Origin: Deferribacter desulfuricans SSM1
Lineage (GTDB): Bacteria; Chrysiogenota; Deferribacteres; Deferribacterales; Deferribacteraceae
Direction of reading: 5' to 3'
Length of the DNA: 64,000 bases
Assembly (NCBI RefSeq): GCF_000010985.1
Contig: NC_013939.1
Location: 2,075,501-2,139,500, forward strand
Program-made: the position numbers and the translations under genes
Shown: piece after piece, positions 1 to 64,000 of the stretch
Layout: every line of letters begins with the position of its first letter
Position numbering within the stretch: position 1 is the first letter of the stretch
The notes under the pieces: model-generated
The model's input: the letters and a program-made list of their open reading frames with translations, nothing else
Database searches by the model: none
What the model was told of the DNA's origin: nothing

Positions 1-121
1 TCAGATCGATATATTTGTTATAACCACAGATTAAATCGCTTGATAAAATGGCATCTAATCCTCTTTTGGTTATAAGGTCATGTTTGCCAGGACCAATACC
101 TACAACAAATAATTTACCCAT
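1..121 (-). CDS. cbiH: Precorrin-3B/cobalt-precorrin-3 C17-methyltransferase, N-terminal part (cut by window edge)
   Basis: Only about 40 N-terminal residues are inside the window. The ATG is at 121-119 and overlaps the cbiG stop codon by 8 nt. The start reads VGIGPG followed by DLITKR and then SDLICGY, the SAM-binding opening of the tetrapyrrole methylase family. The SD-I-x-GY step is typical of CobJ/CbiH, the ring-contracting C17 methyltransferase. It follows cbiG in the same order as in other anaerobic cobalamin clusters. The rest of the protein, and any domain fused to it, lies left of the window. Confidence 0.85.
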
Positions 122-899
122 TTATTAAATTCTCCTTAGCAATTGCTATAGTGACACCATTAAAAATTGTTTTATTTAAAACTAAAATAGGATTTCTTGC
201 AGCAAGTAAAGCTGAAGGCTCAGCTACACTTTTAATTCCTAAATATTTTTTGGCTGTTGATTCATTAAAACAGTACAAGTTATTTTGATATAACTCTTTC
301 GGTAAAAATCTAAGATAGCAATTTAGCTCTTTTGCAGCTTCAATTAACCCAGTTTCATTCTTTTTGTGCCAGCAGGAGGCAATTACCCTTATGTCATTTG
401 TGGAAATATTAGCCAAATTTGAGCCATAAGATATTGCTTCAATGATAGTTTTTTTATCTACACCTTTTCTACAGCCTATACCTGCCACATAAATTTTATT
501 TGCCTCACTTGCAGTAGTTATCACTGGTTCTGCACCTGTAATTGAGCTTACCAAAAAGGTTAGCTCGTTTGCCCTTCCTTCATGTCCAGATAACATACTG
601 ATAGCAAATCTGCCTACCTCATCACAAACCACTACAGCAGGGTCAGTATATTTGCTCTTGATGAGCCTATTTATCATCCTTGTAACAATCCCTTGAGCCA
701 TTACTGCTACAATACCTTTGAAATTATCAAAACAGAATTTATAAGTTTCTTGTAATTTTTGAAGATATGTAGCTGCGATCCTTCCTCTAAATTTATCAGG
801 TAAAAATAAAGTGCCATTTAGCTCATCAGCGATTTTACTGGCTAATAAAGCTCCTTTTTCAGTTATTGCTATTACTGCTATCTTTTTTTCTATATCCAT
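114..899 (-). CDS. cbiG: Cobalt-precorrin-5A hydrolase
   Basis: CbiG opens the delta-lactone of cobalt-precorrin-5A and releases acetaldehyde in the anaerobic pathway. The N-terminal part ([15 protein letters not shown]) and the middle ([20 protein letters not shown]) fit the CbiG N/mid domains. The C-terminal domain begins at VAGIGCRKG, a strongly conserved CbiG motif. The open frame extends to 914, but the Met codon at 899 has a GAGG motif 9 nt upstream and gives the usual family start, so I prefer it. It overlaps cbiF by about 40 nt, which implies translational coupling. About 260 residues is short for CbiG but no domain is obviously lost. Confidence 0.9.
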
Positions 900-1641
900 G
901 CTCAAAATCCTCATCGTATAACTTTGAATATTTAACTATGCTACTTCTATCTAAAATCTTGCCAATAATAATAAGTGTATGCTTTTTAATACTGTTTTCT
1001 TTTAGTGTGTTTACTAAATTACCTAAAGTGGTATTTAAAATCTTTTCATCATCCCAGCAAATTTTATAACATATTGCTACTGGCGTATTTTCCTCCCACC
1101 CGTTTTTTAAAAAGATCTCTTTTATCTTTTCTGCATTAGAAGCTGATAGATAAAAAGCAAAAGTGCCTCCATGCTTTGTAAGTAAATCTAATGTTTCTTT
1201 TTGTGGGACTGGGGTTTTCCCTTCAACTCTTGAAATGGTCACAGTTTGTGAAATTTCTGGAGCTGTTAGCTCAAGTTTTAGTTTTGCTGCTGCTGCAAAT
1301 AGTGCTGTTACCCCTGGTATAATTTCATAAGGGATACCTCTTTTATCAAGTTCTAACATCTGTTCATATATTGCACCATAAATTGATGGATCACCAGTGT
1401 GTAATCTTGAAATAAGTTTTCCTTCAAGATAATGTTTTTCTATTGTTTCTATAATCTGTGTTAGATTCATTTTTGAAGAATCATAAATTTTACAGTGTAC
1501 TGGTGTATACCCCAAAATTTGTCTATTTACCAGTGAACCTGCATAAATAACAACATCTGATCTGATGAGCACTTTCATCCCTTTTACAGTAATTAGTTCT
1601 GGATCCCCTGGCCCTGCGCCTATAAAAAAAACTTTGTTCAT
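859..1641 (-). CDS. cbiF: Cobalt-precorrin-4 C11-methyltransferase
   Basis: SAM-dependent tetrapyrrole methylase that methylates C11 of cobalt-precorrin-4. The opening FIGAGPGDPELIT is the canonical glycine-rich SAM loop. SDVVIYAGSLV is the CbiF/CobM hallmark after the first helix. RLHTGDPSIYGA and EIIPGVTALFAAAA are the next two conserved blocks. Length (260 aa) is normal. The ATG at 1641 overlaps the cbiE stop by 4 nt. It is the third-last gene visible at the 3' end of the riboswitch-led operon. Confidence 0.95.
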   Translation of the reverse strand: MNKVFFIGAGPGDPELITVKGMKVLIRSDVVIYAGSLVNRQILGYTPVHCKIYDSSKMNLTQIIETIEKHYLEGKLISRLHTGDPSIYGAIYEQMLELDKRGIPYEIIPGVTALFAAAAKLKLELTAPEISQTVTISRVEGKTPVPQKETLDLLTKHGGTFAFYLSASNAEKIKEIFLKNGWEENTPVAICYKICWDDEKILNTTLGNLVNTLKENSIKKHTLIIIGKILDRSSIVKYSKLYDEDFEHGYRKKDSSNSNN

Positions 1642-2276
1642 TTATTTCTTACCTCCAGATAGATGGCATATAATTCTAATTTGATGTTTTTAAGATCATC
1701 TAAAGATTTTAACTTATATATGGTTTCGTTTGGTAAACCAAGATTGTTTAAAATATAGATATCGAAATGGGTTAAAATCCCCTTATATTTGGATAAAAAC
1801 TCGAAAAATTGGTTGTTACCATCGTCTAATACATAAAGATCTTTTTTTTGCTTTAGACATAGATCTATTTTATTCTTAAAATTTTCAAATGGGGTATTTC
1901 TACCGTGTAATGAGAAAAACTCAATATTTTCATAGGTTTTAAACAGTCTTGCCGTACCAAGCTGCATACTGGAAATACCAGGTATTACCTCAATTATTCT
2001 GTTTTTAAATTTTGTATAAATTATTTTAGCTAAAGAGAAGAAACCAGCATCACCTGATACTACAACACCTACAATTTTATCTTTTTCATTTTCTAAGATA
2101 TTGATGGTATCTTTTATAAGATTATTTAAAATAATATACTTTTTATCTGAGAAAAAATTTTTAAACCTTTCTGCACCGATTAAAAAATCAACCTTTTTAA
2201 CAATCTCAATAGCTCTTAATGTGAGATAGTCTTTGCTACCACAACCAACAGAAATTATATAAATGTTTTTATTCAA
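1638..2276 (-). CDS. cbiE: Cobalt-precorrin-7 C5-methyltransferase (CbiE, no CbiT domain)
   Basis: Tetrapyrrole methylase for C5 methylation late in corrin synthesis. The N-terminal SAM loop is degenerate: SVGCGSKDYLT where most CbiE proteins have a GPGDP-type loop. The downstream blocks VVVSGDAGFFSLA, EVIPGISSMQLGTARL and FFSLHGR are typical of CbiE. At 212 residues it covers CbiE only. Many bacteria carry CbiE fused to the decarboxylating methyltransferase CbiT (as CobL), and no CbiT is seen here or elsewhere in the window. It overlaps cbiD by 8 nt. Confidence 0.88.
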   Translation of the reverse strand: MNKNIYIISVGCGSKDYLTLRAIEIVKKVDFLIGAERFKNFFSDKKYIILNNLIKDTINILENEKDKIVGVVVSGDAGFFSLAKIIYTKFKNRIIEVIPGISSMQLGTARLFKTYENIEFFSLHGRNTPFENFKNKIDLCLKQKKDLYVLDDGNNQFFEFLSKYKGILTHFDIYILNNLGLPNETIYKLKSLDDLKNIKLELYAIYLEVRNK

Positions 2277-3243
2277 GGTATTCTCCTACTTTATTGCATT
2301 TCACATCAAATAGTTTTACCGATACTTTTGTAAAATGAAACCTTTCTTTTATTTTTTTACTTACTAAATAGGCTATTTTATCAAAAGAGTATTTATGACA
2401 TATCTCTTCTATCGTATTAAAATTATAATCAATATTTAAAACTTCTTTTACAAAAAGGTTTGCCTGAGGTGAATTTTTAGAATGTGTATTAAAATACCCC
2501 ATTGCAAGCTTTGCTATTTTCCCTGGATGCCCTGCTACACCTATCTCCTTGATGTGTTTATCTTTAAGATACCTGAATGCTTCATTAAAATAGTTACTCA
2601 CCATAACTGATGGGGATATATTCTCTTTTGATAAGCATTTTTCTCCAATATTTCCAGGAACAAGCCACAATAAATTGTATTTTTGCGCAAGCAAAACATC
2701 GATTTCACACTTAAAACTTTCAATCAAGGCATCAATGCTCATCGGTTTTACAATTCCTGTTGTCCCTATGATGGATATACCACCTATTATTCCAAGCCTT
2801 TCATTAAAGGTTTTTTTTGCAATTTTTCTCCCTTCTGGCACAATTATTGTAACTTCTACCCCTTTATTATTGTTTAAAACAGTTTTTAAGTTTTTTTCTA
2901 TCATCTTTCTTGGAACTGGATTTATTGCAGCCTCACCAACAGGTATCTGTAAACCAGGTTTGGTAACAACACCTACACCTTCTCCACCTTTTATAATAAT
3001 GCGGTTTTCATTTAATATCTTTACAGATGCAAAAATCTCTATCCCATCTGTAACATCAGGGTCATCCCTACTCCATTTTTTTACACCTACAAGATTATTT
3101 TTGAAAATGAGAGGGATTTTTACAATACTATCATCAGGTAAAACTACTTCCACCTCTTTTTCAATATTTCCTGTTAACTTATAGATTAGAGCACCTTTTG
3201 CTGCTGCTGTTGCTGCTGTGCCTGTTGTTATCCCCGTTTTCAT
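2269..3243 (-). CDS. cbiD: Cobalt-precorrin-5B C1-methyltransferase
   Basis: CbiD methylates C1 of cobalt-precorrin-5B; it is found only in the anaerobic pathway. The N-terminus KTGITTGTAATAAAKGAL is the family signature. DDPDVTDGIEI, the GGEGVGVVTKPGL loop and the later GTTGIVKPMS block all match. Length (324 aa) is usual. It overlaps both neighbours by 4-8 nt. Its presence supports the anaerobic route over the oxygen-dependent CobG/CobF route. Confidence 0.95.
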   Translation of the reverse strand: MKTGITTGTAATAAAKGALIYKLTGNIEKEVEVVLPDDSIVKIPLIFKNNLVGVKKWSRDDPDVTDGIEIFASVKILNENRIIIKGGEGVGVVTKPGLQIPVGEAAINPVPRKMIEKNLKTVLNNNKGVEVTIIVPEGRKIAKKTFNERLGIIGGISIIGTTGIVKPMSIDALIESFKCEIDVLLAQKYNLLWLVPGNIGEKCLSKENISPSVMVSNYFNEAFRYLKDKHIKEIGVAGHPGKIAKLAMGYFNTHSKNSPQANLFVKEVLNIDYNFNTIEEICHKYSFDKIAYLVSKKIKERFHFTKVSVKLFDVKCNKVGEYLE

Positions 3244-3695
3244 TTTAACCCTTTTAAGGTTTTTGATATGACTTCTTTTAGCTGTTTTGCAAAAGCTGGC
3301 GATTTCCCTTTTGTTGATACTGATATAGTAATATCATCTTGTGAGATTACTGCTGGCATAAAAAAATCTGATAACTCCTTGTTATCACAAATATTTACAG
3401 GAGTTCCCAGTTTTTTTAAAATTAAAGCTGCTTTTCTATTTAATTCTTTATCATCTGTGCAGATAAAAGCAAAGTAGTATTTTTCTTTTAATAATTCTTC
3501 TTTGAAGTTCGAGTTTATCCAAGTTATTTTATTTGAAGATAAAAGCTTTTTTATATCAGGGTGTAATTCTTTGGAAATTATTGTCACTTCAGGGCTTGAT
3601 TGATTCAAAATTGATAAAAGTTTTCGTTTTGCTACATTTCCTCCGCCGATAAAAAGCAATTTTTTATCAGATAATTTAAAGAGTAAAGGGAACAT
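3240..3695 (-). CDS. Precorrin-2 dehydrogenase (siroheme synthase N-terminal domain type)
   Basis: NAD-dependent oxidation of precorrin-2 to sirohydrochlorin, the substrate for cobalt insertion. The Rossmann loop FIGGGNVAKRKL sits near the N-terminus and the family block VNICDNKELSDFFMPAVI follows near residue 110. I chose the Met at 3695 because GGAG lies 6 nt upstream. The longer open frame (to 3773) would add a hydrophobic stretch that runs antiparallel to cbiB sequence and is not expected in this family. The gene is only the Met8/CysG N-terminal module, so no methylase or CysG C-terminal half is attached. It overlaps cbiB by 20 nt. Confidence 0.85.
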   Translation of the reverse strand: MFPLLFKLSDKKLLFIGGGNVAKRKLLSILNQSSPEVTIISKELHPDIKKLLSSNKITWINSNFKEELLKEKYYFAFICTDDKELNRKAALILKKLGTPVNICDNKELSDFFMPAVISQDDITISVSTKGKSPAFAKQLKEVISKTLKGLK

Positions 3696-4623
3696 TTGGA
3701 CTCCATAACAATTTAAAAATAATAATAAGTAATACAGTAAAAATTGCACTGTAAAGATATAGGAAAATGGCATCTAAAATCTTTTGTTTTGTAAGTAAAT
3801 CGCTACCACCTTCTATCAAAGGCTTATTTACTAACCTTCCAAAATAATATGTATTTCCACCAAGAGTTATGTTTAGTGCTCCAGCAAAAAGGGATATCCC
3901 ACAACCTGCATTTGGACTTGGTAAGGTATTTCTGAATTTTTTGTAAATTTTTAATGCGTTTAATCCATTTTTAAACAAAATTTGAGCAACTGGCAACATA
4001 ACAATTATTTGCAACCTTGCAGGTATAAAATTTAGAATATCATCACTTTTGGCTGAAAACTTACCAAATTCTATATATTTTTCATTTTTATACCCAACCA
4101 TTGCATCCAGTGTGTTTGTAATTCTATAAAAAATAATACCGTATATACCAAAAATTACTCCATAGAAAATTGGTGCAAAAAAAGCGTCATTAAAATTTTC
4201 AGCAACAGATTCAATTGTTGATTTTATAATATCCTGCTCATTCATTTCTTCCACATCTCTACTAACAATTAGTTTTAAATTCTCTTTTGCTAAATTAATG
4301 TCCATCGATAAAGCTTGATAGATTTTCAACGCATGATCTAACATCCCCTTAACAGAGATAGAAGAATACACAATAAATACTTTAAGCGCAAAAAGTAGAT
4401 AATTTGATTTTATAATTTTTAATAACAAAAAAATGACAATAAATATTGTAAAATGTGTTGAGATAAAAAGTAAAAAACCACCTAAAAATTTGTTTTTGAA
4501 GTTGTGAAGAAAGTTTTCATATATTGATATTAATTTACCGATAATTGCCACAGGATGTATTTTATTTGGTAGCTCACCAAAGACTATATCTATCAAAATG
4601 GCTAACACCAATATGTCAGTCAT
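3676..4623 (-). CDS. cbiB: Adenosylcobinamide-phosphate synthase
   Basis: Membrane enzyme that joins aminopropanol (or its phosphate) to adenosylcobyric acid. The opening LIDIVFGELPNKIHPVAIIG is the CbiB start block. IVSRDVEEM-x-E-x-DII, ESVAENFNDAFFAP and SPNAGCGISLFAGAL are conserved CbiB motifs. Several hydrophobic segments span the protein. The Met at 4623 has GGAG 9 nt upstream and is preferred over the longer frame to 4653. It overlaps the cbiP stop by 8 nt. Confidence 0.93.
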   Translation of the reverse strand: MTDILVLAILIDIVFGELPNKIHPVAIIGKLISIYENFLHNFKNKFLGGFLLFISTHFTIFIVIFLLLKIIKSNYLLFALKVFIVYSSISVKGMLDHALKIYQALSMDINLAKENLKLIVSRDVEEMNEQDIIKSTIESVAENFNDAFFAPIFYGVIFGIYGIIFYRITNTLDAMVGYKNEKYIEFGKFSAKSDDILNFIPARLQIIVMLPVAQILFKNGLNALKIYKKFRNTLPSPNAGCGISLFAGALNITLGGNTYYFGRLVNKPLIEGGSDLLTKQKILDAIFLYLYSAIFTVLLIIIFKLLWSPNVPFTL

Positions 4624-6061
4624 TAATGAGATCTCCAAAGATACAATTTTCAATTAAATCTGCTAGTTTGTTTAAGGTTTCTTCTTTTAGCTCATTATAG
4701 GTTTTGTTTATTACTACTTGTTTATCAAAAAGTTTAAAAATAAATTGTAAAAATTCAGAATTTTCAAAAATCCCATGTAAATAAGTGCCAATTATTCTAT
4801 TTTTCTTATTAAAAACGAGTAATCCTTTGTTTTCTAAAATATCTATTACATCTCTATCATTAATGATAGTATTTCCATGATGTATTTCATAGCCTTGAAT
4901 ACTGTTATTTAAGAAACCATTTGCTGGTAAGTATTCACCTCTTTTTAATATCTTCTCTTCTTCCATTTCCGTAATCATATCTATAAAGCCAAAGCCTTCT
5001 ATATCACCTTTATTTTCAACGCCTAAACTATCAATAATTTTTTTGCCAAGCATTTGAAAACCACCACAAATTCCCATAATCCATTTTTTGCCGTATAAAT
5101 TTTTAAGTTGCTCATAAAAACCGTTTTTTAATAAATAATCCATATCAGAGACTGTGTTTTTAGAACCTGGTATAATAATAAAATCATTATTTTCTAAGTT
5201 TTCAAGTTTTGTAACATAAGATACATTGATTTTTTCTATATTTTCAAGAGGTTGAAAGTCTGTAAAATTGGAAATGTGAGGTAGTTTTATTATTCCGATA
5301 TTTAATAATTTTTCACCACTTTTTATGTTTTTCTTTGTAAAAAGATTTTGTGAATCTTCATCTTCTAAATTATGCTCAAAATATGGGATAACTCCTATTA
5401 TAGGTATATCACAAAAATTTTTAAATTCATCGATACCAGGTTTGAGAAGAGACAAATCCCCTCTAAACTTATTGATAATAAACCCTTTTACAAGTTTTTT
5501 GTATTGAGGTTGTATTAAGTCATAAGTACCTTTAAATGCAGCAAACACACCTCCTCTATCAATATCACCAACTATGTAAATTTTGGCATTAGCAATCTCT
5601 GCCATTTTCATATTTACTATATCAAATTTTTGGAGGTTAATTTCTGCTGGAGAGCCTGCTCCTTCTAATACGATGATATCAAATTCCTCTGAAAGTGAAT
5701 AAAATGCTTCTTTTACTATTTTTAAGTTTTCTTCATACATTTTATAATAATCTTTGTAAGAGACTATTTTATAAGGTTTGCCAAGCCTGATTACCTGAGA
5801 TTTCCCACCCCCTGTTGGTTTTAATAAAATGGGGTTCATCCTAACATCTGGTAAAATCTTGCATGCTTCAGCCTGAAGTATCTGAGCTCTACCCATTTCT
5901 AACCCATCGAAAGTTACTCCTGAATTCAGTGCCATATTTTGTGCTTTAAAGGGAGCTACTTTATAACCTTTATTTGCAAGCATCCTGCAGATCCCTGCAG
6001 TTATTATACTTTTACCCACATTGGAGCTTGTGCCCTGAATCATTATGTGTTTAATTTTCAC
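4616..6061 (-). CDS. cbiP: Cobyric acid synthase (glutamine-hydrolysing)
   Basis: Amidates side chains b, d, e and g of adenosylcobyrinic acid a,c-diamide using glutamine and ATP. The N-terminal dethiobiotin-synthetase-like domain begins with the P-loop GTSSNVGKS. PFKAQNMALNSGVT and MNPILLKPTGGGKSQV are CobQ/CbiP blocks. The C-terminal class I amidotransferase domain has its nucleophile Cys in MGICGGFQMLG and the catalytic His in GTYLHGIFEN. Length (481 aa) is normal. It overlaps cobD by 11 nt. Confidence 0.95.
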   Translation of the reverse strand: MKIKHIMIQGTSSNVGKSIITAGICRMLANKGYKVAPFKAQNMALNSGVTFDGLEMGRAQILQAEACKILPDVRMNPILLKPTGGGKSQVIRLGKPYKIVSYKDYYKMYEENLKIVKEAFYSLSEEFDIIVLEGAGSPAEINLQKFDIVNMKMAEIANAKIYIVGDIDRGGVFAAFKGTYDLIQPQYKKLVKGFIINKFRGDLSLLKPGIDEFKNFCDIPIIGVIPYFEHNLEDEDSQNLFTKKNIKSGEKLLNIGIIKLPHISNFTDFQPLENIEKINVSYVTKLENLENNDFIIIPGSKNTVSDMDYLLKNGFYEQLKNLYGKKWIMGICGGFQMLGKKIIDSLGVENKGDIEGFGFIDMITEMEEEKILKRGEYLPANGFLNNSIQGYEIHHGNTIINDRDVIDILENKGLLVFNKKNRIIGTYLHGIFENSEFLQFIFKLFDKQVVINKTYNELKEETLNKLADLIENCIFGDLIND

Positions 6062-7112
6062 ACCCCACTATTTTTTTTAAAATGCTTAAAAAATACCGCA
6101 TAGAATCTAAATCTTTTATTGCAACTCTAATAAATGAATCATCAAGCCCTCTGATATTTTTGCAATCTCTAATTAAAATTTTATTTGATAAAAGTTTAGT
6201 AAAAACCTCTTCACTATTTAGATGATATAATTTTATTAAAACAAAATTTGTAGCGGAGGAAAAAAGCTTGATGTTATTACAATCTTTTAATTCTTCGTAA
6301 AGATAATTCTTAATTTCATTTATTTTTGATGCAATTTTATCTGTTTTTATAGAAAGAAGGTATTTTCCTACTACCTCACTTAAGCTGTTTACCCCCCATT
6401 CGAGACAATGCTTTTCAATTTCTCTTATAATTTCTTTATTAAAAGAGAAGGCATAGCCAATTCTCAGACCTGCAAGTCCGTAAATTTTTGAAAATGACCT
6501 TAAGACAATAATGTTTTTACTTTTTTCAAAAAGTAAACTTTTATTATCGCTATTACTCATAAATGGATGATATGATTCATCAATAACAAACATGCAGTTT
6601 TCAAACCGTTTAGCAATCCTCAATATATCATCTTTTTCTATATAATACCCTGTGGGGTTGTTTGGATTGCAAATGAACACTATATCGAATTTGGAAAAAT
6701 CTAACTCTTGCAAGTTAATAGCAAAATTTCTCTTTTCACTGGCAAAATGAAAATTTATTTGAAGATTATACAGTTTGCAGTATCTTTCATAGTCGATATA
6801 TGTTGGAGCTATTATTAGGGCTTTTTTCCCACTATTAATTAAACATAAATTTTTTATAATTTCACTTGTTCCAGCACCAACAACAAAGTTTTCCATTTCT
6901 TTGTCATATTTATTAGCAAGAGCCTCTTTTAGAATAATAGCATTTGAGGAAGGTAAATTTTTTAAACTTGATATCTGATTTTTAATGAATTCAAATATAT
7001 TTTCATCAACAAAAGGAGAAATATTACTACTTAGATCAATAATTTCATTGGCATTACATCCCAAAAGTTTAGAATAATAGTATATATTGCCGCCATGTGT
7101 GAAACTATCCAA
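6051..7112 (-). CDS. cobD: Threonine-phosphate decarboxylase (PLP enzyme), likely CobD
   Basis: PLP-dependent fold type I enzyme resembling histidinol-phosphate aminotransferase. The start (FTHGGNIYYYSKLLG) has the HGGN element of L-threonine-O-3-phosphate decarboxylases, and IIDLSSNISPF follows. NPNNPTGYY and RSFSKIYGLAGLRIGY contain the cofactor Asn and the Schiff-base Lys. It would make aminopropanol phosphate for the CbiB step. The frame starts with TTG at 7112, with a GGGGTG motif just upstream and no in-frame ATG nearby. A separate HisC (61716-62813) argues that this copy is not the histidine enzyme. Confidence 0.88.
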   Translation of the reverse strand: MDSFTHGGNIYYYSKLLGCNANEIIDLSSNISPFVDENIFEFIKNQISSLKNLPSSNAIILKEALANKYDKEMENFVVGAGTSEIIKNLCLINSGKKALIIAPTYIDYERYCKLYNLQINFHFASEKRNFAINLQELDFSKFDIVFICNPNNPTGYYIEKDDILRIAKRFENCMFVIDESYHPFMSNSDNKSLLFEKSKNIIVLRSFSKIYGLAGLRIGYAFSFNKEIIREIEKHCLEWGVNSLSEVVGKYLLSIKTDKIASKINEIKNYLYEELKDCNNIKLFSSATNFVLIKLYHLNSEEVFTKLLSNKILIRDCKNIRGLDDSFIRVAIKDLDSMRYFLSILKKIVGCEN

Positions 7113-7818
7113 TTAGCACCCCAATAACTAACAAAGCTGTTTCGATTATTTCGCAGGTAGCACCAATGATATCCCCAGTTATTCCACCTACCTTTTTAAG
7201 ATGATAATTTCTTAGTAAAACAAAGGTGATTATAAAAGCTAAATTGAAAAGTATAAAAAATTTTATTCCGCAAAATATAGATAATATAGATATCAAATAA
7301 AAGAGAACTTTGTTGTTTGTATTAGAGTTATCGAAAAAGGCTTTTGCTGTCCCTTTTTCCCTTAAGTAAGGTAATGAATCAATTAAAAATATCATACTAC
7401 CTCTGGAATATGCAAATGGCAGAATGATAGTTAAAGGTTTATTTAAATTGGCGAAGGCTACAAATTTTGATAGCATAACAAGTATTAGTGCTAAAGCCCC
7501 CATTACCCCAATTCTGCTATCTTTCATAATAACAAGCATCTTATCTTTGTCTTTGTGAGAAAAATAGGCATCAAAAGTATCAGCCAGCCCATCAAGATGA
7601 AGCCCCCCGGTGATTATCACCGATGTTAGCAACATAAACAGGGGGGCTAAACTTTGATTTATCAACCCAGCTAAATAAACTAATAAACCTATTAATAAAC
7701 CAACAAGAGGATAAAATAGTAAAGAGCCACTGGCATCAAAAGATTTTTGGTTAATTCTAATTATAGTAAGAAATGACAGTGCGTTTATAAACTTTTCAAA
7801 ATAATCTTTAAATATCAC
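7105..7818 (-). CDS. cobS: Adenosylcobinamide-GDP ribazoletransferase
   Basis: Integral membrane enzyme that joins adenosylcobinamide-GDP with alpha-ribazole (phosphate). GGLHLDGLADTFDAYF followed by MKDSRIGVMGAL is the CobS signature. FYPLVGLLIG near the N-terminus is also typical. Several hydrophobic segments are present. The open frame reaches a TTG at 7851. I favour the GTG at 7818, which gives the common distance to the FLT-x-x-R block and overlaps the cobT stop by 11 nt. The exact start is uncertain. Confidence 0.92.
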   Translation of the reverse strand: MIFKDYFEKFINALSFLTIIRINQKSFDASGSLLFYPLVGLLIGLLVYLAGLINQSLAPLFMLLTSVIITGGLHLDGLADTFDAYFSHKDKDKMLVIMKDSRIGVMGALALILVMLSKFVAFANLNKPLTIILPFAYSRGSMIFLIDSLPYLREKGTAKAFFDNSNTNNKVLFYLISILSIFCGIKFFILFNLAFIITFVLLRNYHLKKVGGITGDIIGATCEIIETALLVIGVLIG

Positions 7819-8881
7819 TTTTACTAACACCTGCTTCTTCAAAAGTAGCAACTTCGGTGATGATTTTTACAGCAGCATCTAATATATGCATTGCCAATAC
7901 TGCTCCAGTCCCTTCACCAAGCCTCATATTAAGTCTTAATAATGGGCTCAATCCTAAATATTCCAGCATATATTTATGCCCTGGTTCTTCTGATATATGC
8001 CCAGCAAACATATATTCTTTCACAGTTGGGCAAAGTTTGTAAGCAATTAATGCACCAGCTGTCGATATTAATCCATCAATAATAACTGGGATTTTATGGT
8101 AGGCTCCAGCAAGAATTACACCTGCAATTGCACCTATTTCGATACCACCAACTTTTGACAAGATATCTATTGCATCATCCGGATTAGGTTTGTGTAAATT
8201 TATCCCAGTTTTAATAACATTTATCTTATTTTGTAATAAATCAGATGTGATACCTGTCCCTTTTCCTGTCATCTCTTCAACACTTTTACCTGTTATGACA
8301 GCTCCAATAGCTGAAGATGGGGTTGTATTTCCTATCCCCATGTCCCCTGTAGCTATTACATCTAACTTTTGAGATTTTATCTCTTCTGATGCAATTTCAA
8401 AACCTGTCATTATGGATTTTTCAGCCTCTTCTCTTGTCATTGCGGGTTCTTTTGTAAAGTTGTTTGTGCGGTATTTTACTTTTTTTACTATGAATTTGTT
8501 AGAACCTTTTAGCTCCTTTTCACTGATGTTACATTTTGAACCCACATCAGCAACGATAGTGCTACAATTGTTTTGCCTTGCCAAAACAGTGATTGTGGCT
8601 ATATCATTTACAAAAGCTTTTATCATTTCACAAGTTACCTGCTGGGGAAAGGCACTCACACCTTCTTCTACCACTCCATGGTCACCAGCCATTACAAAAA
8701 CTGCTCTTTTGTTAACTGATGGCTTTAATGTTTCTTTAATTGCACAGACTTTTTCAGAAATATCATTGAGCATCCCCATTGCTCTATAAGGCATTATCAA
8801 ATTTGAAGTCCTTTCTTTAGCTTTTTCAAAAATTTCTTGGTTTGTTGGTGCTATTTCTTTTAAAATATTTTCTAAACGCAT
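7808..8881 (-). CDS. cobT: Nicotinate-nucleotide-dimethylbenzimidazole phosphoribosyltransferase
   Basis: Activates the lower-ligand base as alpha-ribazole phosphate. VFVMAGDHGVVEEGVSAFPQ is the diagnostic block, TGDMGIGNTTPSSAI follows, and the catalytic Glu lies in RLGEGTGAVLA near the C-terminus. Length (357 aa) is standard. A strong GGAGG lies 4 nt upstream of the ATG. No gene for making the base (bluB or bza) is seen in the window, so the native lower ligand cannot be told from here. Confidence 0.96.
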   Translation of the reverse strand: MRLENILKEIAPTNQEIFEKAKERTSNLIMPYRAMGMLNDISEKVCAIKETLKPSVNKRAVFVMAGDHGVVEEGVSAFPQQVTCEMIKAFVNDIATITVLARQNNCSTIVADVGSKCNISEKELKGSNKFIVKKVKYRTNNFTKEPAMTREEAEKSIMTGFEIASEEIKSQKLDVIATGDMGIGNTTPSSAIGAVITGKSVEEMTGKGTGITSDLLQNKINVIKTGINLHKPNPDDAIDILSKVGGIEIGAIAGVILAGAYHKIPVIIDGLISTAGALIAYKLCPTVKEYMFAGHISEEPGHKYMLEYLGLSPLLRLNMRLGEGTGAVLAMHILDAAVKIITEVATFEEAGVSKSDI

Positions 8882-8893
8882 AAACCCTCCTTT

Positions 8894-9391
8894 TTATTTT
8901 ATTTTTATTGGGATACCCGCGACTAACAAAAAACATTTATCAGCCAAAGCTGCAATTTTTTGATTTAATATGCCTAGTGTATCCACATATTTTCTTGTCA
9001 TGCTATCTAATGGGATTACTCCAAAACCAACTTCATTTGTAATGATTATTATATCAAAGTTTAGACTACTTATTGTCTGCAATAAATAAGTAGTGTATTC
9101 TTCAATATCTTTCTTATAGTGAAAAAGATTTGCAAGCCATGTAGTCATACAATCAATTAGAATAACTTCAAAAACACTACTGTTTTTTAATGCTTTATGG
9201 ATGTCGATGGGCTCTTCTAATGTATGAAAAAGATTACCTCTTTCAGCTTTATGTTTATTGATTCTTTTTACCATTTCTTCATCAATCGGCTCTGCAGTAG
9301 CTAAGTATGCCCGGTTGGTATATTTTAAAGCCAATTTAGAAGCAAAATCAGTTTTACCACTTTTAATTCCACCTGTGATAAGAGTAACCAT
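8894..9391 (-). CDS. cobU: Adenosylcobinamide kinase / adenosylcobinamide-phosphate guanylyltransferase
   Basis: Bifunctional enzyme that phosphorylates cobinamide and then attaches GMP. The P-loop GGIKSGKTDFA is at the very N-terminus. YLATAEPIDEEM-x-x-RI-x-x-HKAERG is the CobU signature containing the guanylylated His. VILIDCMTTWLANL and TNEVGFGVIP follow. At 165 aa it is slightly short but complete. The start overlaps the preceding TIM-barrel gene by 29 nt. Confidence 0.95.
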   Translation of the reverse strand: MVTLITGGIKSGKTDFASKLALKYTNRAYLATAEPIDEEMVKRINKHKAERGNLFHTLEEPIDIHKALKNSSVFEVILIDCMTTWLANLFHYKKDIEEYTTYLLQTISSLNFDIIIITNEVGFGVIPLDSMTRKYVDTLGILNQKIAALADKCFLLVAGIPIKIK

Positions 9392-10070
9392 ATTTATTAA
9401 ATACCTCCAATAAATAATTGAGACTGTTTAATAATTTTGAGAAATCAAAAAGTTCTATTGATATTGTTATATTGTAATCTATAGCAAAGTCGAAAATGTA
9501 TTTAACAAGGTTTATATCTAAATGGCATATTTCCTGATGGTCTTTATCAGCATTAACACCATGTAAATGTATATATTTTATTTTTTCACCATACTTTTTA
9601 ATAATTTCAAAAGGGTTTTCATTATTGAGTAATGAATGGCCGATATCATAACAATATTTGATTTTGGTATTTTTTAGACTGTCAAAAATATTTGAAGACA
9701 CTGTATTTTCTACTAAAACTGATGGGTATAAATGGCAAATTTTTTCAATGGATTCAAAATCATCCCCTTTTGAGTGAAGAAAAAAATATGAAACATTTAA
9801 AGAATTTAGATTTTTGATGAATGAAATCATATACTCTAAATCATCAGTATCATTTAAATTTCTATCGTAAGGAAGATGAGCAGAGTATTTTGTGTCTATT
9901 TTGTTTAGCAGTGTTAATTCATTTTTATCTAACTGGTCATACTCTCTTTTACTTTCAAAAAAAAGCAATTCTATTTCATCAAAAAGATGCTTTAGCTTTA
10001 ATACATTCATTATCCTCGTATCCTGATAAATAAATGAAGTTGTGGCTAATTTTGGTATCTCTTTTTTCAT
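9363..10070 (-). CDS. AP-endonuclease-2/xylose-isomerase-like TIM barrel protein; candidate cobamide remodelling enzyme CbiR
   Basis: The 235-residue protein shows a metal-site pattern of the sugar-isomerase/AP endonuclease 2 barrel. There are His residues near 65 (SAHLPYD) and 99 (FLHS), Glu121 (VENT), Asp142/His145 (YDIGH), His168/His170 (YIHLHG) and Glu206 (ISIEL). CbiR of Akkermansia is a member of this superfamily that removes the nucleotide loop from cobamides so they can be rebuilt. The gene lies between cbiJ and cobU, overlaps cobU by 29 nt and has its own GAGG, so a cobamide role is likely by context. Fold-level evidence is fair. The CbiR assignment is inference; another sugar-phosphate isomerase-like activity is possible. 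Confidence 0.6.
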   Translation of the reverse strand: MKKEIPKLATTSFIYQDTRIMNVLKLKHLFDEIELLFFESKREYDQLDKNELTLLNKIDTKYSAHLPYDRNLNDTDDLEYMISFIKNLNSLNVSYFFLHSKGDDFESIEKICHLYPSVLVENTVSSNIFDSLKNTKIKYCYDIGHSLLNNENPFEIIKKYGEKIKYIHLHGVNADKDHQEICHLDINLVKYIFDFAIDYNITISIELFDFSKLLNSLNYLLEVFNKYGYSYHRWN

Positions 10071-10090
10071 ATATTAGTTCCTCTATTTAG

Positions 10091-10786
10091 CTACCAGTTT
10101 TTAATTACTAGACAAAAAATCCCCATTTCCCTACAGGCTTCTACTTTTTCTTCAAAACCACCAGATTTTCCACTTACTTTTGTTACTAACAAATCTATGT
10201 CAAACTCTTTGATAATAGCATTATTGAAATCTTTAGAGAATGGACCCTGAATTGCTATAATTTTATCATAATCAAATCCAGCCTCTATTACATCTTTTAT
10301 GGATTGCTCAAATGGGAGTATCCTGACATAGGCTTTTTCATTTAAGAAAGAAAAATGTTTTATCATTTTACTACCAATGGTTAGCAAGATTCTTTTAAAA
10401 TCTTTCTCTGTTAGAAATGTGATGGCTTCTTTTATAGAAGTTACATATATCAGCTTTTCGTAAGTAATATTTATCTCACCTTCCCTTATAAAAGATTTGT
10501 ATGTGATATTTAAGGTATTTGCAACATCTTTAGCAATTTGTGTAATCTCTTTTGCAAAAGGGTGAGTAGTATCTACAATTTTATAGATATTGTTTTCTTT
10601 GATAAAATCTTCTAAACTATTTTTGTCAAAGCGTTTTAAAATAATTTTATCTTTACCAAACTTTTTAGAAAACAGTTTATACCCATATTCTGTAGCTACA
10701 GAAATTATGTACTCTTTTTTATCATTTGAGCTTAAATATTTTTCAGTATCAGATGTTCCACCCAATATAAGTATTTTCTTACACAT
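10091..10786 (-). CDS. cbiJ: Cobalt-precorrin-6A reductase
   Basis: NAD(P)H-dependent reduction of cobalt-precorrin-6A. ILILGGTSDTEKYLS at the N-terminus is the CbiJ/CobK start block. VDTTHPFAKEI near residue 70 is strongly conserved, and IAIQGPFSKDFN plus LLVTKVSGKSGGFEEKVEAC match the C-terminal half. Length (231 aa) is normal. It overlaps cbiC by 8 nt, and a 20-nt gap separates it from the TIM-barrel gene. Confidence 0.92.
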   Translation of the reverse strand: MCKKILILGGTSDTEKYLSSNDKKEYIISVATEYGYKLFSKKFGKDKIILKRFDKNSLEDFIKENNIYKIVDTTHPFAKEITQIAKDVANTLNITYKSFIREGEINITYEKLIYVTSIKEAITFLTEKDFKRILLTIGSKMIKHFSFLNEKAYVRILPFEQSIKDVIEAGFDYDKIIAIQGPFSKDFNNAIIKEFDIDLLVTKVSGKSGGFEEKVEACREMGIFCLVIKNW

Positions 10787-11396
10787 TAAAATACACCTTT
10801 ATCAAGGCATTAAAAGCTGCTGCTGCTATACCACTACCACCTTTTGTCCCTTTATTTGTTATAAAAGGGATATCTGTTTTTGTGAGCATCTCCTTTGATT
10901 CTGCAGCTTTTACAAAACCCACGGGGAATCCAAGAACGAATATATTTTTATCAGTATATAAACTATTTAATTCTATAACCTTTAGTAAAGCTGTTGGAGC
11001 ATTACCAATAACAAAGATTATATTATCAAAGTTTTCAAAAGCATGCTCAATAGAAGTCTCAGCTCTGGTTTTCCCTTTAAGTTTTGCAAGCTCTTTAATG
11101 CTTTCATCTGAAATAAAGCAGTGTGTTTTTAGTCCACTAACTTTTAAGTATTTTTCAGTAATTCCAGCTTTTACCATATTTACATCGCATACCACTGCTG
11201 GTTTTGTCTGTATGATTTTTTTAAAGTTTGTAAGCCAGTTATTAGAAAGAATAATCTGTTTAGCAAAATCAAAGTCACCTGATGCATGAATAACCCTTTT
11301 TACTACAATTTTTTCTTCGTCACTAAATTTTGATAAGTCTACATTTTGCTCTATAATATCAAAACTCTCTTTTTCTATTGATAACCCTTTATCCAT
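10779..11396 (-). CDS. cbiC: Cobalt-precorrin-8 methylmutase
   Basis: Moves a methyl group from C11 to C12 to give cobyrinic acid. IEKESFDII and the catalytic HASGDFDFA (His of CobH/CbiC) are present. CDVNMVKAGI, AETSIEHAFEN, VGFVKAAESKE and TNKGTKGGSGIAAAAFNAL complete the family pattern. The open frame extends to 11471. The Met at 11396 has an AGG motif about 6 nt upstream and overlaps cbiL by 8 nt, and it is preferred. The mature length is then about 205 aa, as usual. Confidence 0.94.
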   Translation of the reverse strand: MDKGLSIEKESFDIIEQNVDLSKFSDEEKIVVKRVIHASGDFDFAKQIILSNNWLTNFKKIIQTKPAVVCDVNMVKAGITEKYLKVSGLKTHCFISDESIKELAKLKGKTRAETSIEHAFENFDNIIFVIGNAPTALLKVIELNSLYTDKNIFVLGFPVGFVKAAESKEMLTKTDIPFITNKGTKGGSGIAAAAFNALIKVYFNV

Positions 11397-12096
11397 GTTT
11401 AACCTCACTAAAAAGGATTGCGGTGGATAGATAACCAGCGTCTTTAGGTAAATCATCTGACAATAGGTCAAAAATCCTTTCTTCTGGTAAAGTTGCCCTC
11501 TCTATCAAAAAACCTTTTTTTACTGAATTGCTATTTCTGACAAAAGCTATTAGATCATTTAACCTTTTATGCACTTTCATTATTACCACTGTGGAAAAAT
11601 TACTTAATAAATCATCCAGCTTATCTAAATTATTTGAAAGCTCTACTACGCAAAAAGACTCATCTTTTATCACTAAATTTTCGTTAATTCTATTTGCAGC
11701 AGCAATAAAGGATGGGACACCAGGAATTTTAATTATATCTATATCAAAAAGTTTTAACTTTTTCTCGAGATAATTAAAAGTACTGTATATGGAAAGATCG
11801 CCGATTGTAACATAAGAAACCTTTTTACCTTCAGATAAAAAGTTGTTTATGATTTCAGCTAATTCTTTGTATCTTTTATCAAGTAAATCTTTATCGTTAT
11901 TCATAGGGAAATAATATGTGTAAATTTTTGAGGGAGAAATATGCTTGCTGATAATCTCTTTTGCAAGACTTCTGCCATTTTTATCTGATTGAGGAGTAAC
12001 TACAACATCTGAATCTTTTAAAGTATGTAAAGCTTTTAAAGTAATAAGCTCTGGATCACCAGGCCCTAATCCGATTGCATAAATTAGTTTTTGCAT
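11389..12096 (-). CDS. cbiL: Cobalt-precorrin-2 C20-methyltransferase
   Basis: First corrin-specific methylation, at C20 of cobalt-precorrin-2. The SAM loop IGLGPGDPELITLKA is intact and SDVVVTPQSDKNGRSLA is the CbiL/CobI block. YVTIGDLSIYSTF and IPGVPSFIAAANR follow. The Met at 12096 starts the family-typical KLIYAIG; the frame is open three codons further. It overlaps the upstream uroporphyrinogen methylase by 13 nt. Confidence 0.94.
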   Translation of the reverse strand: MQKLIYAIGLGPGDPELITLKALHTLKDSDVVVTPQSDKNGRSLAKEIISKHISPSKIYTYYFPMNNDKDLLDKRYKELAEIINNFLSEGKKVSYVTIGDLSIYSTFNYLEKKLKLFDIDIIKIPGVPSFIAAANRINENLVIKDESFCVVELSNNLDKLDDLLSNFSTVVIMKVHKRLNDLIAFVRNSNSVKKGFLIERATLPEERIFDLLSDDLPKDAGYLSTAILFSEVKHG

Positions 12097-12845
12097 TTTG
12101 TACACCCTTCACCTTTAATGGTAAAACTATTTGTAAAAAAGTTAGAAGATTTAACCACTTCGCCAATTAGCATTATTGCAGGGAATTTAATCTCAAAATT
12201 AAAGTTAAATAGGTTTTCAACATCTGATACGATTATTTTTTCATCATCAAAATCCAATTTTTCACCAATAGCAACTGGAGTTTTTTCACTTAACCCATTT
12301 TCTAACAATAAATTTAAAATTTTCATAAAATTTTTAACTCCCATATAGACTACTATACTCATGTTTAAATCCACTATTGCTTTCCAGTTGTAAGCTTCAT
12401 TAAGCTCACCATCTTTTTTATGACCTGTTATGAAAATTACGCCAGAAGAGATACCTCTTGCAGTAAGAGCCGTTTCTAATTTTGCAACAAATTGTGATAC
12501 AGTAGTAACTCCAGGAATAATTTCAATTATGGCATCACATCTTCTTGCTACTTCAATCTCTTCAAGGCTTCTAGAATATATAGAAGCATCTCCACCTTTT
12601 AACCTAACTACTGTTTTATCTTCTAAAAGAGCTTTTTCTATCAAGCTATTTATTTCACATTGCGAACAGCTTGGTTTATAAGGAGTTTTACCAACAAATA
12701 CTTTTTCACAATTTACTACATCCAATAAACTGTTATCCACTAACCTGTCGTATAAAATGATGTCTGCTTCTTTAAGCTTGTTTAAACCTTTTAATGTTAT
12801 TAAATCTTTATTTAAGCCTGCACCAATTAGAATAAGTTTTCTCAT
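12084..12845 (-). CDS. cobA: Uroporphyrinogen-III C-methyltransferase with a degenerate SAM loop
   Basis: SUMT converts uroporphyrinogen III to precorrin-2. ADIILYDRLVD, VFVGKTPYKPSCSQCEIN, VVRLKGGDASIYSR and EIIPGVTTVSQF are recognisable SUMT blocks. The N-terminal loop is unusual: IGAGLNKDLIT, where the family has GAGPGDPELLT. It lacks the P-G-D-P run and is one residue shorter. The block after KGGD is also atypical (ASIYSRSLEE rather than PFIFGRGGEE). It remains the only SUMT-like gene in the window. It may be a divergent functional SUMT; activity cannot be judged from sequence. The Met at 12845 is preferred over 12857. Confidence 0.8.
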   Translation of the reverse strand: MRKLILIGAGLNKDLITLKGLNKLKEADIILYDRLVDNSLLDVVNCEKVFVGKTPYKPSCSQCEINSLIEKALLEDKTVVRLKGGDASIYSRSLEEIEVARRCDAIIEIIPGVTTVSQFVAKLETALTARGISSGVIFITGHKKDGELNEAYNWKAIVDLNMSIVVYMGVKNFMKILNLLLENGLSEKTPVAIGEKLDFDDEKIIVSDVENLFNFNFEIKFPAIMLIGEVVKSSNFFTNSFTIKGEGCTKCKN

Positions 12846-13636
12846 TTTAAGCTCCATTTGTAAAAAATGTTATTTAAAAAAAGGATGTTATCTATGGTTT
12901 TTGTGTTTGCTCTTGCAAAATCAAGTTCATTTACTCTGATAAAAACAGTCTTCATATTTTTAAAAAGAGGCCTTTTATCTGGTGGGGTTGGGGTTTTGTT
13001 CATAGGACCAACTTGGTAAATATATATATCAGGATGTAGCGAAATGGCCTTTTCGATGGAAAATTTAACAAGTTTTTTATTTATATCTATCGCGTTTATC
13101 CCACCAGCCTTTTTTATGATATCATTTATTATGCTGTTTTTCCCTGCTACTATATAGGGTGTTTGTGTGATTTCATATATTACTTTAGGCTTTTTATTTA
13201 GCTTTTTTAACTGGGATAGTTTATTTTTTAATTCATTTATTAAGTTATTACCAGTTTTAGATACATTCATCATAGAAGCTATCTTTTTTATTTGCTCAAA
13301 TATTTCTTTGGTAGTTTTTGGATCATATTTATATGTTTTTATGTGAAATTTATCCAAACTGTTTGGTAAAAAACGATTATTTGAATATATAATCAAATCT
13401 GGATTTAAAGAAAGCATTAATTCTAAATTTGGTTTTAAATGAGAACCCACTTTAACGGTGCTATCAAAACCTTTTATATGCTTTGTGATACCTACAACTT
13501 TATTGTTTAATCCTAATTTTAAAAAAATATCAGCGCAGGCTGGAGACAATAAAATTACCCTTTCATAAGCTAAACTGCTATTAGTCAATAAAATAAAAAC
13601 CATTAATACATTTAAAATCCACTTCAAAAACTTCAT
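12842..13636 (-). CDS. Periplasmic substrate-binding protein of a B12/siderophore-type ABC importer (BtuF-like)
   Basis: Class III periplasmic binding protein of 264 aa. Residues 1-23 form a signal peptide (KK, hydrophobic core, ending SSLA). RVILLSPACADIFLKLGL and NPDLIIYSN are typical of BtuF/FepB-type proteins, and a long central helix region (about 100-150) links two lobes. It is the distal gene of a btuC-btuD-btuF set inside the cobalamin operon, so a corrinoid or cobalt-chelate substrate is likely. Iron chelates cannot be excluded. A GGAG lies 7 nt before the ATG, so the 56-nt overlap with the ATPase gene appears real. Confidence 0.82.
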   Translation of the reverse strand: MKFLKWILNVLMVFILLTNSSLAYERVILLSPACADIFLKLGLNNKVVGITKHIKGFDSTVKVGSHLKPNLELMLSLNPDLIIYSNNRFLPNSLDKFHIKTYKYDPKTTKEIFEQIKKIASMMNVSKTGNNLINELKNKLSQLKKLNKKPKVIYEITQTPYIVAGKNSIINDIIKKAGGINAIDINKKLVKFSIEKAISLHPDIYIYQVGPMNKTPTPPDKRPLFKNMKTVFIRVNELDFARANTKTIDNILFLNNIFYKWSLK

Positions 13637-14312
13637 TCAAAATCTCCTTGTTTAAATCGTTAATATTTACTTTGCAAAGGATTTCCCCTTTTTTTAAAAA
13701 GACTATCTCATCCACTAACCCTTTTAAGATATTGATGTCATGTGATGATAGTATTACGCTTTTTTTCTCATCTGCCAAAATCTCTTTAACTGTCTTTGTA
13801 TGCTTTACATCGAGCATGGAAAAGGGCTCATCCAACAAGATGATGTCAGTATCCTGATTTAAAACTCTTGCAAGCATTACTCGCTTTTTCTCTCCACCAG
13901 AAAGCTCATTAAATTTTCTATTTTTCAAATGATAAATATCCAGTTTTTTTAGCCACAACTCAGTCTTCTCAAGATCGTAATTATCAAATTTGCCTAAGGT
14001 TTTGGGATATCTTCCAAATAAAACAGTATCAAAAACATTGAACCCAAAAATAATTTCAGAAAACTGGGGTAAATAAGAGATTAAATTTGCAAGCTCAATA
14101 GGTTTATAGTTAGAAACTTGTTTGTTTAAGATTTTTAGTTCACCTGTAAAATTTTTATTTACTCCACTGATGATATCAAGCAGTGTACTTTTACCAGCAC
14201 CATTTTCACCTAATAGAGCTATTTTTTCCCTTTTTGATACAGTTAGACTATCAATTTTTAATGTAAAATCTCCAACTTTGGCATTCAAATTTTTAATATC
14301 AATAATATTCAT
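13581..14312 (-). CDS. ABC importer ATPase, BtuD/FecE type
   Basis: Cytoplasmic ATPase of the same importer. Walker A GENGAGKSTLLD is near residue 36, and the Q-loop is in SYLPQ. The signature LSGGEKKRVMLAR is near residue 137, Walker B is IILLDEPFSMLD, and the switch His is in LSSHD. Length (243 aa) is normal for the family. It directly abuts the permease gene and overlaps the binding-protein gene by 56 nt, which suggests coupled translation. Confidence 0.9.
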   Translation of the reverse strand: MNIIDIKNLNAKVGDFTLKIDSLTVSKREKIALLGENGAGKSTLLDIISGVNKNFTGELKILNKQVSNYKPIELANLISYLPQFSEIIFGFNVFDTVLFGRYPKTLGKFDNYDLEKTELWLKKLDIYHLKNRKFNELSGGEKKRVMLARVLNQDTDIILLDEPFSMLDVKHTKTVKEILADEKKSVILSSHDINILKGLVDEIVFLKKGEILCKVNINDLNKEILNEVFEVDFKCINGFYFID

Positions 14313-15254
14313 TTACCCATACCAGATATTTTTTAATCTATATTTCATTAAAAATAGGAAGAAAATCCCACCAAAAAATGATGTAGCTACACCCACAGGC
14401 AGTTCTGCACCAGAAGGGATGATTATTCTACAAACTGTATCAGATAACAAAAGGAAATTAGCTCCAAATAGCGTAGAATATATTAAGTGGGTTTTCATAT
14501 CGGGTTTAAAAAGCCCCCTAACAATATGTGGGATAATGAGACCTACAAAACCAATTATACCACTAAAACTCACAGCAAAAGCAATAAGTATGGAAACAAT
14601 TATAAAAAGTTTTTTTCTGGTAATAGCCACATCAACGCCAAGTGAGTTGGCAGTTTTATAGTCGTAGGCTAAGATATTTAGTTTAAAACTATTTTTAAAA
14701 AGAATAAGAAAGCTTGAAATTAGCACCAGAAAAAGAATAAAAACCTTTAGGTAGGATACATCATAAAATCCACCCATTAGCCAATAGATAATTGAGCCTA
14801 AAGATTCATCAAAGTAATATTTCAAAAAGCTTATAATCGCCGAGCATATTATATTTAAAATAATCCCAGCCAGTATAATGGTGATATAGTGAAATGATTT
14901 ATCAATATTGGTAAGCGTAAATACAATATATAAGCCTATTAATGCAAACAGGATGGCAATCATAGGGGTAAATGATAAATTTAATCCTAAACCGATACTT
15001 ATTGATGCACCAAGCGCTGCTGAGGCAGAAATGCCGGTGGTAAATCCATCTGCCAAAGGGTTTCTTAATATTAGCTGTAAAATAGATCCACTAAGTGAAA
15101 GTATCCCTCCTATAATAAAAGCTGTCAAAACCCTTGGTAATCTTACATTTAACAATAACTGTATTGTCAAATTATTAAGACTTACTGCACCATTTGTCAG
15201 AGAAAAAGAAAAAATTATGATTGTAATTATCAAAGCTATTACAAATCTATTCAT
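14313..15254 (-). CDS. ABC importer permease, BtuC/FecCD family
   Basis: Polytopic membrane protein of 313 aa with about nine or ten hydrophobic segments. LNVRLPRVLTAFIIGGILSLSG is split across a conserved FecCD N-terminal block; ILRNPLADGFTTGISASAALGA and GLIIPHIVR are family hallmarks, the latter next to the ATPase coupling region. DTVCRIIIPSGAELPVGVATSFFGG closes the domain. Within the cobalamin operon a corrinoid substrate is the best guess; FecCD permeases for iron chelates look much the same. Confidence 0.88.
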   Translation of the reverse strand: MNRFVIALIITIIIFSFSLTNGAVSLNNLTIQLLLNVRLPRVLTAFIIGGILSLSGSILQLILRNPLADGFTTGISASAALGASISIGLGLNLSFTPMIAILFALIGLYIVFTLTNIDKSFHYITIILAGIILNIICSAIISFLKYYFDESLGSIIYWLMGGFYDVSYLKVFILFLVLISSFLILFKNSFKLNILAYDYKTANSLGVDVAITRKKLFIIVSILIAFAVSFSGIIGFVGLIIPHIVRGLFKPDMKTHLIYSTLFGANFLLLSDTVCRIIIPSGAELPVGVATSFFGGIFFLFLMKYRLKNIWYG

Positions 15255-16225
15255 TTAAGATTAATCCCACCATCCTTAGCAGCGTCTTTTAAATGCTCTA
15301 AAAAAATCTTTGCAAAACTGTTGTTAGAACCAAGTCCTTCAATTACAGGGATAACTTCTATCCCTTCTTTTTTCAAAATATTTTTCCAAGAATCAGGTTC
15401 ATCCCCTGCCATATCGTTACTTGCATGATCCCCAGCTACAACCATAAACGGTTTTAAAACCACTTTTTTGATATTTTGCTTTTTTAATTTTAAAATCACA
15501 TCTCCCAAACTAGGATAACCTTCAACTGTACCTATAAAAATTTTTACATCCTTATATTGACGGTTGAACTCTTTTTCTGTTTCAATATATGCACCTGTGG
15601 AATAAAATTCATTTCCATGCCCCATATAGACTAATGCTGCATTATGCTTTCTTGCTAACTCAACATCATTTCTTAATGCTTTTACTACCTCTTTTATATC
15701 TTCATGGTAATCGTATTTATCACCATAAGTTCCAAGTGCTGGACGACCAAGCACTATTTTGTGAAAAGGCTTCCATCTTTTTTTAATTGTCTGAATAGAG
15801 TTTAGGCCTCTTGCATATTCTAAAAGGTCAGAGAACTCTTCACCATGGTAGATATGTGTTGGCTGGATAACAATGTTTTTATACCCTTCGTCAGACAAAT
15901 CACCTAATGTAGCAACAACCCCTTTCACATTTAAAATCTCTTTTGGCACACCTTTTTTTATCCACTCTTCAGGGTGTTTATTTCTTTTTTGCCATATTTT
16001 TCTTATAATATTTGAAGTAAAAGTTACTCTAACTTCGGTATTAGGGAATTCATTTTTAACCATATTGATAATATTAATAATAGATTTTAGTCCTGAAGGG
16101 TAAGTAGTCCCAAAGCTTGCAATTACAATTGCGTTTTTTTTTGTTTTGTTCTTTTCCATTTTAGCCATACAAACTCCTGTCATTAAGAATACTGCAACAA
16201 AAAGAAAAATAATAACTTTTTTCAT
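15251..16225 (-). CDS. cbiK: Sirohydrochlorin cobaltochelatase with an N-terminal signal peptide (CbiK, periplasmic-type)
   Basis: CbiK inserts Co2+ into sirohydrochlorin. SFGTTYPSG at about residue 38, the metal-site His203 in VYMGHGNEF and His267 in FMVVAGDHASNDMAGDEPDSW are the family landmarks. Residues 1-22 (KK, then a hydrophobic run ending VCMA) look like a cleavable Sec signal, absent from cytoplasmic CbiK of enteric bacteria but present in the periplasmic Desulfovibrio CbiK. The gene sits between cbiA and a BtuCDF-like transporter. An export signal on the only chelatase in the cluster is puzzling, because its substrate is made in the cytoplasm. An internal start after the signal (Met23 codon) is an alternative. 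Confidence 0.9.
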   Translation of the reverse strand: MKKVIIFLFVAVFLMTGVCMAKMEKNKTKKNAIVIASFGTTYPSGLKSIINIINMVKNEFPNTEVRVTFTSNIIRKIWQKRNKHPEEWIKKGVPKEILNVKGVVATLGDLSDEGYKNIVIQPTHIYHGEEFSDLLEYARGLNSIQTIKKRWKPFHKIVLGRPALGTYGDKYDYHEDIKEVVKALRNDVELARKHNAALVYMGHGNEFYSTGAYIETEKEFNRQYKDVKIFIGTVEGYPSLGDVILKLKKQNIKKVVLKPFMVVAGDHASNDMAGDEPDSWKNILKKEGIEVIPVIEGLGSNNSFAKIFLEHLKDAAKDGGINLK

Positions 16226-17563
16226 CTAACATCCTCCTCTTATTATATTTTTTATTATGCAGTTGTCGCTTAAAAAATGAAAATGTGTATAACTTGCGAG
16301 AGTTTTAAATTTCACAAATCCATCATAATTAACACTATTGTCAGTAATTTTTTTAATTTTAAATACATAATCCTCATTACACTCTTTTATTTTAGAATAA
16401 TGAAATTCATGACCAATGAAATTTTCACCCTCTTCAAATAAGTCTGTATGTTTTAATGAGGTAATATCTACATAACCTAAGGCCTGTCTTTTCTCAGTCA
16501 TTTCAACATTTACATCAAACACTTTACACATTTCAAAAAACTCATTTTTTACTTTTATCCCATTTGATAAAAACATCATTCCGCCACACTCTGCAAGGAT
16601 AGGTACCCCTTTTTTGGATGCTTCTTTTATATAATTTTTAAGTTTATTGTTTTTTGAAAGTTGTTCAGCATAAAGCTCAGGATATCCCCCGCCAAAATAT
16701 ATAAAGTCTGGATTCTCAGGTAACTCATCTTTTAAAGGGGAGAAATTGATAACTTGGAATCCATTTTCTTCTAGAAAATCTATATTATCCTGATAATAAA
16801 AATTAAATGCTTCATCAAAGGCAATATAAGCTTTTTTATCTTTAGTTTTTGTCTTATTCTCAATAGCAACTTCATCATAAATGTAGTCGATATTTTCAAA
16901 AATTTTTTCAACATCAACATAATTTAAAAAAGTATTAACAATATTATCATAAAGATTTTCTTCTACTTCAAAAGCTGTATAAATACCTAAATGTCTTGAA
17001 AGCAAAACTAAATCTTTCATTTTAGGAATAGCACCAAAAACTTTTAAATCAGTATGATATTCTATTGCGTTTATTAGCATTTTTTCATGTTTTTTAGAGC
17101 CAACATTATTTAAAACAACTCCTGCCACATTGATATTTCCACCTAAACTAATCAAACCTTTTATCCTTGAAGCAATTGTAAAAGATGTTGAGCTAGCATC
17201 CAATATGAATAAGACTGGAAGGTTGAGCAGTTTTGCCACTTCGTAGGTGCTACCAGCAAAAGTTTTATAATCTATTCCATCATAAAAGCCCATCACCCCT
17301 TCAATTATTGCCATATCATAGCTATTAAGCTTTAATAAAAAATTATGTTTTAATTTTTCTTTATTTATCAGTACAGTATCTAAGTTATAAGCGTTATTTC
17401 CAGTAGCATATTTTAAATGGAGTGTATCAATATAATCGGGGCCACACTTGAAAGGTAAAACAGATTTTTGATTTAAAGTAAAATATCTTGATAAAAAAAT
17501 TGTAAAAAGGCTTTTCCCTGAGCCGCTTTTATCAGATGCTATTAAAACTGCTTTTTTAACCAC
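16226..17563 (-). CDS. cbiA: Cobyrinic acid a,c-diamide synthase
   Basis: First gene of the operon; it amidates side chains a and c of cobyrinic acid using ATP and glutamine. The P-loop ASDKSGSGKS is at the N-terminus, and KCGPDYIDTLHL and EGVMGFYDG follow. The glutamine amidotransferase domain has its Cys in LAECGGMMFL and a distal His in SYTHFHF. I start it at the GTG at 17563, which has GGAGAG 5 nt upstream. The longer frame to 17602 would be translated from within the riboswitch expression platform. The start region is probably controlled by the upstream RNA. Confidence 0.94.
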   Translation of the reverse strand: MVKKAVLIASDKSGSGKSLFTIFLSRYFTLNQKSVLPFKCGPDYIDTLHLKYATGNNAYNLDTVLINKEKLKHNFLLKLNSYDMAIIEGVMGFYDGIDYKTFAGSTYEVAKLLNLPVLFILDASSTSFTIASRIKGLISLGGNINVAGVVLNNVGSKKHEKMLINAIEYHTDLKVFGAIPKMKDLVLLSRHLGIYTAFEVEENLYDNIVNTFLNYVDVEKIFENIDYIYDEVAIENKTKTKDKKAYIAFDEAFNFYYQDNIDFLEENGFQVINFSPLKDELPENPDFIYFGGGYPELYAEQLSKNNKLKNYIKEASKKGVPILAECGGMMFLSNGIKVKNEFFEMCKVFDVNVEMTEKRQALGYVDITSLKHTDLFEEGENFIGHEFHYSKIKECNEDYVFKIKKITDNSVNYDGFVKFKTLASYTHFHFLSDNCIIKNIIRGGC

Positions 17564-17568
17564 TTGCA

Positions 17569-17624
17569 CTCTCCAGCCTCGTTTTTGAGACCGGAGAGCC
17601 AAATTTCTCTAACGCACTCCGGTC
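17569..17624 (-). promoter_or_regulatory. Expression platform: hairpin and anti-Shine-Dalgarno switch of the cobalamin riboswitch
   Basis: A perfect 8-bp stem, GACCGGAG (17624-17617) with CTCCGGTC (17596-17589), follows the riboswitch. Its 3' arm overlaps CTCTCC (17598-17593), which is exactly complementary to the cbiA ribosome-binding sequence GGAGAG (17574-17569). The two pairings are mutually exclusive, so the RNA can expose or mask the start. There is no U-tract after the hairpin, which argues against a transcription terminator. The direction of the switch is inferred from known cobalamin riboswitches. Confidence 0.6.
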
Positions 17625-17661
17625 CCAATACCCGGGGACACTTACACCCATAATTTGGGTG

Positions 17662-17815
17662 AGGCACAGGTCTTCTGGCTCGCCTTCATCCTACTCGCCC
17701 GCCTTCCCACCAAGCACCTAAATATATAAAATGCCTGGCAGTGGCTTAATGGGCTTTCGTCCAGCTCACAGCTGCGGGTACAGCGCCGGATTTTCACCGG
17801 ACTTCCCTTGTGCCT
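17662..17815 (-). promoter_or_regulatory. Cobalamin (adenosylcobalamin) riboswitch aptamer
   Basis: The minus-strand RNA has the classic B12-element order. A P1 stem pairs AGGCACA with TGTGCCT (17815-17809 with 17668-17662). GGGAAG and CCGGTGAAAATCCGGC come next, followed by CTGTACCCGCAGCTGTGA. The B12-box region around GCGAGCCAGAAGACCTG closes the aptamer. It lies about 100 nt upstream of the cbiA start and heads the 22-gene operon, so cobalamin should repress the whole cluster. Confidence 0.96.
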
Positions 17816-17821
17816 AATAAA

Positions 17822-17850
17822 CCAATACCCGAATAAAAAATTTTTTTCAA
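17822..17850 (-). promoter_or_regulatory. Candidate sigma70-type promoter of the cobalamin operon
   Basis: Reading the minus strand, TTGAAA (17850-17845) is followed by a 17-nt spacer and TATTGG (17827-17822). The predicted start falls at about 17816, right at the 5' base of riboswitch stem P1, which supports the assignment. The -10 is weak. Confidence 0.45.
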
Positions 17851-17858
17851 CAAATTCC

Positions 17859-17887
17859 TTGAAAATTAGAATTGTTTTAATTATCTT
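17859..17887 (+). promoter_or_regulatory. Candidate promoter of the ABC exporter; possibly leaderless transcript
   Basis: TTGAAA at 17859-17864, a 17-nt spacer and TATCTT at 17882-17887 fit a sigma70-type promoter. Only 7 nt separate the -10 from the ATG at 17895, and there is no Shine-Dalgarno sequence. Transcription would start at or within a base or two of the ATG. It lies back to back with the cobalamin operon promoter. Confidence 0.45.
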
Positions 17888-17894
17888 CATAAAA

Positions 17895-18746
17895 ATGCAA
17901 ATAAAAGTTATTGATCTCAAAAAAAAATATGGAAACATAACAGCCTTAAAAAATATCACTTTTACAATTGAAGATAAAACTATTACTGCACTTCTTGGAC
18001 CAAACGGAGCAGGTAAAACCACGACAATCAATATATTAACAGGTTTACTCAAACCTGATGAAGGGGAAATATTTTATGGCGATTTTAGTTTTCAAACTAA
18101 TAGCAAAAAAATTAAAAGTATAATAGGTGTAGTTCCCCAGCATAATAATATAGATAGAGATTTAACAGTTTACCAAAATTTGTTAGTTCACGCTATCTTA
18201 TTTGGACTTAAGAAAAATGAAATTAAAAACAGAATTGAAGAAATCTTGCATTTTACTGGATTGATTAATCATAAAAATAAAAAGGCTGGGAAATTATCGG
18301 GTGGAATGAAAAGGCGTCTTGTCATAGGAAGGGCTATTTTGCATAGACCAAAAATTTTATTTTTAGATGAACCTACTGTTGGGCTTGATCCTGCAACGAG
18401 AAGACATATTTGGGACTTTGTAAAAAACATAAATAAAAATTTTGGATGTACTGTGGTGTTAACAACACATTATATTGAAGAGGCTGAGCTCTTATCAGAT
18501 TATGTTTACTTTATTGATAAAGGTGAAATTATAAAATATGGTGAGCCGGAAAAATTAAAAAGTGAAATGGGTAAATATGTTTTAGAAATATTTAGTGGAG
18601 GAAAAACAATAGAAGAATATTTTGAATCAAAAACCGAGGCAATAGAAAGATTGAAGCAACATGAAGATGTTGATTTGGCAAAAATTAGAGATGTCAATCT
18701 TGAAGACGTCTATTTAAAATTAACTGGGAGAAAAATAGATATATGA
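17895..18746 (+). CDS. ABC-2 type exporter, ATP-binding protein
   Basis: Cytoplasmic ATPase of an efflux-type ABC transporter. Walker A GPNGAGKTTTIN is followed by the Q-loop in GVVPQHNN, the signature LSGGMKRRLVIGRA, Walker B ILFLDEPTVGLDP and the switch His in TTHYIEEAE. A C-terminal tail of about 90 residues resembles the DrrA/CcmA class. I start at the Met at 17895; the open frame upstream runs through the riboswitch region and encodes no family sequence. It overlaps the permease gene by 4 nt. The substrate is unknown. Nothing but proximity links it to cobalamin. Confidence 0.88.
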   Translation: MQIKVIDLKKKYGNITALKNITFTIEDKTITALLGPNGAGKTTTINILTGLLKPDEGEIFYGDFSFQTNSKKIKSIIGVVPQHNNIDRDLTVYQNLLVHAILFGLKKNEIKNRIEEILHFTGLINHKNKKAGKLSGGMKRRLVIGRAILHRPKILFLDEPTVGLDPATRRHIWDFVKNINKNFGCTVVLTTHYIEEAELLSDYVYFIDKGEIIKYGEPEKLKSEMGKYVLEIFSGGKTIEEYFESKTEAIERLKQHEDVDLAKIRDVNLEDVYLKLTGRKIDI

Positions 18747-19483
18747 TAAATGGGTTTTATGGTGTATATTTGAGAGAATTATTGGTTTTAAAATCAAGGT
18801 TTTGGAAAGTAATATTATCCAGTGCCATTTCTCCACTTTTATTTTTACTGGCTTTTGGGTATGGAGTAGGAAGGAATTCAGAGATAAACGGCTTTAGTTA
18901 TTTGTCATTTTTGCTGCCTGGTTTAATTACTATGAGTTCTATGAATCAAGCCTATAGTATTTCAACTGAAATTAACATTTCAAGATTTTATTTCAAAGTA
19001 TTTGATGAATTTTTACTTGCTCCAATTCCCAAGTGGCAAATTATATTGGGAGAAGTTTTTTATGGTATTACTAAAGGATTAATACCAGTTTTTATTGTTA
19101 TCTTTTATAGCCTTATAATAGGGGTTAAATTAAGCATAAATTTTTATTTTTTTATATCATTAATAATACATTTAATTGCATTTTCTTTACTTGGTTTTAT
19201 TATTGCATTAGTTGTAAAAAACCATGGAGACCAATTTAGTTTCAATACATTTATAATAACTCCTATGATTTTTTTGTCGGGAACATTTTATCCAGTGGAT
19301 AAGATGCCATCTATTATAAAATATATTGCACATATTTTCCCTTTAACATATTCTACGAAACTAATAAGAAGTTCTTTACTTTTAAAAACTATCTCTTTAA
19401 GTAATTTTTATATTTTATTATTTATAATAATTATTCTCTGTTTTCTAGCAAATATAATAGTGAATAAAATAGAAACAACGTAA
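18743..19483 (+). CDS. ABC-2 type exporter, permease protein
   Basis: 246-residue membrane protein with about six hydrophobic segments. YLSFLLPGLITMSSMNQAY and the C-terminal block GTFYPVDKMPSIIKYIAHIFPLTY are the ABC-2 transporter signature, seen in NodJ/DrrB-like permeases. It overlaps the ATPase gene and completes a minimal exporter. No third component follows. Drug, lipid-linked saccharide or small-molecule export are all possible; sequence does not decide. Confidence 0.85.
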   Translation: MINGFYGVYLRELLVLKSRFWKVILSSAISPLLFLLAFGYGVGRNSEINGFSYLSFLLPGLITMSSMNQAYSISTEINISRFYFKVFDEFLLAPIPKWQIILGEVFYGITKGLIPVFIVIFYSLIIGVKLSINFYFFISLIIHLIAFSLLGFIIALVVKNHGDQFSFNTFIITPMIFLSGTFYPVDKMPSIIKYIAHIFPLTYSTKLIRSSLLLKTISLSNFYILLFIIIILCFLANIIVNKIETT

Positions 19484-19613
19484 AATTTATTCTAAGATTA
19501 AGATATTGGAAGCATCAAAAGCCTTCTCCTACTAAAAAAAACAGTATCAAGTCCTAACTTAAAAAAAAAGCATGTGCATCTTATAGAACAGCCAAATTTT
19601 CTAAAACTAATAA

Positions 19614-19883
19614 TATTTAATAGCAGGAATTTCACCTAATTTTGTTGCACAACAAATGGGACATTCTGGTGTGAGAACTTTATTTGAGAAATATGCAAAA
19701 TTTATTAAAGAAAATGACCACAAAGAAGCTGAAAAACTATCAAAATATCTATCTTTAAAAAATCAAACTGTCAGAAAACTGTTAGAAACTAAAAATCTAG
19801 ACAACCAACCAATTGATAATATTATAAATATCTTAATGGAGCGGAGGGGAGTCGAACCCCCAACCCCTACAATGCCATTGTAG
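19614..19883 (+). pseudogene. C-terminal remnant of a phage-type tyrosine recombinase (integrase), reading into the tRNA gene
   Basis: The open frame from about 19614 reads AGISPNFVAQQMGHSGVRTLFEKYAKFI. This is the C-terminal end of a tyrosine recombinase, with the GHS motif whose His belongs to the catalytic set, and a frame position for the nucleophile Tyr in EKYAKF. The rest of the enzyme (Arg and His-x-x-Arg boxes) is missing, and the 130 nt upstream show only stops and A-runs. The frame then runs on to 19883 through the 3' half of the tRNA-Ala gene. This is the layout left by an element integrated at a tRNA 3' end and then deleted. Confidence 0.65.
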
Positions 19884-19909
19884 TGCTCTCCCAGCTGAGC
19901 TACCGCCCC
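19837..19909 (-). tRNA. tRNA-Ala (anticodon GGC)
   Basis: 73-nt cloverleaf on the minus strand. The acceptor arm is GGGGCGG/CCGCTCC with one G-U pair. The D arm contains GCTCAGCTGGGAGAGC, the anticodon stem is CTACA/TGTAG around loop ATGGCAT (anticodon GGC, 19876-19874), and the T loop contains TTCGACT. CCA is not encoded; the discriminator A is followed by TTA. It lies 40 nt downstream of dppF on the same strand. The integrase remnant lies against its 3' end. Confidence 0.95.
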
Positions 19910-19949
19910 ATATCTTTTTCTTTATAAAAATTAATTTGATTTAGCAAGA

Positions 19950-20906
19950 TTATTTTTGAAAAGGGCAGGCTGTAAAATGTGTTTCAGAAACCTTTATTAA
20001 CTCACCAGAGATTTCTTGGCACTCACTTTTTGCAAATGGGCATCTGGTATAAAATCTGCACCCCTTTGGGGGATTGATAGGGCTTGGAATTTCACCACTT
20101 AAAATTGTCCTATGCTCCTTCTTTTTACCTATCTCTGGAACTGCATCAAGTAAAGCTTTTGTATATGGATGCAAAGGATTGTTAAAAATATCGTCCACCG
20201 TACCTTTTTCCATTACTTTTCCAAGATACATAACAATTATTCTATCTGAAATATGTCTTACAACACCAAGATCGTGTGATATAAAAAGATATGTTAATTT
20301 GAACTCATTTTGTAAATCTATCAAAAGGTTTAAAACCTGAGATTGAATACTTACATCAAGAGCGCTCACCGGCTCATCACACACTATTAGCTCAGGATTT
20401 AATGTTAAAGCCCTAGCTATCCCTATCCTTTGTCTTTGACCACCTGAAAATTGATGTGGATACCTGTAATAATGCTCAGGTAGCAATCCAACTTTTTCCA
20501 TCAAATAAAACACTCTATCTTCAATCTCTTTTTTTGATAAATCAGTATTTAACACCAATGGTTCGGCTATAATATCACCCACTCGCCATCTTGGATTTAA
20601 AGAAGAATATGGATCTTGAAAAATAATCTGAACACTTTTTCTAAACTCTTTTAGCTCTTTTATACTTTTTTTAGCAATATCTTCATCTCTAAAAAGTATC
20701 CTCCCATCCGTAGGATCTTCAATCCTTAAAATTAATTTCCCTGTTGTAGATTTTCCACACCCTGATTCACCAACGACACTTAAAGTTTCCCCTTTACTTA
20801 TTACAAAGGATACATCATCAACAGCTTTTAAAATTGCCTTTTTATTAAGACCACCTTTTTTAACTTCGTAATATTTTTTTAAATTTTCTACTCTCAACAA
20901 TTCCAT
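19950..20906 (-). CDS. dppF: Peptide ABC importer ATPase (DppF/OppF type)
   Basis: Second ATPase of a dipeptide/oligopeptide importer. Walker A GESGCGKSTTGK, the family block FQDPYSSLNPRW, the signature FSGGQRQRIGIARAL, Walker B LIVCDEPVSALD and switch LFISHD are all present. The C-terminal oligopeptide-transporter extension has PPKGCRFYTRCPFAKSEC, whose cysteines may bind a 4Fe-4S cluster. It is the last gene of the dpp operon and shares a base with dppD. Confidence 0.93.
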   Translation of the reverse strand: MELLRVENLKKYYEVKKGGLNKKAILKAVDDVSFVISKGETLSVVGESGCGKSTTGKLILRIEDPTDGRILFRDEDIAKKSIKELKEFRKSVQIIFQDPYSSLNPRWRVGDIIAEPLVLNTDLSKKEIEDRVFYLMEKVGLLPEHYYRYPHQFSGGQRQRIGIARALTLNPELIVCDEPVSALDVSIQSQVLNLLIDLQNEFKLTYLFISHDLGVVRHISDRIIVMYLGKVMEKGTVDDIFNNPLHPYTKALLDAVPEIGKKKEHRTILSGEIPSPINPPKGCRFYTRCPFAKSECQEISGELIKVSETHFTACPFQK

Positions 20907-21880
20907 TAGTACAACCCTTCAGCCTTAAAGCACGCTACAAAATGTCCAGGTTCTATTTCCTTTAGCTCTGGTCTTTTCTCTTTGCACATTTTTGTTGCAC
21001 AAGGACATCTTGGCCAAAATGTACAACCTCTAGGCAAATCGTATAAGCTTGGAACATTACCTTTTATAGAGTAAAGTTTTGTTTTTCTATCCCCAGATGT
21101 CGTTGATGGGATAGATTTAATCAAACCTTCGGTATAAGGGTGAAACGGTTTATCAAATATTTTCTCTTTTGAGGCTTTTTCCACAACAAAGCCTGTATAC
21201 ATTACAGCCACATCATCGGCCATCTCATAAACAACACCAAGGTCATGTGTTATAAAAAGTATAGATGTATTCTTTTTTCTCTGTAACTCTTTCATCAAGC
21301 TTAAAACCTGAGCTTGAATTGTCACATCAAGCGCAGTAGTAGGCTCATCCGCTATCAATAACTCTGGCTCACAGGCCATAGCCATTGCAATCATTACCCT
21401 TTGCCTGAGCCCACCACTCAATTTAAACGGATAATCTTTCAATCTATCCTCTGCTGATGGTATCCCCACCAACTCTAAAGATTCTACAGCTTTTTTATGA
21501 ATCTCCTTTTTGCTTAAATGTGGCTGATGTATTTTCAAAACCTCTTTAATCTGATAACCCACTGTATAAGAAGGGTTAAGGGAAGTCATAGGCTCTTGAA
21601 AAATCATAGATATCTGCTTCCCTCTAATCTGCCTCATCTGTTTTTCTGAAAGCTCTACAAGGTTTACCCCATCTAATATTATTTCCCCTTCTGCAATCTT
21701 CCCAGGTTTATCAATCAATCTCATAATAGACATGGATGTTATACTTTTACCGCTACCTGATTCACCCACAAGACATAAGGTCTTACCATGATCTATATCA
21801 AAACTCACACCATTTACTGCTGTTATAACCCCTTTATCAGTCTCAAAGATTGTTTTTAAATTTCTTACACTAAGTAGCAT
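20906..21880 (-). CDS. dppD: Peptide ABC importer ATPase (DppD/OppD type)
   Basis: First ATPase of the importer. It has Walker A GESGSGKSITSMSIMRL, FQEPMTSLNPSYTVG, signature LSGGLRQRVMIAMA, Walker B LLIADEPTTALDVT and LFITHDLGVVYEMAD. The C-terminal extension has a Cys-rich peptide-transporter motif (PRGCTFWPRCPCATKMC). Length (324 aa) is usual. It abuts dppC without a gap. Confidence 0.93.
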   Translation of the reverse strand: MLLSVRNLKTIFETDKGVITAVNGVSFDIDHGKTLCLVGESGSGKSITSMSIMRLIDKPGKIAEGEIILDGVNLVELSEKQMRQIRGKQISMIFQEPMTSLNPSYTVGYQIKEVLKIHQPHLSKKEIHKKAVESLELVGIPSAEDRLKDYPFKLSGGLRQRVMIAMAMACEPELLIADEPTTALDVTIQAQVLSLMKELQRKKNTSILFITHDLGVVYEMADDVAVMYTGFVVEKASKEKIFDKPFHPYTEGLIKSIPSTTSGDRKTKLYSIKGNVPSLYDLPRGCTFWPRCPCATKMCKEKRPELKEIEPGHFVACFKAEGLY

Positions 21881-22750
21881 CTACCTATCCTTCTGTTTTG
21901 GATCTAATACATCCATCAAACCATCACCCACAAGGTTAAATCCAAGAACAGCCATAAAAATAGCAAGCCCAGGAAAAGTAATCATCCATGGAGCTCTCAT
22001 TATATACTGCAAAGAATCTGAAAGCATTGCTCCCCATTCTGGAGTTGGTGGCTGAGCACCAAGCCCCAAGAAACTTAATCCTGCTGCCTCTAAAACTGCC
22101 GAAGCAAACCCCATAGTCGATTGAACAATAATTGGAGCCATACAGTTTGGTAAAATAACTTTGAATATCAACCTCAAATCTGACGACCCATTTATCCTTG
22201 AGGCTACCACATACTCTTTCTCTTTTTCTTGTAATACAGAAGCTCTTACAATCCTTGCATAAGAAGGGATACCCACCACACCAATTGCTATCATTGCATT
22301 ATAAAGACTTGGCCCAAGCATGGATACAATAACTATTGCAAGTAAAATTGCAGGGATAGAAAACATTATATCAACAATCCTCATTATGACTGCATCAACC
22401 TTTTTACCATAATATCCCGCTACAGAACCCATGATTAAGCCAAAAAATAGTGAAATACCAACTGATATCACACCAATCATCAATGATATTCTTGCACCGT
22501 AAACTATTCTCGAAAACAGATCTCTTCCAAAATCATCAGTACCTAGAATATGAGGCCACTTACCCGCCTCTTCCCAAATTGGTGGGATTAACCTCATTCT
22601 TAAATCTTGAGCAGTTGGATCAAAAGGAGCAATTATCGGTGCAAATACTGCTAAAAGAATCAAAATTGATACAAGTACCAATCCAAATAAAGCTGATTTA
22701 TTTTTTTTAAATCTTAAAACATATTCTTTAAAAAGCGATTCCTTCATCAA
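21881..22750 (-). CDS. dppC: Peptide ABC importer permease (DppC/OppC type)
   Basis: Inner-membrane permease with an N-terminal cytoplasmic stretch and about six hydrophobic segments. HILGTDDFGRDLFSRIVYGARISL is split across a hallmark OppC block. The coupling (EAA) loop reads ASRINGSSDLRLIFKVILPN. LEAAGLSFLGLGAQPPTPEWGAML is the C-terminal family motif. Its start overlaps the dppB stop by 4 nt. Confidence 0.93.
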   Translation of the reverse strand: MMKESLFKEYVLRFKKNKSALFGLVLVSILILLAVFAPIIAPFDPTAQDLRMRLIPPIWEEAGKWPHILGTDDFGRDLFSRIVYGARISLMIGVISVGISLFFGLIMGSVAGYYGKKVDAVIMRIVDIMFSIPAILLAIVIVSMLGPSLYNAMIAIGVVGIPSYARIVRASVLQEKEKEYVVASRINGSSDLRLIFKVILPNCMAPIIVQSTMGFASAVLEAAGLSFLGLGAQPPTPEWGAMLSDSLQYIMRAPWMITFPGLAIFMAVLGFNLVGDGLMDVLDPKQKDR

Positions 22751-23751
22751 TCAAGCCTTACCTTTGGATTTATAAAAGCATAAATAATGTCCACTATCAA
22801 ATTAATAACAACAAAAATAACAGCAATTATCAATGTCGCACATTGAACGACAGGGAAATCTCTCTGATAAACAGCATTTACAAGCCATTTTCCAATACCT
22901 GGCCAGCTAAAAGTTGTCTCTGTAAGGATCGCACCAGCCAACAAAGTACCAAACATCAAGCCAACAATGGTTACCACAGGTATTGCAGCATTTCTAAACG
23001 CATGTATCATAATAACTCTAAATGACGAGCACCCCTTTGCTTTTGCAGTTTTTATATAATCCTCTTTTAACACATCAAGCATACTAGATCTTGTCATTCT
23101 GGCAATAAGTGCCATAGGGATTGTACCCAGAGCAAACCCAGGTAGGATTAAGTGCTTTAAAGCATCCCAAAACGCTTCATAATCTTTTGCTATCAAAGCA
23201 TCTATCAAATAAAAGCCAGTAACTTTATCTATGTAATATTCATAGGACAACCTACCTGATACTGGGAGCCATCCAAGCTTTACTGCAAAAAAGTAGATAA
23301 GCAGCAAACCTAACCAAAACACAGGCATAGAAACACCTGCAAGAGAACCCACCATACTTGTATAATCAAATATTGAATACCTTTTTACTGAAGCTATAAT
23401 ACCTGCAAATATCCCTATTATTATTGCAAAAAGCATACTAACTACTGTCAACTCAACAGTAGCAGGGAATCTATCCCAAAATTCCACAATTACATCTTGC
23501 CTACTCTTAATAGACTTTCCAAAATCCCCTTTGACAGCTTTTTTAACAAAAATGAGATACTGAACATACAACGGTTTATCCAAACCCAAATCTTTTCTAA
23601 GCTTTTCAACAGATTCTTTACTTGCATGCTCACCAAGCATAACAAGAGCAGGATCGCCAGGTGCAAGATGAACCATAGCAAAAACAAGTATCGAAACACC
23701 AAATATTGTAGGAATTGTCCAAAGTAGCCTTTTAAGTATATAAACAAGCAT
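22747..23751 (-). CDS. dppB: Peptide ABC importer permease (DppB/OppB type)
   Basis: Permease of 334 aa with about six hydrophobic segments. The N-terminal FGVSILVFAMVHLAPGDPA is the OppB/DppB start motif. TAKAKGCSSFRVIMIHAFRNAAIP contains the EAA coupling loop, and ETTFSWPGIGKWLV is the C-terminal motif. About 120 nt with a strong hairpin separate it from dppA, so its expression may be lower than that of dppA. Confidence 0.93.
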   Translation of the reverse strand: MLVYILKRLLWTIPTIFGVSILVFAMVHLAPGDPALVMLGEHASKESVEKLRKDLGLDKPLYVQYLIFVKKAVKGDFGKSIKSRQDVIVEFWDRFPATVELTVVSMLFAIIIGIFAGIIASVKRYSIFDYTSMVGSLAGVSMPVFWLGLLLIYFFAVKLGWLPVSGRLSYEYYIDKVTGFYLIDALIAKDYEAFWDALKHLILPGFALGTIPMALIARMTRSSMLDVLKEDYIKTAKAKGCSSFRVIMIHAFRNAAIPVVTIVGLMFGTLLAGAILTETTFSWPGIGKWLVNAVYQRDFPVVQCATLIIAVIFVVINLIVDIIYAFINPKVRLD

Positions 23752-23845
23752 GTTTATCCCTTTTAAACTAAAAGCGGCCTAACTATAGCTTAGAAAACCT
23801 AAATGTCAAGGATTTTTACTAAAAATATTGTTTATTAATACTAAA

Positions 23846-23867
23846 ATGGGAGGCTTATGCCTCCCAT
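23846..23867 (-). terminator. Intercistronic hairpin between dppA and dppB
   Basis: A perfect 9-bp stem (ATGGGAGGC with GCCTCCCAT, loop TTAT) lies just after dppA on the minus strand. A short T-run (TTTTAG) follows. It may act as a partial terminator or an mRNA 3' stabiliser. Either would favour dppA over dppBCDF, as is common for binding-protein genes. Confidence 0.6.
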
Positions 23868-23872
23868 AATAA

Positions 23873-25474
23873 TTACTTTTCAAGCCAAACTTTATGAAAT
23901 CTTCTTTTACCTACTGGATCAAGTTTAAATCCCATTACATTCTTTCTCATTGGCTCAACAACTATAGAGTGAGCAATTGGAACCCATGGTACATCTTTAT
24001 GAAATACTTCCTGTGCTTTTCTGTAAAGCTCAGCTCTTTTCTCTTTATCTGTGATAACTTTTGCTTCTTCTACCAATTTATCAAACTCTTTACTTTTATA
24101 AAACGCAATATTCTGTGCAGGTTTTACCGCAGCCTTTGAACTAAGTAATACATAAAGGAAGTTATCAGGATCACCATTATCACCAGTCCAACCAAGAAGA
24201 GCCATAGAATGCTCACCATATTTAGTTTTTTGTAAATATGTACCCCAATCATAAGATACGATTTTTGCCTTTATCCCCACTTTTGCAAGGTCAGCCTGAA
24301 TAGCCTCAGCTACTTTTCTACCGTTTGGCATATATGGCCTTGGCACAGGCATAGCCCATATATCTGTTTCAAAACCGTTTGGATAACCAGCTTTTTTTAG
24401 CAACTCTTTCGCTTTTGCAGGGTTATATTCATAATCTTTAATATCATCATTGTAAGACCACATTGTTGGTGGAATAGGGTTCTTAGCTGGAACACCAAAA
24501 CCCGCATAAACAGCTTTTACTATCTCTTTTTTATTGATTGCATAATAAATCGCTTTTCTAACAAGAGGGTTATCAAAAGGTTTCTTTTCTGTATTCATTG
24601 CAAGATAACCTACATTTAACCCTTCCTGTTTAACAATCTTTATATTTGGATTTTTCTCCAAATCAGCAACCTCTTCAGGATTTGGGAAATCCATTATATG
24701 GATCTGCCCTGTTTTAAGCTCTGCAGCTCTAACAGAGTTGTTTGGAATAACTTTCAATATCAATCTATCGATATAAGGCCTTCCTGCCCAATACTCTTTA
24801 TTTGCTTTAAAGATGATTCTGTCATCTTTTATCCATTTTACAAATACAAAAGGCCCTGTACCAACAGGAAATCTACCGATATCTTCAGGATGACCTTCTT
24901 TCAAGAGTTTATCAGCATACTTTTTACAAAGGATAGAAGCAAAATCCATTGCAAGGTTTGCTATAAAAGGTGCTTCAGGTTTTTTCAAGATAAATTTTAC
25001 AGTGTATTTATCAACTTTAACAATATCTTTTACAATATTGCTCATATCCATTGCTTGCCAGTATTCAAAAGCACCACCTACCTTATGGTAAGGATGATTT
25101 GGATCCATCTGTCTCTTTAAAGAAAAGATCACATCATCAGCTGTAAACTCCACATCTTCATTAAAATATTTGGTTTTATGAAACTTAACCCCTTTTCTAA
25201 GATGAAATGTGTACTCCAACCCATCTTTACTTACTTCCCAGCTTTCTGCTAACGCTGGTTCAATCTCTGTAGTACCATATTTAAACTGTACTAAGTTGTC
25301 ATAGATTTGAGTTGTTGCATAAAAAGTTTCCCCATCAGTAGCATGTGATGGGTCCATCGTAACAGAATCACCACCTCTACCAAAAACAAGAGTTCCTCCA
25401 TATCTTGGAGCAGCAAACAGTAATGTTGAAAATAGTAACAACATTACGCTTACAAATAATAACAGCTTTCTCAT
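23873..25474 (-). CDS. dppA: Periplasmic peptide-binding protein (DppA/OppA family)
   Basis: Extracytoplasmic solute-binding protein family 5, 533 aa. Residues 1-21 are a Sec signal peptide ending LLFAA. LVFGRGGDSVTMDPSHATDG, VEFTADDVIFSLKRQMDP and the VRKAIYYAINKKEIV block are family hallmarks. A very good AGGAGG precedes the ATG. It is the promoter-proximal gene of the dpp cluster. Substrate range (di- or oligopeptides, possibly heme or nickel) cannot be fixed from sequence; peptides fit the nearby pepA. Confidence 0.92.
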   Translation of the reverse strand: MRKLLLFVSVMLLLFSTLLFAAPRYGGTLVFGRGGDSVTMDPSHATDGETFYATTQIYDNLVQFKYGTTEIEPALAESWEVSKDGLEYTFHLRKGVKFHKTKYFNEDVEFTADDVIFSLKRQMDPNHPYHKVGGAFEYWQAMDMSNIVKDIVKVDKYTVKFILKKPEAPFIANLAMDFASILCKKYADKLLKEGHPEDIGRFPVGTGPFVFVKWIKDDRIIFKANKEYWAGRPYIDRLILKVIPNNSVRAAELKTGQIHIMDFPNPEEVADLEKNPNIKIVKQEGLNVGYLAMNTEKKPFDNPLVRKAIYYAINKKEIVKAVYAGFGVPAKNPIPPTMWSYNDDIKDYEYNPAKAKELLKKAGYPNGFETDIWAMPVPRPYMPNGRKVAEAIQADLAKVGIKAKIVSYDWGTYLQKTKYGEHSMALLGWTGDNGDPDNFLYVLLSSKAAVKPAQNIAFYKSKEFDKLVEEAKVITDKEKRAELYRKAQEVFHKDVPWVPIAHSIVVEPMRKNVMGFKLDPVGKRRFHKVWLEK

Positions 25475-25505
25475 AATTCCTCCTTTTTAGATTTTTACGA
25501 GCAAC

Positions 25506-25533
25506 AGAATATCACAAACGATTTAAATTTCAA
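25506..25533 (-). promoter_or_regulatory. Candidate promoter of the dpp operon
   Basis: On the minus strand, TTGAAA (25533-25528), a 16-nt spacer and TATTCT (25511-25506) precede the dppA ATG by about 30 nt, with AGGAGG in between. The match to a sigma70 consensus is fair. Confidence 0.4.
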
Positions 25534-25581
25534 GAAAAATAAAATGGTGTTTAAATTATATAAATTTTGTTCAATTAAATC

Positions 25582-25608
25582 AAAAAAAGGGCTAAATAGC
25601 CCCTTTTT
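25582..25608 (-). terminator. Rho-independent terminator after proS
   Basis: The stem GGGGCT/AGCCC with a 4-nt loop is flanked by an A-run on one side and a T-run on the other. It lies 3 nt past the proS stop codon. On the minus strand the T-run has seven Ts. Confidence 0.85.
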
Positions 25609-25610
25609 AC

Positions 25611-27332
25611 TTAGATTCTTTTACTTCTTAAATCATCTAGCAGTTGCATAGTTTTTGCAATAGCGTCCTCTTTTTTCACTTCTACAGTCTCTTTTGTTTT
25701 TCTGATAAATATCTCCACATTCCCCTTAGCAAGTGCCTTTGCACCCACATTTATTCTAAGTGGATAACCCACCAAATCAGCATCGTTAAATTTCACTCCT
25801 GCTCTTTCATCTCTATCATCTATTAACACATCCACATTATTATTCTTAAGTTTTAGATATAAAGTTTCAGAAAGATTAACAACATCTTCAGAATTTGTAT
25901 TGATAGGAACAATAACAACTTCAAATGGTGCAATTTGAACAGGCCAGATTATCCCCTTTTCATCGTGATTTTGCTCAATTGCAGCTGCTGCCGTCCTACC
26001 AATCCCTATACCGTAACAACCCATTACCATAAGCTTTTGCTTGCCATCTTTATCCAAATAATACGCATTCATTGCTTTTGAATATTTTGTCCCAAGTTTG
26101 AATATATGCCCTACTTCAATTCCTTTAGTAATTTTATATTCCCCTTTTTTACATCTTGCACATTTATCCCCTGGAACAGCATTTCTAAAATCACCAAATC
26201 CATCAACCTCAAAATCTCTTCCAAGGTTTGAATTTATCTGATGTTTATCTTTTTCGTTTACACCCAACACAAAATTTTTCATATATTTAATTTCATAATC
26301 TGCATAGACAGGGATGTCCAAACCTTTTGGTCCAGAAAATCCAACAGGGCCGCCTGTTATCCTCAAGATATCTTCCTCATCAGCAAATTCCACATAAGGC
26401 AAATCAAAGAAATTTTTTACTTTAGCAAGGTTAAGCTCTCTATCACCTCTAATGAGTATTGCAAAAAATTTATCTTCTGATTTCAAAATAAGAGTCTTAA
26501 CATGTTTATGTGGAGGGATACCCAAATAATCAGCCACATCCACAACTTTTTTAATATTCTTAGTTGTCACAATTTCTGGCTCTTTCAAAGGCTCATCTGA
26601 TACCACACCTTCATCAAGGATTGGAGCCTTTTCAATATTTGCAGCGAAATCACAATTTGTACAACTAATTACAAAATCCTCTCCTGTATCAGCAGTTACC
26701 ATAAACTCATGGGAAAAATTACCACCAATAGCCCCTGAATCTGCTTCAACCACTACATACTCAAGACCACACGCCTCAAAAATCTTACAGTAAGCTTCAT
26801 ACATGAGCATATAGCTTTTTTCCGCTCCCTCATCATCCACATCAAAGGAGTATGCATCCTTCATAATAAACTCTCTACCCCTCATTAAACCGAATCTTGG
26901 TCTCACTTCATCTCTGAATTTTGTCTGAATCTGATAAAGGTTTAAAGGCAACTGCTTATATGATTTCACTTCATTTCTTACAATATCTGTCACTACCTCC
27001 TCATGAGTAGGGCCAATGCAAAAATCTCTGTCATGCCTATCTTTGAGTCTCAACAGCTCTTTTCCATAAACATTCCATCTACCACTTTCTATCCACAACT
27101 CAGCAGGAACAACCGCAGGCATCAACAGCTCTATTGCCCCTGCTTCATTCATATACTTTCTGACAATATTTTCCACCTTCTTTATAACTTTTAACCCTGC
27201 TGGCAAGTAGTTATATATACCAGCTGCAACTTTTCTTATCATACCAGCTCTAAGCATAAATTTATGACTTACAACCTCGGCTTCGCTCGGATCCTCTCTT
27301 AAAGTGGGTAAAAAATATTGACTTAATCTCAT
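25611..27332 (-). CDS. proS: Prolyl-tRNA synthetase (bacterial type)
   Basis: Class II aminoacyl-tRNA synthetase charging tRNA-Pro. The catalytic core includes YQIQTKFRDEVRPRFGLMRGREF (motif 2 region) and GCYGIGIGRTAAAAIEQNHD (motif 3). An editing/insertion domain sits between about residues 230 and 390 (for example VKTLILKSEDKFFAILIRGD). The C-terminal anticodon-binding domain has VLIDDRDERAGVKFNDADLVG. Length (573 aa) is standard. AGGGGG lies just upstream of the ATG and a TATAAT hexamer is at 27374-27369. Confidence 0.97.
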   Translation of the reverse strand: MRLSQYFLPTLREDPSEAEVVSHKFMLRAGMIRKVAAGIYNYLPAGLKVIKKVENIVRKYMNEAGAIELLMPAVVPAELWIESGRWNVYGKELLRLKDRHDRDFCIGPTHEEVVTDIVRNEVKSYKQLPLNLYQIQTKFRDEVRPRFGLMRGREFIMKDAYSFDVDDEGAEKSYMLMYEAYCKIFEACGLEYVVVEADSGAIGGNFSHEFMVTADTGEDFVISCTNCDFAANIEKAPILDEGVVSDEPLKEPEIVTTKNIKKVVDVADYLGIPPHKHVKTLILKSEDKFFAILIRGDRELNLAKVKNFFDLPYVEFADEEDILRITGGPVGFSGPKGLDIPVYADYEIKYMKNFVLGVNEKDKHQINSNLGRDFEVDGFGDFRNAVPGDKCARCKKGEYKITKGIEVGHIFKLGTKYSKAMNAYYLDKDGKQKLMVMGCYGIGIGRTAAAAIEQNHDEKGIIWPVQIAPFEVVIVPINTNSEDVVNLSETLYLKLKNNNVDVLIDDRDERAGVKFNDADLVGYPLRINVGAKALAKGNVEIFIRKTKETVEVKKEDAIAKTMQLLDDLRSKRI

Positions 27333-27441
27333 TTTATTGCCCCCTAAATTTTTTGGCTACTTTAACAAATTATATTCCCTTTTTCAATTGTTATTAACTA
27401 CCAGACTTAAAGACTTGCACAGTACAAGTTAAATAATTTTT

Positions 27442-27518
27442 AAGATTGCTTCACTAATGCAAACATTGACAGCATTCTGTAGGCTTGGCAAAGCAATGTA
27501 ATTTATCTAAGCAATCTC
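27442..27518. repeat. Palindromic repeat with AAGATTGCTT / AAGCAATCTC ends
   Basis: Inverted ends AAGATTGCTT (27442-27451) and AAGCAATCTC (27509-27518) enclose AT-rich sequence with further GCAA/TTGC pieces. The same AGATTGCTT..AAGCAATCT core recurs inside the adjacent MITE-like element. No coding sequence is seen in the 27333-27529 stretch. Confidence 0.5.
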
Positions 27519-27529
27519 TTAATTATAAC

Positions 27530-27697
27530 AATTTGAGGTTGTTGCACAATGGAACAATTTTCTGATATCACTATAGTTTTGAGATTGCTTCGGCAGCTTA
27601 CACTGCCTCGCAATGACCCAAAATTGCTGTCTTTGCGAGCGTTAGCGAAGCAATCTGAGGTGTTTAAGCAATTATTATTGTGCAACACCCTCAATTT
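27530..27697. repeat. MITE-like dispersed repeat, copy 1
   Basis: A 168-bp element with 21-bp terminal inverted repeats matching at 19 positions (27530-27550 with 27677-27697; core TGTTGCACAAT). Inside is a second palindrome, GAGATTGCTTCGGCAG.. to ..CGAAGCAATCTGAGG, with CTGCCTCGCAATGA and TTTGCGAGCG. It encodes no protein of note. A diverged copy is at 39422 and the end of another is at the right window edge. Confidence 0.75.
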
Positions 27698-27787
27698 AAA
27701 AATGTTTTACTATTAGGCTTAGGCTTTAACTTTTATATCAACAACCTTAATTAACTTTATTTAGTAATATTTAACTTGTTATTATAC

Positions 27788-27816
27788 TTGACTTAATAAG
27801 GAAAAAGGCATATATG
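27788..27816 (+). promoter_or_regulatory. Promoter of dctQM
   Basis: TTGACT (27788-27793), a 17-nt spacer and TATATG (27811-27816) form a good sigma70-type promoter. AGGAGG follows at 27835-27840, 5 nt before the TTG start codon of dctQ. Confidence 0.6.
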
Positions 27817-27845
27817 CTTTTCAAAACATAGTCAAGGAGGTTAAC

Positions 27846-28382
27846 TTGAAGTTAATGGCCAAAATAATGAAGTTAATCGACACCTTCAATGAAAAATTTG
27901 GATTATTAGTTACATGGCTTTCTACTTTGATGGTTTTGGTTGTTTGTTATGATGTTACCACTAGATATCTCTTTAATAAAAGTTCTGTTGCTGTTCAAGA
28001 GCTTGAATGGCACTTATTCGGTTTTCTATTCCTACTTGGAGCAGCATACACATTAAAGCATGATAGGCATGTAAGAGTTGATGTTATTTATGACAAACTC
28101 AGTGAAAAGAAGAAAGCATTGATCGATATTATAGGGACAATATTTTTTCTTATCCCTTTTTCCCTTTTAGTTATCTACACTTCAAAGAATTTTGTTATCA
28201 ATTCATTTCTTATTAAAGAAGGATCTCCAAACCCTGGTGGTCTCCCCTATAGGTTTATACTCAAAAGTGCAATACCTGTTGGTTTCTTTTTAGTTTTATT
28301 GCAGGGGATTTCTATGCTTATAAAAAACTTCTTCATATTAACAGACAAACAAGAATACCTCAAAGGAGCTGACAATGACTGA
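27846..28382 (+). CDS. dctQ: TRAP transporter small permease (DctQ family)
   Basis: Small membrane subunit of a tripartite ATP-independent periplasmic transporter, 178 aa with four hydrophobic segments. [24 protein letters not shown] and [17 protein letters not shown] are the DctQ signature. It appears to start with TTG at 27846, ideally placed after AGGAGG; an ATG three codons later is the alternative. It overlaps dctM by 8 nt. No DctP solute-binding protein is encoded next to it, so the substrate is unknown. Confidence 0.9.
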
Positions 28383-29694
28383 AGCTATGCCACTAATCCT
28401 ATTTATAACAGTTTTCGGATTATTACTTTTAGGTTATCCTGTTGCCTTTACTTTAGGAGGTGTATCCCTTTTCTTTGGTCTTGCAACTTTTGGATTGGAT
28501 TTCTTCAATCTTCTTCCTCTTCGTATTTGGGGTAGAATTACCAACGTAGTGCTGATTGCTGTGCCACTTTTTGTATATATGGGTGTTATGTTAGAAAAAT
28601 CAGGTTTGGCAGAAGAATTATTGGAAACAATGGCATTGCTATTTGGTAAATTACGTGGGGGACTTGCTATATCTGTTGTAGTAGTTGGTGCTTTACTTGC
28701 AGCTTCAACTGGTATTGTGGGTGCAACAGTAGTTACTATGGGTCTTTTAAGTTTACCTACTATGCTTAAAAGAAATTATTCCCCTGAACTTGCCACTGGT
28801 ACAATTTCCGCATCAGGGACATTAGGACAGATTATTCCACCTAGTATTGTGCTTGTTTTGCTTGGCTCAATTCTCAATGTGGACATCGGTTCTATGTTTA
28901 TAGGAGCAGTTGTGCCAGGCCTTATGCTTGTTGTCCTTTACATCGTATATATAGTTGGTATGGCTATTTTCAAACCAGAAAGTTGCCCTGCAATGCCAAA
29001 AGAAGAGCTCGATGCATTTAGAAAAGAAGGGATGTATAAAAGGATTATTACTGCGTTTTTACTTCCATTCTTATTAATTTTGGCAGTTCTTGGTTCAATA
29101 TTTGCAGGTATTGCTTCTCCAACAGAAGCAGCTGCAGTGGGTGCATTTTTTGCAACTGTTTTAACTGCTGCAAAAGGGAAGTTTAATTACAATACATTAA
29201 AATCTGTTATGATTGAAACTACATACCTCACATGTATGGTTTTTATCCTTTTAGTTGGTGCTACTGCATTTGGTCTAGTATTTAGAGGTATGGGTGGTGA
29301 TACCTACATTAGAGACTTGGTTATTGGTGCAAATCTCTCTAAAGGGATGTTTACATTCTTAGTAATGTTTGTAGTATTTATTGCTGGTTTCTTTATAGAT
29401 TTTATAGAAATTACTTTTATACTTGTGCCAGTTGTTGCACCAATTTTTGAACACTTTGGTGTTGACTTGCTCTGGCTCGGAATTTTATTTGCAGTAAACC
29501 TTCAAACATCATTTTTAACACCACCTTTTGGGTTCTCCTTATTCTACTTAAAAGGTGTAGCACCTCCAGAAGTTACTACAATGCATATTTACAAAGGTAT
29601 TATACCATATATAATAATACAATTAATAGTTTTGGCTATGGTAGCTTTTTGGCCAGAGTCAGTTCTTTGGTTACCAAAAATTATTAGCTACTAA
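28375..29694 (+). CDS. dctM: TRAP transporter large permease (DctM family)
   Basis: Ion-coupled transport subunit, 439 aa with about 12 hydrophobic segments. [41 protein letters not shown] and [11 protein letters not shown] are strongly conserved DctM motifs. [22 protein letters not shown] is typical of the mannitol/chloroaromatic-type large permeases. It is the last gene of its unit, closed by a terminator. The partner binding protein must be elsewhere if the system works. Confidence 0.94.
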
Positions 29695-29700
29695 TAATAA

Positions 29701-29727
29701 AAAAAAGGGGGGATAACCCCCTTTTTT
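29701..29727. terminator. Bidirectional rho-independent terminator between dctM and pepA
   Basis: AAAAAA, a G-run, ATAA, a C-run and TTTTTT form a symmetrical hairpin (29701-29727). It sits between two convergent genes and can serve both strands. Confidence 0.9.
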
Positions 29728-31222
29728 ATTTTTTCTCTATATAAAACTTTTTAATAAAGCTATAAATCAATCTTAACCCGAAACCTGTCGCACCTTTACC
29801 AAAAATAGGGTGTTTTTCTTCTACATATGCAGTTCCTGCTATATCTAAATGAATCCATGGATAGTTATCAACAAACTCTTGAAGAAATAAAGCTGCAATT
29901 ATGGAGCCTGCTTCACCCCTTTTCTTAGCAATATTTATCAAATCAGAAATATCGCCTTTTATCCTATCTTTATACTCTTCATATAACGGCAATTCCCATA
30001 TATCTTCACAAAGGTCATAAGACAAATCAGAGATATTCTTAGCAAGAAACTTCCTGTTTGAAAAAAGTCCTGCACAATACGAACCAAGTGCCACAACACA
30101 AGCTCCTGTCAAAGTAGCCATATCTATTATTATTTCTGGATCAGTCTTTGTGGCTTCATAAAGAGCATCCGCTAAAATAAGTCTCCCTTCAGCATCTGTA
30201 TTTAATATTTCCACTGTTTTACCTGATTTTGATTTTATAATATCACCTGGTTTATATGACTCATGACTAATAATATTTTCCACAAGCGGAATGTATGCAT
30301 ATACATTTATCTTTTCATTTAAATCATGAAGTGTCTTAATAATACCAAAAACTGTTGCAGCACCAGCCATATCAGTTTTCATAGTTTCTATATGCCCTGT
30401 AGGTTTTAAATTCATACCCCCAGAATCAAATGTGACCCCTTTACCAACCAATGCCACATTTTCTTCACTTTCAGGATCCCCTTTATACTCTGCCTTAACC
30501 ATGCAAGGCTTATTTACGCCACCTTTACCCACTGCTACAATCAATCCAAAACCTTCCTCTTGAAGTGTATCATAATCAAATATAGTAACTTTTAATTTAT
30601 CACTTTCATATTTTTTAATAAAATCAGCAAATATTTGAGGTGTCAAATCTGCATGAGGCAAATTTACCAAATCTCTAACCATATTGACGTTATTAAAAAT
30701 AATATCCAATTTCCCCATTTCCTCATCAAAAACTTTCTTTGTTTTGTTGCTGTTTGTAATAATTTCTATTTCTTCTAATTCATACTCACTCTTTTTGCTT
30801 TTATACCTATCAAATTCGTATAATCCAAAGTAAATACCTTCGATAAACGATTTTGTATAATTAAAATCTTTCCTCTCATTATATATATCTTCAATGGAAA
30901 GGACGGAGAATGTATAAATCTTATCTTTTTTTAAGATATCAGCAAATTTACTCCCCAACTTCATATAATCTCTATATTCTTCAGGTTCTTTTGGTATATT
31001 AATCAAGTATACTTTTTTAATCTTTTTGTTAATTTCGATATAAAAACTTTTAATTTCATTGTCTTCAAAGTAGAAAAAATCAGAATTTAATATCTTTTTT
31101 ATTTCATCTTCTACCCTTTTACCTGTTAAAGCTTTTAAATTTTCAATATTTTTATAAACAGGAATAACAATAGCCTCTTTTTTACTACCTAAAGCAATCT
31201 TTTTTCTGCAAACTATTTTCAT
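29726..31222 (-). CDS. pepA: Leucyl aminopeptidase (M17 family)
   Basis: Cytosolic aminopeptidase with a two-metal site. The catalytic domain has VGKGVTFDSGGMNLKP (metal-binding Lys and Asp) and NTDAEGRLILADAL (metal-binding Asp and Glu, catalytic Arg). MATLTGACVVALG and the C-terminal GATGFGLR follow. The N-terminal domain is divergent. Length (498 aa) is normal. It overlaps the upstream unknown gene by 4 nt. It may degrade peptides brought in by the dpp importer. Confidence 0.95.
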   Translation of the reverse strand: MKIVCRKKIALGSKKEAIVIPVYKNIENLKALTGKRVEDEIKKILNSDFFYFEDNEIKSFYIEINKKIKKVYLINIPKEPEEYRDYMKLGSKFADILKKDKIYTFSVLSIEDIYNERKDFNYTKSFIEGIYFGLYEFDRYKSKKSEYELEEIEIITNSNKTKKVFDEEMGKLDIIFNNVNMVRDLVNLPHADLTPQIFADFIKKYESDKLKVTIFDYDTLQEEGFGLIVAVGKGGVNKPCMVKAEYKGDPESEENVALVGKGVTFDSGGMNLKPTGHIETMKTDMAGAATVFGIIKTLHDLNEKINVYAYIPLVENIISHESYKPGDIIKSKSGKTVEILNTDAEGRLILADALYEATKTDPEIIIDMATLTGACVVALGSYCAGLFSNRKFLAKNISDLSYDLCEDIWELPLYEEYKDRIKGDISDLINIAKKRGEAGSIIAALFLQEFVDNYPWIHLDIAGTAYVEEKHPIFGKGATGFGLRLIYSFIKKFYIEKK

Positions 31223-32052
31223 TGCGCATCTCCTTTCATCATAAAGGTGTTTATATTTAATTTTCTATCCACCGGTTTATACATCTTAATGTCATTAAAT
31301 TCAAGATTCATCCCATCCTTTAAAATTCCGTCATGAATTGCCCAACTTCTCCCCCAAACACTATTCCAATAACTTTTTTTTCTAAATATATTTTTATCAT
31401 CCAACAGCTTGTACAATATTCCATCTGGATAAAACCCATTATCAATGTCTATCATTAGTTTTTTACCATCGATATAACCAAACCCTTTCCTTTCATAAAA
31501 TATTGCGCTTGCATAACCTAAAGGATCTGTTTCTATTAAATGCTTATCGGTTAGCTTACAAAATCTTTCTAAAATAGTTAAAACTTCATCAAATAATTTT
31601 AACCCTCTCCTTGTTTGATGAGGATATAAACCGGCCTGTAATGCTTTTATCTCCTCTTCGATATTCCTTTTTGCAGTAGCGAAATAATTTCTATGGCCAA
31701 ATTTATCATAATATACATCGAAAAATGGAGCATTAGGGTCACAGATTACAATAAGAGATAATTCCAACTGATAATAAATAGTGTCAGCAAGTTCTAACAA
31801 AAATACCCAGTCTTTTTGTTTTTTATCAGTTTTAATTTCGATTTTTACAAAATCAGTACCGGGCTCACAGAAAATCTTTAAAAAATATTTGTTTTTCAAA
31901 GTATCATAATCTTTAACATTTAATATCTGATATAACTTTTCAGGGATAAAATAAGAGTAAATTTTCTCTTTAATATCAAAAGGCAATTTATTAATATCAC
32001 TTAGATAATGAACTTCATGCTTTTCTAAAAAATCACCTAACTCATCACCCAT
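31219..32052 (-). CDS. Protein of unknown function, possible acetyltransferase-like element
   Basis: 277-residue soluble protein that I do not recognise. No signal peptide or membrane segment is seen. Features are many aromatic and acidic residues, a central block HRNYFATAKRNIEEEIKALQ followed by LYPHQTRRGLKLFDEVL, and a segment YASAIFYERKGFGYIDGKKL. That segment recalls the C-terminal FYERKGF element of GNAT acetyltransferases, but no acetyl-CoA loop (R/Q-x-x-G-x-G/A) is clear. It is coupled to pepA by an ATGA overlap and lies downstream of a terminator that ends the acyl-CoA gene set. Confidence 0.75.
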   Translation of the reverse strand: MGDELGDFLEKHEVHYLSDINKLPFDIKEKIYSYFIPEKLYQILNVKDYDTLKNKYFLKIFCEPGTDFVKIEIKTDKKQKDWVFLLELADTIYYQLELSLIVICDPNAPFFDVYYDKFGHRNYFATAKRNIEEEIKALQAGLYPHQTRRGLKLFDEVLTILERFCKLTDKHLIETDPLGYASAIFYERKGFGYIDGKKLMIDIDNGFYPDGILYKLLDDKNIFRKKSYWNSVWGRSWAIHDGILKDGMNLEFNDIKMYKPVDRKLNINTFMMKGDAQ

Positions 32053-32090
32053 TTATCAATTAATGACCTCACTTATAATAAAAATCATCT

Positions 32091-32122
32091 GGCATAGAGT
32101 ATCAACTTTAATACTCTATGCC
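32091..32122 (-). terminator. Rho-independent terminator after the acyl-CoA synthetase gene
   Basis: A perfect 12-bp stem (GGCATAGAGTAT with ATACTCTATGCC, 8-nt loop) is followed on the minus strand by AGATGATTTTTATT. It lies 16 nt past the stop of the synthetase gene. Confidence 0.75.
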
Positions 32123-32137
32123 GCAAAACAATCAATC

Positions 32138-33784
32138 TTATTTATTATTTTTGAGTTTGCGCTCCTCTTCCATTTTTCTGAGCTCAACTCTTCTAATTTT
32201 ACCGCTTACAGTCTTAGGCAACTCTTTCACAAATTCTACTTCTCTTGGATATTTATAAGGTGCTGTTTCTCTTTTCACATGTTCTTGAATATCTTTAACT
32301 AACTCATCAGATGGCTCAAAACCCGGCTTTAAAACTATAAAAGCCTTAACAATAGTTCCTCTTATCTTATCTGGAGAGCCAACAACTGCACTTTCTGCAA
32401 CAGCTGGATGTGACTGTAAAGCACTTTCCACTTCAAAAGGCCCAATCCTATAACCACTTGCTTTAATAACATCATCTGCTCTACCAACAAACCAGAAATA
32501 GCCATCTTCATCTTTATAAGCCTTATCACCAGTAAAATACCAATCACCTCTAAAGGCTTCTTTTGTGGCCTCTTCATTTTTATAATACCCTTTAAAAACA
32601 CCTATTGGGTGCTCAGGTTTTACCTTGATTGCTATATGCCCCACCTCTCCAACTGGTACAGGGTTACCATCATCATCAACTACATCCACATGAAAACCTG
32701 GAGTAGGTTTCCCCATTGAACCAGGCTTTATTCTCAAACATGGAAAGTTTGCAATAGTATTTACCGTTTCTGTCTGACCATAACCATCGTAAATCGTTGT
32801 CCCTGTGTACTCTCTCCATATTCTAATCACATCTGGGTTTAAAGGTTCTCCAGCACTAATAGAATGTCTTAGCTGGCTAAAATCATACTTTTTTAAATCT
32901 TGTAAAATAAGCATCCTATATGCAGTAGGTGGTGCACAAAATGTTGTAACACCATATTTTTCCATAATATATAAATGTTTTTCAGGATCAAATTTATCGG
33001 CTGCATTGTGCATTAATACAGTTGTTCCTATTATCCACTGACCAAACATTTTACCCCATACTGCTTTACCCCAGCCAGTATCACTCAAAGTCCAGTGCAA
33101 ATCCTTTGGTGTCAAGTCTTGCCAAAATTTAGCGGTAATAAGATGTGCTAAAGCATATGAGTGCTCATGCATAACCATCTTTGGAAATTTTGTAGTTCCA
33201 CTTGTAAAATATATTATCAATGGATCAGTGCTCTTAGTAGGCTCCACCTCTTCTCTACTTAATTTATCTGATGCTTTTGACATCAATCCATCAAAATCTT
33301 CCCAATCCTCATATTTGCCACCAACAACAATTTTTTGCTGCAATGAAGGTAACTCAAGCCCTTCAAATTTTTCTATCCCATCAATATGTACCACAGCACC
33401 TTTTGCCTCAGCAGCATCTATCCTGTATTTTATGTCTTTAGGTTGTAATATCTTTGGTGCAGGCATCGGTATTACACCCATCTTAAAACAACCAAGCATC
33501 ACGGAATACCAATCTGGAATTCTTGGCACCATTACATAAAGTTTATCCCCTTTCTTAAACCCTTTAGCTCTTAAAACATTTGCAAATTTATTGGACATTT
33601 TCATAAGGTCATAAAATGTATATTTGTGGTGAGTATCACCATCTGTATCAACCCAAATAAGTGCTAATTTACTCCTATCCTCCGCCCATTTATCAATCAC
33701 ATCAAATCCAAAATTGTAATACACAGGCACATCAATTTTAAAGTTTTTTACAGTTTCTTCATAATTTTCCATATTATGAGCCAT
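32138..33784 (-). CDS. AMP-forming acyl-CoA synthetase (acetyl-CoA synthetase-like)
   Basis: Activates a carboxylic acid to its CoA thioester via an acyl-AMP. The AMP-binding P-loop is YFTSGTTKFPKMV near residue 190 of this start. YDGYGQTETV, WYFTGDKAYKDEDGYFWFVGRADDVIKASGYRIG and the C-terminal acetylatable Lys in TVSGKIRRVELRK are all present. The ATG at 33784 has GGAGG upstream and overlaps meaB by 11 nt. Its partners (mutase subunit, MeaB, crotonases) suggest a short or branched acid, but the substrate cannot be read from sequence. Confidence 0.9.
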   Translation of the reverse strand: MAHNMENYEETVKNFKIDVPVYYNFGFDVIDKWAEDRSKLALIWVDTDGDTHHKYTFYDLMKMSNKFANVLRAKGFKKGDKLYVMVPRIPDWYSVMLGCFKMGVIPMPAPKILQPKDIKYRIDAAEAKGAVVHIDGIEKFEGLELPSLQQKIVVGGKYEDWEDFDGLMSKASDKLSREEVEPTKSTDPLIIYFTSGTTKFPKMVMHEHSYALAHLITAKFWQDLTPKDLHWTLSDTGWGKAVWGKMFGQWIIGTTVLMHNAADKFDPEKHLYIMEKYGVTTFCAPPTAYRMLILQDLKKYDFSQLRHSISAGEPLNPDVIRIWREYTGTTIYDGYGQTETVNTIANFPCLRIKPGSMGKPTPGFHVDVVDDDGNPVPVGEVGHIAIKVKPEHPIGVFKGYYKNEEATKEAFRGDWYFTGDKAYKDEDGYFWFVGRADDVIKASGYRIGPFEVESALQSHPAVAESAVVGSPDKIRGTIVKAFIVLKPGFEPSDELVKDIQEHVKRETAPYKYPREVEFVKELPKTVSGKIRRVELRKMEEERKLKNNK

Positions 33785-34685
33785 TATTACCTCCAATCTC
33801 AATTGTATTTAATATATTTTTCTTTACAATCTTATAAGGATCTTTAATATTTTGCAAGTATTCTAAGAATTTATCATATGTAAGCAATTTCTTTTCTATA
33901 TGCTCTAAAAGATACTGTTTCCCTATATAGTATAATCTATCAAAATGTTTAGATGGTACAGATTCTCTATGTTTTTGAATAAAACCGATTAACTCACTCA
34001 CCCCTTCACCTTTCGTTGCCACTGTTTTTACGACAGGAGGTTTCCACCCCTCTTTAAGAGATAACTCTATCATCAACTCTAAATCCCTAACAGTTCTAAT
34101 AGCTTCATCTTTATCAGCTTTATTCACCACAAAAATATCCCCTATTTCTAAAATACCAGCTTTAATTGCCTGAATATCATCACCAAGTCCTGGGACACTA
34201 ACTACTAAACATGTATCAGCCACATAAGCTATATCCACTTCATCCTGACCAACCCCCACAGTCTCTATTATTACAATGTCGTATCCCGCTGCATCAAAAA
34301 CCATAGCTATCTCAACGGCTGAGCTAGATAATCCACCTAAATGCCCTCTTGTTGCAACACTTCTAATAAAAACATTCTCATCATTTGCATGATCAAGCAT
34401 TCTTATTCTATCACCAAGAATTGCTCCATGAGAAAATGGGCTTGTAGGATCAATTGCTACGACAGCAACCTTTTTATCAAGTTTTCTATAATGTTTTATA
34501 ATTTCATTGGTCAATGTTGATTTGCCTGCACCGGGTGAACCCGTAATCCCTATGAAGTGCGCATTACCACATTTATCTAACAGTCTGCTTACTTCTTCTT
34601 CATAACCTGATACCCTATCATCTACAAACCTGATAAGTCTTGCTAAAGCTCTTCTATCCCCTTCCAAAACCTTTTCATAAAGCAT
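33774..34685 (-). CDS. meaB: Methylmalonyl-CoA mutase-associated GTPase MeaB (ArgK family)
   Basis: G3E-type P-loop GTPase that protects B12-dependent acyl-CoA mutases and gates cofactor loading. Walker A GITGSPGAGKSTL (about residue 47), IDPTSPFSHGAILGDRIRM, ETVGVGQDEVDIA and the guanine-specificity VNKADKDEA are hallmarks. Length (303 aa) is normal. It is 1 nt from the crotonase gene and overlaps the synthetase gene. The large catalytic mutase subunit is not in the window. Confidence 0.94.
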   Translation of the reverse strand: MLYEKVLEGDRRALARLIRFVDDRVSGYEEEVSRLLDKCGNAHFIGITGSPGAGKSTLTNEIIKHYRKLDKKVAVVAIDPTSPFSHGAILGDRIRMLDHANDENVFIRSVATRGHLGGLSSSAVEIAMVFDAAGYDIVIIETVGVGQDEVDIAYVADTCLVVSVPGLGDDIQAIKAGILEIGDIFVVNKADKDEAIRTVRDLELMIELSLKEGWKPPVVKTVATKGEGVSELIGFIQKHRESVPSKHFDRLYYIGKQYLLEHIEKKLLTYDKFLEYLQNIKDPYKIVKKNILNTIEIGGNNGS

Positions 34686-34686
34686 A

Positions 34687-35328
34687 TTATCTTCCTTTGT
34701 TAACCATCTGTTTTAAATAGTAAATATGCACCCTGTTTTTATTTATAATTTTCCTCACGAAATTATCCACATTTTGCCTTAAATCATCTTTGTCTTCGCA
34801 AATACCAAATAAAAAACCACCTCTATACATAAAATCTGCATCAAACAGATCACCTGTAATAAATAATTTTTGATAATAACTCTGTTTCATTACACGAGGT
34901 ATTCTCTGTGTACCACCAAAACCCGTAATTATCCCCAGTTTTGACCCTGGATGTGCAAACTTACTCCTTTTTGTAGCAAATCTAAAATCAGCTGCAGCAG
35001 CAAAATCTACTCCACCACCCATACAAAAACCATCTATTTCCGCAATTACTACCTGTGGAATATCTTGCAACAGATTAAATAAACGATTCCCAAGAATAGA
35101 GAACCCTTTTGCATCAAAACCAGAATATCCAAGCATTGTGCGAATATTTGCACCTACAGCAAAAGAACCACCTTCTCCAAATATCCTTAAAACCTTTGCC
35201 GGTGAATCAATTAGGTGTTTTATACTATTTATTATTTCCTTAATAGTATGTGTATTTAAAATATTAAATTTTTCTTCAGGTTTTAAGGTTAAATAAGCAA
35301 CTTCATTTTCAACACTTAATTCTATCAT
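34687..35328 (-). CDS. Crotonase-fold protein lacking both canonical hydratase glutamates
   Basis: Short (213 aa) member of the enoyl-CoA hydratase/isomerase family. The oxyanion-hole block [11 protein letters not shown] and [35 protein letters not shown] are recognisable. The first catalytic Glu (GGG-x-E) is Asp here, and the second (P-E in the following strand) is Gly, so ordinary hydration is unlikely. Some family members, such as methylmalonyl-CoA decarboxylase of the E. coli Sbm operon, also lack the second Glu. It lies between a B12-binding mutase subunit and meaB, which makes an acyl-CoA decarboxylase or a regulatory role plausible. Function remains open. Confidence 0.8.
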
Positions 35329-35729
35329 GCTGCATTTTTCGGTTTAACATTTTCTTCTATAAATTTTATGATTTCAGATGTTGGAGTCCCTGGGGTAAAA
35401 ATCTTTTTAACCCCTTTAGATAACAAAAATGGTATATCGTCCTCAGGTATCACTCCACCACCAAATACCACAATATCTTCTGCACCTTTCTCTTTCAACA
35501 ATTGAACAATTTTTGGAAAAACTGTGTTGTGAGCACCTGATAAAATACTTATGCCGATAGCATCCACATCTTCTTGTATTGCAGTATTTACGATAGCTTC
35601 AGGTGTTTGTCTCAACCCCGTATAAATAACTTCATAACCAGCGTCTCTAAGTGCTCTTGCAACAACTTTTGCCCCTCTATCATGCCCATCTAAACCGGGT
35701 TTTGCTATTAAAATTCTAATTTTACTCAT
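35325..35729 (-). CDS. Stand-alone cobalamin-binding subunit of an acyl-CoA mutase (methylmalonyl-CoA mutase C-terminal type)
   Basis: 134 aa, almost exactly one B12-binding domain. [20 protein letters not shown] holds the D-x-H-x-x-G motif whose His16 replaces the lower ligand of cobalamin. GISILSGAH and [14 protein letters not shown] contact the corrin and nucleotide loop. It equals the small subunit of archaeal/bacterial split methylmalonyl-CoA (or isobutyryl-CoA type) mutases. MeaB follows two genes later. The catalytic large subunit must be encoded elsewhere. It gives the cell an internal use for the cobalamin operon. Confidence 0.92.
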
Positions 35730-35739
35730 TGCATCCTCC

Positions 35740-36525
35740 CTACAACTTTTTAAACTCTTCCCATCTATCTTTAAAAATCGGTTTCCTCTTTTCTAAAAAT
35801 GCTGACATCCCCTCCACTTTATCATTACTTGCAAACGCCACAGTAAATGCATTCTGCTCTAACAATAATGCCTTATCCAAATCGATTTCAACACCATTAT
35901 TTATTACCTCTTTAGCCAAACCAATAGCAAAAACACTTCTTTCCTTTATCTTATTTGCAAAATCAATCAAAAATTTCTCCATGTCTTCTCTATTTTCAAA
36001 TAACTCAGCAATAAACCCTTTTTCATACAATATATCAGCATCAACCAAATCACCCGTAAACACCAAATACTTTGTAAATGTTTCATAAACTTTTCTACTC
36101 ATTAGTTGAGTACCGCCAAAACCTGGGATAATCCCATAATTTGTCTCCGGGAAACCAAACCTACTCCTTTTTGTAGCAAAAATCACATCAGAAGCTAAAG
36201 AGATTTCAAACCCTCCCCCAGTTGCATTACCATCAACCATAGAAATTATTATTTTTTTAAGATTTCTCATCCTTTTTATCAATCTCTGACCTAAAAATGA
36301 GTATATTTTAGAATCTGCTTCATTAAAATTGATTAACTCCTCAATATTACAACCCAAACAAAAGTCATCCAAATTACTTTTTAAAACAATCAAATTAATA
36401 TCTTTACTATTTTCAAATTCATTTAATATATTATAAATTTCTTTTAAATTTTCACTATTTAAATAGGGGTCTAAATCAAACACGATATAACCAATAGTCT
36501 CATCTACCATCTTTGATATCTTCAT
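35740..36525 (-). CDS. Enoyl-CoA hydratase/isomerase family protein (both catalytic Glu present)
   Basis: Crotonase-fold enzyme of about 261 aa. [12 protein letters not shown] forms the oxyanion-hole region. The two catalytic Glu are in [12 protein letters not shown] and [17 protein letters not shown]. The C-terminal [14 protein letters not shown] is family-typical. The ATG at 36525 has AAGGGG 7 nt upstream and is preferred to the TTG at 36546. It is the first gene of a run (hydratase, B12 subunit, second crotonase, meaB, acyl-CoA synthetase). It contrasts with its shorter paralogue, which has lost both Glu. Confidence 0.88.
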
Positions 36526-36589
36526 CCACAAGCCCCTTATATACAAATTGTTTATAAATTTAAGGAATAATAAAACATTGTTAAAATAA

Positions 36590-36631
36590 AATCAAGCAGT
36601 AAATTTGTTTAAAAGTTTATTTTACTTGATT
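36590..36631. promoter_or_regulatory. Inverted repeat in the divergent intergenic region before the LysR gene
   Basis: AATCAAG (36590-36596) and CTTGATT (36625-36631), with flanking GTAAA/TTTAC, form an imperfect inverted repeat. It sits between the two divergent transcription units and could be an operator, perhaps for the LysR protein. The remainder of 36526-36774 is AT-rich and holds no gene that I can see. Confidence 0.3.
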
Positions 36632-36774
36632 GCCTGAGCAACAATTACTTTACTATGGTCTCAAAGAGTATAACCTGCTAAATAATATTATTAGTTTCAA
36701 AAATACTTTCACTTTAATCATTGATTTTTTCAATAATATAATTAAAATAGTTTAAAAAATGTGAGGTTAATCAT

Positions 36775-37668
36775 ATGGATTTCAAGCAAATAGAAGCATT
36801 TGTATATGTTGCAAAGTATAAAAGTTTTTCTAGAGCAGCGGAAAAACTTCTTTTAAGCCAGCCCACTGTTTCTACGCATATAAACACATTAGAAGAAGAA
36901 TTAGGCGTAAAGCTTTTCGAAAGGCTATCAAAAGAAGTAATTTTAACAGAAGCCGGAGAGCTTTTTTACCCATATGCGGTTGATATGTTAGATTTAAGAG
37001 AGCGTGCTTATGAATCAATCAAAGAGTTCTTACATGATGTCAGCGGCCATATCAGAATAGGCTCAAGCACTATTCTTTCAGAATTTATTTTACCAAATGC
37101 AATCAAAGAGTTCCAAAATAGACATCCGAAAACATATTTCAGTATCGATGTGGGTAATTCTCAATCTATCATTCAAAGGGTATTCGATGGGATATTAGAT
37201 TTTGCAATAGTATCAAGAAAAATACCAAAAAAAGGGTTAGATTTTACTCATTTTTTTAAAGATAAAATCATCCTGGCCGTTCATAAAGAACACCCTTTTT
37301 ATACAAGGGATAGTATCTTTTTAGAAGAGATTTTACATGAAAAATTTATTGTCAGAGAAATAGGTTCAGGCACCAGAGCTGCAGTTGAACATGCTTTGAA
37401 ACAAAAAGGCTATGATTTCGACTCATTAAAAATCGTTGCTACTGTCAGTACAACTCATGCAGTTTTGCACAGTGTTAAGAGAAAACTCGGTATCGGTTTT
37501 ATGAGTGAATTTGCTCTAAAAAATGAAATTTGTGGTGATGAAGTAATAGGTGTTCCGATAGTTGACCTTGTTGTTGAAAAAGATATCTTTTTAGTTCATA
37601 GCAAAAAGAAAACCTTAAGAAACTCAGTCAGACAGTTTTTAGATATTTTGAAAAAAATGTATAACTGA
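36775..37668 (+). CDS. LysR-family transcriptional regulator, likely of the selenium-metabolism-associated type
   Basis: 297 aa. The N-terminal winged helix-turn-helix spans about residues 1-60 (SFSRAAEKLLLSQPTVSTHINTLE is split over the recognition helix). The co-inducer domain begins near residue 90 (GHIRIGSSTILSEFILP). The next gene, mnmH, begins on the last base of its stop codon, so the two are coupled. LysR proteins beside mnmH, selD or yedF are known as selenium-metabolism regulators. That role is inferred from context here, not from binding data. GAGG precedes the ATG. Confidence 0.85.
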   Translation: MDFKQIEAFVYVAKYKSFSRAAEKLLLSQPTVSTHINTLEEELGVKLFERLSKEVILTEAGELFYPYAVDMLDLRERAYESIKEFLHDVSGHIRIGSSTILSEFILPNAIKEFQNRHPKTYFSIDVGNSQSIIQRVFDGILDFAIVSRKIPKKGLDFTHFFKDKIILAVHKEHPFYTRDSIFLEEILHEKFIVREIGSGTRAAVEHALKQKGYDFDSLKIVATVSTTHAVLHSVKRKLGIGFMSEFALKNEICGDEVIGVPIVDLVVEKDIFLVHSKKKTLRNSVRQFLDILKKMYN

Positions 37669-38747
37669 TGCTCTATATTAAACGCATTGATTTAGATTAT
37701 ATATTAACTAAAGGGATTGAAAATTGTAACCTGATTGATGTAAGATCACCTTCAGAATATTTAGAAGATCACATACCAACCGCTGTAAATATCCCACTTT
37801 TAGATGACAATGAAAGAGCTATTGTGGGAACAATTTATAAAAAAGAAGGCTCAAACAAAGCAAAATTAAAAGGCGTAGAAATTGTTAGCCCTAAAATCCC
37901 CCAATTTATAAATAAAATAAAAAAGTTAGTCGATAATGGGAAAGAAACAGTCATTTATTGCTGGAGAGGCGGAGACAGAAGCGAAGCTATGTGTGCTTTT
38001 GCAAAACTAGCTGGTCTCAATGTCTCTAAATTGGCAGGTGGATACAAAATCTTTAGAAAGTTTGTCTATAATTTCTTTACAAGTAAATTTAGCTTAGAAT
38101 ATAAACCCAAGATAATAGTAATGTATGGGCCCACAGGTTCCGCTAAAACAAAAATCCTAGAAGAACTTTTTAAGGAAGGATACCCTGTTATAAATCTTGA
38201 AAAACATGCCTGCCACAAAGGTTCAAGCTTTGGTTTTATAGGAGAAAAAGGGTTTGATAGTATTACTCAAAAGAAATTTGAATCAAGATTGTGGTATAAT
38301 TTTTACCTGTTAAATTACCCAAAATATATCTTAATAGAAGGTGAAAGCAAAAAAATTGGCAAAGTCACTATACCCGATACTTTATTTAGTTTAATGAATT
38401 CAGGTATTTCTATTCTAACAGAACCAAGTTTAGAGTTTCGGGTTAAATACACTCTAGAAAATTATTTACCATTTACTGATATTAATTCAATCACTAAAGC
38501 ATTAGATAAAATAAAAAAGTATTTAGGAAAAAAAAGGAGTGAACAACTTATTAATTTTTATAAAAATCAAAAATACGAATATTTTGTTAAAGACTTATTA
38601 GAAAATTATTATGACCCTCTTTATTACAAATCTTTACCGGACAAAATAGAATATAAAATCTCTTACAACACTATAGATGAAGGGATAAAAAATGTTAAAA
38701 AAATATTACAATCTGTTTTTAATAACTCTTGTACTATTAACAGTTAG
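37668..38747 (+). CDS. mnmH: tRNA 2-selenouridine synthase (MnmH/SelU)
   Basis: Replaces sulfur by selenium at the wobble 2-thiouridine, via a geranylated intermediate and selenophosphate. The N-terminal rhodanese domain (about 1-130) has [19 protein letters not shown] and the catalytic Cys98 in [12 protein letters not shown]. The P-loop GPTGSAKT is near 154, and the family block [12 protein letters not shown] follows. Length (359 aa) is normal. It implies selenophosphate (SelD) elsewhere in the genome. Its 3' end overlaps rlpA by 56 nt. Confidence 0.93.
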
Positions 38748-39414
38748 CTGCGCCACAAAATATCATCCACCAAAATATAAAGCAAAAGGTGTTCGATATG
38801 GTAAACCATATGTTATCAGAGGTAAATTATATTATCCATATACAAAAATTTCTCACTTTCAGCAGGTTGGTATCGCCTCATGGTATGGAAAAGAAGAACA
38901 TGGAAAATTAACAGCAAGTGGAGAGCGGTTTAACATGTATGATTTAACAGCTGCTCATAAACTACTCCCTTTAGGAAGCTATGTGCATGTCAAAAATCTA
39001 GAAAATGGTAAAGAAGTAGATGTTAGAATAAATGATAGAGGCCCATTTATTAGTGGAAGAATAATCGACCTTTCTTATGCTGCTGCAAAAAAAATAGGAA
39101 TTGTAGAAAAAGGGACTGCAAAAGTAAAAATTACTTTACTATCAGAAAGCCCTGACTTTTATCAGGTAAAAGGAGAAAGATATAATCTTGATAAAGGTAA
39201 CTTTGCAATCCAGATAGGATCATTTAAAGTTTATAACAATGCCTATAAACTTTCAAAACAGTTTAGAAATTCAAGAATAGAAAAAGCCTATATCCACGGA
39301 AATACTTTTTATAGAGTCCAAATAACTGGTTTTAACTCTTTAGAAAAAGCACAAAAAGGACTAAACGATATAAAGTATAGATTCCCAGGAGCATTTATCG
39401 TTTCCCTCGACTAA
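38692..39414 (+). CDS. rlpA: RlpA-like lipoprotein: double-psi beta-barrel plus SPOR domain
   Basis: Septal-ring/peptidoglycan lytic transglycosylase-like lipoprotein, 240 aa. Residues 1-20 are a lipoprotein signal (LLTVSC, Cys20). The double-psi barrel spans about 60-140: [32 protein letters not shown] and the catalytic-type Asp in [11 protein letters not shown]-terminal SPOR domain ([15 protein letters not shown] onward) should bind denuded septal glycan. The ATG has AAGGGA upstream and lies 56 nt inside mnmH. Confidence 0.93.
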
Positions 39415-39421
39415 CACCAAA

Positions 39422-39585
39422 TCGAGGCTGTAGCACAATGGGTCAATATCTTGATATCACAGTAGTTTTGAGATTACTTTGGCAACTTTTGTTGCCTCGC
39501 AATAACCTAAAAATGTTGTCATTGCGAGCATCAGCGAAGCAACCTGAGGAGCTTTTGCAATTATTATTGTGCAATATCCTCATAA
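39422..39585. repeat. MITE-like dispersed repeat, copy 2
   Basis: A diverged copy of the element at 27530, in the same orientation. Shared segments include GTAGCACAATGG at the left, CTTGATATCACAGTAGTTTTGAGATT, GTTGCCTCGCAAT, TTGCGAGCATCAGCGAAGCAA, CAATTATTATTGTGCAA and a right end near TCCTCAT. It lies just after rlpA. No gene is seen in the 39415-39636 gap. Confidence 0.75.
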
Positions 39586-39602
39586 TATCCTGTCTTCATA
39601 TA

Positions 39603-39632
39603 TTATGACAGGGTGAAAACACCCTGTCATAA
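39603..39632. terminator. Hairpin terminator between convergent rlpA and the lipoprotein gene
   Basis: A perfect 13-bp stem (TTATGACAGGGTG with CACCCTGTCATAA, loop AAAA) lies at the meeting point of two convergent genes. T-runs are weak on both sides, so it could also protect 3' ends. Confidence 0.65.
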
Positions 39633-39636
39633 TGGA

Positions 39637-41265
39637 TTAAAATAAACTATCTATAACCACTTCATCTTTATCTGGTGTTTCTGTTACCCTATATAAGCTA
39701 TTACTGTTGTTTAGATTTACATAAAACACATCAGAATTATCATCATCAAACTCCATATCAAATAAAATTGAATCACTAAAATTAAAATTTTGATCAATAT
39801 AGAGATATCGATAACCATCATCTGGTAATGTCCCTAAGTATATTGTGTCATCTTTAGAAAAATTATTGACAATGCTTTCTTTAGTAATAACTCTTAAATC
39901 TCCTCCATACAAATATAACTCCTTATTTATATCATTATTTTTTACTATTGTTGGATTTTCTACTAACAACAATTTATCCACTGGTAATTGAAAATTGTAA
40001 ATATCAACGGTATTGGTTGATGAGAGAGTAGCTAACATCCAGTAACTATTATTCTGGCTATCGTAACAATGTGTATTATTGTCATTGTCTTCCCAATAAC
40101 ACGCTTCTACTTTTGTACCATTATCAGAAACTTTGTTGAAATAAAGTTTATTTTTATCAAGAATAAATGTATCACTCCCAAATGACTCTAATTTATAACC
40201 TTCTGGGGGTTGATAAATAACCAAATGTGAACTTCCGTCCTTTTTCATTGCCCAAATTTCTGAATAAAAATGATTTGTACATGAAGGATTTGCATATTCT
40301 ACAGTTAAAATTATATAATTATCTGTCCCACCAATTAAATCAGCATCTACTAAGGAACAGTTATCCGTAAAGTTATCATTGAAAATATTGGACATCGAAT
40401 TATTATCAAAATAATATTTTGAAATAATGAAATGTGCTGGGAGGTTGTAATTATTATCTTGTATATTAAGAAAATATAAACTGTTATTATCAGTATAAGA
40501 ATCTACAAATCCGGCAGGAACTGCAATAGATGTGTTGTCAAGGCTATTGTTATCTTTATTATATTTAAAAATATAATTATTTATTGAATAGTATTTTGTT
40601 TCTATAGTTTTATACCCTAACAAATCAAACTCATCAGACCCTGTAAAAGCAATTGTACAGTTTTGTAAATCTGTATCACATATCTTTATAGTATTATTAT
40701 CACCTATTAGAAATTTTGTCAAAGTACCATCTGATGAATACAAAACATCGCTATTAAAAATATTATAATTAAATTCTATTTTATTAATGACCTGACCATT
40801 GTTGTATTTTAATAAATAACTTTTATCATTATCAGTGTATACTAACAGATATGTTATATCATTTTTAAAATCTGGTAAATACGCTATTCCATTTGCATTT
40901 GTTATATCTCCTACAGCTACTGGAGATGGGAAAGATTCCCCATTATTATGCAAATTAAGTTTATAAACAATACCATTATAAATATAAAAGATTGAATCAT
41001 AATGAAGCCCTGTATAAATACCAGTATCTGTATTGTAGTTTTTAATTTTAAAAACAGGTAAATAATCGTCAATTTGACCATCTACAACTGTTTTTCTCAA
41101 CGTTGGATCTTCAGCATCAACAAGATTTATACTACCTTCATAAGGTAAGAAACTACCAGATGTTGTTACTGCATTGTTATCTCCGTTATCATCAAAACAA
41201 CCGTATAAGAATATAATAGATAAAAACATTATTATAAAAAGGCTTAGCTTTTTAAAAGAAAACAT
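39637..41265 (-). CDS. Secreted lipoprotein of unknown function, Asn/Asp/Tyr-rich
   Basis: 542 aa. The signal peptide ends in the lipobox LYGC (Cys23), so the protein is lipid-anchored. The mature part is rich in Asn, Asp, Ser and Tyr and shows repeated short beta-like segments (for example YLLVYTDNDKSYLLKYNN, YKLNLHNNG, IWAMKKDGSSHLVIY). This suggests a beta-propeller-like or extended beta structure, as in surface WD/PQQ-like proteins. No catalytic motif stands out. It has a good ribosome-binding site and stands alone between a terminator and the nar block. Confidence 0.8.
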   Translation of the reverse strand: MFSFKKLSLFIIMFLSIIFLYGCFDDNGDNNAVTTSGSFLPYEGSINLVDAEDPTLRKTVVDGQIDDYLPVFKIKNYNTDTGIYTGLHYDSIFYIYNGIVYKLNLHNNGESFPSPVAVGDITNANGIAYLPDFKNDITYLLVYTDNDKSYLLKYNNGQVINKIEFNYNIFNSDVLYSSDGTLTKFLIGDNNTIKICDTDLQNCTIAFTGSDEFDLLGYKTIETKYYSINNYIFKYNKDNNSLDNTSIAVPAGFVDSYTDNNSLYFLNIQDNNYNLPAHFIISKYYFDNNSMSNIFNDNFTDNCSLVDADLIGGTDNYIILTVEYANPSCTNHFYSEIWAMKKDGSSHLVIYQPPEGYKLESFGSDTFILDKNKLYFNKVSDNGTKVEACYWEDNDNNTHCYDSQNNSYWMLATLSSTNTVDIYNFQLPVDKLLLVENPTIVKNNDINKELYLYGGDLRVITKESIVNNFSKDDTIYLGTLPDDGYRYLYIDQNFNFSDSILFDMEFDDDNSDVFYVNLNNSNSLYRVTETPDKDEVVIDSLF

Positions 41266-41458
41266 GACATCTCCTTTCTCTAGTTTATTATTGAAAATAA
41301 TTTATTTTATTCGATGTTTCTCATTTTTCAAGTTATTTTATATGTAAAAAAGCATAAAATTTATAACAAATATAAATTTATTAATTTACTATAAAATAAT
41401 TATTTAAGTTTTAAATACTCTCTAGAGAATATTAAATTTGAAAAATTCTTTATATCGA

Positions 41459-41761
41459 TTATGTTACCTGCACCTGTATATCTATCCTATCCATAAGAGG
41501 CCCTGATAACTTTGCCCTGTATCTTTGAATTTGAGCTTGAGTGCAGACACACTCCCTTTTACTATCACCCAAATACCCACAAGGGCAAGGATTACAAGCT
41601 GCTACAAACATAAAATTTGCTGGATAAACTACCGTCCTATTTGCCCTGCTGACTGTCACCACCCTATCTTCTAACGGCTGTCTCAAAACCTCAAGCACAC
41701 TCTTTTTAAACTCTAACACCTCATCGCAAAAAAGTATCCCATTGTGGCCGAACATAACCAC
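41459..41761 (-). pseudogene. Internal fragment of comM (duplicate of part of 51955-53481)
   Basis: Positions 41465-41746 match 52309-52590 of the intact comM without any indel over 282 bp. The 94 encoded residues ([13 protein letters not shown] to [10 protein letters not shown]) are identical. About 14 bases differ, all synonymous, and most are in the half encoding the C-terminal side; the last ~85 bp are identical. Both ends of the gene are missing, as are the P-loop and the C-terminal domain, so it cannot work as ComM. It lies 19 nt downstream of the PAS gene at the end of the nar block, in the same orientation as the full gene. Confidence 0.9.
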
Positions 41762-41780
41762 TTTATCAACGAATCCTAAC

Positions 41781-42161
41781 CTAGAGATCTTTATTTTTTT
41801 CTTTTTTTCTCATAATAGCAAAACAATATTCAATATTCCCTTTATTATCAGTTAAAGTTGTTAACTTGAAATCCACAAATATTTTTTTATTGTTTTTTGT
41901 TATAGCAGGGACTGATAGCAAATGCTCATTACTGTATTTGCCTCTGCCTGTTTTAACAAAATTAAAAAAAGCTTCCCAATGTCTTTGCCTCAATTTTTCT
42001 GGAATTATGATGTCTAGACTACTGTTTATGGCTTCCTCTTTACTAAATCTAAATAAATCTGAAGCACCAGAATTCCAAAAACGAATTATACCTTCTTTAT
42101 CAATTGCTAAAATTGCATCCGCAGCATTTTCAACAAATTTAATAATTGTTTTTTCGTCCAT
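41781..42161 (-). CDS. Single-domain PAS sensor protein, possibly heme-binding
   Basis: 126 aa, one PAS fold only ([29 protein letters not shown] to [12 protein letters not shown]). There is no kinase, cyclase or DNA-binding domain. The segment [13 protein letters not shown] places a His (61) where FixL-type PAS domains have their proximal heme ligand, followed by [13 protein letters not shown] as in the S-box subfamily. It is 1 nt from the stop of narK, so it is likely co-transcribed with the nar genes. A redox/O2/NO-sensing partner of the nar system is inference. The lack of an output domain means it would have to act through a partner. Confidence 0.8.
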
Positions 42162-42162
42162 A

Positions 42163-43467
42163 TTAAACTCCTTGACTAGATTTTTTTAATAGTACTGATA
42201 TAACAATACCAATAACTGCTAATAGCATATAAACAATAAAGCCTTTTGCATAGCCAATTTTACCAAATAAATCCACGAAAATACCAAGCAAAGGAGGTAC
42301 TACAAACCCACCAAAAGCTCCTAAGCCACCAACCCAACCACTGGCACCACCAGGAGCATTAGGCACATATTTTGGAACAAGTTTAAAAACCGCAGCATTT
42401 GCTATCCCCATACCAATACTTATTGTTATTTCACCTATTAAAGCTATTATAAACTGATTAGTAAAAACAAGAATAAAAGCACCTATAAATACTATAGAAT
42501 AACTAATAATAGCAGTTTTTTCTCCTCCTATTTTATCACTTAAAAAACCACCATATACCCTGATAAAGGATGCTAACAAAGAAAAACCAAAAGCCATTAA
42601 TAAACCAGCTTGTCTTATACCAACATTATGTAACTCTATCCAATATGTAGGAAACCATGCAGTAAGTGCTAAAAATCCTCCAAAAGAAATAAAATACAAA
42701 ACTACAAGTCCCCATGTTTTTGGTACTTTAGCTGATATCTTTAATGATTCTATTACTTTTCCAGATGGAAAAAGTTCTTGCCCTAACTCTTTGGAAATTT
42801 TAATCGCTTCTTCACGGGATACCCCTTTTTGAATTAATTGAAAATAATATGCATCATTTGCAAAGAATAAATAAATTATTGTGCCCGTTAATAAAAATAA
42901 GAACCAGGAAGCGTATGCCCCAGTTAAACCAATAGCACCAAGAATTACGGGTAAGATAATTCCGAAAATACCAGGTGCTGTGTTACCTAAACCTGCATAA
43001 GTTCCTAGAGCAAATCCCTGTTTTTTCTGAGGGAACCAATATGATGTTTGAGGGATTCCTACAGAGAATGTTGCAATTCCACAACCACTTAGTAATCCAA
43101 AAATAAAGATAATAGGATACATTTTTATACTAATCTTCTCGGGATAATAAAAATATAAAACAAGAGTCAAACCTGCCATACCAATTACTGATAAAAATAG
43201 AAGAGTAAGCATTGGCTTTTTACCACCAACTCTATCAACCCAAGCCCCAAAAGGAATTCTTAATAAAGACCCCGTTAAATTTGGTGCTGCCACCAACAGA
43301 CCTAATAATACTCCAGACATATGCATTACATTGTTAAAATTTTTAGCAACAGGACCATATAAAGAAACTGCAGCAAATCCCACAAAAAAGCCAAAGGTCG
43401 CCATTATTAATCCTGAATTTGGCGTTCCTTTTAGTCCGTATTTTATAATTAGATCTTTTTTAGACAT
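42163..43467 (-). CDS. narK: NarK-type nitrate/nitrite MFS transporter (12-TM)
   Basis: Major facilitator of 434 aa with about 12 hydrophobic segments. LRIPFGAWVDRVGGKKPM is the MFS loop 2-3 motif, and FALGTYAGLGNTAPGIFG is the first nitrate-signature (G-x-x-x-G-x-GN region). A second, GGASGWVGGLGAFGGFVVP, is near the C-terminus. It lies downstream of narI with a 15-nt gap. A second NarK at the head of the block suggests one nitrate/proton symporter and one nitrate/nitrite exchanger; which is which is not settled by sequence. Confidence 0.9.
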   Translation of the reverse strand: MSKKDLIIKYGLKGTPNSGLIMATFGFFVGFAAVSLYGPVAKNFNNVMHMSGVLLGLLVAAPNLTGSLLRIPFGAWVDRVGGKKPMLTLLFLSVIGMAGLTLVLYFYYPEKISIKMYPIIFIFGLLSGCGIATFSVGIPQTSYWFPQKKQGFALGTYAGLGNTAPGIFGIILPVILGAIGLTGAYASWFLFLLTGTIIYLFFANDAYYFQLIQKGVSREEAIKISKELGQELFPSGKVIESLKISAKVPKTWGLVVLYFISFGGFLALTAWFPTYWIELHNVGIRQAGLLMAFGFSLLASFIRVYGGFLSDKIGGEKTAIISYSIVFIGAFILVFTNQFIIALIGEITISIGMGIANAAVFKLVPKYVPNAPGGASGWVGGLGAFGGFVVPPLLGIFVDLFGKIGYAKGFIVYMLLAVIGIVISVLLKKSSQGV

Positions 43468-43482
43468 ATACTGCTCCTACAA

Positions 43483-44142
43483 TTAATTGTATATTATTCT
43501 TTGTGGTTTTCTAAAAAAATATCCAATAGGAACAAATACTACGTGAATAAGCCTAGTAAATGGCAATATTGCAAAAAGTATAAATGCAATTAAAAAATGA
43601 AAAGTAACCAAAATTGGAAACCCCTCAACGTATTTAACTTGTGGGCTTAAAATTAAAATACTCCATAAATATTTAGTTATATTCGATACATACCAAGCAA
43701 TTCCCCATTTATAATTAATTGCAATAATAAGCCCTAATACTACCTGAATGAACAATAAAATCATAAAAATATAATCTGTAAACAGTGAGTGTTTATTTAC
43801 ACTTTTTACTGCAAATTTTCTTATTAGCAAAACTAAAATCCCTATGAATGCTATTAAGCCTGAAGATACAGCTAAAGCCTCAAAAAGAAGCAAGACAGAG
43901 TAATTAGTAAATAATAATTTAAAAAGCCCTGGTAATAAAAGACCGGATAAATGTCCTATTAAAACTATAATAATACCATAATGCCAAAGAGGTGAACCAG
44001 TATTTAATTTGTTTTTCTCAAAAAATCCTGTTGCAGGAGCTGAATTTCGCAATTTCCCATAACTGAGATTAAATACTAACCCAACAATAAAAAACGCTAT
44101 AGATAAATAAGGTATTATTATATAAACTAAAATATCAAGCAT
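43483..44142 (-). CDS. narI: Respiratory nitrate reductase gamma subunit (b-type cytochrome)
   Basis: Membrane subunit, 219 aa with five hydrophobic segments. It takes electrons from quinol and carries two hemes b. LWHYGIIIVLIGHLSGLL and VTFHFLIAFILFAILPFTRLIHV contain the paired His ligands in the expected helices. NSAPATGFFEKNKLNTGSPLWHYG matches the NarI loop. It overlaps narJ by 8 nt. Confidence 0.92.
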   Translation of the reverse strand: MLDILVYIIIPYLSIAFFIVGLVFNLSYGKLRNSAPATGFFEKNKLNTGSPLWHYGIIIVLIGHLSGLLLPGLFKLLFTNYSVLLLFEALAVSSGLIAFIGILVLLIRKFAVKSVNKHSLFTDYIFMILLFIQVVLGLIIAINYKWGIAWYVSNITKYLWSILILSPQVKYVEGFPILVTFHFLIAFILFAILPFTRLIHVVFVPIGYFFRKPQRIIYN

Positions 44143-44638
44143 ATTTTACCTCCAAAATTTTTTGAATATCGTTTAAATAATATTTTAAAGATTCCACTAT
44201 CTTGTAATAGACACTGCTTCTCTCATTAAATGAATTCAAAATGTCACAAACAGATCTTTCAATCATCGCTGTTAAGTAACTTAATTTTTCTGGATATTCT
44301 TTTTTATTTATTGCAATATACAAAGCTGACAAAATCGTAGGCAAATAATCTGGTGAATGTTTTATATTTGGTTTACCGCCATACAACTTTAAAAACTCAT
44401 TCATTGCTAACAAGAACATTTTCCTTTCATCATCATTCTTAGAAATATGTTTTGAAATATAAAGTGTTGATTTCTCATTAAAATCGAAAATGGACACATA
44501 CTCTTCTTGTAATTCTGATAATTTAATTTTAGAAAAATCTAATTTTAAATCACCTATCAAATTACAACTACACATAAATTCTTTATAATCTAAGGGATAC
44601 TCAAGTAATTTACTATAAACAGTTAATTTTTTTATCAT
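44135..44638 (-). CDS. narJ: Nitrate reductase assembly chaperone NarJ
   Basis: Cytoplasmic chaperone (TorD/NarJ family) for cofactor insertion into NarGH. 167 aa, shorter than enteric NarJ. SKLLEYPLDYKEF at the N-terminus, EEYVSIFDFNEKSTLYISKH and GGKPNIKHSPDYLPTILSAL match the family's helical pattern and its Y-V-x-x-FD-x-x-x-x-x-L-Y/H motif. Its position between narH and narI with short overlaps at both ends is diagnostic. Confidence 0.88.
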   Translation of the reverse strand: MIKKLTVYSKLLEYPLDYKEFMCSCNLIGDLKLDFSKIKLSELQEEYVSIFDFNEKSTLYISKHISKNDDERKMFLLAMNEFLKLYGGKPNIKHSPDYLPTILSALYIAINKKEYPEKLSYLTAMIERSVCDILNSFNERSSVYYKIVESLKYYLNDIQKILEVKYA

Positions 44639-46077
44639 TTTCTAAACCCTTTTTTGCCTCTTAATCCAAAACCTATTGTTCCTTGTTGTTCATAAGAGTC
44701 TTTATTGCTCCCTTTAGCTGTCTGAGGTATATTATATCTTTCATGAATTGTTGCCTGGGTAAACAGTTTGTAAGCCTTTAATATTAAATCTTCTTCAAGT
44801 TTTGAATTTTTCAAAATCTCTGCTAATTTCTCTTTATCTCCCAACATTTTTGCTCTCATATATTTCCTAACAACAATTAGTTTTTCAATCACATCTTTAA
44901 TTATTTTCTCATTTCCCGCTGAAAAGATTTTAGACAAATATTTAATTGGAATCCTTAGTTTATCTACTTCAGGAATATAATCTTCAGTATCTATTGTAGG
45001 CAAAATCGGGGATAAAGGAGGAACATAAAAAACCGACGGAAAAGTTCTAAATTCTGGATGCAGGGGCAAAGCTATTCCAAGTTCTTTTACATAAGAATAT
45101 GCTGGAGAAGATTTTGCAGCTGTTATCCACTCTTCACTAATACCAGATTCTTTTGCAGCCCTAATAACATCTTCATCTTTTGGATCAAGAATACATTCTC
45201 TAATGTAATCAACAAGATTTGTATCATTTTCAGTCAATATAGCTGTCAATTTATCTACATCATATAATATTACCCCAAGACTTCTGATTTTACCAACACA
45301 GGATTGTGAACATATAGTAGCCTCACCATTTTCAATCCTAGGATAACAAAAAATACACTTTTCAGATTTTACATTATTCCAATTAAAATATACCTTTTTG
45401 TAAGGACATGCTGATATACAATATCTCCAAGATTTACATTTTTCTTGATTAACTAATACAATACCATCTTCCCCCCTTTTGTATATAGCTCCAGATGGAC
45501 ATGAAGCAACACATGCCGGATTCAAGCAGTGATTACACAATCTAGGTAAATAAAACATAAATACAGTTGATAATTCTTTTATTAGTTTTTTTTCTTCATC
45601 AGATAGATTAGGATCATTTAAAGCATATTCATCAGAACCACTTAAATCATCATCCCAGTTTGGACCACTTTTAACTTCAATATAATCCCCCGTAATCTCA
45701 GATATCGCTCTTGCAGTAGGTTGATAATCACCATCTGCTGCATTAAAAAGATGCTCATATTCATATGACCAAGGTTCATAGTAATTTCTTACTGTTGGCT
45801 GATCAGGATTGTAAAATATCTTAGACAAAAGTTTAAGTTTTCCCCCAATTTTTAGACTCAGCCCATTATCTGTTTTTATCCAACCACCTTTGTACTTTTC
45901 CTGATCTTCCCATCTCTTTGGATATCCAGTTCCTGGTTTTGTCTCCACATTGTTCCACCACATGTATTCTGCACCTTTTCTGTTTGTCCACATGTTCTTA
46001 CATGTGACACTACATGTATGACATCCTATACATTTTTCCAAATTTAAAATCATTGAAAACTGAGCTCTAACATCCAT
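44635..46077 (-). CDS. narH: Respiratory nitrate reductase beta subunit (iron-sulfur)
   Basis: 480 aa electron-transfer subunit with four Cys clusters: CIGCHTCSVTC near residue 16, CNHCLNPACVASCPSGA, CKSWRYCISACPYKK, and CIFCYPRIENG/CSQSC. Trp in CKSWRYC replaces a Cys, which gives the expected 3Fe-4S cluster beside three 4Fe-4S clusters. NNVETKPGTGYPKRWEDQEKYKGGW and IHERYNIPQTAK are NarH-specific. It is cytoplasmic and binds NarG. It overlaps narJ by 4 nt. Confidence 0.96.
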   Translation of the reverse strand: MDVRAQFSMILNLEKCIGCHTCSVTCKNMWTNRKGAEYMWWNNVETKPGTGYPKRWEDQEKYKGGWIKTDNGLSLKIGGKLKLLSKIFYNPDQPTVRNYYEPWSYEYEHLFNAADGDYQPTARAISEITGDYIEVKSGPNWDDDLSGSDEYALNDPNLSDEEKKLIKELSTVFMFYLPRLCNHCLNPACVASCPSGAIYKRGEDGIVLVNQEKCKSWRYCISACPYKKVYFNWNNVKSEKCIFCYPRIENGEATICSQSCVGKIRSLGVILYDVDKLTAILTENDTNLVDYIRECILDPKDEDVIRAAKESGISEEWITAAKSSPAYSYVKELGIALPLHPEFRTFPSVFYVPPLSPILPTIDTEDYIPEVDKLRIPIKYLSKIFSAGNEKIIKDVIEKLIVVRKYMRAKMLGDKEKLAEILKNSKLEEDLILKAYKLFTQATIHERYNIPQTAKGSNKDSYEQQGTIGFGLRGKKGFRK

Positions 46078-46078
46078 C

Positions 46079-49000
46079 TTAGAACCTCACTTTATTTAAT
46101 TTTTTAACCACTACATAAGTGTCCCTATTGACCCCCACTGGTCCCCAATAATTGAAGTAATAGCTAAACTGTCCACAACCACCTACCATAGCCAGAGGTT
46201 TTAACCTAACTCTTGTCAGACTATTATGATTACCCCCTCTATTGTTTGTTTTTTCTGATATTGGCACATTAATAGTTCGTTCCGTTGCATGATATATATA
46301 ACAAACTCCAGATGGCATCCTGGATGAGACTACTGTCTTGCAGATAACAACTCCATTTTTATTATAAACCTCTACCCAATCATTGTCCTTTATACCATAT
46401 TTTTCCGCATCAACATTATTTAACCAGATTACCTGTCCACCTCTTGACAAACTAAGCATCCTTAAATTGTCATAATAAGTACTATGGATATGCCATTTCC
46501 CATGAGGTGTATGATAATTTAAAACAAGGCCATCCTGAGTTTTAATGAGCTCATTTAAAACATTTTCTGGTAAGTTAGGTTTATATACAGGAAGCATCTC
46601 TCCAGCATATTTATAAAACTCATGATCCAGATAAAAATGCTGCCTTCCCGTCAAAGTTCTCCAGGGCAGACCAAACTCTGTGTTAATTGTATATGGAGCA
46701 TATGGTCTTCCTTCATCAATAATACCACTCCAAATAGGGGATGTATTAAGTCTTCGGGGTTGTATCGTTATATCATCAAAATCCATTTTTACCTTCTCAT
46801 TCCCTTTTACCAAAGTATCAAAATTAATGCCTGTAAACTTCGATAAAGATTTAAAACCTTTAACTGCCACTTTACCATTTGTTTCTGGAGCAAGATGTAG
46901 TATTGCATTTGCAACATTAATAGGTTCTTCTAAGCTAGGAAATTCTTCATCAGCTAATCTGATTGCACCATTTTTTATTTTTAATTCTTCATACTCCTCG
47001 GATGAATCCCAGCTAACACCATGAGCACCAATAGATTTTGCAGCATTTGGTCCCAAAGAAATAAACTTGTGATATATTTTTTTATAGTCTCTCTCGATAA
47101 CTGCCAATTTAGGTATTGTTTTTCCAGGAATTGGCTCTGTCTCTCCATATTTCCAGTCTTTGACATCTCGCTGCATTATTTCTTCTGGAGTATCATGCAA
47201 AAGTGTTGCTACTACTAAATCTTTTACTGATTTTGGAAAATGTTTTTCTGCAAGTGCAGAAAATTTCTTAGCAAGATCTTTAAAAATATTCCAGTCACTC
47301 TTTGATTCCCATAATGGAGCAACTACTTTTCTCAATGGATGGACAAAAGAATGCATATCTGTCGTATTAAGATCATCTTTTTCATACCATGTGGCAGCCG
47401 GTAAAATTATATCAGAATAAAGCGCAGATGTATCCATTCTAAAATTAATATCCACAATAAGATCAATTTTTCCTTTAGGTGCTTCTATTTGATTATTTAC
47501 ATCCTTTAATGAAACTGCTTTTTCCTCAGCTGTCAAATTATCCGATGTTCCTAAAACATGTCTCATAAAATATTCGTGCCCTTTTGCACTACTAGCAATA
47601 GCATTTGCCCTCCAGATAAACCAAACTCTCGGGAAATTTACTGGATTATCAGGCTCTTCAACAGAGAATTTTAACTCACCTTTTTTCAATTTATTTACCA
47701 CATTTGCCTGAGGGTTGTTCAACTTTGCAAGGTTCAATGGATTTTCACTAAAACTAGGATAAAATGGCAACCATCCTAACCTTACAGCTTTAGCTATGAA
47801 ATCAGCTGTATGCTTTTCTTTAAATTTGTTTTCATCATTAACTTTAAAATAGTCAAAAACTTTATCTTCATACCTCCATTGGTCTGAGTGAATATACCAA
47901 AAAGATGGCGTATTTTGTAATCTTGGAGGCTTCAACCAATCACCAGCCATGGCGATTGTTGCCCAAGAAGATAACATAGCTACTTTTTCTTGTCCTACAT
48001 AATGAGCTAAACCTCCTCCATTTACTCCTACAGAACCAGTTAAAAGTAAAGCCATTATCGCTGATCTATACATTAAGTCTTGGTGATACCAGTGATTTAT
48101 CCCAGCTCCAATTATAATCATTGATTTACCACAAGTTTTCGCTGCATTTTCAGCAAATTCCCTTGCGACTTTTATAACTGTATCAGCATTTACACCAGTA
48201 TACTTTTCCTGCCACTTAGGAGTATAAATTTTATCATCATAATATGAAGACGGATAATCTCCTCCTAAACCTCTATCAACACCCAACATACCGTTAAGCA
48301 AATCAAACACCGTTGTGACAAATTTTTTACCTTCCTTAGTTTCAATTTCAAACACAGGTATATTTCTAACATTTTCAACAACTTTATCATTATGATATTC
48401 ATAAAATTTCACACCAATTGTTCTGTCTGAAACTTCAAGTATACTCAAAGTAGGTACAATCTCTTTATCACTAATCCCACATTTATTTATCAATCTCCAT
48501 TTAAATTTGTTTTTTTCATCTTGTGCCCATCTAAAACCAATTGATCCATATGGAAAAACTACATTTTTACTTTCAAGATCTATTACAGCATATTTCCATT
48601 CTGCATTCTCTTCTCTCTCTGTATTCTCAAAATCTGAAGCTCTTACCATTCTACCCATTTCATAGCTATCATTGTTTTCATCTAAATAAACCAAAAAAGG
48701 AAGATCCGTATATTTTCTAACATAATCATCAAAATAACCAGTAATACTTTTATTATAAAACTCATTAAGTATCACATGGTTTACTGCCAACCAAAAAGCA
48801 CCATCTTGACCTTTATTTATTTTAATCCATAAATCAGCTCCCTTAGTTACTGAACTGTAATCTGGTGACATCACCACAATTTTGCCACCTTTCATTTTAG
48901 ATTCGTATAAATAATGAGCATCTGGTGTTCTTGTTACATTAACATTTGACCCCATCAAAACTGTATATGATGAATTAAACCAGTCTGCACTCTCACACAC

Positions 49001-49681
49001 ATCTGTTTGCTCACCCCATACTTGTGGTGATGCAAGAGGTAAGTCACAATACCAATCATAAAAACTCATCACTACACCACCAATTAAATTCAAATACCTT
49101 GAACCAGCTGCATAACTTATTTGGGACATAGCAGGAATCGGTGAAAAACCAATAATTCTATCAGGTCCATACTTCTTAATGGTATAAATATTTGATGCGG
49201 CAATTAGTTCCAATGCTGATTCATAATCAATTCTTCTAAACCCACCTTTACCTCGTTTAACCATATAACTGTTTCTCTTTTCAGTATCTTCTACAATACT
49301 TGCCCATGCATCAACTGGATCATCATATTTCTTTTTTGCATCAAGCCATAAATCAAGAAGCTTTCCTCTAATATATGGATATTTTACTCTTATAGGGCTA
49401 TATAAGTACCATGAAAAGGAAGCGCCTCGTGCACAACCTCGTGGTTCAGTCATAGGAATGTCTCCTCCAATTGCAGGATAATCAGTTGCTTGAACTTCAC
49501 CAACTACGAGTCCATCTTTAACAAAAACATTCCAACTGCAACTTCCTGTACAATTAACACCATGAGTGCTTCTTACAACTTTATCATGCTCCCATCTGCT
49601 CCTATATAATTCTTCCCATTTCCTCTCTTCACTTGATTTTAATATCTCAAACCATGAATTTTTTGTTATTTTTATGCTCAT
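46079..49681 (-). CDS. narG: Respiratory nitrate reductase alpha subunit (molybdopterin)
   Basis: 1200 aa catalytic subunit reducing nitrate to nitrite. The FS0 cluster ligands are His40, Cys44, Cys48 and Cys83 (STHGVNCTGSCSW, PRGCARGASFSW). The molybdenum Asp lies in YDWYCDLPLASPQVWGEQTDV near residue 213. There is no Tat twin-arginine signal at the N-terminus, so the enzyme should face the cytoplasm. GGAGG precedes the ATG. It follows a cytochrome c gene with a 4-nt overlap and precedes narH by 1 nt. Several plus-strand open frames in it are shadows. Confidence 0.97.
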   Translation of the reverse strand: MSIKITKNSWFEILKSSEERKWEELYRSRWEHDKVVRSTHGVNCTGSCSWNVFVKDGLVVGEVQATDYPAIGGDIPMTEPRGCARGASFSWYLYSPIRVKYPYIRGKLLDLWLDAKKKYDDPVDAWASIVEDTEKRNSYMVKRGKGGFRRIDYESALELIAASNIYTIKKYGPDRIIGFSPIPAMSQISYAAGSRYLNLIGGVVMSFYDWYCDLPLASPQVWGEQTDVCESADWFNSSYTVLMGSNVNVTRTPDAHYLYESKMKGGKIVVMSPDYSSVTKGADLWIKINKGQDGAFWLAVNHVILNEFYNKSITGYFDDYVRKYTDLPFLVYLDENNDSYEMGRMVRASDFENTEREENAEWKYAVIDLESKNVVFPYGSIGFRWAQDEKNKFKWRLINKCGISDKEIVPTLSILEVSDRTIGVKFYEYHNDKVVENVRNIPVFEIETKEGKKFVTTVFDLLNGMLGVDRGLGGDYPSSYYDDKIYTPKWQEKYTGVNADTVIKVAREFAENAAKTCGKSMIIIGAGINHWYHQDLMYRSAIMALLLTGSVGVNGGGLAHYVGQEKVAMLSSWATIAMAGDWLKPPRLQNTPSFWYIHSDQWRYEDKVFDYFKVNDENKFKEKHTADFIAKAVRLGWLPFYPSFSENPLNLAKLNNPQANVVNKLKKGELKFSVEEPDNPVNFPRVWFIWRANAIASSAKGHEYFMRHVLGTSDNLTAEEKAVSLKDVNNQIEAPKGKIDLIVDINFRMDTSALYSDIILPAATWYEKDDLNTTDMHSFVHPLRKVVAPLWESKSDWNIFKDLAKKFSALAEKHFPKSVKDLVVATLLHDTPEEIMQRDVKDWKYGETEPIPGKTIPKLAVIERDYKKIYHKFISLGPNAAKSIGAHGVSWDSSEEYEELKIKNGAIRLADEEFPSLEEPINVANAILHLAPETNGKVAVKGFKSLSKFTGINFDTLVKGNEKVKMDFDDITIQPRRLNTSPIWSGIIDEGRPYAPYTINTEFGLPWRTLTGRQHFYLDHEFYKYAGEMLPVYKPNLPENVLNELIKTQDGLVLNYHTPHGKWHIHSTYYDNLRMLSLSRGGQVIWLNNVDAEKYGIKDNDWVEVYNKNGVVICKTVVSSRMPSGVCYIYHATERTINVPISEKTNNRGGNHNSLTRVRLKPLAMVGGCGQFSYYFNYWGPVGVNRDTYVVVKKLNKVRF

Positions 49682-50112
49682 TTGTTTGCCTCCAAAATCT
49701 CATTTTTCCTAAAAAATATTTTTATAGCTACAAAAATGCCTACAAAGAAAATAACAAACAAAGTAAAAAATAAATTATTACTTTCTACATTTTTACTTCC
49801 TAATGAAGCAAAAGCTTTAATAAGGTTATTCAGTTCTTCATCTGAAAGATTTCTACCTTTATAAACAGCATCCATAGGAGGTATCCCACTATCTTTTATA
49901 AAAGATTTAATAGAATCAGCATCCGAGTCAAAATCTATGTATAACGTGCTTAGATCAGGTCCCCATGTTTTACCGGAAAAGCCTGCTGCCTTAATTGAGT
50001 GACAACTTGTACATGCTGGACTCCCATTCTTAAAAGGTTTAGTAAAAGTATTATTATAAGCAAAGAGACTAGTACTAAAAAAAATTATTATTAACACATA
50101 AAGGTATTTCAT
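49678..50112 (-). CDS. Membrane-anchored monoheme cytochrome c of the nar operon
   Basis: 144 aa. A Sec signal peptide covers 1-18 (ending LFA), and one heme-c site CTSCH is at residues 34-38. A likely axial Met is in GIPPMDAV (Met80). A C-terminal membrane helix spans about 114-134 and ends in a basic tail. The heme domain would lie in the periplasm. Position immediately before narG recalls the narC gene of Thermus nar operons, although narC there is di-heme. Possible roles are electron exchange with NarI or with periplasmic nitrite/NO reductases. Confidence 0.87.
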   Translation of the reverse strand: MKYLYVLIIIFFSTSLFAYNNTFTKPFKNGSPACTSCHSIKAAGFSGKTWGPDLSTLYIDFDSDADSIKSFIKDSGIPPMDAVYKGRNLSDEELNNLIKAFASLGSKNVESNNLFFTLFVIFFVGIFVAIKIFFRKNEILEANK

Positions 50113-50125
50113 CTTTCCCCCTTAT

Positions 50126-51727
50126 TTATGGATTTTTTATTTCAGCTTTTGGCCCTTGGTAATACCACCAGTTCAAAAATAGGCATATGATATAATACAC
50201 AGCTAATCCATATAATGCCTTTTCAGGAGTTCCTGCCTTAATTTGTTGGCCAAAAATACCTGGGATTATAAAAGCTCCATATGCTGCAACCGCAGATGTC
50301 CAACCTAATACTGGTCCAGCCAATGCCTTATCAAATATATGAGGAATACTTCTAAAAGTAGAACCATTCCCAATACCAGTGGTAATAAAAAGAATCATAA
50401 ACATAATAAAAAATGGCCACCAATATCTTTCTGGAGTCGGACTTCCTTTTGCTAATTTTATAAAGTAAGCTACTGCAAATGTAGCAATTATTTGCAATAT
50501 AATGCTAATTGTTGTTACTTTTGCTCCACTGTTTACTTTGTCAGATAACCATCCTCCAACTGGTCTAATTAATGCGCCTAAAACTGGTCCTAAAAATACC
50601 CAAAATAAAAAATCTGGTGCATTTGGATTAACAAAAGTGGGATCAGAAGGATTTGAATAAACAAAAACATCTTGACATAGTTTTGGAAAGGCTGCCGAAA
50701 AACCAATAAATGAACCAAAAGTCATCGTATAAATTATTGTCATAACCCAATTATGTTTGTTCTTAAATATAACAAACTGTTGTCTTAAATTTTCTTTAAT
50801 TTGTTTTGGTGTCATATATCTCATAAGTAATAGAGTAAAAATAATAACAAAAGGCAGTACAATCCACATATTTATCTTCAAACTAATTAGCATGTATGCA
50901 CCTATTCCAGCAGCTATAAAACCTAAACATATTAGATATAACGTTTTAATCATACCAACTAACTGGGTAGGAATTTTAGGAGTAGCAGATTGCAAATTAT
51001 TCATTCCAAAGAATGCAGCGATTGAAACTAATATGAGAGGAATTACCCAAACCCAACCTGCATTCTGTACACCAGCTAATGGTACATTTGTGACTATATT
51101 ACCATTTTTGTCTATAGCACTAAACAAATAAACACCTACAGCTATAGGAATAACTTTTTGCATTACTCCTACGCCCAAATTTCCAATACCAGCATTCATC
51201 CCCAAATATGTACCCTGAGTTTTTTTAGGGAAAAAATAGCTTATATTGCTCATAGATGAAGCAAAATTTCCTCCCCCTATACCTGATAAAGCTGCTAATA
51301 TTGCAAAAACAATATACGGAGTATTAACGTCTCTTAAAGCTAAACCAGTACCAATAGCAGGCAATAACAAAAGGAAGGTTGTTACAAATATAACATTTCT
51401 ACCACCAGCAATAGATATTAAAAATGAATTTGGTATTCGCAATGTAGCACCTGTTAACCCTGCAATAGCAGGAAGTGTGTAATACAACATATTAATTTCT
51501 TTTAGTTTCTCACTAACTTGCTCAGGTGTCATATCAGAAGTAATCATCCCAAAATTATAGCCAAACTGTTTCATTTTTGTTATTATCACACTCCACATAA
51601 TCCATACTGCAAATGCTAACAACAATGCTGGGATTGAAATCCATAAATTTCTCAGTGCAATTTTTCTCCCTTTTCTACTAAAATAATCAGGATTTTCAGG
51701 ATCCCAATCATAGATATTAATATTCAC
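50126..51727 (-). CDS. NarK/NarU-type nitrate/nitrite MFS transporter (larger type)
   Basis: Major facilitator of about 533 aa with about 12-14 hydrophobic segments and longer loops than its partner. FASSMSNISYFFPKKTQGTYLGMNAGIGNLGVG carries the nitrate signature, and IRPVGGWLSDKV plus the C-terminal AVAAYGAFIIPGIFGQQIKAG follow. The open frame begins at a TTG (51739), but that codon lies inside GGAGGGT, a ribosome-binding sequence. GTG at 51727, 5 nt later, is the better start. It is the first gene of the nar operon. Confidence 0.9.
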   Translation of the reverse strand: MNINIYDWDPENPDYFSRKGRKIALRNLWISIPALLLAFAVWIMWSVIITKMKQFGYNFGMITSDMTPEQVSEKLKEINMLYYTLPAIAGLTGATLRIPNSFLISIAGGRNVIFVTTFLLLLPAIGTGLALRDVNTPYIVFAILAALSGIGGGNFASSMSNISYFFPKKTQGTYLGMNAGIGNLGVGVMQKVIPIAVGVYLFSAIDKNGNIVTNVPLAGVQNAGWVWVIPLILVSIAAFFGMNNLQSATPKIPTQLVGMIKTLYLICLGFIAAGIGAYMLISLKINMWIVLPFVIIFTLLLMRYMTPKQIKENLRQQFVIFKNKHNWVMTIIYTMTFGSFIGFSAAFPKLCQDVFVYSNPSDPTFVNPNAPDFLFWVFLGPVLGALIRPVGGWLSDKVNSGAKVTTISIILQIIATFAVAYFIKLAKGSPTPERYWWPFFIMFMILFITTGIGNGSTFRSIPHIFDKALAGPVLGWTSAVAAYGAFIIPGIFGQQIKAGTPEKALYGLAVYYIICLFLNWWYYQGPKAEIKNP

Positions 51728-51758
51728 ACTACCCTCCAATTGTTTATTTTATAACACC

Positions 51759-51786
51759 AGTATATTTACGTAAAGCTTCATGTCAA
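51759..51786 (-). promoter_or_regulatory. Strong sigma70-type promoter of the nar operon
   Basis: On the minus strand, TTGACA (51786-51781) is a perfect -35, followed by a 16-nt spacer and TATACT (51764-51759). The spacer contains the perfect palindrome TTTACGTAAA (51765-51774). The start would be near 51752, giving a leader of about 25 nt with GGAGG. Confidence 0.65.
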
Positions 51787-51816
51787 ACAAATTTACAAAA
51801 TTTACAAAAAATTTAC
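51765..51816. promoter_or_regulatory. Array of TTTAC half-sites at the nar promoter (candidate operator)
   Basis: AAATTTAC occurs three times in a row (51789-51796, 51798-51805, 51809-51816) just upstream of the -35. Spacing is 9 and 11 bp, about one helical turn. A fourth TTTAC belongs to the TTTACGTAAA palindrome within the promoter spacer. No clear FNR box (TTGAT-N4-ATCAA) is seen. The array fits cooperative binding by an unidentified regulator. Confidence 0.4.
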
Positions 51817-51954
51817 ATCAGCATATTTTATTAATATCCATACTTTTTTACAGAGAATAAACGCCTATCCTATATGCTTCGATTAAACACTGTTATATTA
51901 TTAAGTGTATATAAATATATACTTATGTTGAAAGCATAATATTATTAATTATAT

Positions 51955-53481
51955 TTAAAAATACTCTTTATCGAGGATGCGGTATTGGATGGCTTCTAAG
52001 AGGTGTTTTGAACTGATATTTTCGCTATTTTCTAAATCAGCAATCGTTCTTGCTACTTTCAATATCTTTGAATAGGCTCTTGCTGATAACCCCATCTTTG
52101 TTACTGCTTGCTCCATCAATTTTATACTTTCACTATCAAGCTTACAATATTTCCTTATCAATTTCTCACTCATTTGAGAATTATACAATATCCCCTCTTC
52201 TTTAAACCTTTCCTGCTGAATCTTTCTTGCTGCCTCTACACGCTCCCTTATACTTGCTGATGATTCACCAGGCTGCAATTTTGATAAATCCTTTATATCA
52301 ATTGATGATACCTGCACCTGTATATCTATCCTATCCATAAGAGGACCTGATAGCTTTGCTCTATATCTTTGAATTTGTGCTTGAGTACATACACACTCCC
52401 TTTTACTATCACCCAAATACCCACAAGGGCAAGGATTACATGCAGCAACAAACATAAAATTTGCTGGATAAACCACAGTCCTATTTGCTCTGCTAACTGT
52501 CACCACCCTATCTTCTAACGGCTGTCTCAAAACCTCAAGCACACTCTTTTTAAACTCTAACACCTCATCGCAAAAAAGTATCCCATTGTGAGCAAGGCTC
52601 ACTGCGCCAGGTTTTGCATCTCTACCACCACCTATAATTGAAACATCACTTGCCGTATGATGTGGCGCAATAAAAGGCCTTTTATTTACAATCCCATTCT
52701 TTTTTAAAAGCCTACCAGCTACTGAGTGTATTTTTGTAGTTTCTATAATCTCATCAATAGTCATTGAGGGCATAATTGTTGGGATTCTCTTTGCAATCAT
52801 TGATTTTCCACTTCCAGGAGAACCAATCATAATAAAATTGTGCATACCACTTGCAGCAATTTCTGCAGCCCTTTTTACAGCAAACTGCCCTTTTACATCA
52901 CTAAAATCCAAATGCTCCTCTTCATCAGATAAAAGTTCATTTATATCCATTTTGACCGGTTCTTTTTTAACCTCACCATTTATATAACCAATCACATCAT
53001 CTAAACTTTGAAATCCAAAAATATCTATTCCATCAATGATGCCTGCCTCGTTTATGTTTTCTTCAGGCAATATTACCCTTTTAAAACCCATCTCTTTTGC
53101 AAAAATAGTAAACGGCAAAACCCCTCTTACACCTCTTAGTTTTCCATCCAGGGAAAGTTCACCAATAAAAAAGGTATCATCAACATTAGCGTTTAAATAT
53201 CCTGCAGCAAGCAATAAAACAACAGCTATAGGCAAATCATAATGAGTCCCCTCTTTTTTGAAATCAGCAGGAGCAAGATTTATAATGATAGGTTTTGCAA
53301 AGATATTAAATCCAAAATTTTTTAATGCAGATTTGACTCTTTCTTTACTCTCTTTGATACTCGTCTCGGCTAAACCCACCACAGAAAATGATGGCAAACC
53401 CATACTTGAAATATTTGCTTCCACCTCAACTAAAACAGGCTCAATCCCTTCTAAATGCGCAGTGGTAACTTTAGCAAACAT
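51955..53481 (-). CDS. comM: YifB/ComM family Mg-chelatase-like AAA+ ATPase
   Basis: 508 aa. The N-terminal Lon-protease-like (S5-fold) domain is at about 1-180, the AAA+ core has Walker A IGSPGSGKSMIAKRIP near residue 218 and Walker [12 protein letters not shown], and the Cys-rich [19 protein letters not shown] lies in the core. The C-terminal domain is Mg-chelatase-like. ComM is a branch-migration helicase acting in natural transformation. It closes the pheA-to-comM gene run (5 nt from sppA). Part of it is duplicated at 41459-41761. Confidence 0.95.
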   Translation of the reverse strand: MFAKVTTAHLEGIEPVLVEVEANISSMGLPSFSVVGLAETSIKESKERVKSALKNFGFNIFAKPIIINLAPADFKKEGTHYDLPIAVVLLLAAGYLNANVDDTFFIGELSLDGKLRGVRGVLPFTIFAKEMGFKRVILPEENINEAGIIDGIDIFGFQSLDDVIGYINGEVKKEPVKMDINELLSDEEEHLDFSDVKGQFAVKRAAEIAASGMHNFIMIGSPGSGKSMIAKRIPTIMPSMTIDEIIETTKIHSVAGRLLKKNGIVNKRPFIAPHHTASDVSIIGGGRDAKPGAVSLAHNGILFCDEVLEFKKSVLEVLRQPLEDRVVTVSRANRTVVYPANFMFVAACNPCPCGYLGDSKRECVCTQAQIQRYRAKLSGPLMDRIDIQVQVSSIDIKDLSKLQPGESSASIRERVEAARKIQQERFKEEGILYNSQMSEKLIRKYCKLDSESIKLMEQAVTKMGLSARAYSKILKVARTIADLENSENISSKHLLEAIQYRILDKEYF

Positions 53482-53485
53482 CTAT

Positions 53486-54343
53486 CTATTCGTATAAATA
53501 ATAAAATATTGCTGAATTATTAAATAGTAACCTAACTTTTGAGACCCCTTCCAATAGCTCTTTGAGTAAACTATTCTTATCCTTTACCTCATACAAAACA
53601 ACATCTTCACCCAAATGAAAATCTTTTTTCATGTCTTCAAAAGCATCATAATATGTCCCAATTTTATCTACAAAACCAAGTTTTAAAGCCTGCTCACCAG
53701 TTAAAATTCTTCCATCAGCATATTTTTTAATGATATCTTTTGAAATATGTCTTGTTTTTAAAATATCATTAACAAACTGTTTATAAACATTATCTATAGC
53801 TTTTTGTAAAAGCTCCCTTTCTTCTTTTGACATCTCTCTACTTGATGACCCAATATCTTTAAATTTACCACTTTTTATACTCTCAAACTTTACCCCTATC
53901 TTATCATAAAGCTCTTTAAAATTTGAAAATCTCATAATAACACCTATGCTACCAGTGATACTACCACCCAGTACATAAATTTTATCACATGCAGCAGCCA
54001 CATAATACCCACCAGAAGCTCCAAGTGTGCTAATTGCTGCATAAACAGGCTTTTTGACCTTTCTAATAGCCTTATAAATTTCCTGGCTTGGAGCTACTGC
54101 TCCTCCTGGTGAATTAATCCTAATAATTACCCCTTTTACAAAGTCATTTTCCTCAGCTTTTCTTAACTCTCTGACAATCTTTTCAGAATCTACGATAATC
54201 CCTTCTAATTTGATCACTTTTATATGCGGCTTATTCAAAACAATTTCATTTTTTCCAGAGAATAAATACACTACAAAATAGATAAATATTACTATTACTA
54301 TCAATGAAAGCAAAAATTTCATAACCTTTTTAAAAGTCTTCAT
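53486..54343 (-). CDS. sppA: Signal peptide peptidase SppA (36-kDa type)
   Basis: Membrane-anchored Ser-Lys protease, 285 aa. An N-terminal membrane helix spans about 9-30. GVIIRINSPGGAVAPSQEIY, the nucleophile Ser in ITGSIGVIM, the TLGASGGYYVAAACDKIY block and the general-base Lys region SGKFKDIGSSSREMS are present. It overlaps the exchanger gene by 4 nt and lies 5 nt from comM. Confidence 0.93.
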   Translation of the reverse strand: MKTFKKVMKFLLSLIVIVIFIYFVVYLFSGKNEIVLNKPHIKVIKLEGIIVDSEKIVRELRKAEENDFVKGVIIRINSPGGAVAPSQEIYKAIRKVKKPVYAAISTLGASGGYYVAAACDKIYVLGGSITGSIGVIMRFSNFKELYDKIGVKFESIKSGKFKDIGSSSREMSKEERELLQKAIDNVYKQFVNDILKTRHISKDIIKKYADGRILTGEQALKLGFVDKIGTYYDAFEDMKKDFHLGEDVVLYEVKDKNSLLKELLEGVSKVRLLFNNSAIFYYLYE

Positions 54344-55335
54344 ACCCCAACCCTAAATTTATACATATAATAGAGATAAAATACATAAAACAATGCGATA
54401 TAAAAAGAATAAATACTTATCCTCCCAAACCTAAATTTAGATAATTTATCCTGCTTTACAGCTATCATAGCAATTAAAATCATTATACCAGAAAAAAGAG
54501 CAGATTTTAAGTGAATCAATTCAACATTGTTAAAGACACTCCCCTTTGCATAAAAAATATCTACAAAAAAGATAACAGCCACATTAAACACACAGGAGCC
54601 AAAAAGATTACCGATAGCCATATTGCTAGAGCCAACTCTTAAAGCTCCAACAGCTGCAGAAACCTCAGGTAAGGAAGTAACAGCTGCCAGCAAAAACATG
54701 CCAACAAAGCTTTGACCAAGCCCAGTTCTAATTGCTATCTCATCAGCTGATTTACTGAGTAACAAACCTGCCACAATGATCAAAACTGCAAAAAGTAAAA
54801 AAAGTAAAACAGCTCTGCTAAGGGGAATTTCAGATATTTCATCCTCTTTGCTATCCACATCAACATCCAGTGATGAGCTTCTATAAGCACTGTAAACAGA
54901 TCCTACATAAACAATGAAAATTATAACACTTACAGAAGAAACCCAAAATATCTGAGGTGATTTAAATACAAAACCAGCCATAGCAATAAATGTAAGCAAA
55001 ACTGCATAAATCCCTGTAATTACATTTGCAAGACTAACATCTATAAAAATAGAATCATCTTTAAATAATAAGTCCATCAAAAAAATGATAAAAATATTAA
55101 ACATATTAGAGCCAAATACATTTCCAAATGCCAAAGATGGTGAATCTACAACTGTGACAGAACCGATTGAAGAAATCAACTCAGGTAAACTTGTAACAAC
55201 AGAGATGAGTAAAATACCAACTAAACTATGCCCTAAAGATGTTTTTTCGGCAATCACATCACCGTATTTAGAAAGCTTAATTCCGCTTACAACGATAACC
55301 GCGGCACAAACAAGAAAAATAAGATAATAAATCAT
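54340..55335 (-). CDS. Sodium/calcium exchanger family protein (CaxA/YrbG-like)
   Basis: 331 aa membrane antiporter with about ten hydrophobic segments and the two inverted alpha-repeats of the CaCA family. Repeat 1 is GHSLVGILLISVVTSLPELISSIG with FGNVFGSNMFNIF. Repeat 2 is GQSFVGMFLLAAVTSLPEVSAAVG with IGNLFGSCVFNV. An acidic loop (DVDVDSKEDEISE) separates the halves. It lies 39 nt after rpsA with a GAGG ribosome-binding site. Confidence 0.9.
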   Translation of the reverse strand: MIYYLIFLVCAAVIVVSGIKLSKYGDVIAEKTSLGHSLVGILLISVVTSLPELISSIGSVTVVDSPSLAFGNVFGSNMFNIFIIFLMDLLFKDDSIFIDVSLANVITGIYAVLLTFIAMAGFVFKSPQIFWVSSVSVIIFIVYVGSVYSAYRSSSLDVDVDSKEDEISEIPLSRAVLLFLLFAVLIIVAGLLLSKSADEIAIRTGLGQSFVGMFLLAAVTSLPEVSAAVGALRVGSSNMAIGNLFGSCVFNVAVIFFVDIFYAKGSVFNNVELIHLKSALFSGIMILIAMIAVKQDKLSKFRFGRISIYSFYIALFYVFYLYYMYKFRVGV

Positions 55336-55374
55336 TGTTGCCTCAATTTATAAAAAGAGGGGAGCTTTTTTATT

Positions 55375-57075
55375 CTATTCTTTAATATCTTTAAGCTTAT
55401 CTTTTAACACATTCCCCAAGCTAAAGCCTGAAGTTTCTTTAGTTTCTAGCTGTTTTAAAAACTCTTTTACTTCCCTCTTTTCAGAGTCCAATAAATATTT
55501 CTTCCTTGATAAATAAACCTTTTTTTCTTTTGCATTATGCCCAATAACAACTGCTTTTAAAGTATCACCAACTTTTGCCACATCCTCTGGCAATACTCTA
55601 TTTTCATCAAGCTCTCTTGCTTCAATAACCCCTTTTATCCCTCTAGGCAACTCAACTTCCACATAATCTTTGCCCACAAATGTTACAGGGGCTTCAACAA
55701 CCTTACCTTTTGGTAAAATCTTATCTATCTCTTTCCAAGGGTTTTTCTCTAACTGTTTTATCCCAAGAGATACTCTTTCCCTTTTCTCATCTATTTTTAA
55801 TATCTTCGCTTCAACCTCATCACCTACTTTAAATCTTTCATTTAAATCTTCAATCTCCTCAGTCCAAGAAATATCCTCTTTTCTAATTAACCCATCTATA
55901 AAAGATCCAAAATCTACAAAAAGCCCAAAATCTGTGATATTTTTTATTTTCCCTTTGATGGCAGAGCCTTCTGGATGTTTCTCCTTTAGAGTATTCCAAG
56001 GATTATCGGTAAGCAATTTTAAAGAAATAACCACTTTTTTATTTTTCTGATCTATATCAAGTACTTGCCCTTCTACAACATCTTTTACATTAAGTTTAAC
56101 ATTAGATTTCTTAAGCCAGGACAACTCTTCATCAGGTAAAAATCCATCTATACCTGGTTCCATTTCCAAAATATAACCTCTTCTAACTCTAGCTACAATC
56201 TGGCCAGAAGCTTTTTCACCTTTTTTATACTTCTTATCTACACTAAGCCAAGGATCTTCTGTTTTATCCTTAATACTGATCTCAACCTTTTGATTTTCTG
56301 GATCAAGGTTAATAATAACCCCTTCTACTTTATCATCTATTTCTAAAAACTGATTTGGATGTCTTACTCTACCCCAGCTTATATTTTCCCTCTTTAAAAA
56401 TGCATCAACTGGGCCAAGATCCACAAACACACCGTAATTTTTAATACTTTTCACCCTACCCTTTACAAGGTCACCTACTTTTGCAGTTTCAAAGAAATGT
56501 TTTTTCTCCTCCTCTGCAACCTCTTGCATATAAATTTTTCTTGAAGCTAAAAAGGATTTATCTCTTTTGTTAATTCTTAAAATTTTTACATTGAATACCT
56601 TGCCGATGTAGTATTCATCATCCCTTTGTTTATGCATATATTCCATGTGCCCATCAGGGATAAACCCTTCTACCGTTTTGAAAACAACTTTAAACCCTTT
56701 TTCCACCTTCTCTAAAATCTTTACAGGGATATATTTACCTTTTTCATGAGCTTCTAAAACATCGCTCCAGTCTTTCTTCTGATCAAGGACTCTTTTCGAA
56801 AGCCAGATCCTTGCACCACCTCCAGTGATACCAACAACCATAACCTCTACTTCATCGCCAACCTTAACAGTCAGCTCTCCATCTTCTAAAAAATCCTCTT
56901 TATTTGCAAAACCTTCAGATTTATAACCAAAATTTATTAACACATGGCTATCTGTAATCTGGACAACCTGCCCCTTTACAATAGCCCCTTTTTGTGGAGT
57001 AGCCAATGATTGCTCTAATAAAGTTTCAAAATCTTCAATCTCAGTCTCACCTATTTTCTTTTCGTTCTCGCTCAT
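55375..57075 (-). CDS. rpsA: 30S ribosomal protein S1 (six S1 domains)
   Basis: 566 aa with six successive S1/OB motifs. They start near GAIVKGQVVQITDSHVLINFG and include GDLVKGRVKSIKNYGVFVDLG and GSAIKGKIKNITDFGLFVDFG. Each repeat keeps the aromatic/Gly RNA-binding strand pattern. It overlaps ispH by 29 nt. The linkage cmk-ispH-rpsA is common in bacteria, and ispH-rpsA fusions exist in some clostridia; here they are separate proteins. Confidence 0.96.
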   Translation of the reverse strand: MSENEKKIGETEIEDFETLLEQSLATPQKGAIVKGQVVQITDSHVLINFGYKSEGFANKEDFLEDGELTVKVGDEVEVMVVGITGGGARIWLSKRVLDQKKDWSDVLEAHEKGKYIPVKILEKVEKGFKVVFKTVEGFIPDGHMEYMHKQRDDEYYIGKVFNVKILRINKRDKSFLASRKIYMQEVAEEEKKHFFETAKVGDLVKGRVKSIKNYGVFVDLGPVDAFLKRENISWGRVRHPNQFLEIDDKVEGVIINLDPENQKVEISIKDKTEDPWLSVDKKYKKGEKASGQIVARVRRGYILEMEPGIDGFLPDEELSWLKKSNVKLNVKDVVEGQVLDIDQKNKKVVISLKLLTDNPWNTLKEKHPEGSAIKGKIKNITDFGLFVDFGSFIDGLIRKEDISWTEEIEDLNERFKVGDEVEAKILKIDEKRERVSLGIKQLEKNPWKEIDKILPKGKVVEAPVTFVGKDYVEVELPRGIKGVIEARELDENRVLPEDVAKVGDTLKAVVIGHNAKEKKVYLSRKKYLLDSEKREVKEFLKQLETKETSGFSLGNVLKDKLKDIKE

Positions 57076-57910
57076 TTTTAACCTCTTCTAAATAGTTTAT
57101 AACATCTTTTATAAGATAGTCAGGAGTGCTTGCTCCTGCTGTTATACCAACTTTTTCAATATTTTCAAACATTTTTTCTGATAATTCATCTTTTGTCTCA
57201 ATATGAACAGTATTTTTACAAAGTTCTGAACAGATTTCAAACAATCTTCTTGTATTTCCGCTATTTTTGCCACCTATAACAATCATCATATCAACCTGTT
57301 TTGCAACCTCTTTGGCAGCTTCCTGTCTATGAGTTGTGGCATTACAAATGGTGTTTATCACTTTTAATTCATCACATTTATCTTGAACAACACTAACAAC
57401 TTCTTCAAAACTTTGACTATTCTGCGTGGTTTGAGCCACTAAGCCATACTTTTTTCTAAATGGCAAGTTCTTAGCTTCTTCACTATTGGAAACAAGAAAA
57501 TATTCCCCTTCCACATAACTAACAATCCCTTTTACCTCAGGATGATTCTTATCGCCAAAAACTATTACACTGTAACCTTCCTTAGATAACTTCATAGCTG
57601 AGTTGTGAGCTTTGATTACAAAGGGGCAGGTAGCATCGATTATTTCAACCCCTTTATTTTTCAACAACTCATAATTATCCTTTGTAATACCATGAGAACG
57701 AATAATCACAGTATGAACATCTTTCACTTCATCTATATTTTCTAAAGGGAGCACCCCTTTCTCTTTCAATTTATTAACAAGTTGAGGGTTATGTATGATT
57801 GGCCCGAGTGTGATAACATTACTCTTTTTATTTGCTGTATCCTCCACAATCCCCACAGCTCTTTCAACACCAAAACAAAACCCAGCATGCTCTGCAACTA
57901 AAATTTTCAT
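57047..57910 (-). CDS. ispH: 4-hydroxy-3-methylbut-2-enyl diphosphate reductase
   Basis: Last step of the non-mevalonate isoprenoid pathway, a 4Fe-4S enzyme. Three cluster Cys are in EHAGFCFGV (Cys12), IDATCPFV (about Cys95) and TICNATTHRQEA. HNPQLVNKL and SGNTRRLFEI are family blocks, and the C-terminal AGASTPDYLI is diagnostic. The ATG at 57910, with AAGGTG 7 nt upstream, is preferred over the TTG at 57928. Confidence 0.96.
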   Translation of the reverse strand: MKILVAEHAGFCFGVERAVGIVEDTANKKSNVITLGPIIHNPQLVNKLKEKGVLPLENIDEVKDVHTVIIRSHGITKDNYELLKNKGVEIIDATCPFVIKAHNSAMKLSKEGYSVIVFGDKNHPEVKGIVSYVEGEYFLVSNSEEAKNLPFRKKYGLVAQTTQNSQSFEEVVSVVQDKCDELKVINTICNATTHRQEAAKEVAKQVDMMIVIGGKNSGNTRRLFEICSELCKNTVHIETKDELSEKMFENIEKVGITAGASTPDYLIKDVINYLEEVKNERERKENR

Positions 57911-57911
57911 A

Positions 57912-58592
57912 TTAATACACCTTATCAATTAACTCTTTTATTCTTCTTACCACATCATCAATTGACAAACCAGTTGTATCAAGCTCATAGGCATCATCTG
58001 CCTTTTTTAAAGGAGCAATGTCTCTGTTTACATCCTCTTCATCCCTTTTTTTAATATCCTCTAATACTTCTTCATATGAAATTTTTATCCCTTTAGTTTC
58101 ATAATCTTTTAATCTTCTCTTTGCTCTCTCTTCAGGTGTTGCAGATAAAAACACTTTTACTTCTGCCTCAGGTATTACCACAGTCCCAATATCTCTTCCA
58201 TCCATGATCACACTGTTATTTTTTGCAATTTCTTTCTGTTTTTCTGTCAAAATTATTCTGATATCCTTATTTTTAGCAACTTTACTAACTATTTTGCTTA
58301 CATCAACCGTTCTTAACTCATCATCATAAAGCTTACTTTCCCCATGAAAATCTACCTTTAACTTCTGAGTTTCACCATCTTTAACAAAATTAAACTCAGA
58401 TTCTTTCAGCATATTGATAACTATATCAAGATTTTGATTATTTTTTAGATACAGATATGCAGCATAACGATACATTGCACCAGTATCGATATATATCAAA
58501 TTATAAAGCTTTGCTAAAATTTTGGCTATTGTGCTTTTTCCACTGCCTGCTGGGCCATCTATTGCAATACGAAGTTTTTTAACTGATTTCAA
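57912..58592 (-). CDS. cmk: Cytidylate kinase
   Basis: Phosphorylates CMP/dCMP. The P-loop AIDGPAGSGKSTIAK is at the N-terminus, and IDTGAMYRYAAYLYL, IMDGRDIGTVVIPEAEVKVFL and RAKRRLKDYE are family motifs. Length (226 aa) is normal. It overlaps aroA by 14 nt and is 1 nt from ispH. Confidence 0.96.
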   Translation of the reverse strand: MKSVKKLRIAIDGPAGSGKSTIAKILAKLYNLIYIDTGAMYRYAAYLYLKNNQNLDIVINMLKESEFNFVKDGETQKLKVDFHGESKLYDDELRTVDVSKIVSKVAKNKDIRIILTEKQKEIAKNNSVIMDGRDIGTVVIPEAEVKVFLSATPEERAKRRLKDYETKGIKISYEEVLEDIKKRDEEDVNRDIAPLKKADDAYELDTTGLSIDDVVRRIKELIDKVY

Positions 58593-59853
58593 TCTGTTTC
58601 AACCTCTCCAAAAAGTCTGGAAAAGATACATCAATACTTTCTATACTGTCAATATCAAAATTTCCAAACCTTTTAGAGAGCAATATATTAATCATAGCTA
58701 TCCTATGATCATCAAAAGACTTTAGCACCCCTTTATCATTAACCTTTTTCATAGGGTAAACCTTAAAACCATCTTCATACTCTTCAACCTCTGCACCTAC
58801 TACCCTTAGATTATACACAATCGATTTAATCCTATCTGATTCTTTTACACGCAACTCCTCAGCATCCCTTATTTCAATAGGTGATTTTGCAAAAAGCCCA
58901 AGTGCTCCAAGCAGTGGGATTTCATCTATAATATTTGGAATTATCTCACCTCTAATTACACCACCATTTAAAGATGAAAATTTAATGGAAATATCCCCAA
59001 TAGGTTCATCCCCTTCTTTTGTTACTAAAACATCTATTTTTGCTCCCATTTCATTTAAAATTTTAAGTAATCCAGTCCTTGTTTTATTTAAACCCACATT
59101 TTTTATTACCACTTCACTATTTTCAAACATTAATGCCGCACCAATAAAAAAAGCTGCAGATGAAAAATCACCAGGCACAGTAAATTCTGTAGATTTTAAT
59201 TGATACTTTTTATTAACTTCAATTACACCATTATTTATATCCAAATTGACACCAAAATATTTTAACATCTGTTCTGTATGATCCCTTGTTTGATCCTTTT
59301 CAATATATGTTACAGGCTCATCAATCTGTAAACCTGCAAGTATTACAGCACTTTTAACCTGAGCGCTCTTTACCTTAGCTTCAATTATACCACCTTTCAT
59401 ACTTGATGGCTGTATCATCAAAGGGAGAAAACCTCTTCTTGAATGAATAACCGCTCCCAAATTAGAAAGGGGGTCTATAACCCTTTTCATAGGCCTTTTA
59501 CGAAGCGAGTTATCGCCAGTCATAAAAAAGTATTTGCTTTGCGGAGCAAATAACCCTGTCAATAACCTTGCTGTAGTACCAGAATTTTCACAATTTATAA
59601 CATTGTCTGGTTCTAAAAAGCTATCATACCCTTTAGAATTTATTATCATATCCCCATCTTTTAGTTCATAATCCACACCACAAGCTACAAGTGCATCCTT
59701 TGTGGCTATCGTATCCCTTGATAAAAGCGGTGATTTTACTACAGTTTTCCCTTTTGCCATAGCACCAAAAATAAATGCTCTATGAGTCATAGACTTATCA
59801 GAAGGAACAGTAATCTCACCATTTAGCCCTCTTATTTTTTCAAAACTTATCAT
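58579..59853 (-). CDS. aroA: 3-phosphoshikimate 1-carboxyvinyltransferase (EPSP synthase)
   Basis: Sixth step of the shikimate pathway. GEITVPSDKSMTHRAFIFGA is the N-terminal substrate site, followed by CENSGTTARLLTGL, SLRKRPMKRVIDPL and RVKESDRI. FDDHRIAMINILL is the C-terminal PEP-site block. Length (424 aa) is normal. It lies 2 nt after tyrA. Confidence 0.96.
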   Translation of the reverse strand: MISFEKIRGLNGEITVPSDKSMTHRAFIFGAMAKGKTVVKSPLLSRDTIATKDALVACGVDYELKDGDMIINSKGYDSFLEPDNVINCENSGTTARLLTGLFAPQSKYFFMTGDNSLRKRPMKRVIDPLSNLGAVIHSRRGFLPLMIQPSSMKGGIIEAKVKSAQVKSAVILAGLQIDEPVTYIEKDQTRDHTEQMLKYFGVNLDINNGVIEVNKKYQLKSTEFTVPGDFSSAAFFIGAALMFENSEVVIKNVGLNKTRTGLLKILNEMGAKIDVLVTKEGDEPIGDISIKFSSLNGGVIRGEIIPNIIDEIPLLGALGLFAKSPIEIRDAEELRVKESDRIKSIVYNLRVVGAEVEEYEDGFKVYPMKKVNDKGVLKSFDDHRIAMINILLSKRFGNFDIDSIESIDVSFPDFLERLKQIEIS

Positions 59854-59855
59854 AA

Positions 59856-60680
59856 CTACAAACTCCGCCTTAAATTACTAACTTTTTCGATGGAGTTAAA
59901 TAACTCTTTTCCATCCTTATTTATAATCATTTCTTGCCATGTTCTTAATATATCAATAAACTTATCAATTAGCTCCACCAAATTTGCATTATTATCCACA
60001 AAAATATCACTCCACATCTTAGGGTCGCTACCAGCTATTCTGGTAAAATCTCTAAATCCACCACCTGTAAATCTCAATGAAGTTTCATCAACATTAAAAA
60101 CAAGATCTATCAATGAAAAAGCTATCAAATGGGGAAAATGACTAATTAAACCAAAAAGTTTATCATGCTCATTACTACTAATAAGCTCTACACGCATCCC
60201 AATTTTTTTATGAATTTCTTTTAGCTTATCTACATCCGATTTATCAACAAAATCAGTTGTTAAAAAATGATACGCATTTTCAAATAATTTTTCATCACTG
60301 TTTTTAAATCCTGATGTCTCTTTACCTGCAATAGGGTGTCCACCAACAAATCTCAAACCAAGAGATTTTGCTTTTTCCACAATACTTTTTTTAGTACTGC
60401 AAGCATCTGTTATCAATACATCAACATTAAATCCCTTTAACTCAACCAACAATTCTAAAGTGGTCAATACTGGGGTTGCAAGATATACCAAATCCATATC
60501 AAGTGATAAAAAATCTTCTAAGTTATCAGCAACCGCGTCAAAAACACCTGATTCTGCAGCAGAAATAACTACATCAGGATTTAAATCAAACCCATATATT
60601 TTAAAACCAACATTATTAAATGCTTTAGCTAAAGAGCCACCGATTAACCCTAAACCGATAATCCCAATTTTTTTTATCAA
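59856..60680 (-). CDS. tyrA: Prephenate dehydrogenase
   Basis: NAD(P)-dependent oxidative decarboxylation of prephenate to 4-hydroxyphenylpyruvate (or arogenate to tyrosine). GIIGLGLIGGSLAKAF is the nucleotide loop, with an acidic residue (FDLN) suggesting NAD. GGHPIAGKETSGF contains the catalytic His, and SHFPHLIAFSL is family-typical. It is 274 aa with no ACT domain, so allosteric control by tyrosine is not evident. Confidence 0.94.
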   Translation of the reverse strand: MIKKIGIIGLGLIGGSLAKAFNNVGFKIYGFDLNPDVVISAAESGVFDAVADNLEDFLSLDMDLVYLATPVLTTLELLVELKGFNVDVLITDACSTKKSIVEKAKSLGLRFVGGHPIAGKETSGFKNSDEKLFENAYHFLTTDFVDKSDVDKLKEIHKKIGMRVELISSNEHDKLFGLISHFPHLIAFSLIDLVFNVDETSLRFTGGGFRDFTRIAGSDPKMWSDIFVDNNANLVELIDKFIDILRTWQEMIINKDGKELFNSIEKVSNLRRSL

Positions 60681-60693
60681 AACAGATACCTTT

Positions 60694-61713
60694 TTATTCT
60701 TCTAAATGTTTCTCTAAAGTTGCAGCAATAACTCTAACCCTTTTCATCAACACTTCAAAATCTGATGGCAAAATTGATTGATCACCATCACTCAAAGCTT
60801 CAGATGGACGAGGATGAACTTCTACCATCAAACCATCAGCTCCTGCAGCTATTGCAGCCTGAGCCATAGGCAAGATACAATCTCTTCTACCTGTACCATG
60901 ACTTGGATCCACTATGATAGGTAAATGGCTTGAGTTTTTAATAACAGGGACTGCAGCAAGATCCAATGTATTTCTTGTCTCAGTATCAAAAGACCTTATC
61001 CCCCTTTCGCAAAGGATGATGTCATAGTTTCCTTCACTTGCTATATATTCTGCTGCCATAAGAAACTCTTTGATAGTGGCACACATTCCTCTTTTCAGCA
61101 TTACTGGCATTTTCGCCTTACCAACCTCTTTCAACAATCTGAAGTTTGACATATTCCTTGCGCCAATTTGCAAAATATCAGCATATTTTGCCACAAGATC
61201 CAAATCTCTTGGATCCATGAGCTCAGTTATTACAAGCATTCCAAAGTGATCTGCAACTTCACGAAGATATTTCAACCCTTCTTCGCCAAGCCCCTGGAAA
61301 GAATAAGGACTAGTTCTTGGTTTAAATGCTCCACCTCTTAAAATTCTTGCACCTGCTTTATAAACAGATTCTGCAACTTCAAATAATAATTCTCTGCTTT
61401 CTACCGAACAGGGGCCAGCCATTACTGCAATATGTTTGCCACCTATTTTTACACCCTTAATATTTAAAACAGTCGGCTCTTTTTTAAAATCTTTGCTCAC
61501 AAGTTTGTAAGGTTTTAAAATTGGGACAACCTTCTCAACACCTGGCAAAGAGCTTAACGGTTTATCTCTAAGCGCCCTTTCATCACCTATTGCACCAATA
61601 ATTGTTCTTTCTACACCTTTTGAAAGGTGAGTTTTAAACCCATATTCTATTAATTTCTTCTCAACAAATTCTATCTCTTTCTCTGTGGCCTCTGGCCTCA
61701 TTACTATAATCAT
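60694..61713 (-). CDS. aroF: 3-deoxy-7-phosphoheptulonate synthase (type I-beta, with N-terminal ferredoxin-like domain)
   Basis: First step of aromatic amino acid synthesis. An N-terminal domain of about 70 aa (MRPEATEKEIEFVEKKLIEYGF) precedes the barrel, as in Thermotoga-type enzymes, where it gives feedback control. AGPCSVESRELLFEVA, RGGAFKPRTSPYSFQGLG, LKRGMCATIKEFLMAAEYI and DPSHGTGRRDCILPMA are barrel motifs that hold the metal and substrate residues. It lies 2 nt from hisC. Confidence 0.95.
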   Translation of the reverse strand: MIIVMRPEATEKEIEFVEKKLIEYGFKTHLSKGVERTIIGAIGDERALRDKPLSSLPGVEKVVPILKPYKLVSKDFKKEPTVLNIKGVKIGGKHIAVMAGPCSVESRELLFEVAESVYKAGARILRGGAFKPRTSPYSFQGLGEEGLKYLREVADHFGMLVITELMDPRDLDLVAKYADILQIGARNMSNFRLLKEVGKAKMPVMLKRGMCATIKEFLMAAEYIASEGNYDIILCERGIRSFDTETRNTLDLAAVPVIKNSSHLPIIVDPSHGTGRRDCILPMAQAAIAAGADGLMVEVHPRPSEALSDGDQSILPSDFEVLMKRVRVIAATLEKHLEE

Positions 61714-61715
61714 TT

Positions 61716-62813
61716 TTAGCCTCCAATAACCTCTTCTAATTTTTTGATAAAAACTTTATTTTCATCAGGCAATCCAATAGACACCCTGATAAATGGTGCC
61801 AGTTTTGGCCCAAGAAATCTAACAATCACACCTTTATGCAATAACTCGTTAAAAACTCTATTCCCATCACCAACATCAACAAGTATAAAGTTTGCCTGCG
61901 TTTCATAATATTTTAAACCAAGCCTCTGAAACTCTTTATACAGATACAGCTTTCCGTCCCTATTGTTTTTTATAACTTTTCTTAAAAAGTCATGATCATC
62001 AAGAGCAGCAATAGCCGCTACTTGAGCAGCCATATTTACATTAAAAGGTTGCCTCACCCTATTTAGCATATCAAGAGCTTTACTATTACCAATAATATAT
62101 CCTATCCTAAGTCCAGCCAATCCGTATGCTTTAGAAAAGGTTCTCATGGAAAAAAGGTTTGGATATTTTTTCATCAATTTCAAACTATTAGGATAATCTG
62201 CCGCATCGACAAATTCATAATAAGCTTCATCAAGTATCACAAGGATATCTTCTCTCACTTTATCAAGAAAAGATACAAGCTGTTCTTCACTAAAATAAGT
62301 CCCTGTGGGGTTATTTGGATTGGCTAAAAATACAAGCCTTGTTTTCTCATCGATATTTTCAAGTATTTTATCAAAATTCACAATAAAATCTTTATCAGTT
62401 TCAACCCATTTGCAAAAGGAGTTATTTGCCTGTGCAATTATCCCATATACAGAAAAACTTGGGGCAAAAGATACCACATTTTCTCCAGGCTTCACAAAAG
62501 TCCTGATAAGAAGCTCAATAATTTCATTTGAGCCAGTACCAAATAGCAACTCATTTTGTGCCACATTCAATTTTTTGCTCAATTTTTCTCTTAAATAATA
62601 ACAATCTCCAAGCGGATATCTATTTAATTCATCCAAAAAATTCATTAATGCTTCTTTACTTTTTGGTGGAATCCCCAAAGGGTTCTCATTAGAGGCAAGT
62701 TTAATTGCCTTTTTAATACCAAGCTCCCTTTCAAGCTCTTTTACAGGTTTTCCTGGCTGATAAGGGATTAAGCTTGCAATATTTTCTCCAGCCAATTTTT
62801 CAAAATCTATCAT
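61716..62813 (-). CDS. hisC: Histidinol-phosphate / aromatic aminotransferase
   Basis: PLP fold type I aminotransferase, 365 aa. KLASNENPLGIPPKSKEAL is the N-terminal substrate block. FLANPNNPTGTYFSEEQL and RTFSKAYGLAGLRIGYIIG contain the cofactor Asn and the Schiff-base Lys. In this supraoperon context such enzymes usually serve both histidinol phosphate and aromatic keto acids. Overlap with pheA is 4 nt. It is distinct from the CobD paralogue at 6051-7112. Confidence 0.92.
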   Translation of the reverse strand: MIDFEKLAGENIASLIPYQPGKPVKELERELGIKKAIKLASNENPLGIPPKSKEALMNFLDELNRYPLGDCYYLREKLSKKLNVAQNELLFGTGSNEIIELLIRTFVKPGENVVSFAPSFSVYGIIAQANNSFCKWVETDKDFIVNFDKILENIDEKTRLVFLANPNNPTGTYFSEEQLVSFLDKVREDILVILDEAYYEFVDAADYPNSLKLMKKYPNLFSMRTFSKAYGLAGLRIGYIIGNSKALDMLNRVRQPFNVNMAAQVAAIAALDDHDFLRKVIKNNRDGKLYLYKEFQRLGLKYYETQANFILVDVGDGNRVFNELLHKGVIVRFLGPKLAPFIRVSIGLPDENKVFIKKLEEVIGG

Positions 62814-63880
62814 TTTTCCCCCTTTGGATATGAACCTAATATTTTTAGCATATTTACATTTTTTGAAAAATTTTCAAGAGCCTTCTTAACAGGCTCATCA
62901 TCTATATGTCCATCGATATCCACATAAAAGATATACTCCCAAGCCTTCCTTTTTGAAGGCCTCGATTCAATCTTAGTCATATTGATATTTTCTTCGGCAA
63001 ATGCTTTCAAAGCGTTGTATAATGAACCAGCTTTGTGAGCTAACGAAAACATAATAGATGTTTTATCATTACCTGTTTTCGCAGGCTCATTAAAACCTAT
63101 AACAAGAAATCTTGTGTAATTGTTTGTATAATCTTCGATACTCTTTTCCACTATCTTTAGTCCGTATTGAATTTCAGCCATTTCACTGGCTATAGCAGCA
63201 ACAGAAGCATCCCCCTTTGCAATTTCGGCCGCTTTCGCAGTGGACTCAACCTCTACAATAGTAATATTTCTAGCATTCTTGCTAAGCCATTTTCTACACT
63301 GTGCTATGGCATGAGGGTGAGAATATATCTTTCTGATATCTTCAAATTTTCCACTCAAATTCATTAAATGATGAGAAACTTCTAAAAATATTTCACCACA
63401 AATCTTTAAGGCGGAATCCATAAACATATCAAGTGTGTGATTGACCACACCTTCCAATGAGTTTTCAATAGGGATTACACCATAGGCACATCTCTTTTTT
63501 TCCACATATTCAAACACATCTGAGATATTAGAAAGCGGTATAAGCTTTGCTGCAAGCCCAAAATGTTTTATTCCTGCAAGATGCGTAAAAGTGCCCTCAG
63601 GCCCAAGATAAGCAATCTTTTGAACCTCTTCAAGTGATAAAGAAGCAGAAATTATCTCTCTAAAAACATTTTTTATATATTCATCAGGAAAAGGGCCTGT
63701 ATTTATACTTTTTAACCTCTCATATATAGCCTTTTCTCTTGAAGGAACATACAATGGTTTGTTCTGCTCCTTTTTTATCTTACCAATTTCAATCACAAGC
63801 TTAGCTCGCTCATTGAGAAGCTTTAAAATCTGCTCATCAATTTTATCAATCTCTTTTCTTAAATCGTTTAATCTATCCAT
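62810..63880 (-). CDS. pheA: Bifunctional chorismate mutase / prephenate dehydratase
   Basis: 356 aa P-protein. The AroQ chorismate mutase helix bundle covers about 1-85 (LRKEIDKIDEQILKLLNERAKLVIEIGKIK). The dehydratase domain spans about 90-270, with AYLGPEGTFTHLAGI, GVIPIENSLEGVVNHTLDM and the catalytic Thr in NNYTRFLVIG. A C-terminal ACT domain (NMTKIESRPSKRKAWEYIFYVD) should give phenylalanine feedback. No Shine-Dalgarno precedes the ATG. Confidence 0.95.
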   Translation of the reverse strand: MDRLNDLRKEIDKIDEQILKLLNERAKLVIEIGKIKKEQNKPLYVPSREKAIYERLKSINTGPFPDEYIKNVFREIISASLSLEEVQKIAYLGPEGTFTHLAGIKHFGLAAKLIPLSNISDVFEYVEKKRCAYGVIPIENSLEGVVNHTLDMFMDSALKICGEIFLEVSHHLMNLSGKFEDIRKIYSHPHAIAQCRKWLSKNARNITIVEVESTAKAAEIAKGDASVAAIASEMAEIQYGLKIVEKSIEDYTNNYTRFLVIGFNEPAKTGNDKTSIMFSLAHKAGSLYNALKAFAEENINMTKIESRPSKRKAWEYIFYVDIDGHIDDEPVKKALENFSKNVNMLKILGSYPKGEK

Positions 63881-63888
63881 AGATGTGT

Positions 63889-63917
63889 TATATAATTCAG
63901 AGTTAAAAAATATTCAA
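63889..63917 (-). promoter_or_regulatory. Candidate promoter of the aromatic supraoperon, possibly leaderless
   Basis: On the minus strand, TTGAAT (63917-63912), a 17-nt spacer and TATATA (63894-63889) form a good promoter. Only 8 nt separate the -10 hexamer from the pheA ATG at 63880, so transcription should begin at or near the start codon. No ribosome-binding sequence is present. Confidence 0.5.
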
Positions 63918-63971
63918 CCTTTTTAAGTCTCATAATACCATATTTCTAAACAAATCACTATAAATTGTTTG

Positions 63972-64000
63972 AAATGAGGGTGTTGCTCAATAAGAGTTGC
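63972..64000. repeat. MITE-like dispersed repeat, copy 3 (cut by the window edge, reverse orientation)
   Basis: The last 29 bases (AAATGAGGGTGTTGCTCAAT...) match the reverse complement of the right terminus of the element at 27530 with few changes. Only the end is visible. Confidence 0.55.

Follow-up and report, generated by a model that had tools for sequence, protein, structure and literature searches.

The closest described system is the CbiR enzyme of Akkermansia muciniphila (Amuc_1679; Mok et al. 2020, PMC7733943). The activity expected of this family is the hydrolysis of cobamides to cobinamide phosphate, with sensitivity to oxygen and inhibition by EDTA. With AdoCbl as substrate, a KM of 194 uM and a kcat of 6.5 per min were reported for the Akkermansia enzyme (Mok et al. 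2020, PMC7733943), and what CbiR releases is taken up by CobU as its substrate (Mok et al. 2020, PMC7733943; PMC8749415). Mok et al. also found CbiR in 26 A. muciniphila strains having the de novo pathway, and 80% of 282 CbiR homologs adjoin cobamide biosynthesis genes; how CbiR spares the cell's own cobamide is described there as unclear. CbiZ likewise starts cobamide remodelling but it differs from CbiR, being an amidohydrolase that cuts another bond and has a dissimilar sequence (Mok et al. 2020, PMC7733943). The last assembly step is a dephosphorylation by CobC, the alpha-ribazole/cobamide-5'-phosphate phosphatase (PMC8749415). CobC is a histidine phosphatase, i.e., a phosphomonoesterase of a family unrelated to CbiR, although its place beside cobS/cbiB in some related operons is similar to that of cbiR.

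The window analysed is a 64-kb stretch (64,000 nucleotides) of the genome of Deferribacter desulfuricans; the genome searched consists of two contigs totalling 2,542,933 bases, of which 2,234,389 are in the larger one. A complete anaerobic B12 pathway is attributed to this species in a 2026 study of the genus (PMC13186404). Sequence models confirm the open reading frame at 9363-10070 as a member of the CbiR family, and it is very probable that the gene encodes this metal-dependent phosphodiesterase of cobamide remodelling as part of an operon for de novo cobamide synthesis controlled by a B12 riboswitch. The features are, in the order of the operon:

17648..17845 (-), cobalamin riboswitch aptamer upstream of the operon; Rfam RF00174, 96.6 bits (gathering 31.5)
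16226..17602 (-), cbiA (cobyrinate a,c-diamide synthase), first gene of the operon; NCBIfam NF002204, 422 bits, over cut-off
15251..16225 (-), cbiK cobalt chelatase; Pfam CbiK, 269.7 bits
14313..15254 (-), FecCD/BtuC-like permease; Pfam FecCD, best NCBIfam match a BtuC model, below cut-off
13581..14312 (-), ABC transporter ATPase; Pfam ABC_tran
12842..13636 (-), periplasmic binding protein; Pfam Peripla_BP_2, NCBIfam IsdE and BtuF models all below cut-off
12084..12857 (-), cobA-type uroporphyrinogen-III methyltransferase; TIGR01469, 194.4 (cut-off 185)
11389..12105 (-), cbiL; TIGR01467, 210.3 (cut-off 163)
10779..11471 (-), cbiC; Pfam CbiC
10091..10786 (-), cbiJ; Pfam CbiJ
9363..10070 (-), cbiR, 235 aa, ATG start; NF041277 135.8 bits, AlphaFold2 pLDDT 96.1, tree
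8894..9391 (-), cobU; NF004469, 174.4 (cut-off 161)
7808..8881 (-), cobT; TIGR03160, 409, over cut-off
7105..7851 (-), cobS; TIGR00317, 124.4 (cut-off 110)
6051..7112 (-), cobD-like threonine-phosphate decarboxylase/HisC-like aminotransferase; TIGR01140, 246.6, below the cut-off of 290.6, named by context
4616..6061 (-), cbiP; Pfam GATase_3 and CbiA
3676..4653 (-), cbiB; Pfam CobD_Cbib
3240..3773 (-), precorrin-2 dehydrogenase-like (SirC/CysG N-terminal); TIGR01470, 107.5, over cut-off
2269..3243 (-), cbiD; TIGR00312, 318, over cut-off
1638..2276 (-), cbiE; TIGR02467, 109.9, over cut-off
859..1641 (-), cbiF; TIGR01465, 327, over cut-off
114..914 (-), cbiG; Pfam CbiG_N and CbiG_C
1..121 (-), 5' end of cbiH, the rest lying beyond the window (L053:10390-11121); TIGR01466, 269.6 (cut-off 246)

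cbiR is the tenth gene of this packed operon of about 22 genes, all on one strand; between cbiA and cbiG no two neighbours are more than 20 bp apart. It starts 20 bp past cbiJ and overlaps cobU by 29 bp: the start codon of cobU is at 9391, within cbiR, and a GGAGG motif is found shortly upstream. Both flanking genes have the same orientation as cbiR and are confirmed by Pfam. The position between cbiJ and cobU, as well as the de novo context with its near-complete gene set (cbiA to cbiH), had been proposed in a sequence-only reading of the window and both hold. No cbiT was seen within the operon, cbiE standing alone, and no cobC. None of the importer genes has an NCBIfam match above cut-off that would assign it to cobamides, which is counted against the present reading. 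A promoter and terminator scan gave results at chance level.

The cbiR product reaches 135.8 bits on NF041277 (the NCBIfam CbiR equivalog, cut-off 105). The next NCBIfam family is IolE with 27.4 bits for a cut-off of 290; no sugar isomerase is closer, the CbiR model being ahead by about 108 bits, and no other sugar isomerase/epimerase model of NCBIfam was matched at E 0.1. Pfam AP_endonuc_2 is found with 28.7 bits, slightly below the gathering score of 31.1, and the histidine phosphatase models (PF00300/TIGR03162) are absent among the Pfam and NCBIfam matches. It must be noted that CbiRs from Desulfobacteria score up to 287 on the CbiR model; the lower value of the Deferribacter protein is counted against the assignment. 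The latter protein and the Akkermansia enzyme, compared here through NF041277, have in common (i) the curated family and the fold class; (ii) the His/Asp/Glu metal pattern; (iii) the linkage to cobU/cobT/cobS/cbiB. Unlike the Akkermansia gene, the Deferribacter copy belongs to an uninterrupted operon for de novo synthesis that is preceded by a B12 riboswitch.

The AlphaFold2 model of the protein is a TIM barrel with a mean pLDDT of 96.1. H65, H99, E121, D142, H145, H168, H178 and E206 are invariant in 19/19 rows of Deferribacterota/Chrysiogenota type, and these eight metal-ligand residues (H65-E206) are also invariant in 35/35 rows of alignment A3. H99 is nearly invariant in alignment A2 (36 rows), of which one row (L133), unresolved around H99, was left out of A3. 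Within the DH motif, D177 is replaced by His in some rows. The AP-endonuclease-2-type barrel with its metal-site pattern, noted from the letters of the window, is confirmed. The tree (69 rows) places all CbiR rows together with 97/91 support, apart from the endonuclease IV (L026) and another barrel (L027) of the Deferribacter genome, its outgroup consisting of three rows only, all long-branched, for which the tool gave a long-branch caution. In this tree the Deferribacter CbiR groups with those of genomes G008 and G001. No match was obtained by tblastn of the Deferribacter CbiR against a plasmid collection.

L027 (G000:C1:1768625-1769119) is a further AP-endonuclease-2 barrel of the genome. 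It has 56.8 bits on the CbiR model, i.e., below cut-off (counted against the assignment), and corresponds to no named NCBIfam family.

For CbiR, a location next to genes of cobamide synthesis is usual, and it is ordinary for anaerobic bacteria. Among 59 relatives, CbiR was found in 22 and CbiD (the de novo marker) in 30: 18 genomes have both, 12 have CbiD only and four have CbiR only (G015, G021, G022 and G048), the genomes of G021 and G022 being 87% and 73% complete. A search for the same gene in related cob operons gave cob linkage in 21 relative loci. cbiR is placed between transporter genes and cobUTS in three salvage-type relatives (G015, G021 and G022), and the same is seen in G002 at a separate salvage locus away from its CbiD. 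Riboswitch aptamers are present in 7/14 relative loci read, that of L047 preceding cbiK and not cbiR; nine further loci gave one aptamer, in a cobC locus (L166). In a tool-drawn sample of 196 Desulfobacteria genomes, CbiR is above cut-off in 150 and CobS in 167, and CbiR occurs in 150/167 genomes with CobS vs. 0/29 without it. cbiR and cobS are on one contig in 90 of the 129 Desulfobacteria with both positions listed, 83 of them within 12 kb. The same linkage was found on a smaller sample by Mok et al. 2020 (PMC7733943). Twelve stretches, picked mainly for long open frames, contained no convincing CbiR fusion, cbiR overlapping or abutting cobS or cbiB.

CbiR is thus a regular gene of anaerobic cobamide producers and not a speciality of salvagers. 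The sequence-only reading considered it as an enzyme known from a salvager, and for this reason remarkable beside a synthesis pathway; the de novo strains of Mok et al. 2020 (PMC7733943) contradict this view, as do the 18 of 22 CbiR-bearing relatives that have CbiD. That the organism both makes and remodels cobamides is likely and may fairly be supposed, but it is not new, being known for the family (Mok et al. 2020, PMC7733943). That earlier interpretation is therefore partly supported.

The alternation of cbiR with cobC is less ordinary than the presence of CbiR in the operon and is the part worth testing. PF00300 (histidine phosphatase) had no match in the Deferribacter genome, the same search being positive in 13/14 control genomes; the genome has thus no recognisable CobC. 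Among the 59 relatives, full-length PF00300 (about 150 model positions or more) is present in 2/22 genomes with CbiR vs. 10/12 with CbiD but not CbiR (p = 2.8e-5, kinship ignored). cobC was located by a cobC HMM, the placements agreeing with the coordinates of the earlier PF00300 matches in relatives. This HMM found no cobC in 81 cbiR loci (3.2-20.9 kb, 7 places present twice). On the other hand, cobC is beside cobS in operons without cbiR: (i) in family f7, between cobS and cbiB, where cbiR was not found; (ii) in the Desulfobacteria G096, G210 and G242, and near cobS in G125. The loci beyond the seeds of the HMM that have cobC beside cobS are L101, L102 and L164-L166, and L167 has it near cobS. 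Among the matches listed for Desulfobacteria, a cobC no more than 20 kb from cobS is present in 0/150 genomes with CbiR vs. 4/17 with CobS but not CbiR (p = 7.6e-5, kinship ignored). In other words, the gene near cobS/cbiB in relatives and Desulfobacteria may be either cbiR or cobC, none of the 81 cbiR loci having the two together, and the Deferribacter cbiR seems located where some relatives carry cobC.

In 13 of these 17 Desulfobacteria loci (L184-L196) the stretch read contains no cbiR and no cobC, and a different phosphatase must therefore act in these genomes. The data raise the question of what carries out the CobC reaction where, as in many genomes, the cobS locus is without cobC.

Three explanations other than remodelling have to be weighed. 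A sugar isomerase/epimerase or an endonuclease merely located in the operon would have the same fold: by Foldseek and VIA-align, the top PDB matches of the model are AP-endonuclease-2-type barrels, namely epimerases, xylose isomerases and, a little further down, endonuclease IV. The best sequence match of the CbiR profile is MJ1311, titled epimerase-like; the regions of H65, H99, E121, D142 and H145 align with endonuclease IV and the later ones also with MJ1311. Since CbiR and sugar isomerases cannot be told apart by this comparison of folds, the family assignment comes from sequence models and context, and these leave such an enzyme hardly credible. The protein shares fold and metal ligands with endonuclease IV and sugar isomerases (AP_endonuc_2 superfamily) but does not match their curated models, IolE being far below its cut-off; endonuclease IV is encoded by a separate gene (L026); and the linkage to cob genes holds in 21 relative loci, like the association with CobS in 196 Desulfobacteria. 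CbiR could also be a housekeeping or editing hydrolase that mainly returns the cell's own cobamides with a wrong lower ligand, rather than imported ones, to cobinamide phosphate. Its co-expression with synthesis genes behind one riboswitch and its near-constancy among CobS-bearing Desulfobacteria are in agreement with this, and the supply of the lower ligand is uncertain: the best BluB match in the genome has 33.5 bits for a cut-off of 150, and the single ThiC, beside thiE in a thiamine cluster, is above two ThiC cut-offs and below that of BzaB, no second, BzaB/F-like ThiC being found in the genome. Nevertheless, the Akkermansia enzyme does not discriminate between lower ligands (Mok et al. 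2020, PMC7733943) and cbiR adjoins transporters in salvage loci, which makes such an editing role quite improbable.

A third possibility is that CbiR stands in for CobC: besides or instead of remodelling, it would remove the 5'-phosphate from the cobamide 5'-phosphate made by CobS, or would replace CobC beside CobS in the assembly complex. Its absence from the histidine phosphatases means that any such role would be that of an unrelated enzyme doing the job of CobC. Metal barrels of this superfamily, e.g., endonuclease IV, also remove phosphomonoesters. PF00300 is missing in Deferribacter and rare in CbiR-bearing relatives, cobC is absent from the cbiR loci while present beside cobS elsewhere, and in the loci read cbiR is often directly after cobS or cbiB, which is the position of cobC in other operons. 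Moreover, MAGs of Chlorobium antarcticum are without cobC (PMC8620254), and CbiR is abundant in the phylum Chlorobi, as in some others (Mok et al. 2020, PMC7733943). Against this, an unlinked CobC-like match is present, among the matches listed, in 96/150 Desulfobacteria with CbiR, much like the 12/17 without it; in 13/17 genomes with CobS but not CbiR, both genes are missing from the cobS locus read; and the operons with cobC come from few clades. The CobC step is, besides, probably within reach of general phosphatases. The enzyme of Mok et al. 2020 (PMC7733943) cleaves the phosphoribosyl bond, phosphatase action not being reported in the available parts of that paper. Replacement of CobC by CbiR is consequently a minority hypothesis and an unlikely one; equally doubtful is a wider reading by which CbiR, across many anaerobes, would be no optional remodelling gene but a constant companion of CobS, in the place of CobC within the nucleotide-loop operon, supplying or obviating the last dephosphorylation, for which Deferribacter has no recognisable gene. 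If CbiR performed both remodelling and the CobC step, a gap of the B12 pathway would close. No proposal of a cbiR/cobC exchange was found in the open-access literature searched, where CbiR and CobC appear together only in Mok et al. 2020 (PMC7733943), CobC as an E. coli gene in the available parts.

Remodelling is the best-supported function of the Deferribacter CbiR, the reaction of which should, by analogy with the Akkermansia enzyme, be the cleavage of the phosphoribosyl bond. At low cellular B12, the riboswitch would permit expression of the whole operon. CbiR would then act on the nucleotide loop of cobamides, imported or own, and hydrolyse the phosphate-ribose bond; the products would be an alpha-riboside and adenosylcobinamide phosphate. 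CobU, whose gene follows and overlaps cbiR, would guanylate the cobinamide phosphate, CobT would activate the base preferred by the cell and CobS would join the base part to the corrin part. Scavenged and newly made corrin rings would thus feed one assembly line, with entry at cobinamide phosphate. A de novo producer faces the problem of sparing its own cobamide more acutely, and how it avoids destroying this cofactor becomes a testable question. Riboswitch control, which would confine CbiR activity to B12-poor cells, is a possible answer.

The cobamide operon (L035) of G008, a genome of another family, has the same gene order as that of Deferribacter, and for 16/17 proteins it is closer to it by identity than is the operon (L032) of G001, which is of the same genus as the window. 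This looks like a transfer of the whole operon (1-17602 in Deferribacter) between lineages. G015, a genus-mate of G008, has a salvage-type locus only.

Concerning the users of cobamides, two proteins with B12-binding domains are present in the genome; the window contains one, adjacent to MeaB. At 33774-35729, a MeaB GTPase, an enoyl-CoA hydratase-like protein and a free-standing B12-binding domain protein (134 aa) are found in a row, adjoined by an AMP-binding enzyme; this region is probably a methylmalonyl-CoA mutase cluster.

Follow-up and report, generated by a model that had tools for sequence, protein, structure and literature searches.

In the heat-loving vent bacterium Deferribacter desulfuricans SSM1, the genes for nitrate respiration lie between an intact comM gene and a second, partial copy of comM. 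The question raised by this locus is how the partial copy came to be there and whether the nar genes arrived with it. A sequence-only reading had interpreted the arrangement as the footprint of an integration or an unequal recombination. We analyzed a window of 64 kb (G000:C1:2075501-2139500) from contig 1 (2,234,389 bp) of the SSM1 genome (G000; 2,542,933 bp); positions given below refer to this window unless another replicon or locus is named.

The nar block and the partial copy of comM

The intact comM gene, which encodes a YifB family AAA ATPase, is located at 51955-53481 on the minus strand and retains a full reading frame of 508 aa that was assigned to the YifB/ComM family (TIGR00368, 604 bits, cut-off 362). 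It is followed on the same strand by the nar block, in which family scans identified a narK-type nitrate/nitrite transporter gene (50126-51739), narG (46079-49681), narH (44635-46077), a gene for a narJ-like chaperone (44135-44638), narI (43483-44142), and narK2 (42163-43467), encoding a second narK-type transporter (MFS). The first transporter gene and narG are separated by the minus-strand gene of a small cytochrome c-like protein (49678-50112) that has no Pfam match and whose homologues are likewise neighbors of narG in four further genomes of this order. The block ends with the gene of a PAS-domain protein (41781-42161, minus strand), homologues of which are also found with nar in G003, G019, and G032, three further members of the order.

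The distance between this last nar-linked gene and the partial copy of comM, hereafter the relic (41434-41746, minus strand), is 34 bp. Self-BLAST of the window aligned the relic with nucleotides 892-1205 of comM (52277-52590, minus strand) over 314 columns with 93.6% identity and one gap, on the same strand (E ~1e-133), which makes it the strongest repeat of the window by a wide margin. The self-BLAST and the gene identities confirm that the nar block is bounded by the intact comM and a fragment of it in direct orientation. The relic is truncated at both ends. Its proposed size of 282 bp holds for the in-frame core, whereas the alignment goes 31 bp further, to 313 bp in total, and includes a frameshift near comM nt 1178. 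When the whole genome was searched with comM DNA, the only matches were comM itself, the 313-bp piece, and one chance-level match of 54 bp at C1:1712156, which was discounted as it sits in another reading frame. A search of the flanks for a continuation of the duplication yielded chance-level matches only. A putative scrap of sppA between the PAS gene and the relic was also rejected, because the motif LGFVDK is common at the protein level only and a DNA search gave chance matches.

As the sequence-only reading had stated, no transposase is visible: the family scan of proteins recognized neither a transposase nor an integrase between the two comM copies, and no transposition genes or site-specific recombinase were recognized among the scanned proteins of 38692-53481. 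The nar genes have a native-like codon usage for SSM1, and neither their base nor their codon composition stood out as foreign.

The comM gene is the terminal gene of a block that is conserved in the congener compared here (G001) and in G003 and G010, where the downstream content is unlike that of the window. In the congener, comM is followed by a gene of 138 aa and then by a NiFe hydrogenase; relatives of this hydrogenase are found in SSM1 at 83-94 kb. On the other side, an rlpA-like gene (38692-39414, plus strand) closes a second block conserved in the congener, in which it lies on a different contig from the comM block. The break in synteny between the two blocks is occupied by nar, the relic, and a lipoprotein-like gene (39637-41265, minus strand) with no family match and no DNA match in the congener. 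A nar-less strain in which comM is directly followed by the lipoprotein or rlpA gene had been proposed as support for an insertion. The congener does not provide it: its comM and rlpA end two separate blocks, both flanks are rearranged, and a clean empty site is thus absent there.

At the rlpA edge of the break lies a copy (39418-39582) of a dispersed intergenic repeat of ~160 bp, which has a further copy in the window (27529-27693) and dozens in the SSM1 genome. This repeat folds well on both strands. Its relatives in the congener are shorter and occur in tandem at C9:789-1325, and G010 has other dispersed repeats of ~150 bp.

Divergence of the relic and distribution of nar

The 282-nt core of the relic starts at comM codon 298 and differs from comM at 14 positions, all of which are synonymous. 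Polarization with the comM of the congener, a single and saturated outgroup, placed six changes on the relic branch and four on the comM branch, with four ambiguous. All six relic-branch changes being synonymous has a probability of ~2e-4 under neutral decay, or ~0.003 if the frayed tail is included; the final 31 nt of the relic contain a frameshift and non-synonymous changes. At four-fold sites, the relic and comM differ at 9 of 34 positions, compared with 15 of 31 between the comM genes of SSM1 and the congener, suggesting that the source of the relic was nearer than the congener. Since the core differences are synonymous and this has a low probability, the relic appears to have diverged while coding and to have been cut late from a working comM.

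Where the relic meets the nar side (41652-41746, minus strand), it shows a 95-bp tract identical to comM (52496-52590, minus strand), in a stretch that holds 15 differences in the congener. A tract of this kind has a probability of ~0.003 if the differences are evenly spread, and it is compatible with a crossover, or with a conversion tract, that had its start at the junction. Taken together, these alignments support well a reading of the relic as the scar of a recombination with a diverged, once-functional comM, and not as a local copy that simply decayed. The earlier interpretation of the same-strand partial duplication as a recombination footprint is supported to this extent, with the synonymous-only core specifying the kind of comM involved.

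Of 46 genomes compared within the order, six encode a full NarG. The nar genes are absent from the one congener compared, and among four Deferribacter species they are present only in D. desulfuricans (PMC13186404). No comM homologue was found near nar at the five other nar loci of the order (20 kb around each). The NarGH sets of these six genomes fall into a single clade (97/95), in which those of G013 and G032, both of family f6, cluster with those of SSM1 and G003. A clade of G013, G032, G019, and G029, all of f6, was rejected (AU p = 1.35e-6), while the grouping of SSM1 with G003 has a support of 58. From these trees, nar would either have crossed from one family to another, in one or more transfers, or have been duplicated and then lost. 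The nar tree is in conflict with the families, but the placement of the window's own copy in it is weakly supported. A plasmid NarG was rejected as a source, the closest being that of Thermus with ~56% identity, and viral contigs searched for the junction, comM, and NarH gave no matches.

The two g3 genomes differ in this respect. G003 carries nar, while G010 has a transposase gene in the place of nar, and the adjoining nitroreductase gene is cut. Nar was thus lost in G010 by an IS-linked deletion; its gap is ruled out as the ancestral state as the IS cuts the adjoining gene. This means that the absence of nar alone is no proof of a gain. The nar and IS loci of this pair are L058 8198-20000 with L069 1-622, and L087 4296-6291.

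Partial comM copies beside other metabolic blocks

A genome-wide search for comM relics in the 46 genomes of the order revealed two beyond that of SSM1. The relic of the congener corresponds to comM nt 1226-1515 and adjoins a complex-I/hydrogenase-like block and a CitMHS transporter gene. It is a mosaic, in which the middle windows are ~90-93% identical to the congener's own comM and the following ones ~65-70%. This relic (L055 9693-9990) has the CitMHS transporter gene on one side and a PAS-GGDEF gene on the other, and a phage-type integrase, a TraI_2 helicase, and an Abi_2 gene are found 4-9 kb beyond it.

The other relic is carried by the Calditerrivibrio nitroreducens plasmid pCALNI01 (NC_014749.1), corresponds to comM nt 1376-1527, and adjoins a cobalamin block. 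Its DNA is 82% identical to comM of D. desulfuricans and 70% identical to that of the congener. The cobalamin block (NC_014749.1 40860-58194) is 87-88% DNA-identical to 2-19492 of the window, far above the 66-71% between the congener's own cob genes and those of the window, which argues for a recent transfer of this block between genera. The idea that the pCALNI01 relic directly copies a comM-cob junction from a chromosome found no support, because both Deferribacter cob blocks start, and do not end, on the comM side. The plasmid also encodes a tyrosine recombinase, located far from the relic. In the window, a cobalamin riboswitch (RF00174, 96.6 bits) is present at the cobalamin block (17648-17845), and a tRNA-Ala (GGC) gene (19836-19910) lies at the boundary between this block and one that the window has in common with the congener; in the congener, the tRNA-Ala gene and its adjoining DNA are on a different contig.

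All three relics derive from the 3' half of comM, starting at nt 892 (SSM1), 1226 (congener), and 1376 (pCALNI01). When the 10.4 kb upstream of comM served as a control, no relics turned up in the same three genomes; the matches consisted of orthologous blocks, longer paralogue-like matches at 64-67%, and a few of 33-50 bp. Among the 30 matches listed for comM on plasmids, only full-length homologues (40-51%) were found. The relics are few, were found by following comM, and have mixed orientations, and they accordingly represent a pattern to test rather than a rule. The pCALNI01 relic meets the cobalamin block tail to tail, an arrangement that sets it apart from the other two relics, so that the three may not share a single mechanism.

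Possible origins of the locus and comparison with known systems

The explanation that we favor, at somewhat better than even chances, is that the relic stems from a second, diverged comM of the Deferribacter type and was left when incoming DNA recombined with the 3' half of the resident comM, bringing nar. The incoming molecule would have been a circle or a tandem carrying a 5'-truncated comM and nar. One crossover in comM would then give an intact, possibly hybrid comM, followed by nar and by the 5'-truncated comM in direct orientation, and would place the identity tract near the junction. Whatever of the relic once extended past comM nt 1205 would have been lost later, in the rearrangement that joined the rlpA block. 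It is likely that nar entered in the same event as the relic; homologous recombination as the mechanism and the choice of which copy is the immigrant are both what we infer from this arrangement. A ComEC homologue is present in SSM1, so that DNA uptake would be possible.

This explanation is suggested because the same-strand copy, its synonymous core and identical edge, the break in synteny, the absence of nar in the congener, the conflict in NarGH, and the other relics can be read together. Against it stand the lack of a clean empty site, the native-like codons of nar, the loss of nar in G010, the lack of any remaining vehicle gene, the relic's tail with its frameshift and non-synonymous changes, and the use of one saturated outgroup. 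Of the integration that had been proposed for this locus, the recombination footprint is retained, whereas a clean insertion of nar, its direction, and the suggested part of ComM's own competence function are unproven; the congener is rearranged at the site, and nar has been lost elsewhere.

We also considered that nar is a long-time resident, old in the order and lost in the other Deferribacter species, with the relic stemming from a separate event at an unstable spot and the bracketing being a coincidence. The single NarGH clade of the order, the IS-linked loss in G010, the native-like composition of nar, and the fact that the spot is a synteny break in any case agree with such a history. 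However, it offers no reason for a direct-orientation piece of comM to be found exactly 34 bp away from the last nar-linked gene, and the absence of nar in all three other Deferribacter species requires several losses; we consider it a conceivable but rather unlikely course of events. A full second comM, tandem or dispersed, that worked beside nar, diverged under selection, and was recently cut down would likewise predict synonymous-only differences and partial gene conversion. Yet the comM search showed no second full-length comM in any of the order's 46 genomes, and we judge this origin improbable.

The simplest origin of a truncated same-strand copy would be an internal duplication of part of comM in the SSM1 genome followed by neutral decay, and the last 31 nt of the relic do look decayed. 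The exclusively synonymous relic-branch changes in the core speak against it even if the tail is counted, which makes this origin very unlikely. A site-specific integrase acting at an attachment site in comM (near nt 892-986) would produce the same footprint of an intact gene, cargo, a partial copy, and identity from the junction; the island would have brought a replacement 3' end, the relic would be the displaced native end, and the integrase would have been lost since. A tyrosine recombinase is indeed encoded by pCALNI01, but it is distant from the relic of that plasmid, no integrase is among the recognized genes of the nar block, and the three different relic starts ill suit one fixed site, so that we regard this scenario as highly improbable too.

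Returning to the favored recombination between comM copies, a crossover between the present repeats is predicted to release nar and truncate comM. We put forward a wider proposal as doubtful: in Deferribacter and relatives, the 3' half of comM might be a recurrent, non-disruptive docking place for nar, hydrogenase-like, and cobalamin cargo, docked by recombination of circles or plasmids bearing a comM 3' piece and leaving comM intact. Because the excision of nar via the repeats would truncate comM, the loss of cargo would be penalized. What is new here is that, in three replicons, comM looks like an anchor that persists next to metabolic blocks. So far, comM has been known as a gene broken by mobile elements, whereas here it seems to come through exchange intact while respiratory and cofactor blocks change alongside. 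If true, this would provide a concrete route for vent bacteria to gain nitrate respiration and to pass a cobalamin block between genera by plasmid.

Genomic islands that insert at the 3' part of conserved genes leave a partial copy of the gene at their far end. The SSM1 locus resembles them in its intact gene, cargo, direct-orientation partial copy, and identity at the junction, but differs in that no integrase was recognized in the block and that the point in the gene at which the relic starts varies between species. In Acinetobacter baumannii, comM harbors AbaR and other islands; Tn7-like or other elements disrupt the gene there, with a drop in transformation (PMC7508600, PMC11472951). In both cases comM is the location of large accessory DNA; in SSM1, in contrast, the gene is uninterrupted (508 aa), no transposition genes were recognized in the block, and a piece of comM lies at its far end.

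The nitrate respiration cluster of Thermus, described as a conjugative element, includes a nar operon in which a cytochrome c gene precedes narG and two NarK-type transporters are encoded, and it is patchy between strains (PMC7694296, PMC5748679). SSM1, likewise a thermophile, shares the order of NarG, NarH, NarJ, and NarI, an upstream cytochrome c-like gene (no Pfam match), the two NarK-type transporters, and the patchy occurrence. The NarG proteins are ~56% identical, however, the SSM1 block ends with a PAS protein where Thermus has its regulators dnrST and drpAB, and nar of SSM1 is chromosomal and lies beside comM. Plasmid pCALNI01 differs from the SSM1 locus in its plasmid location, its cobalamin cargo, the part of comM retained (nt 1376-1527), and the tail-to-tail arrangement of its relic; in both, a metabolic block of the D. 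desulfuricans type adjoins a comM 3' end of the D. desulfuricans type.
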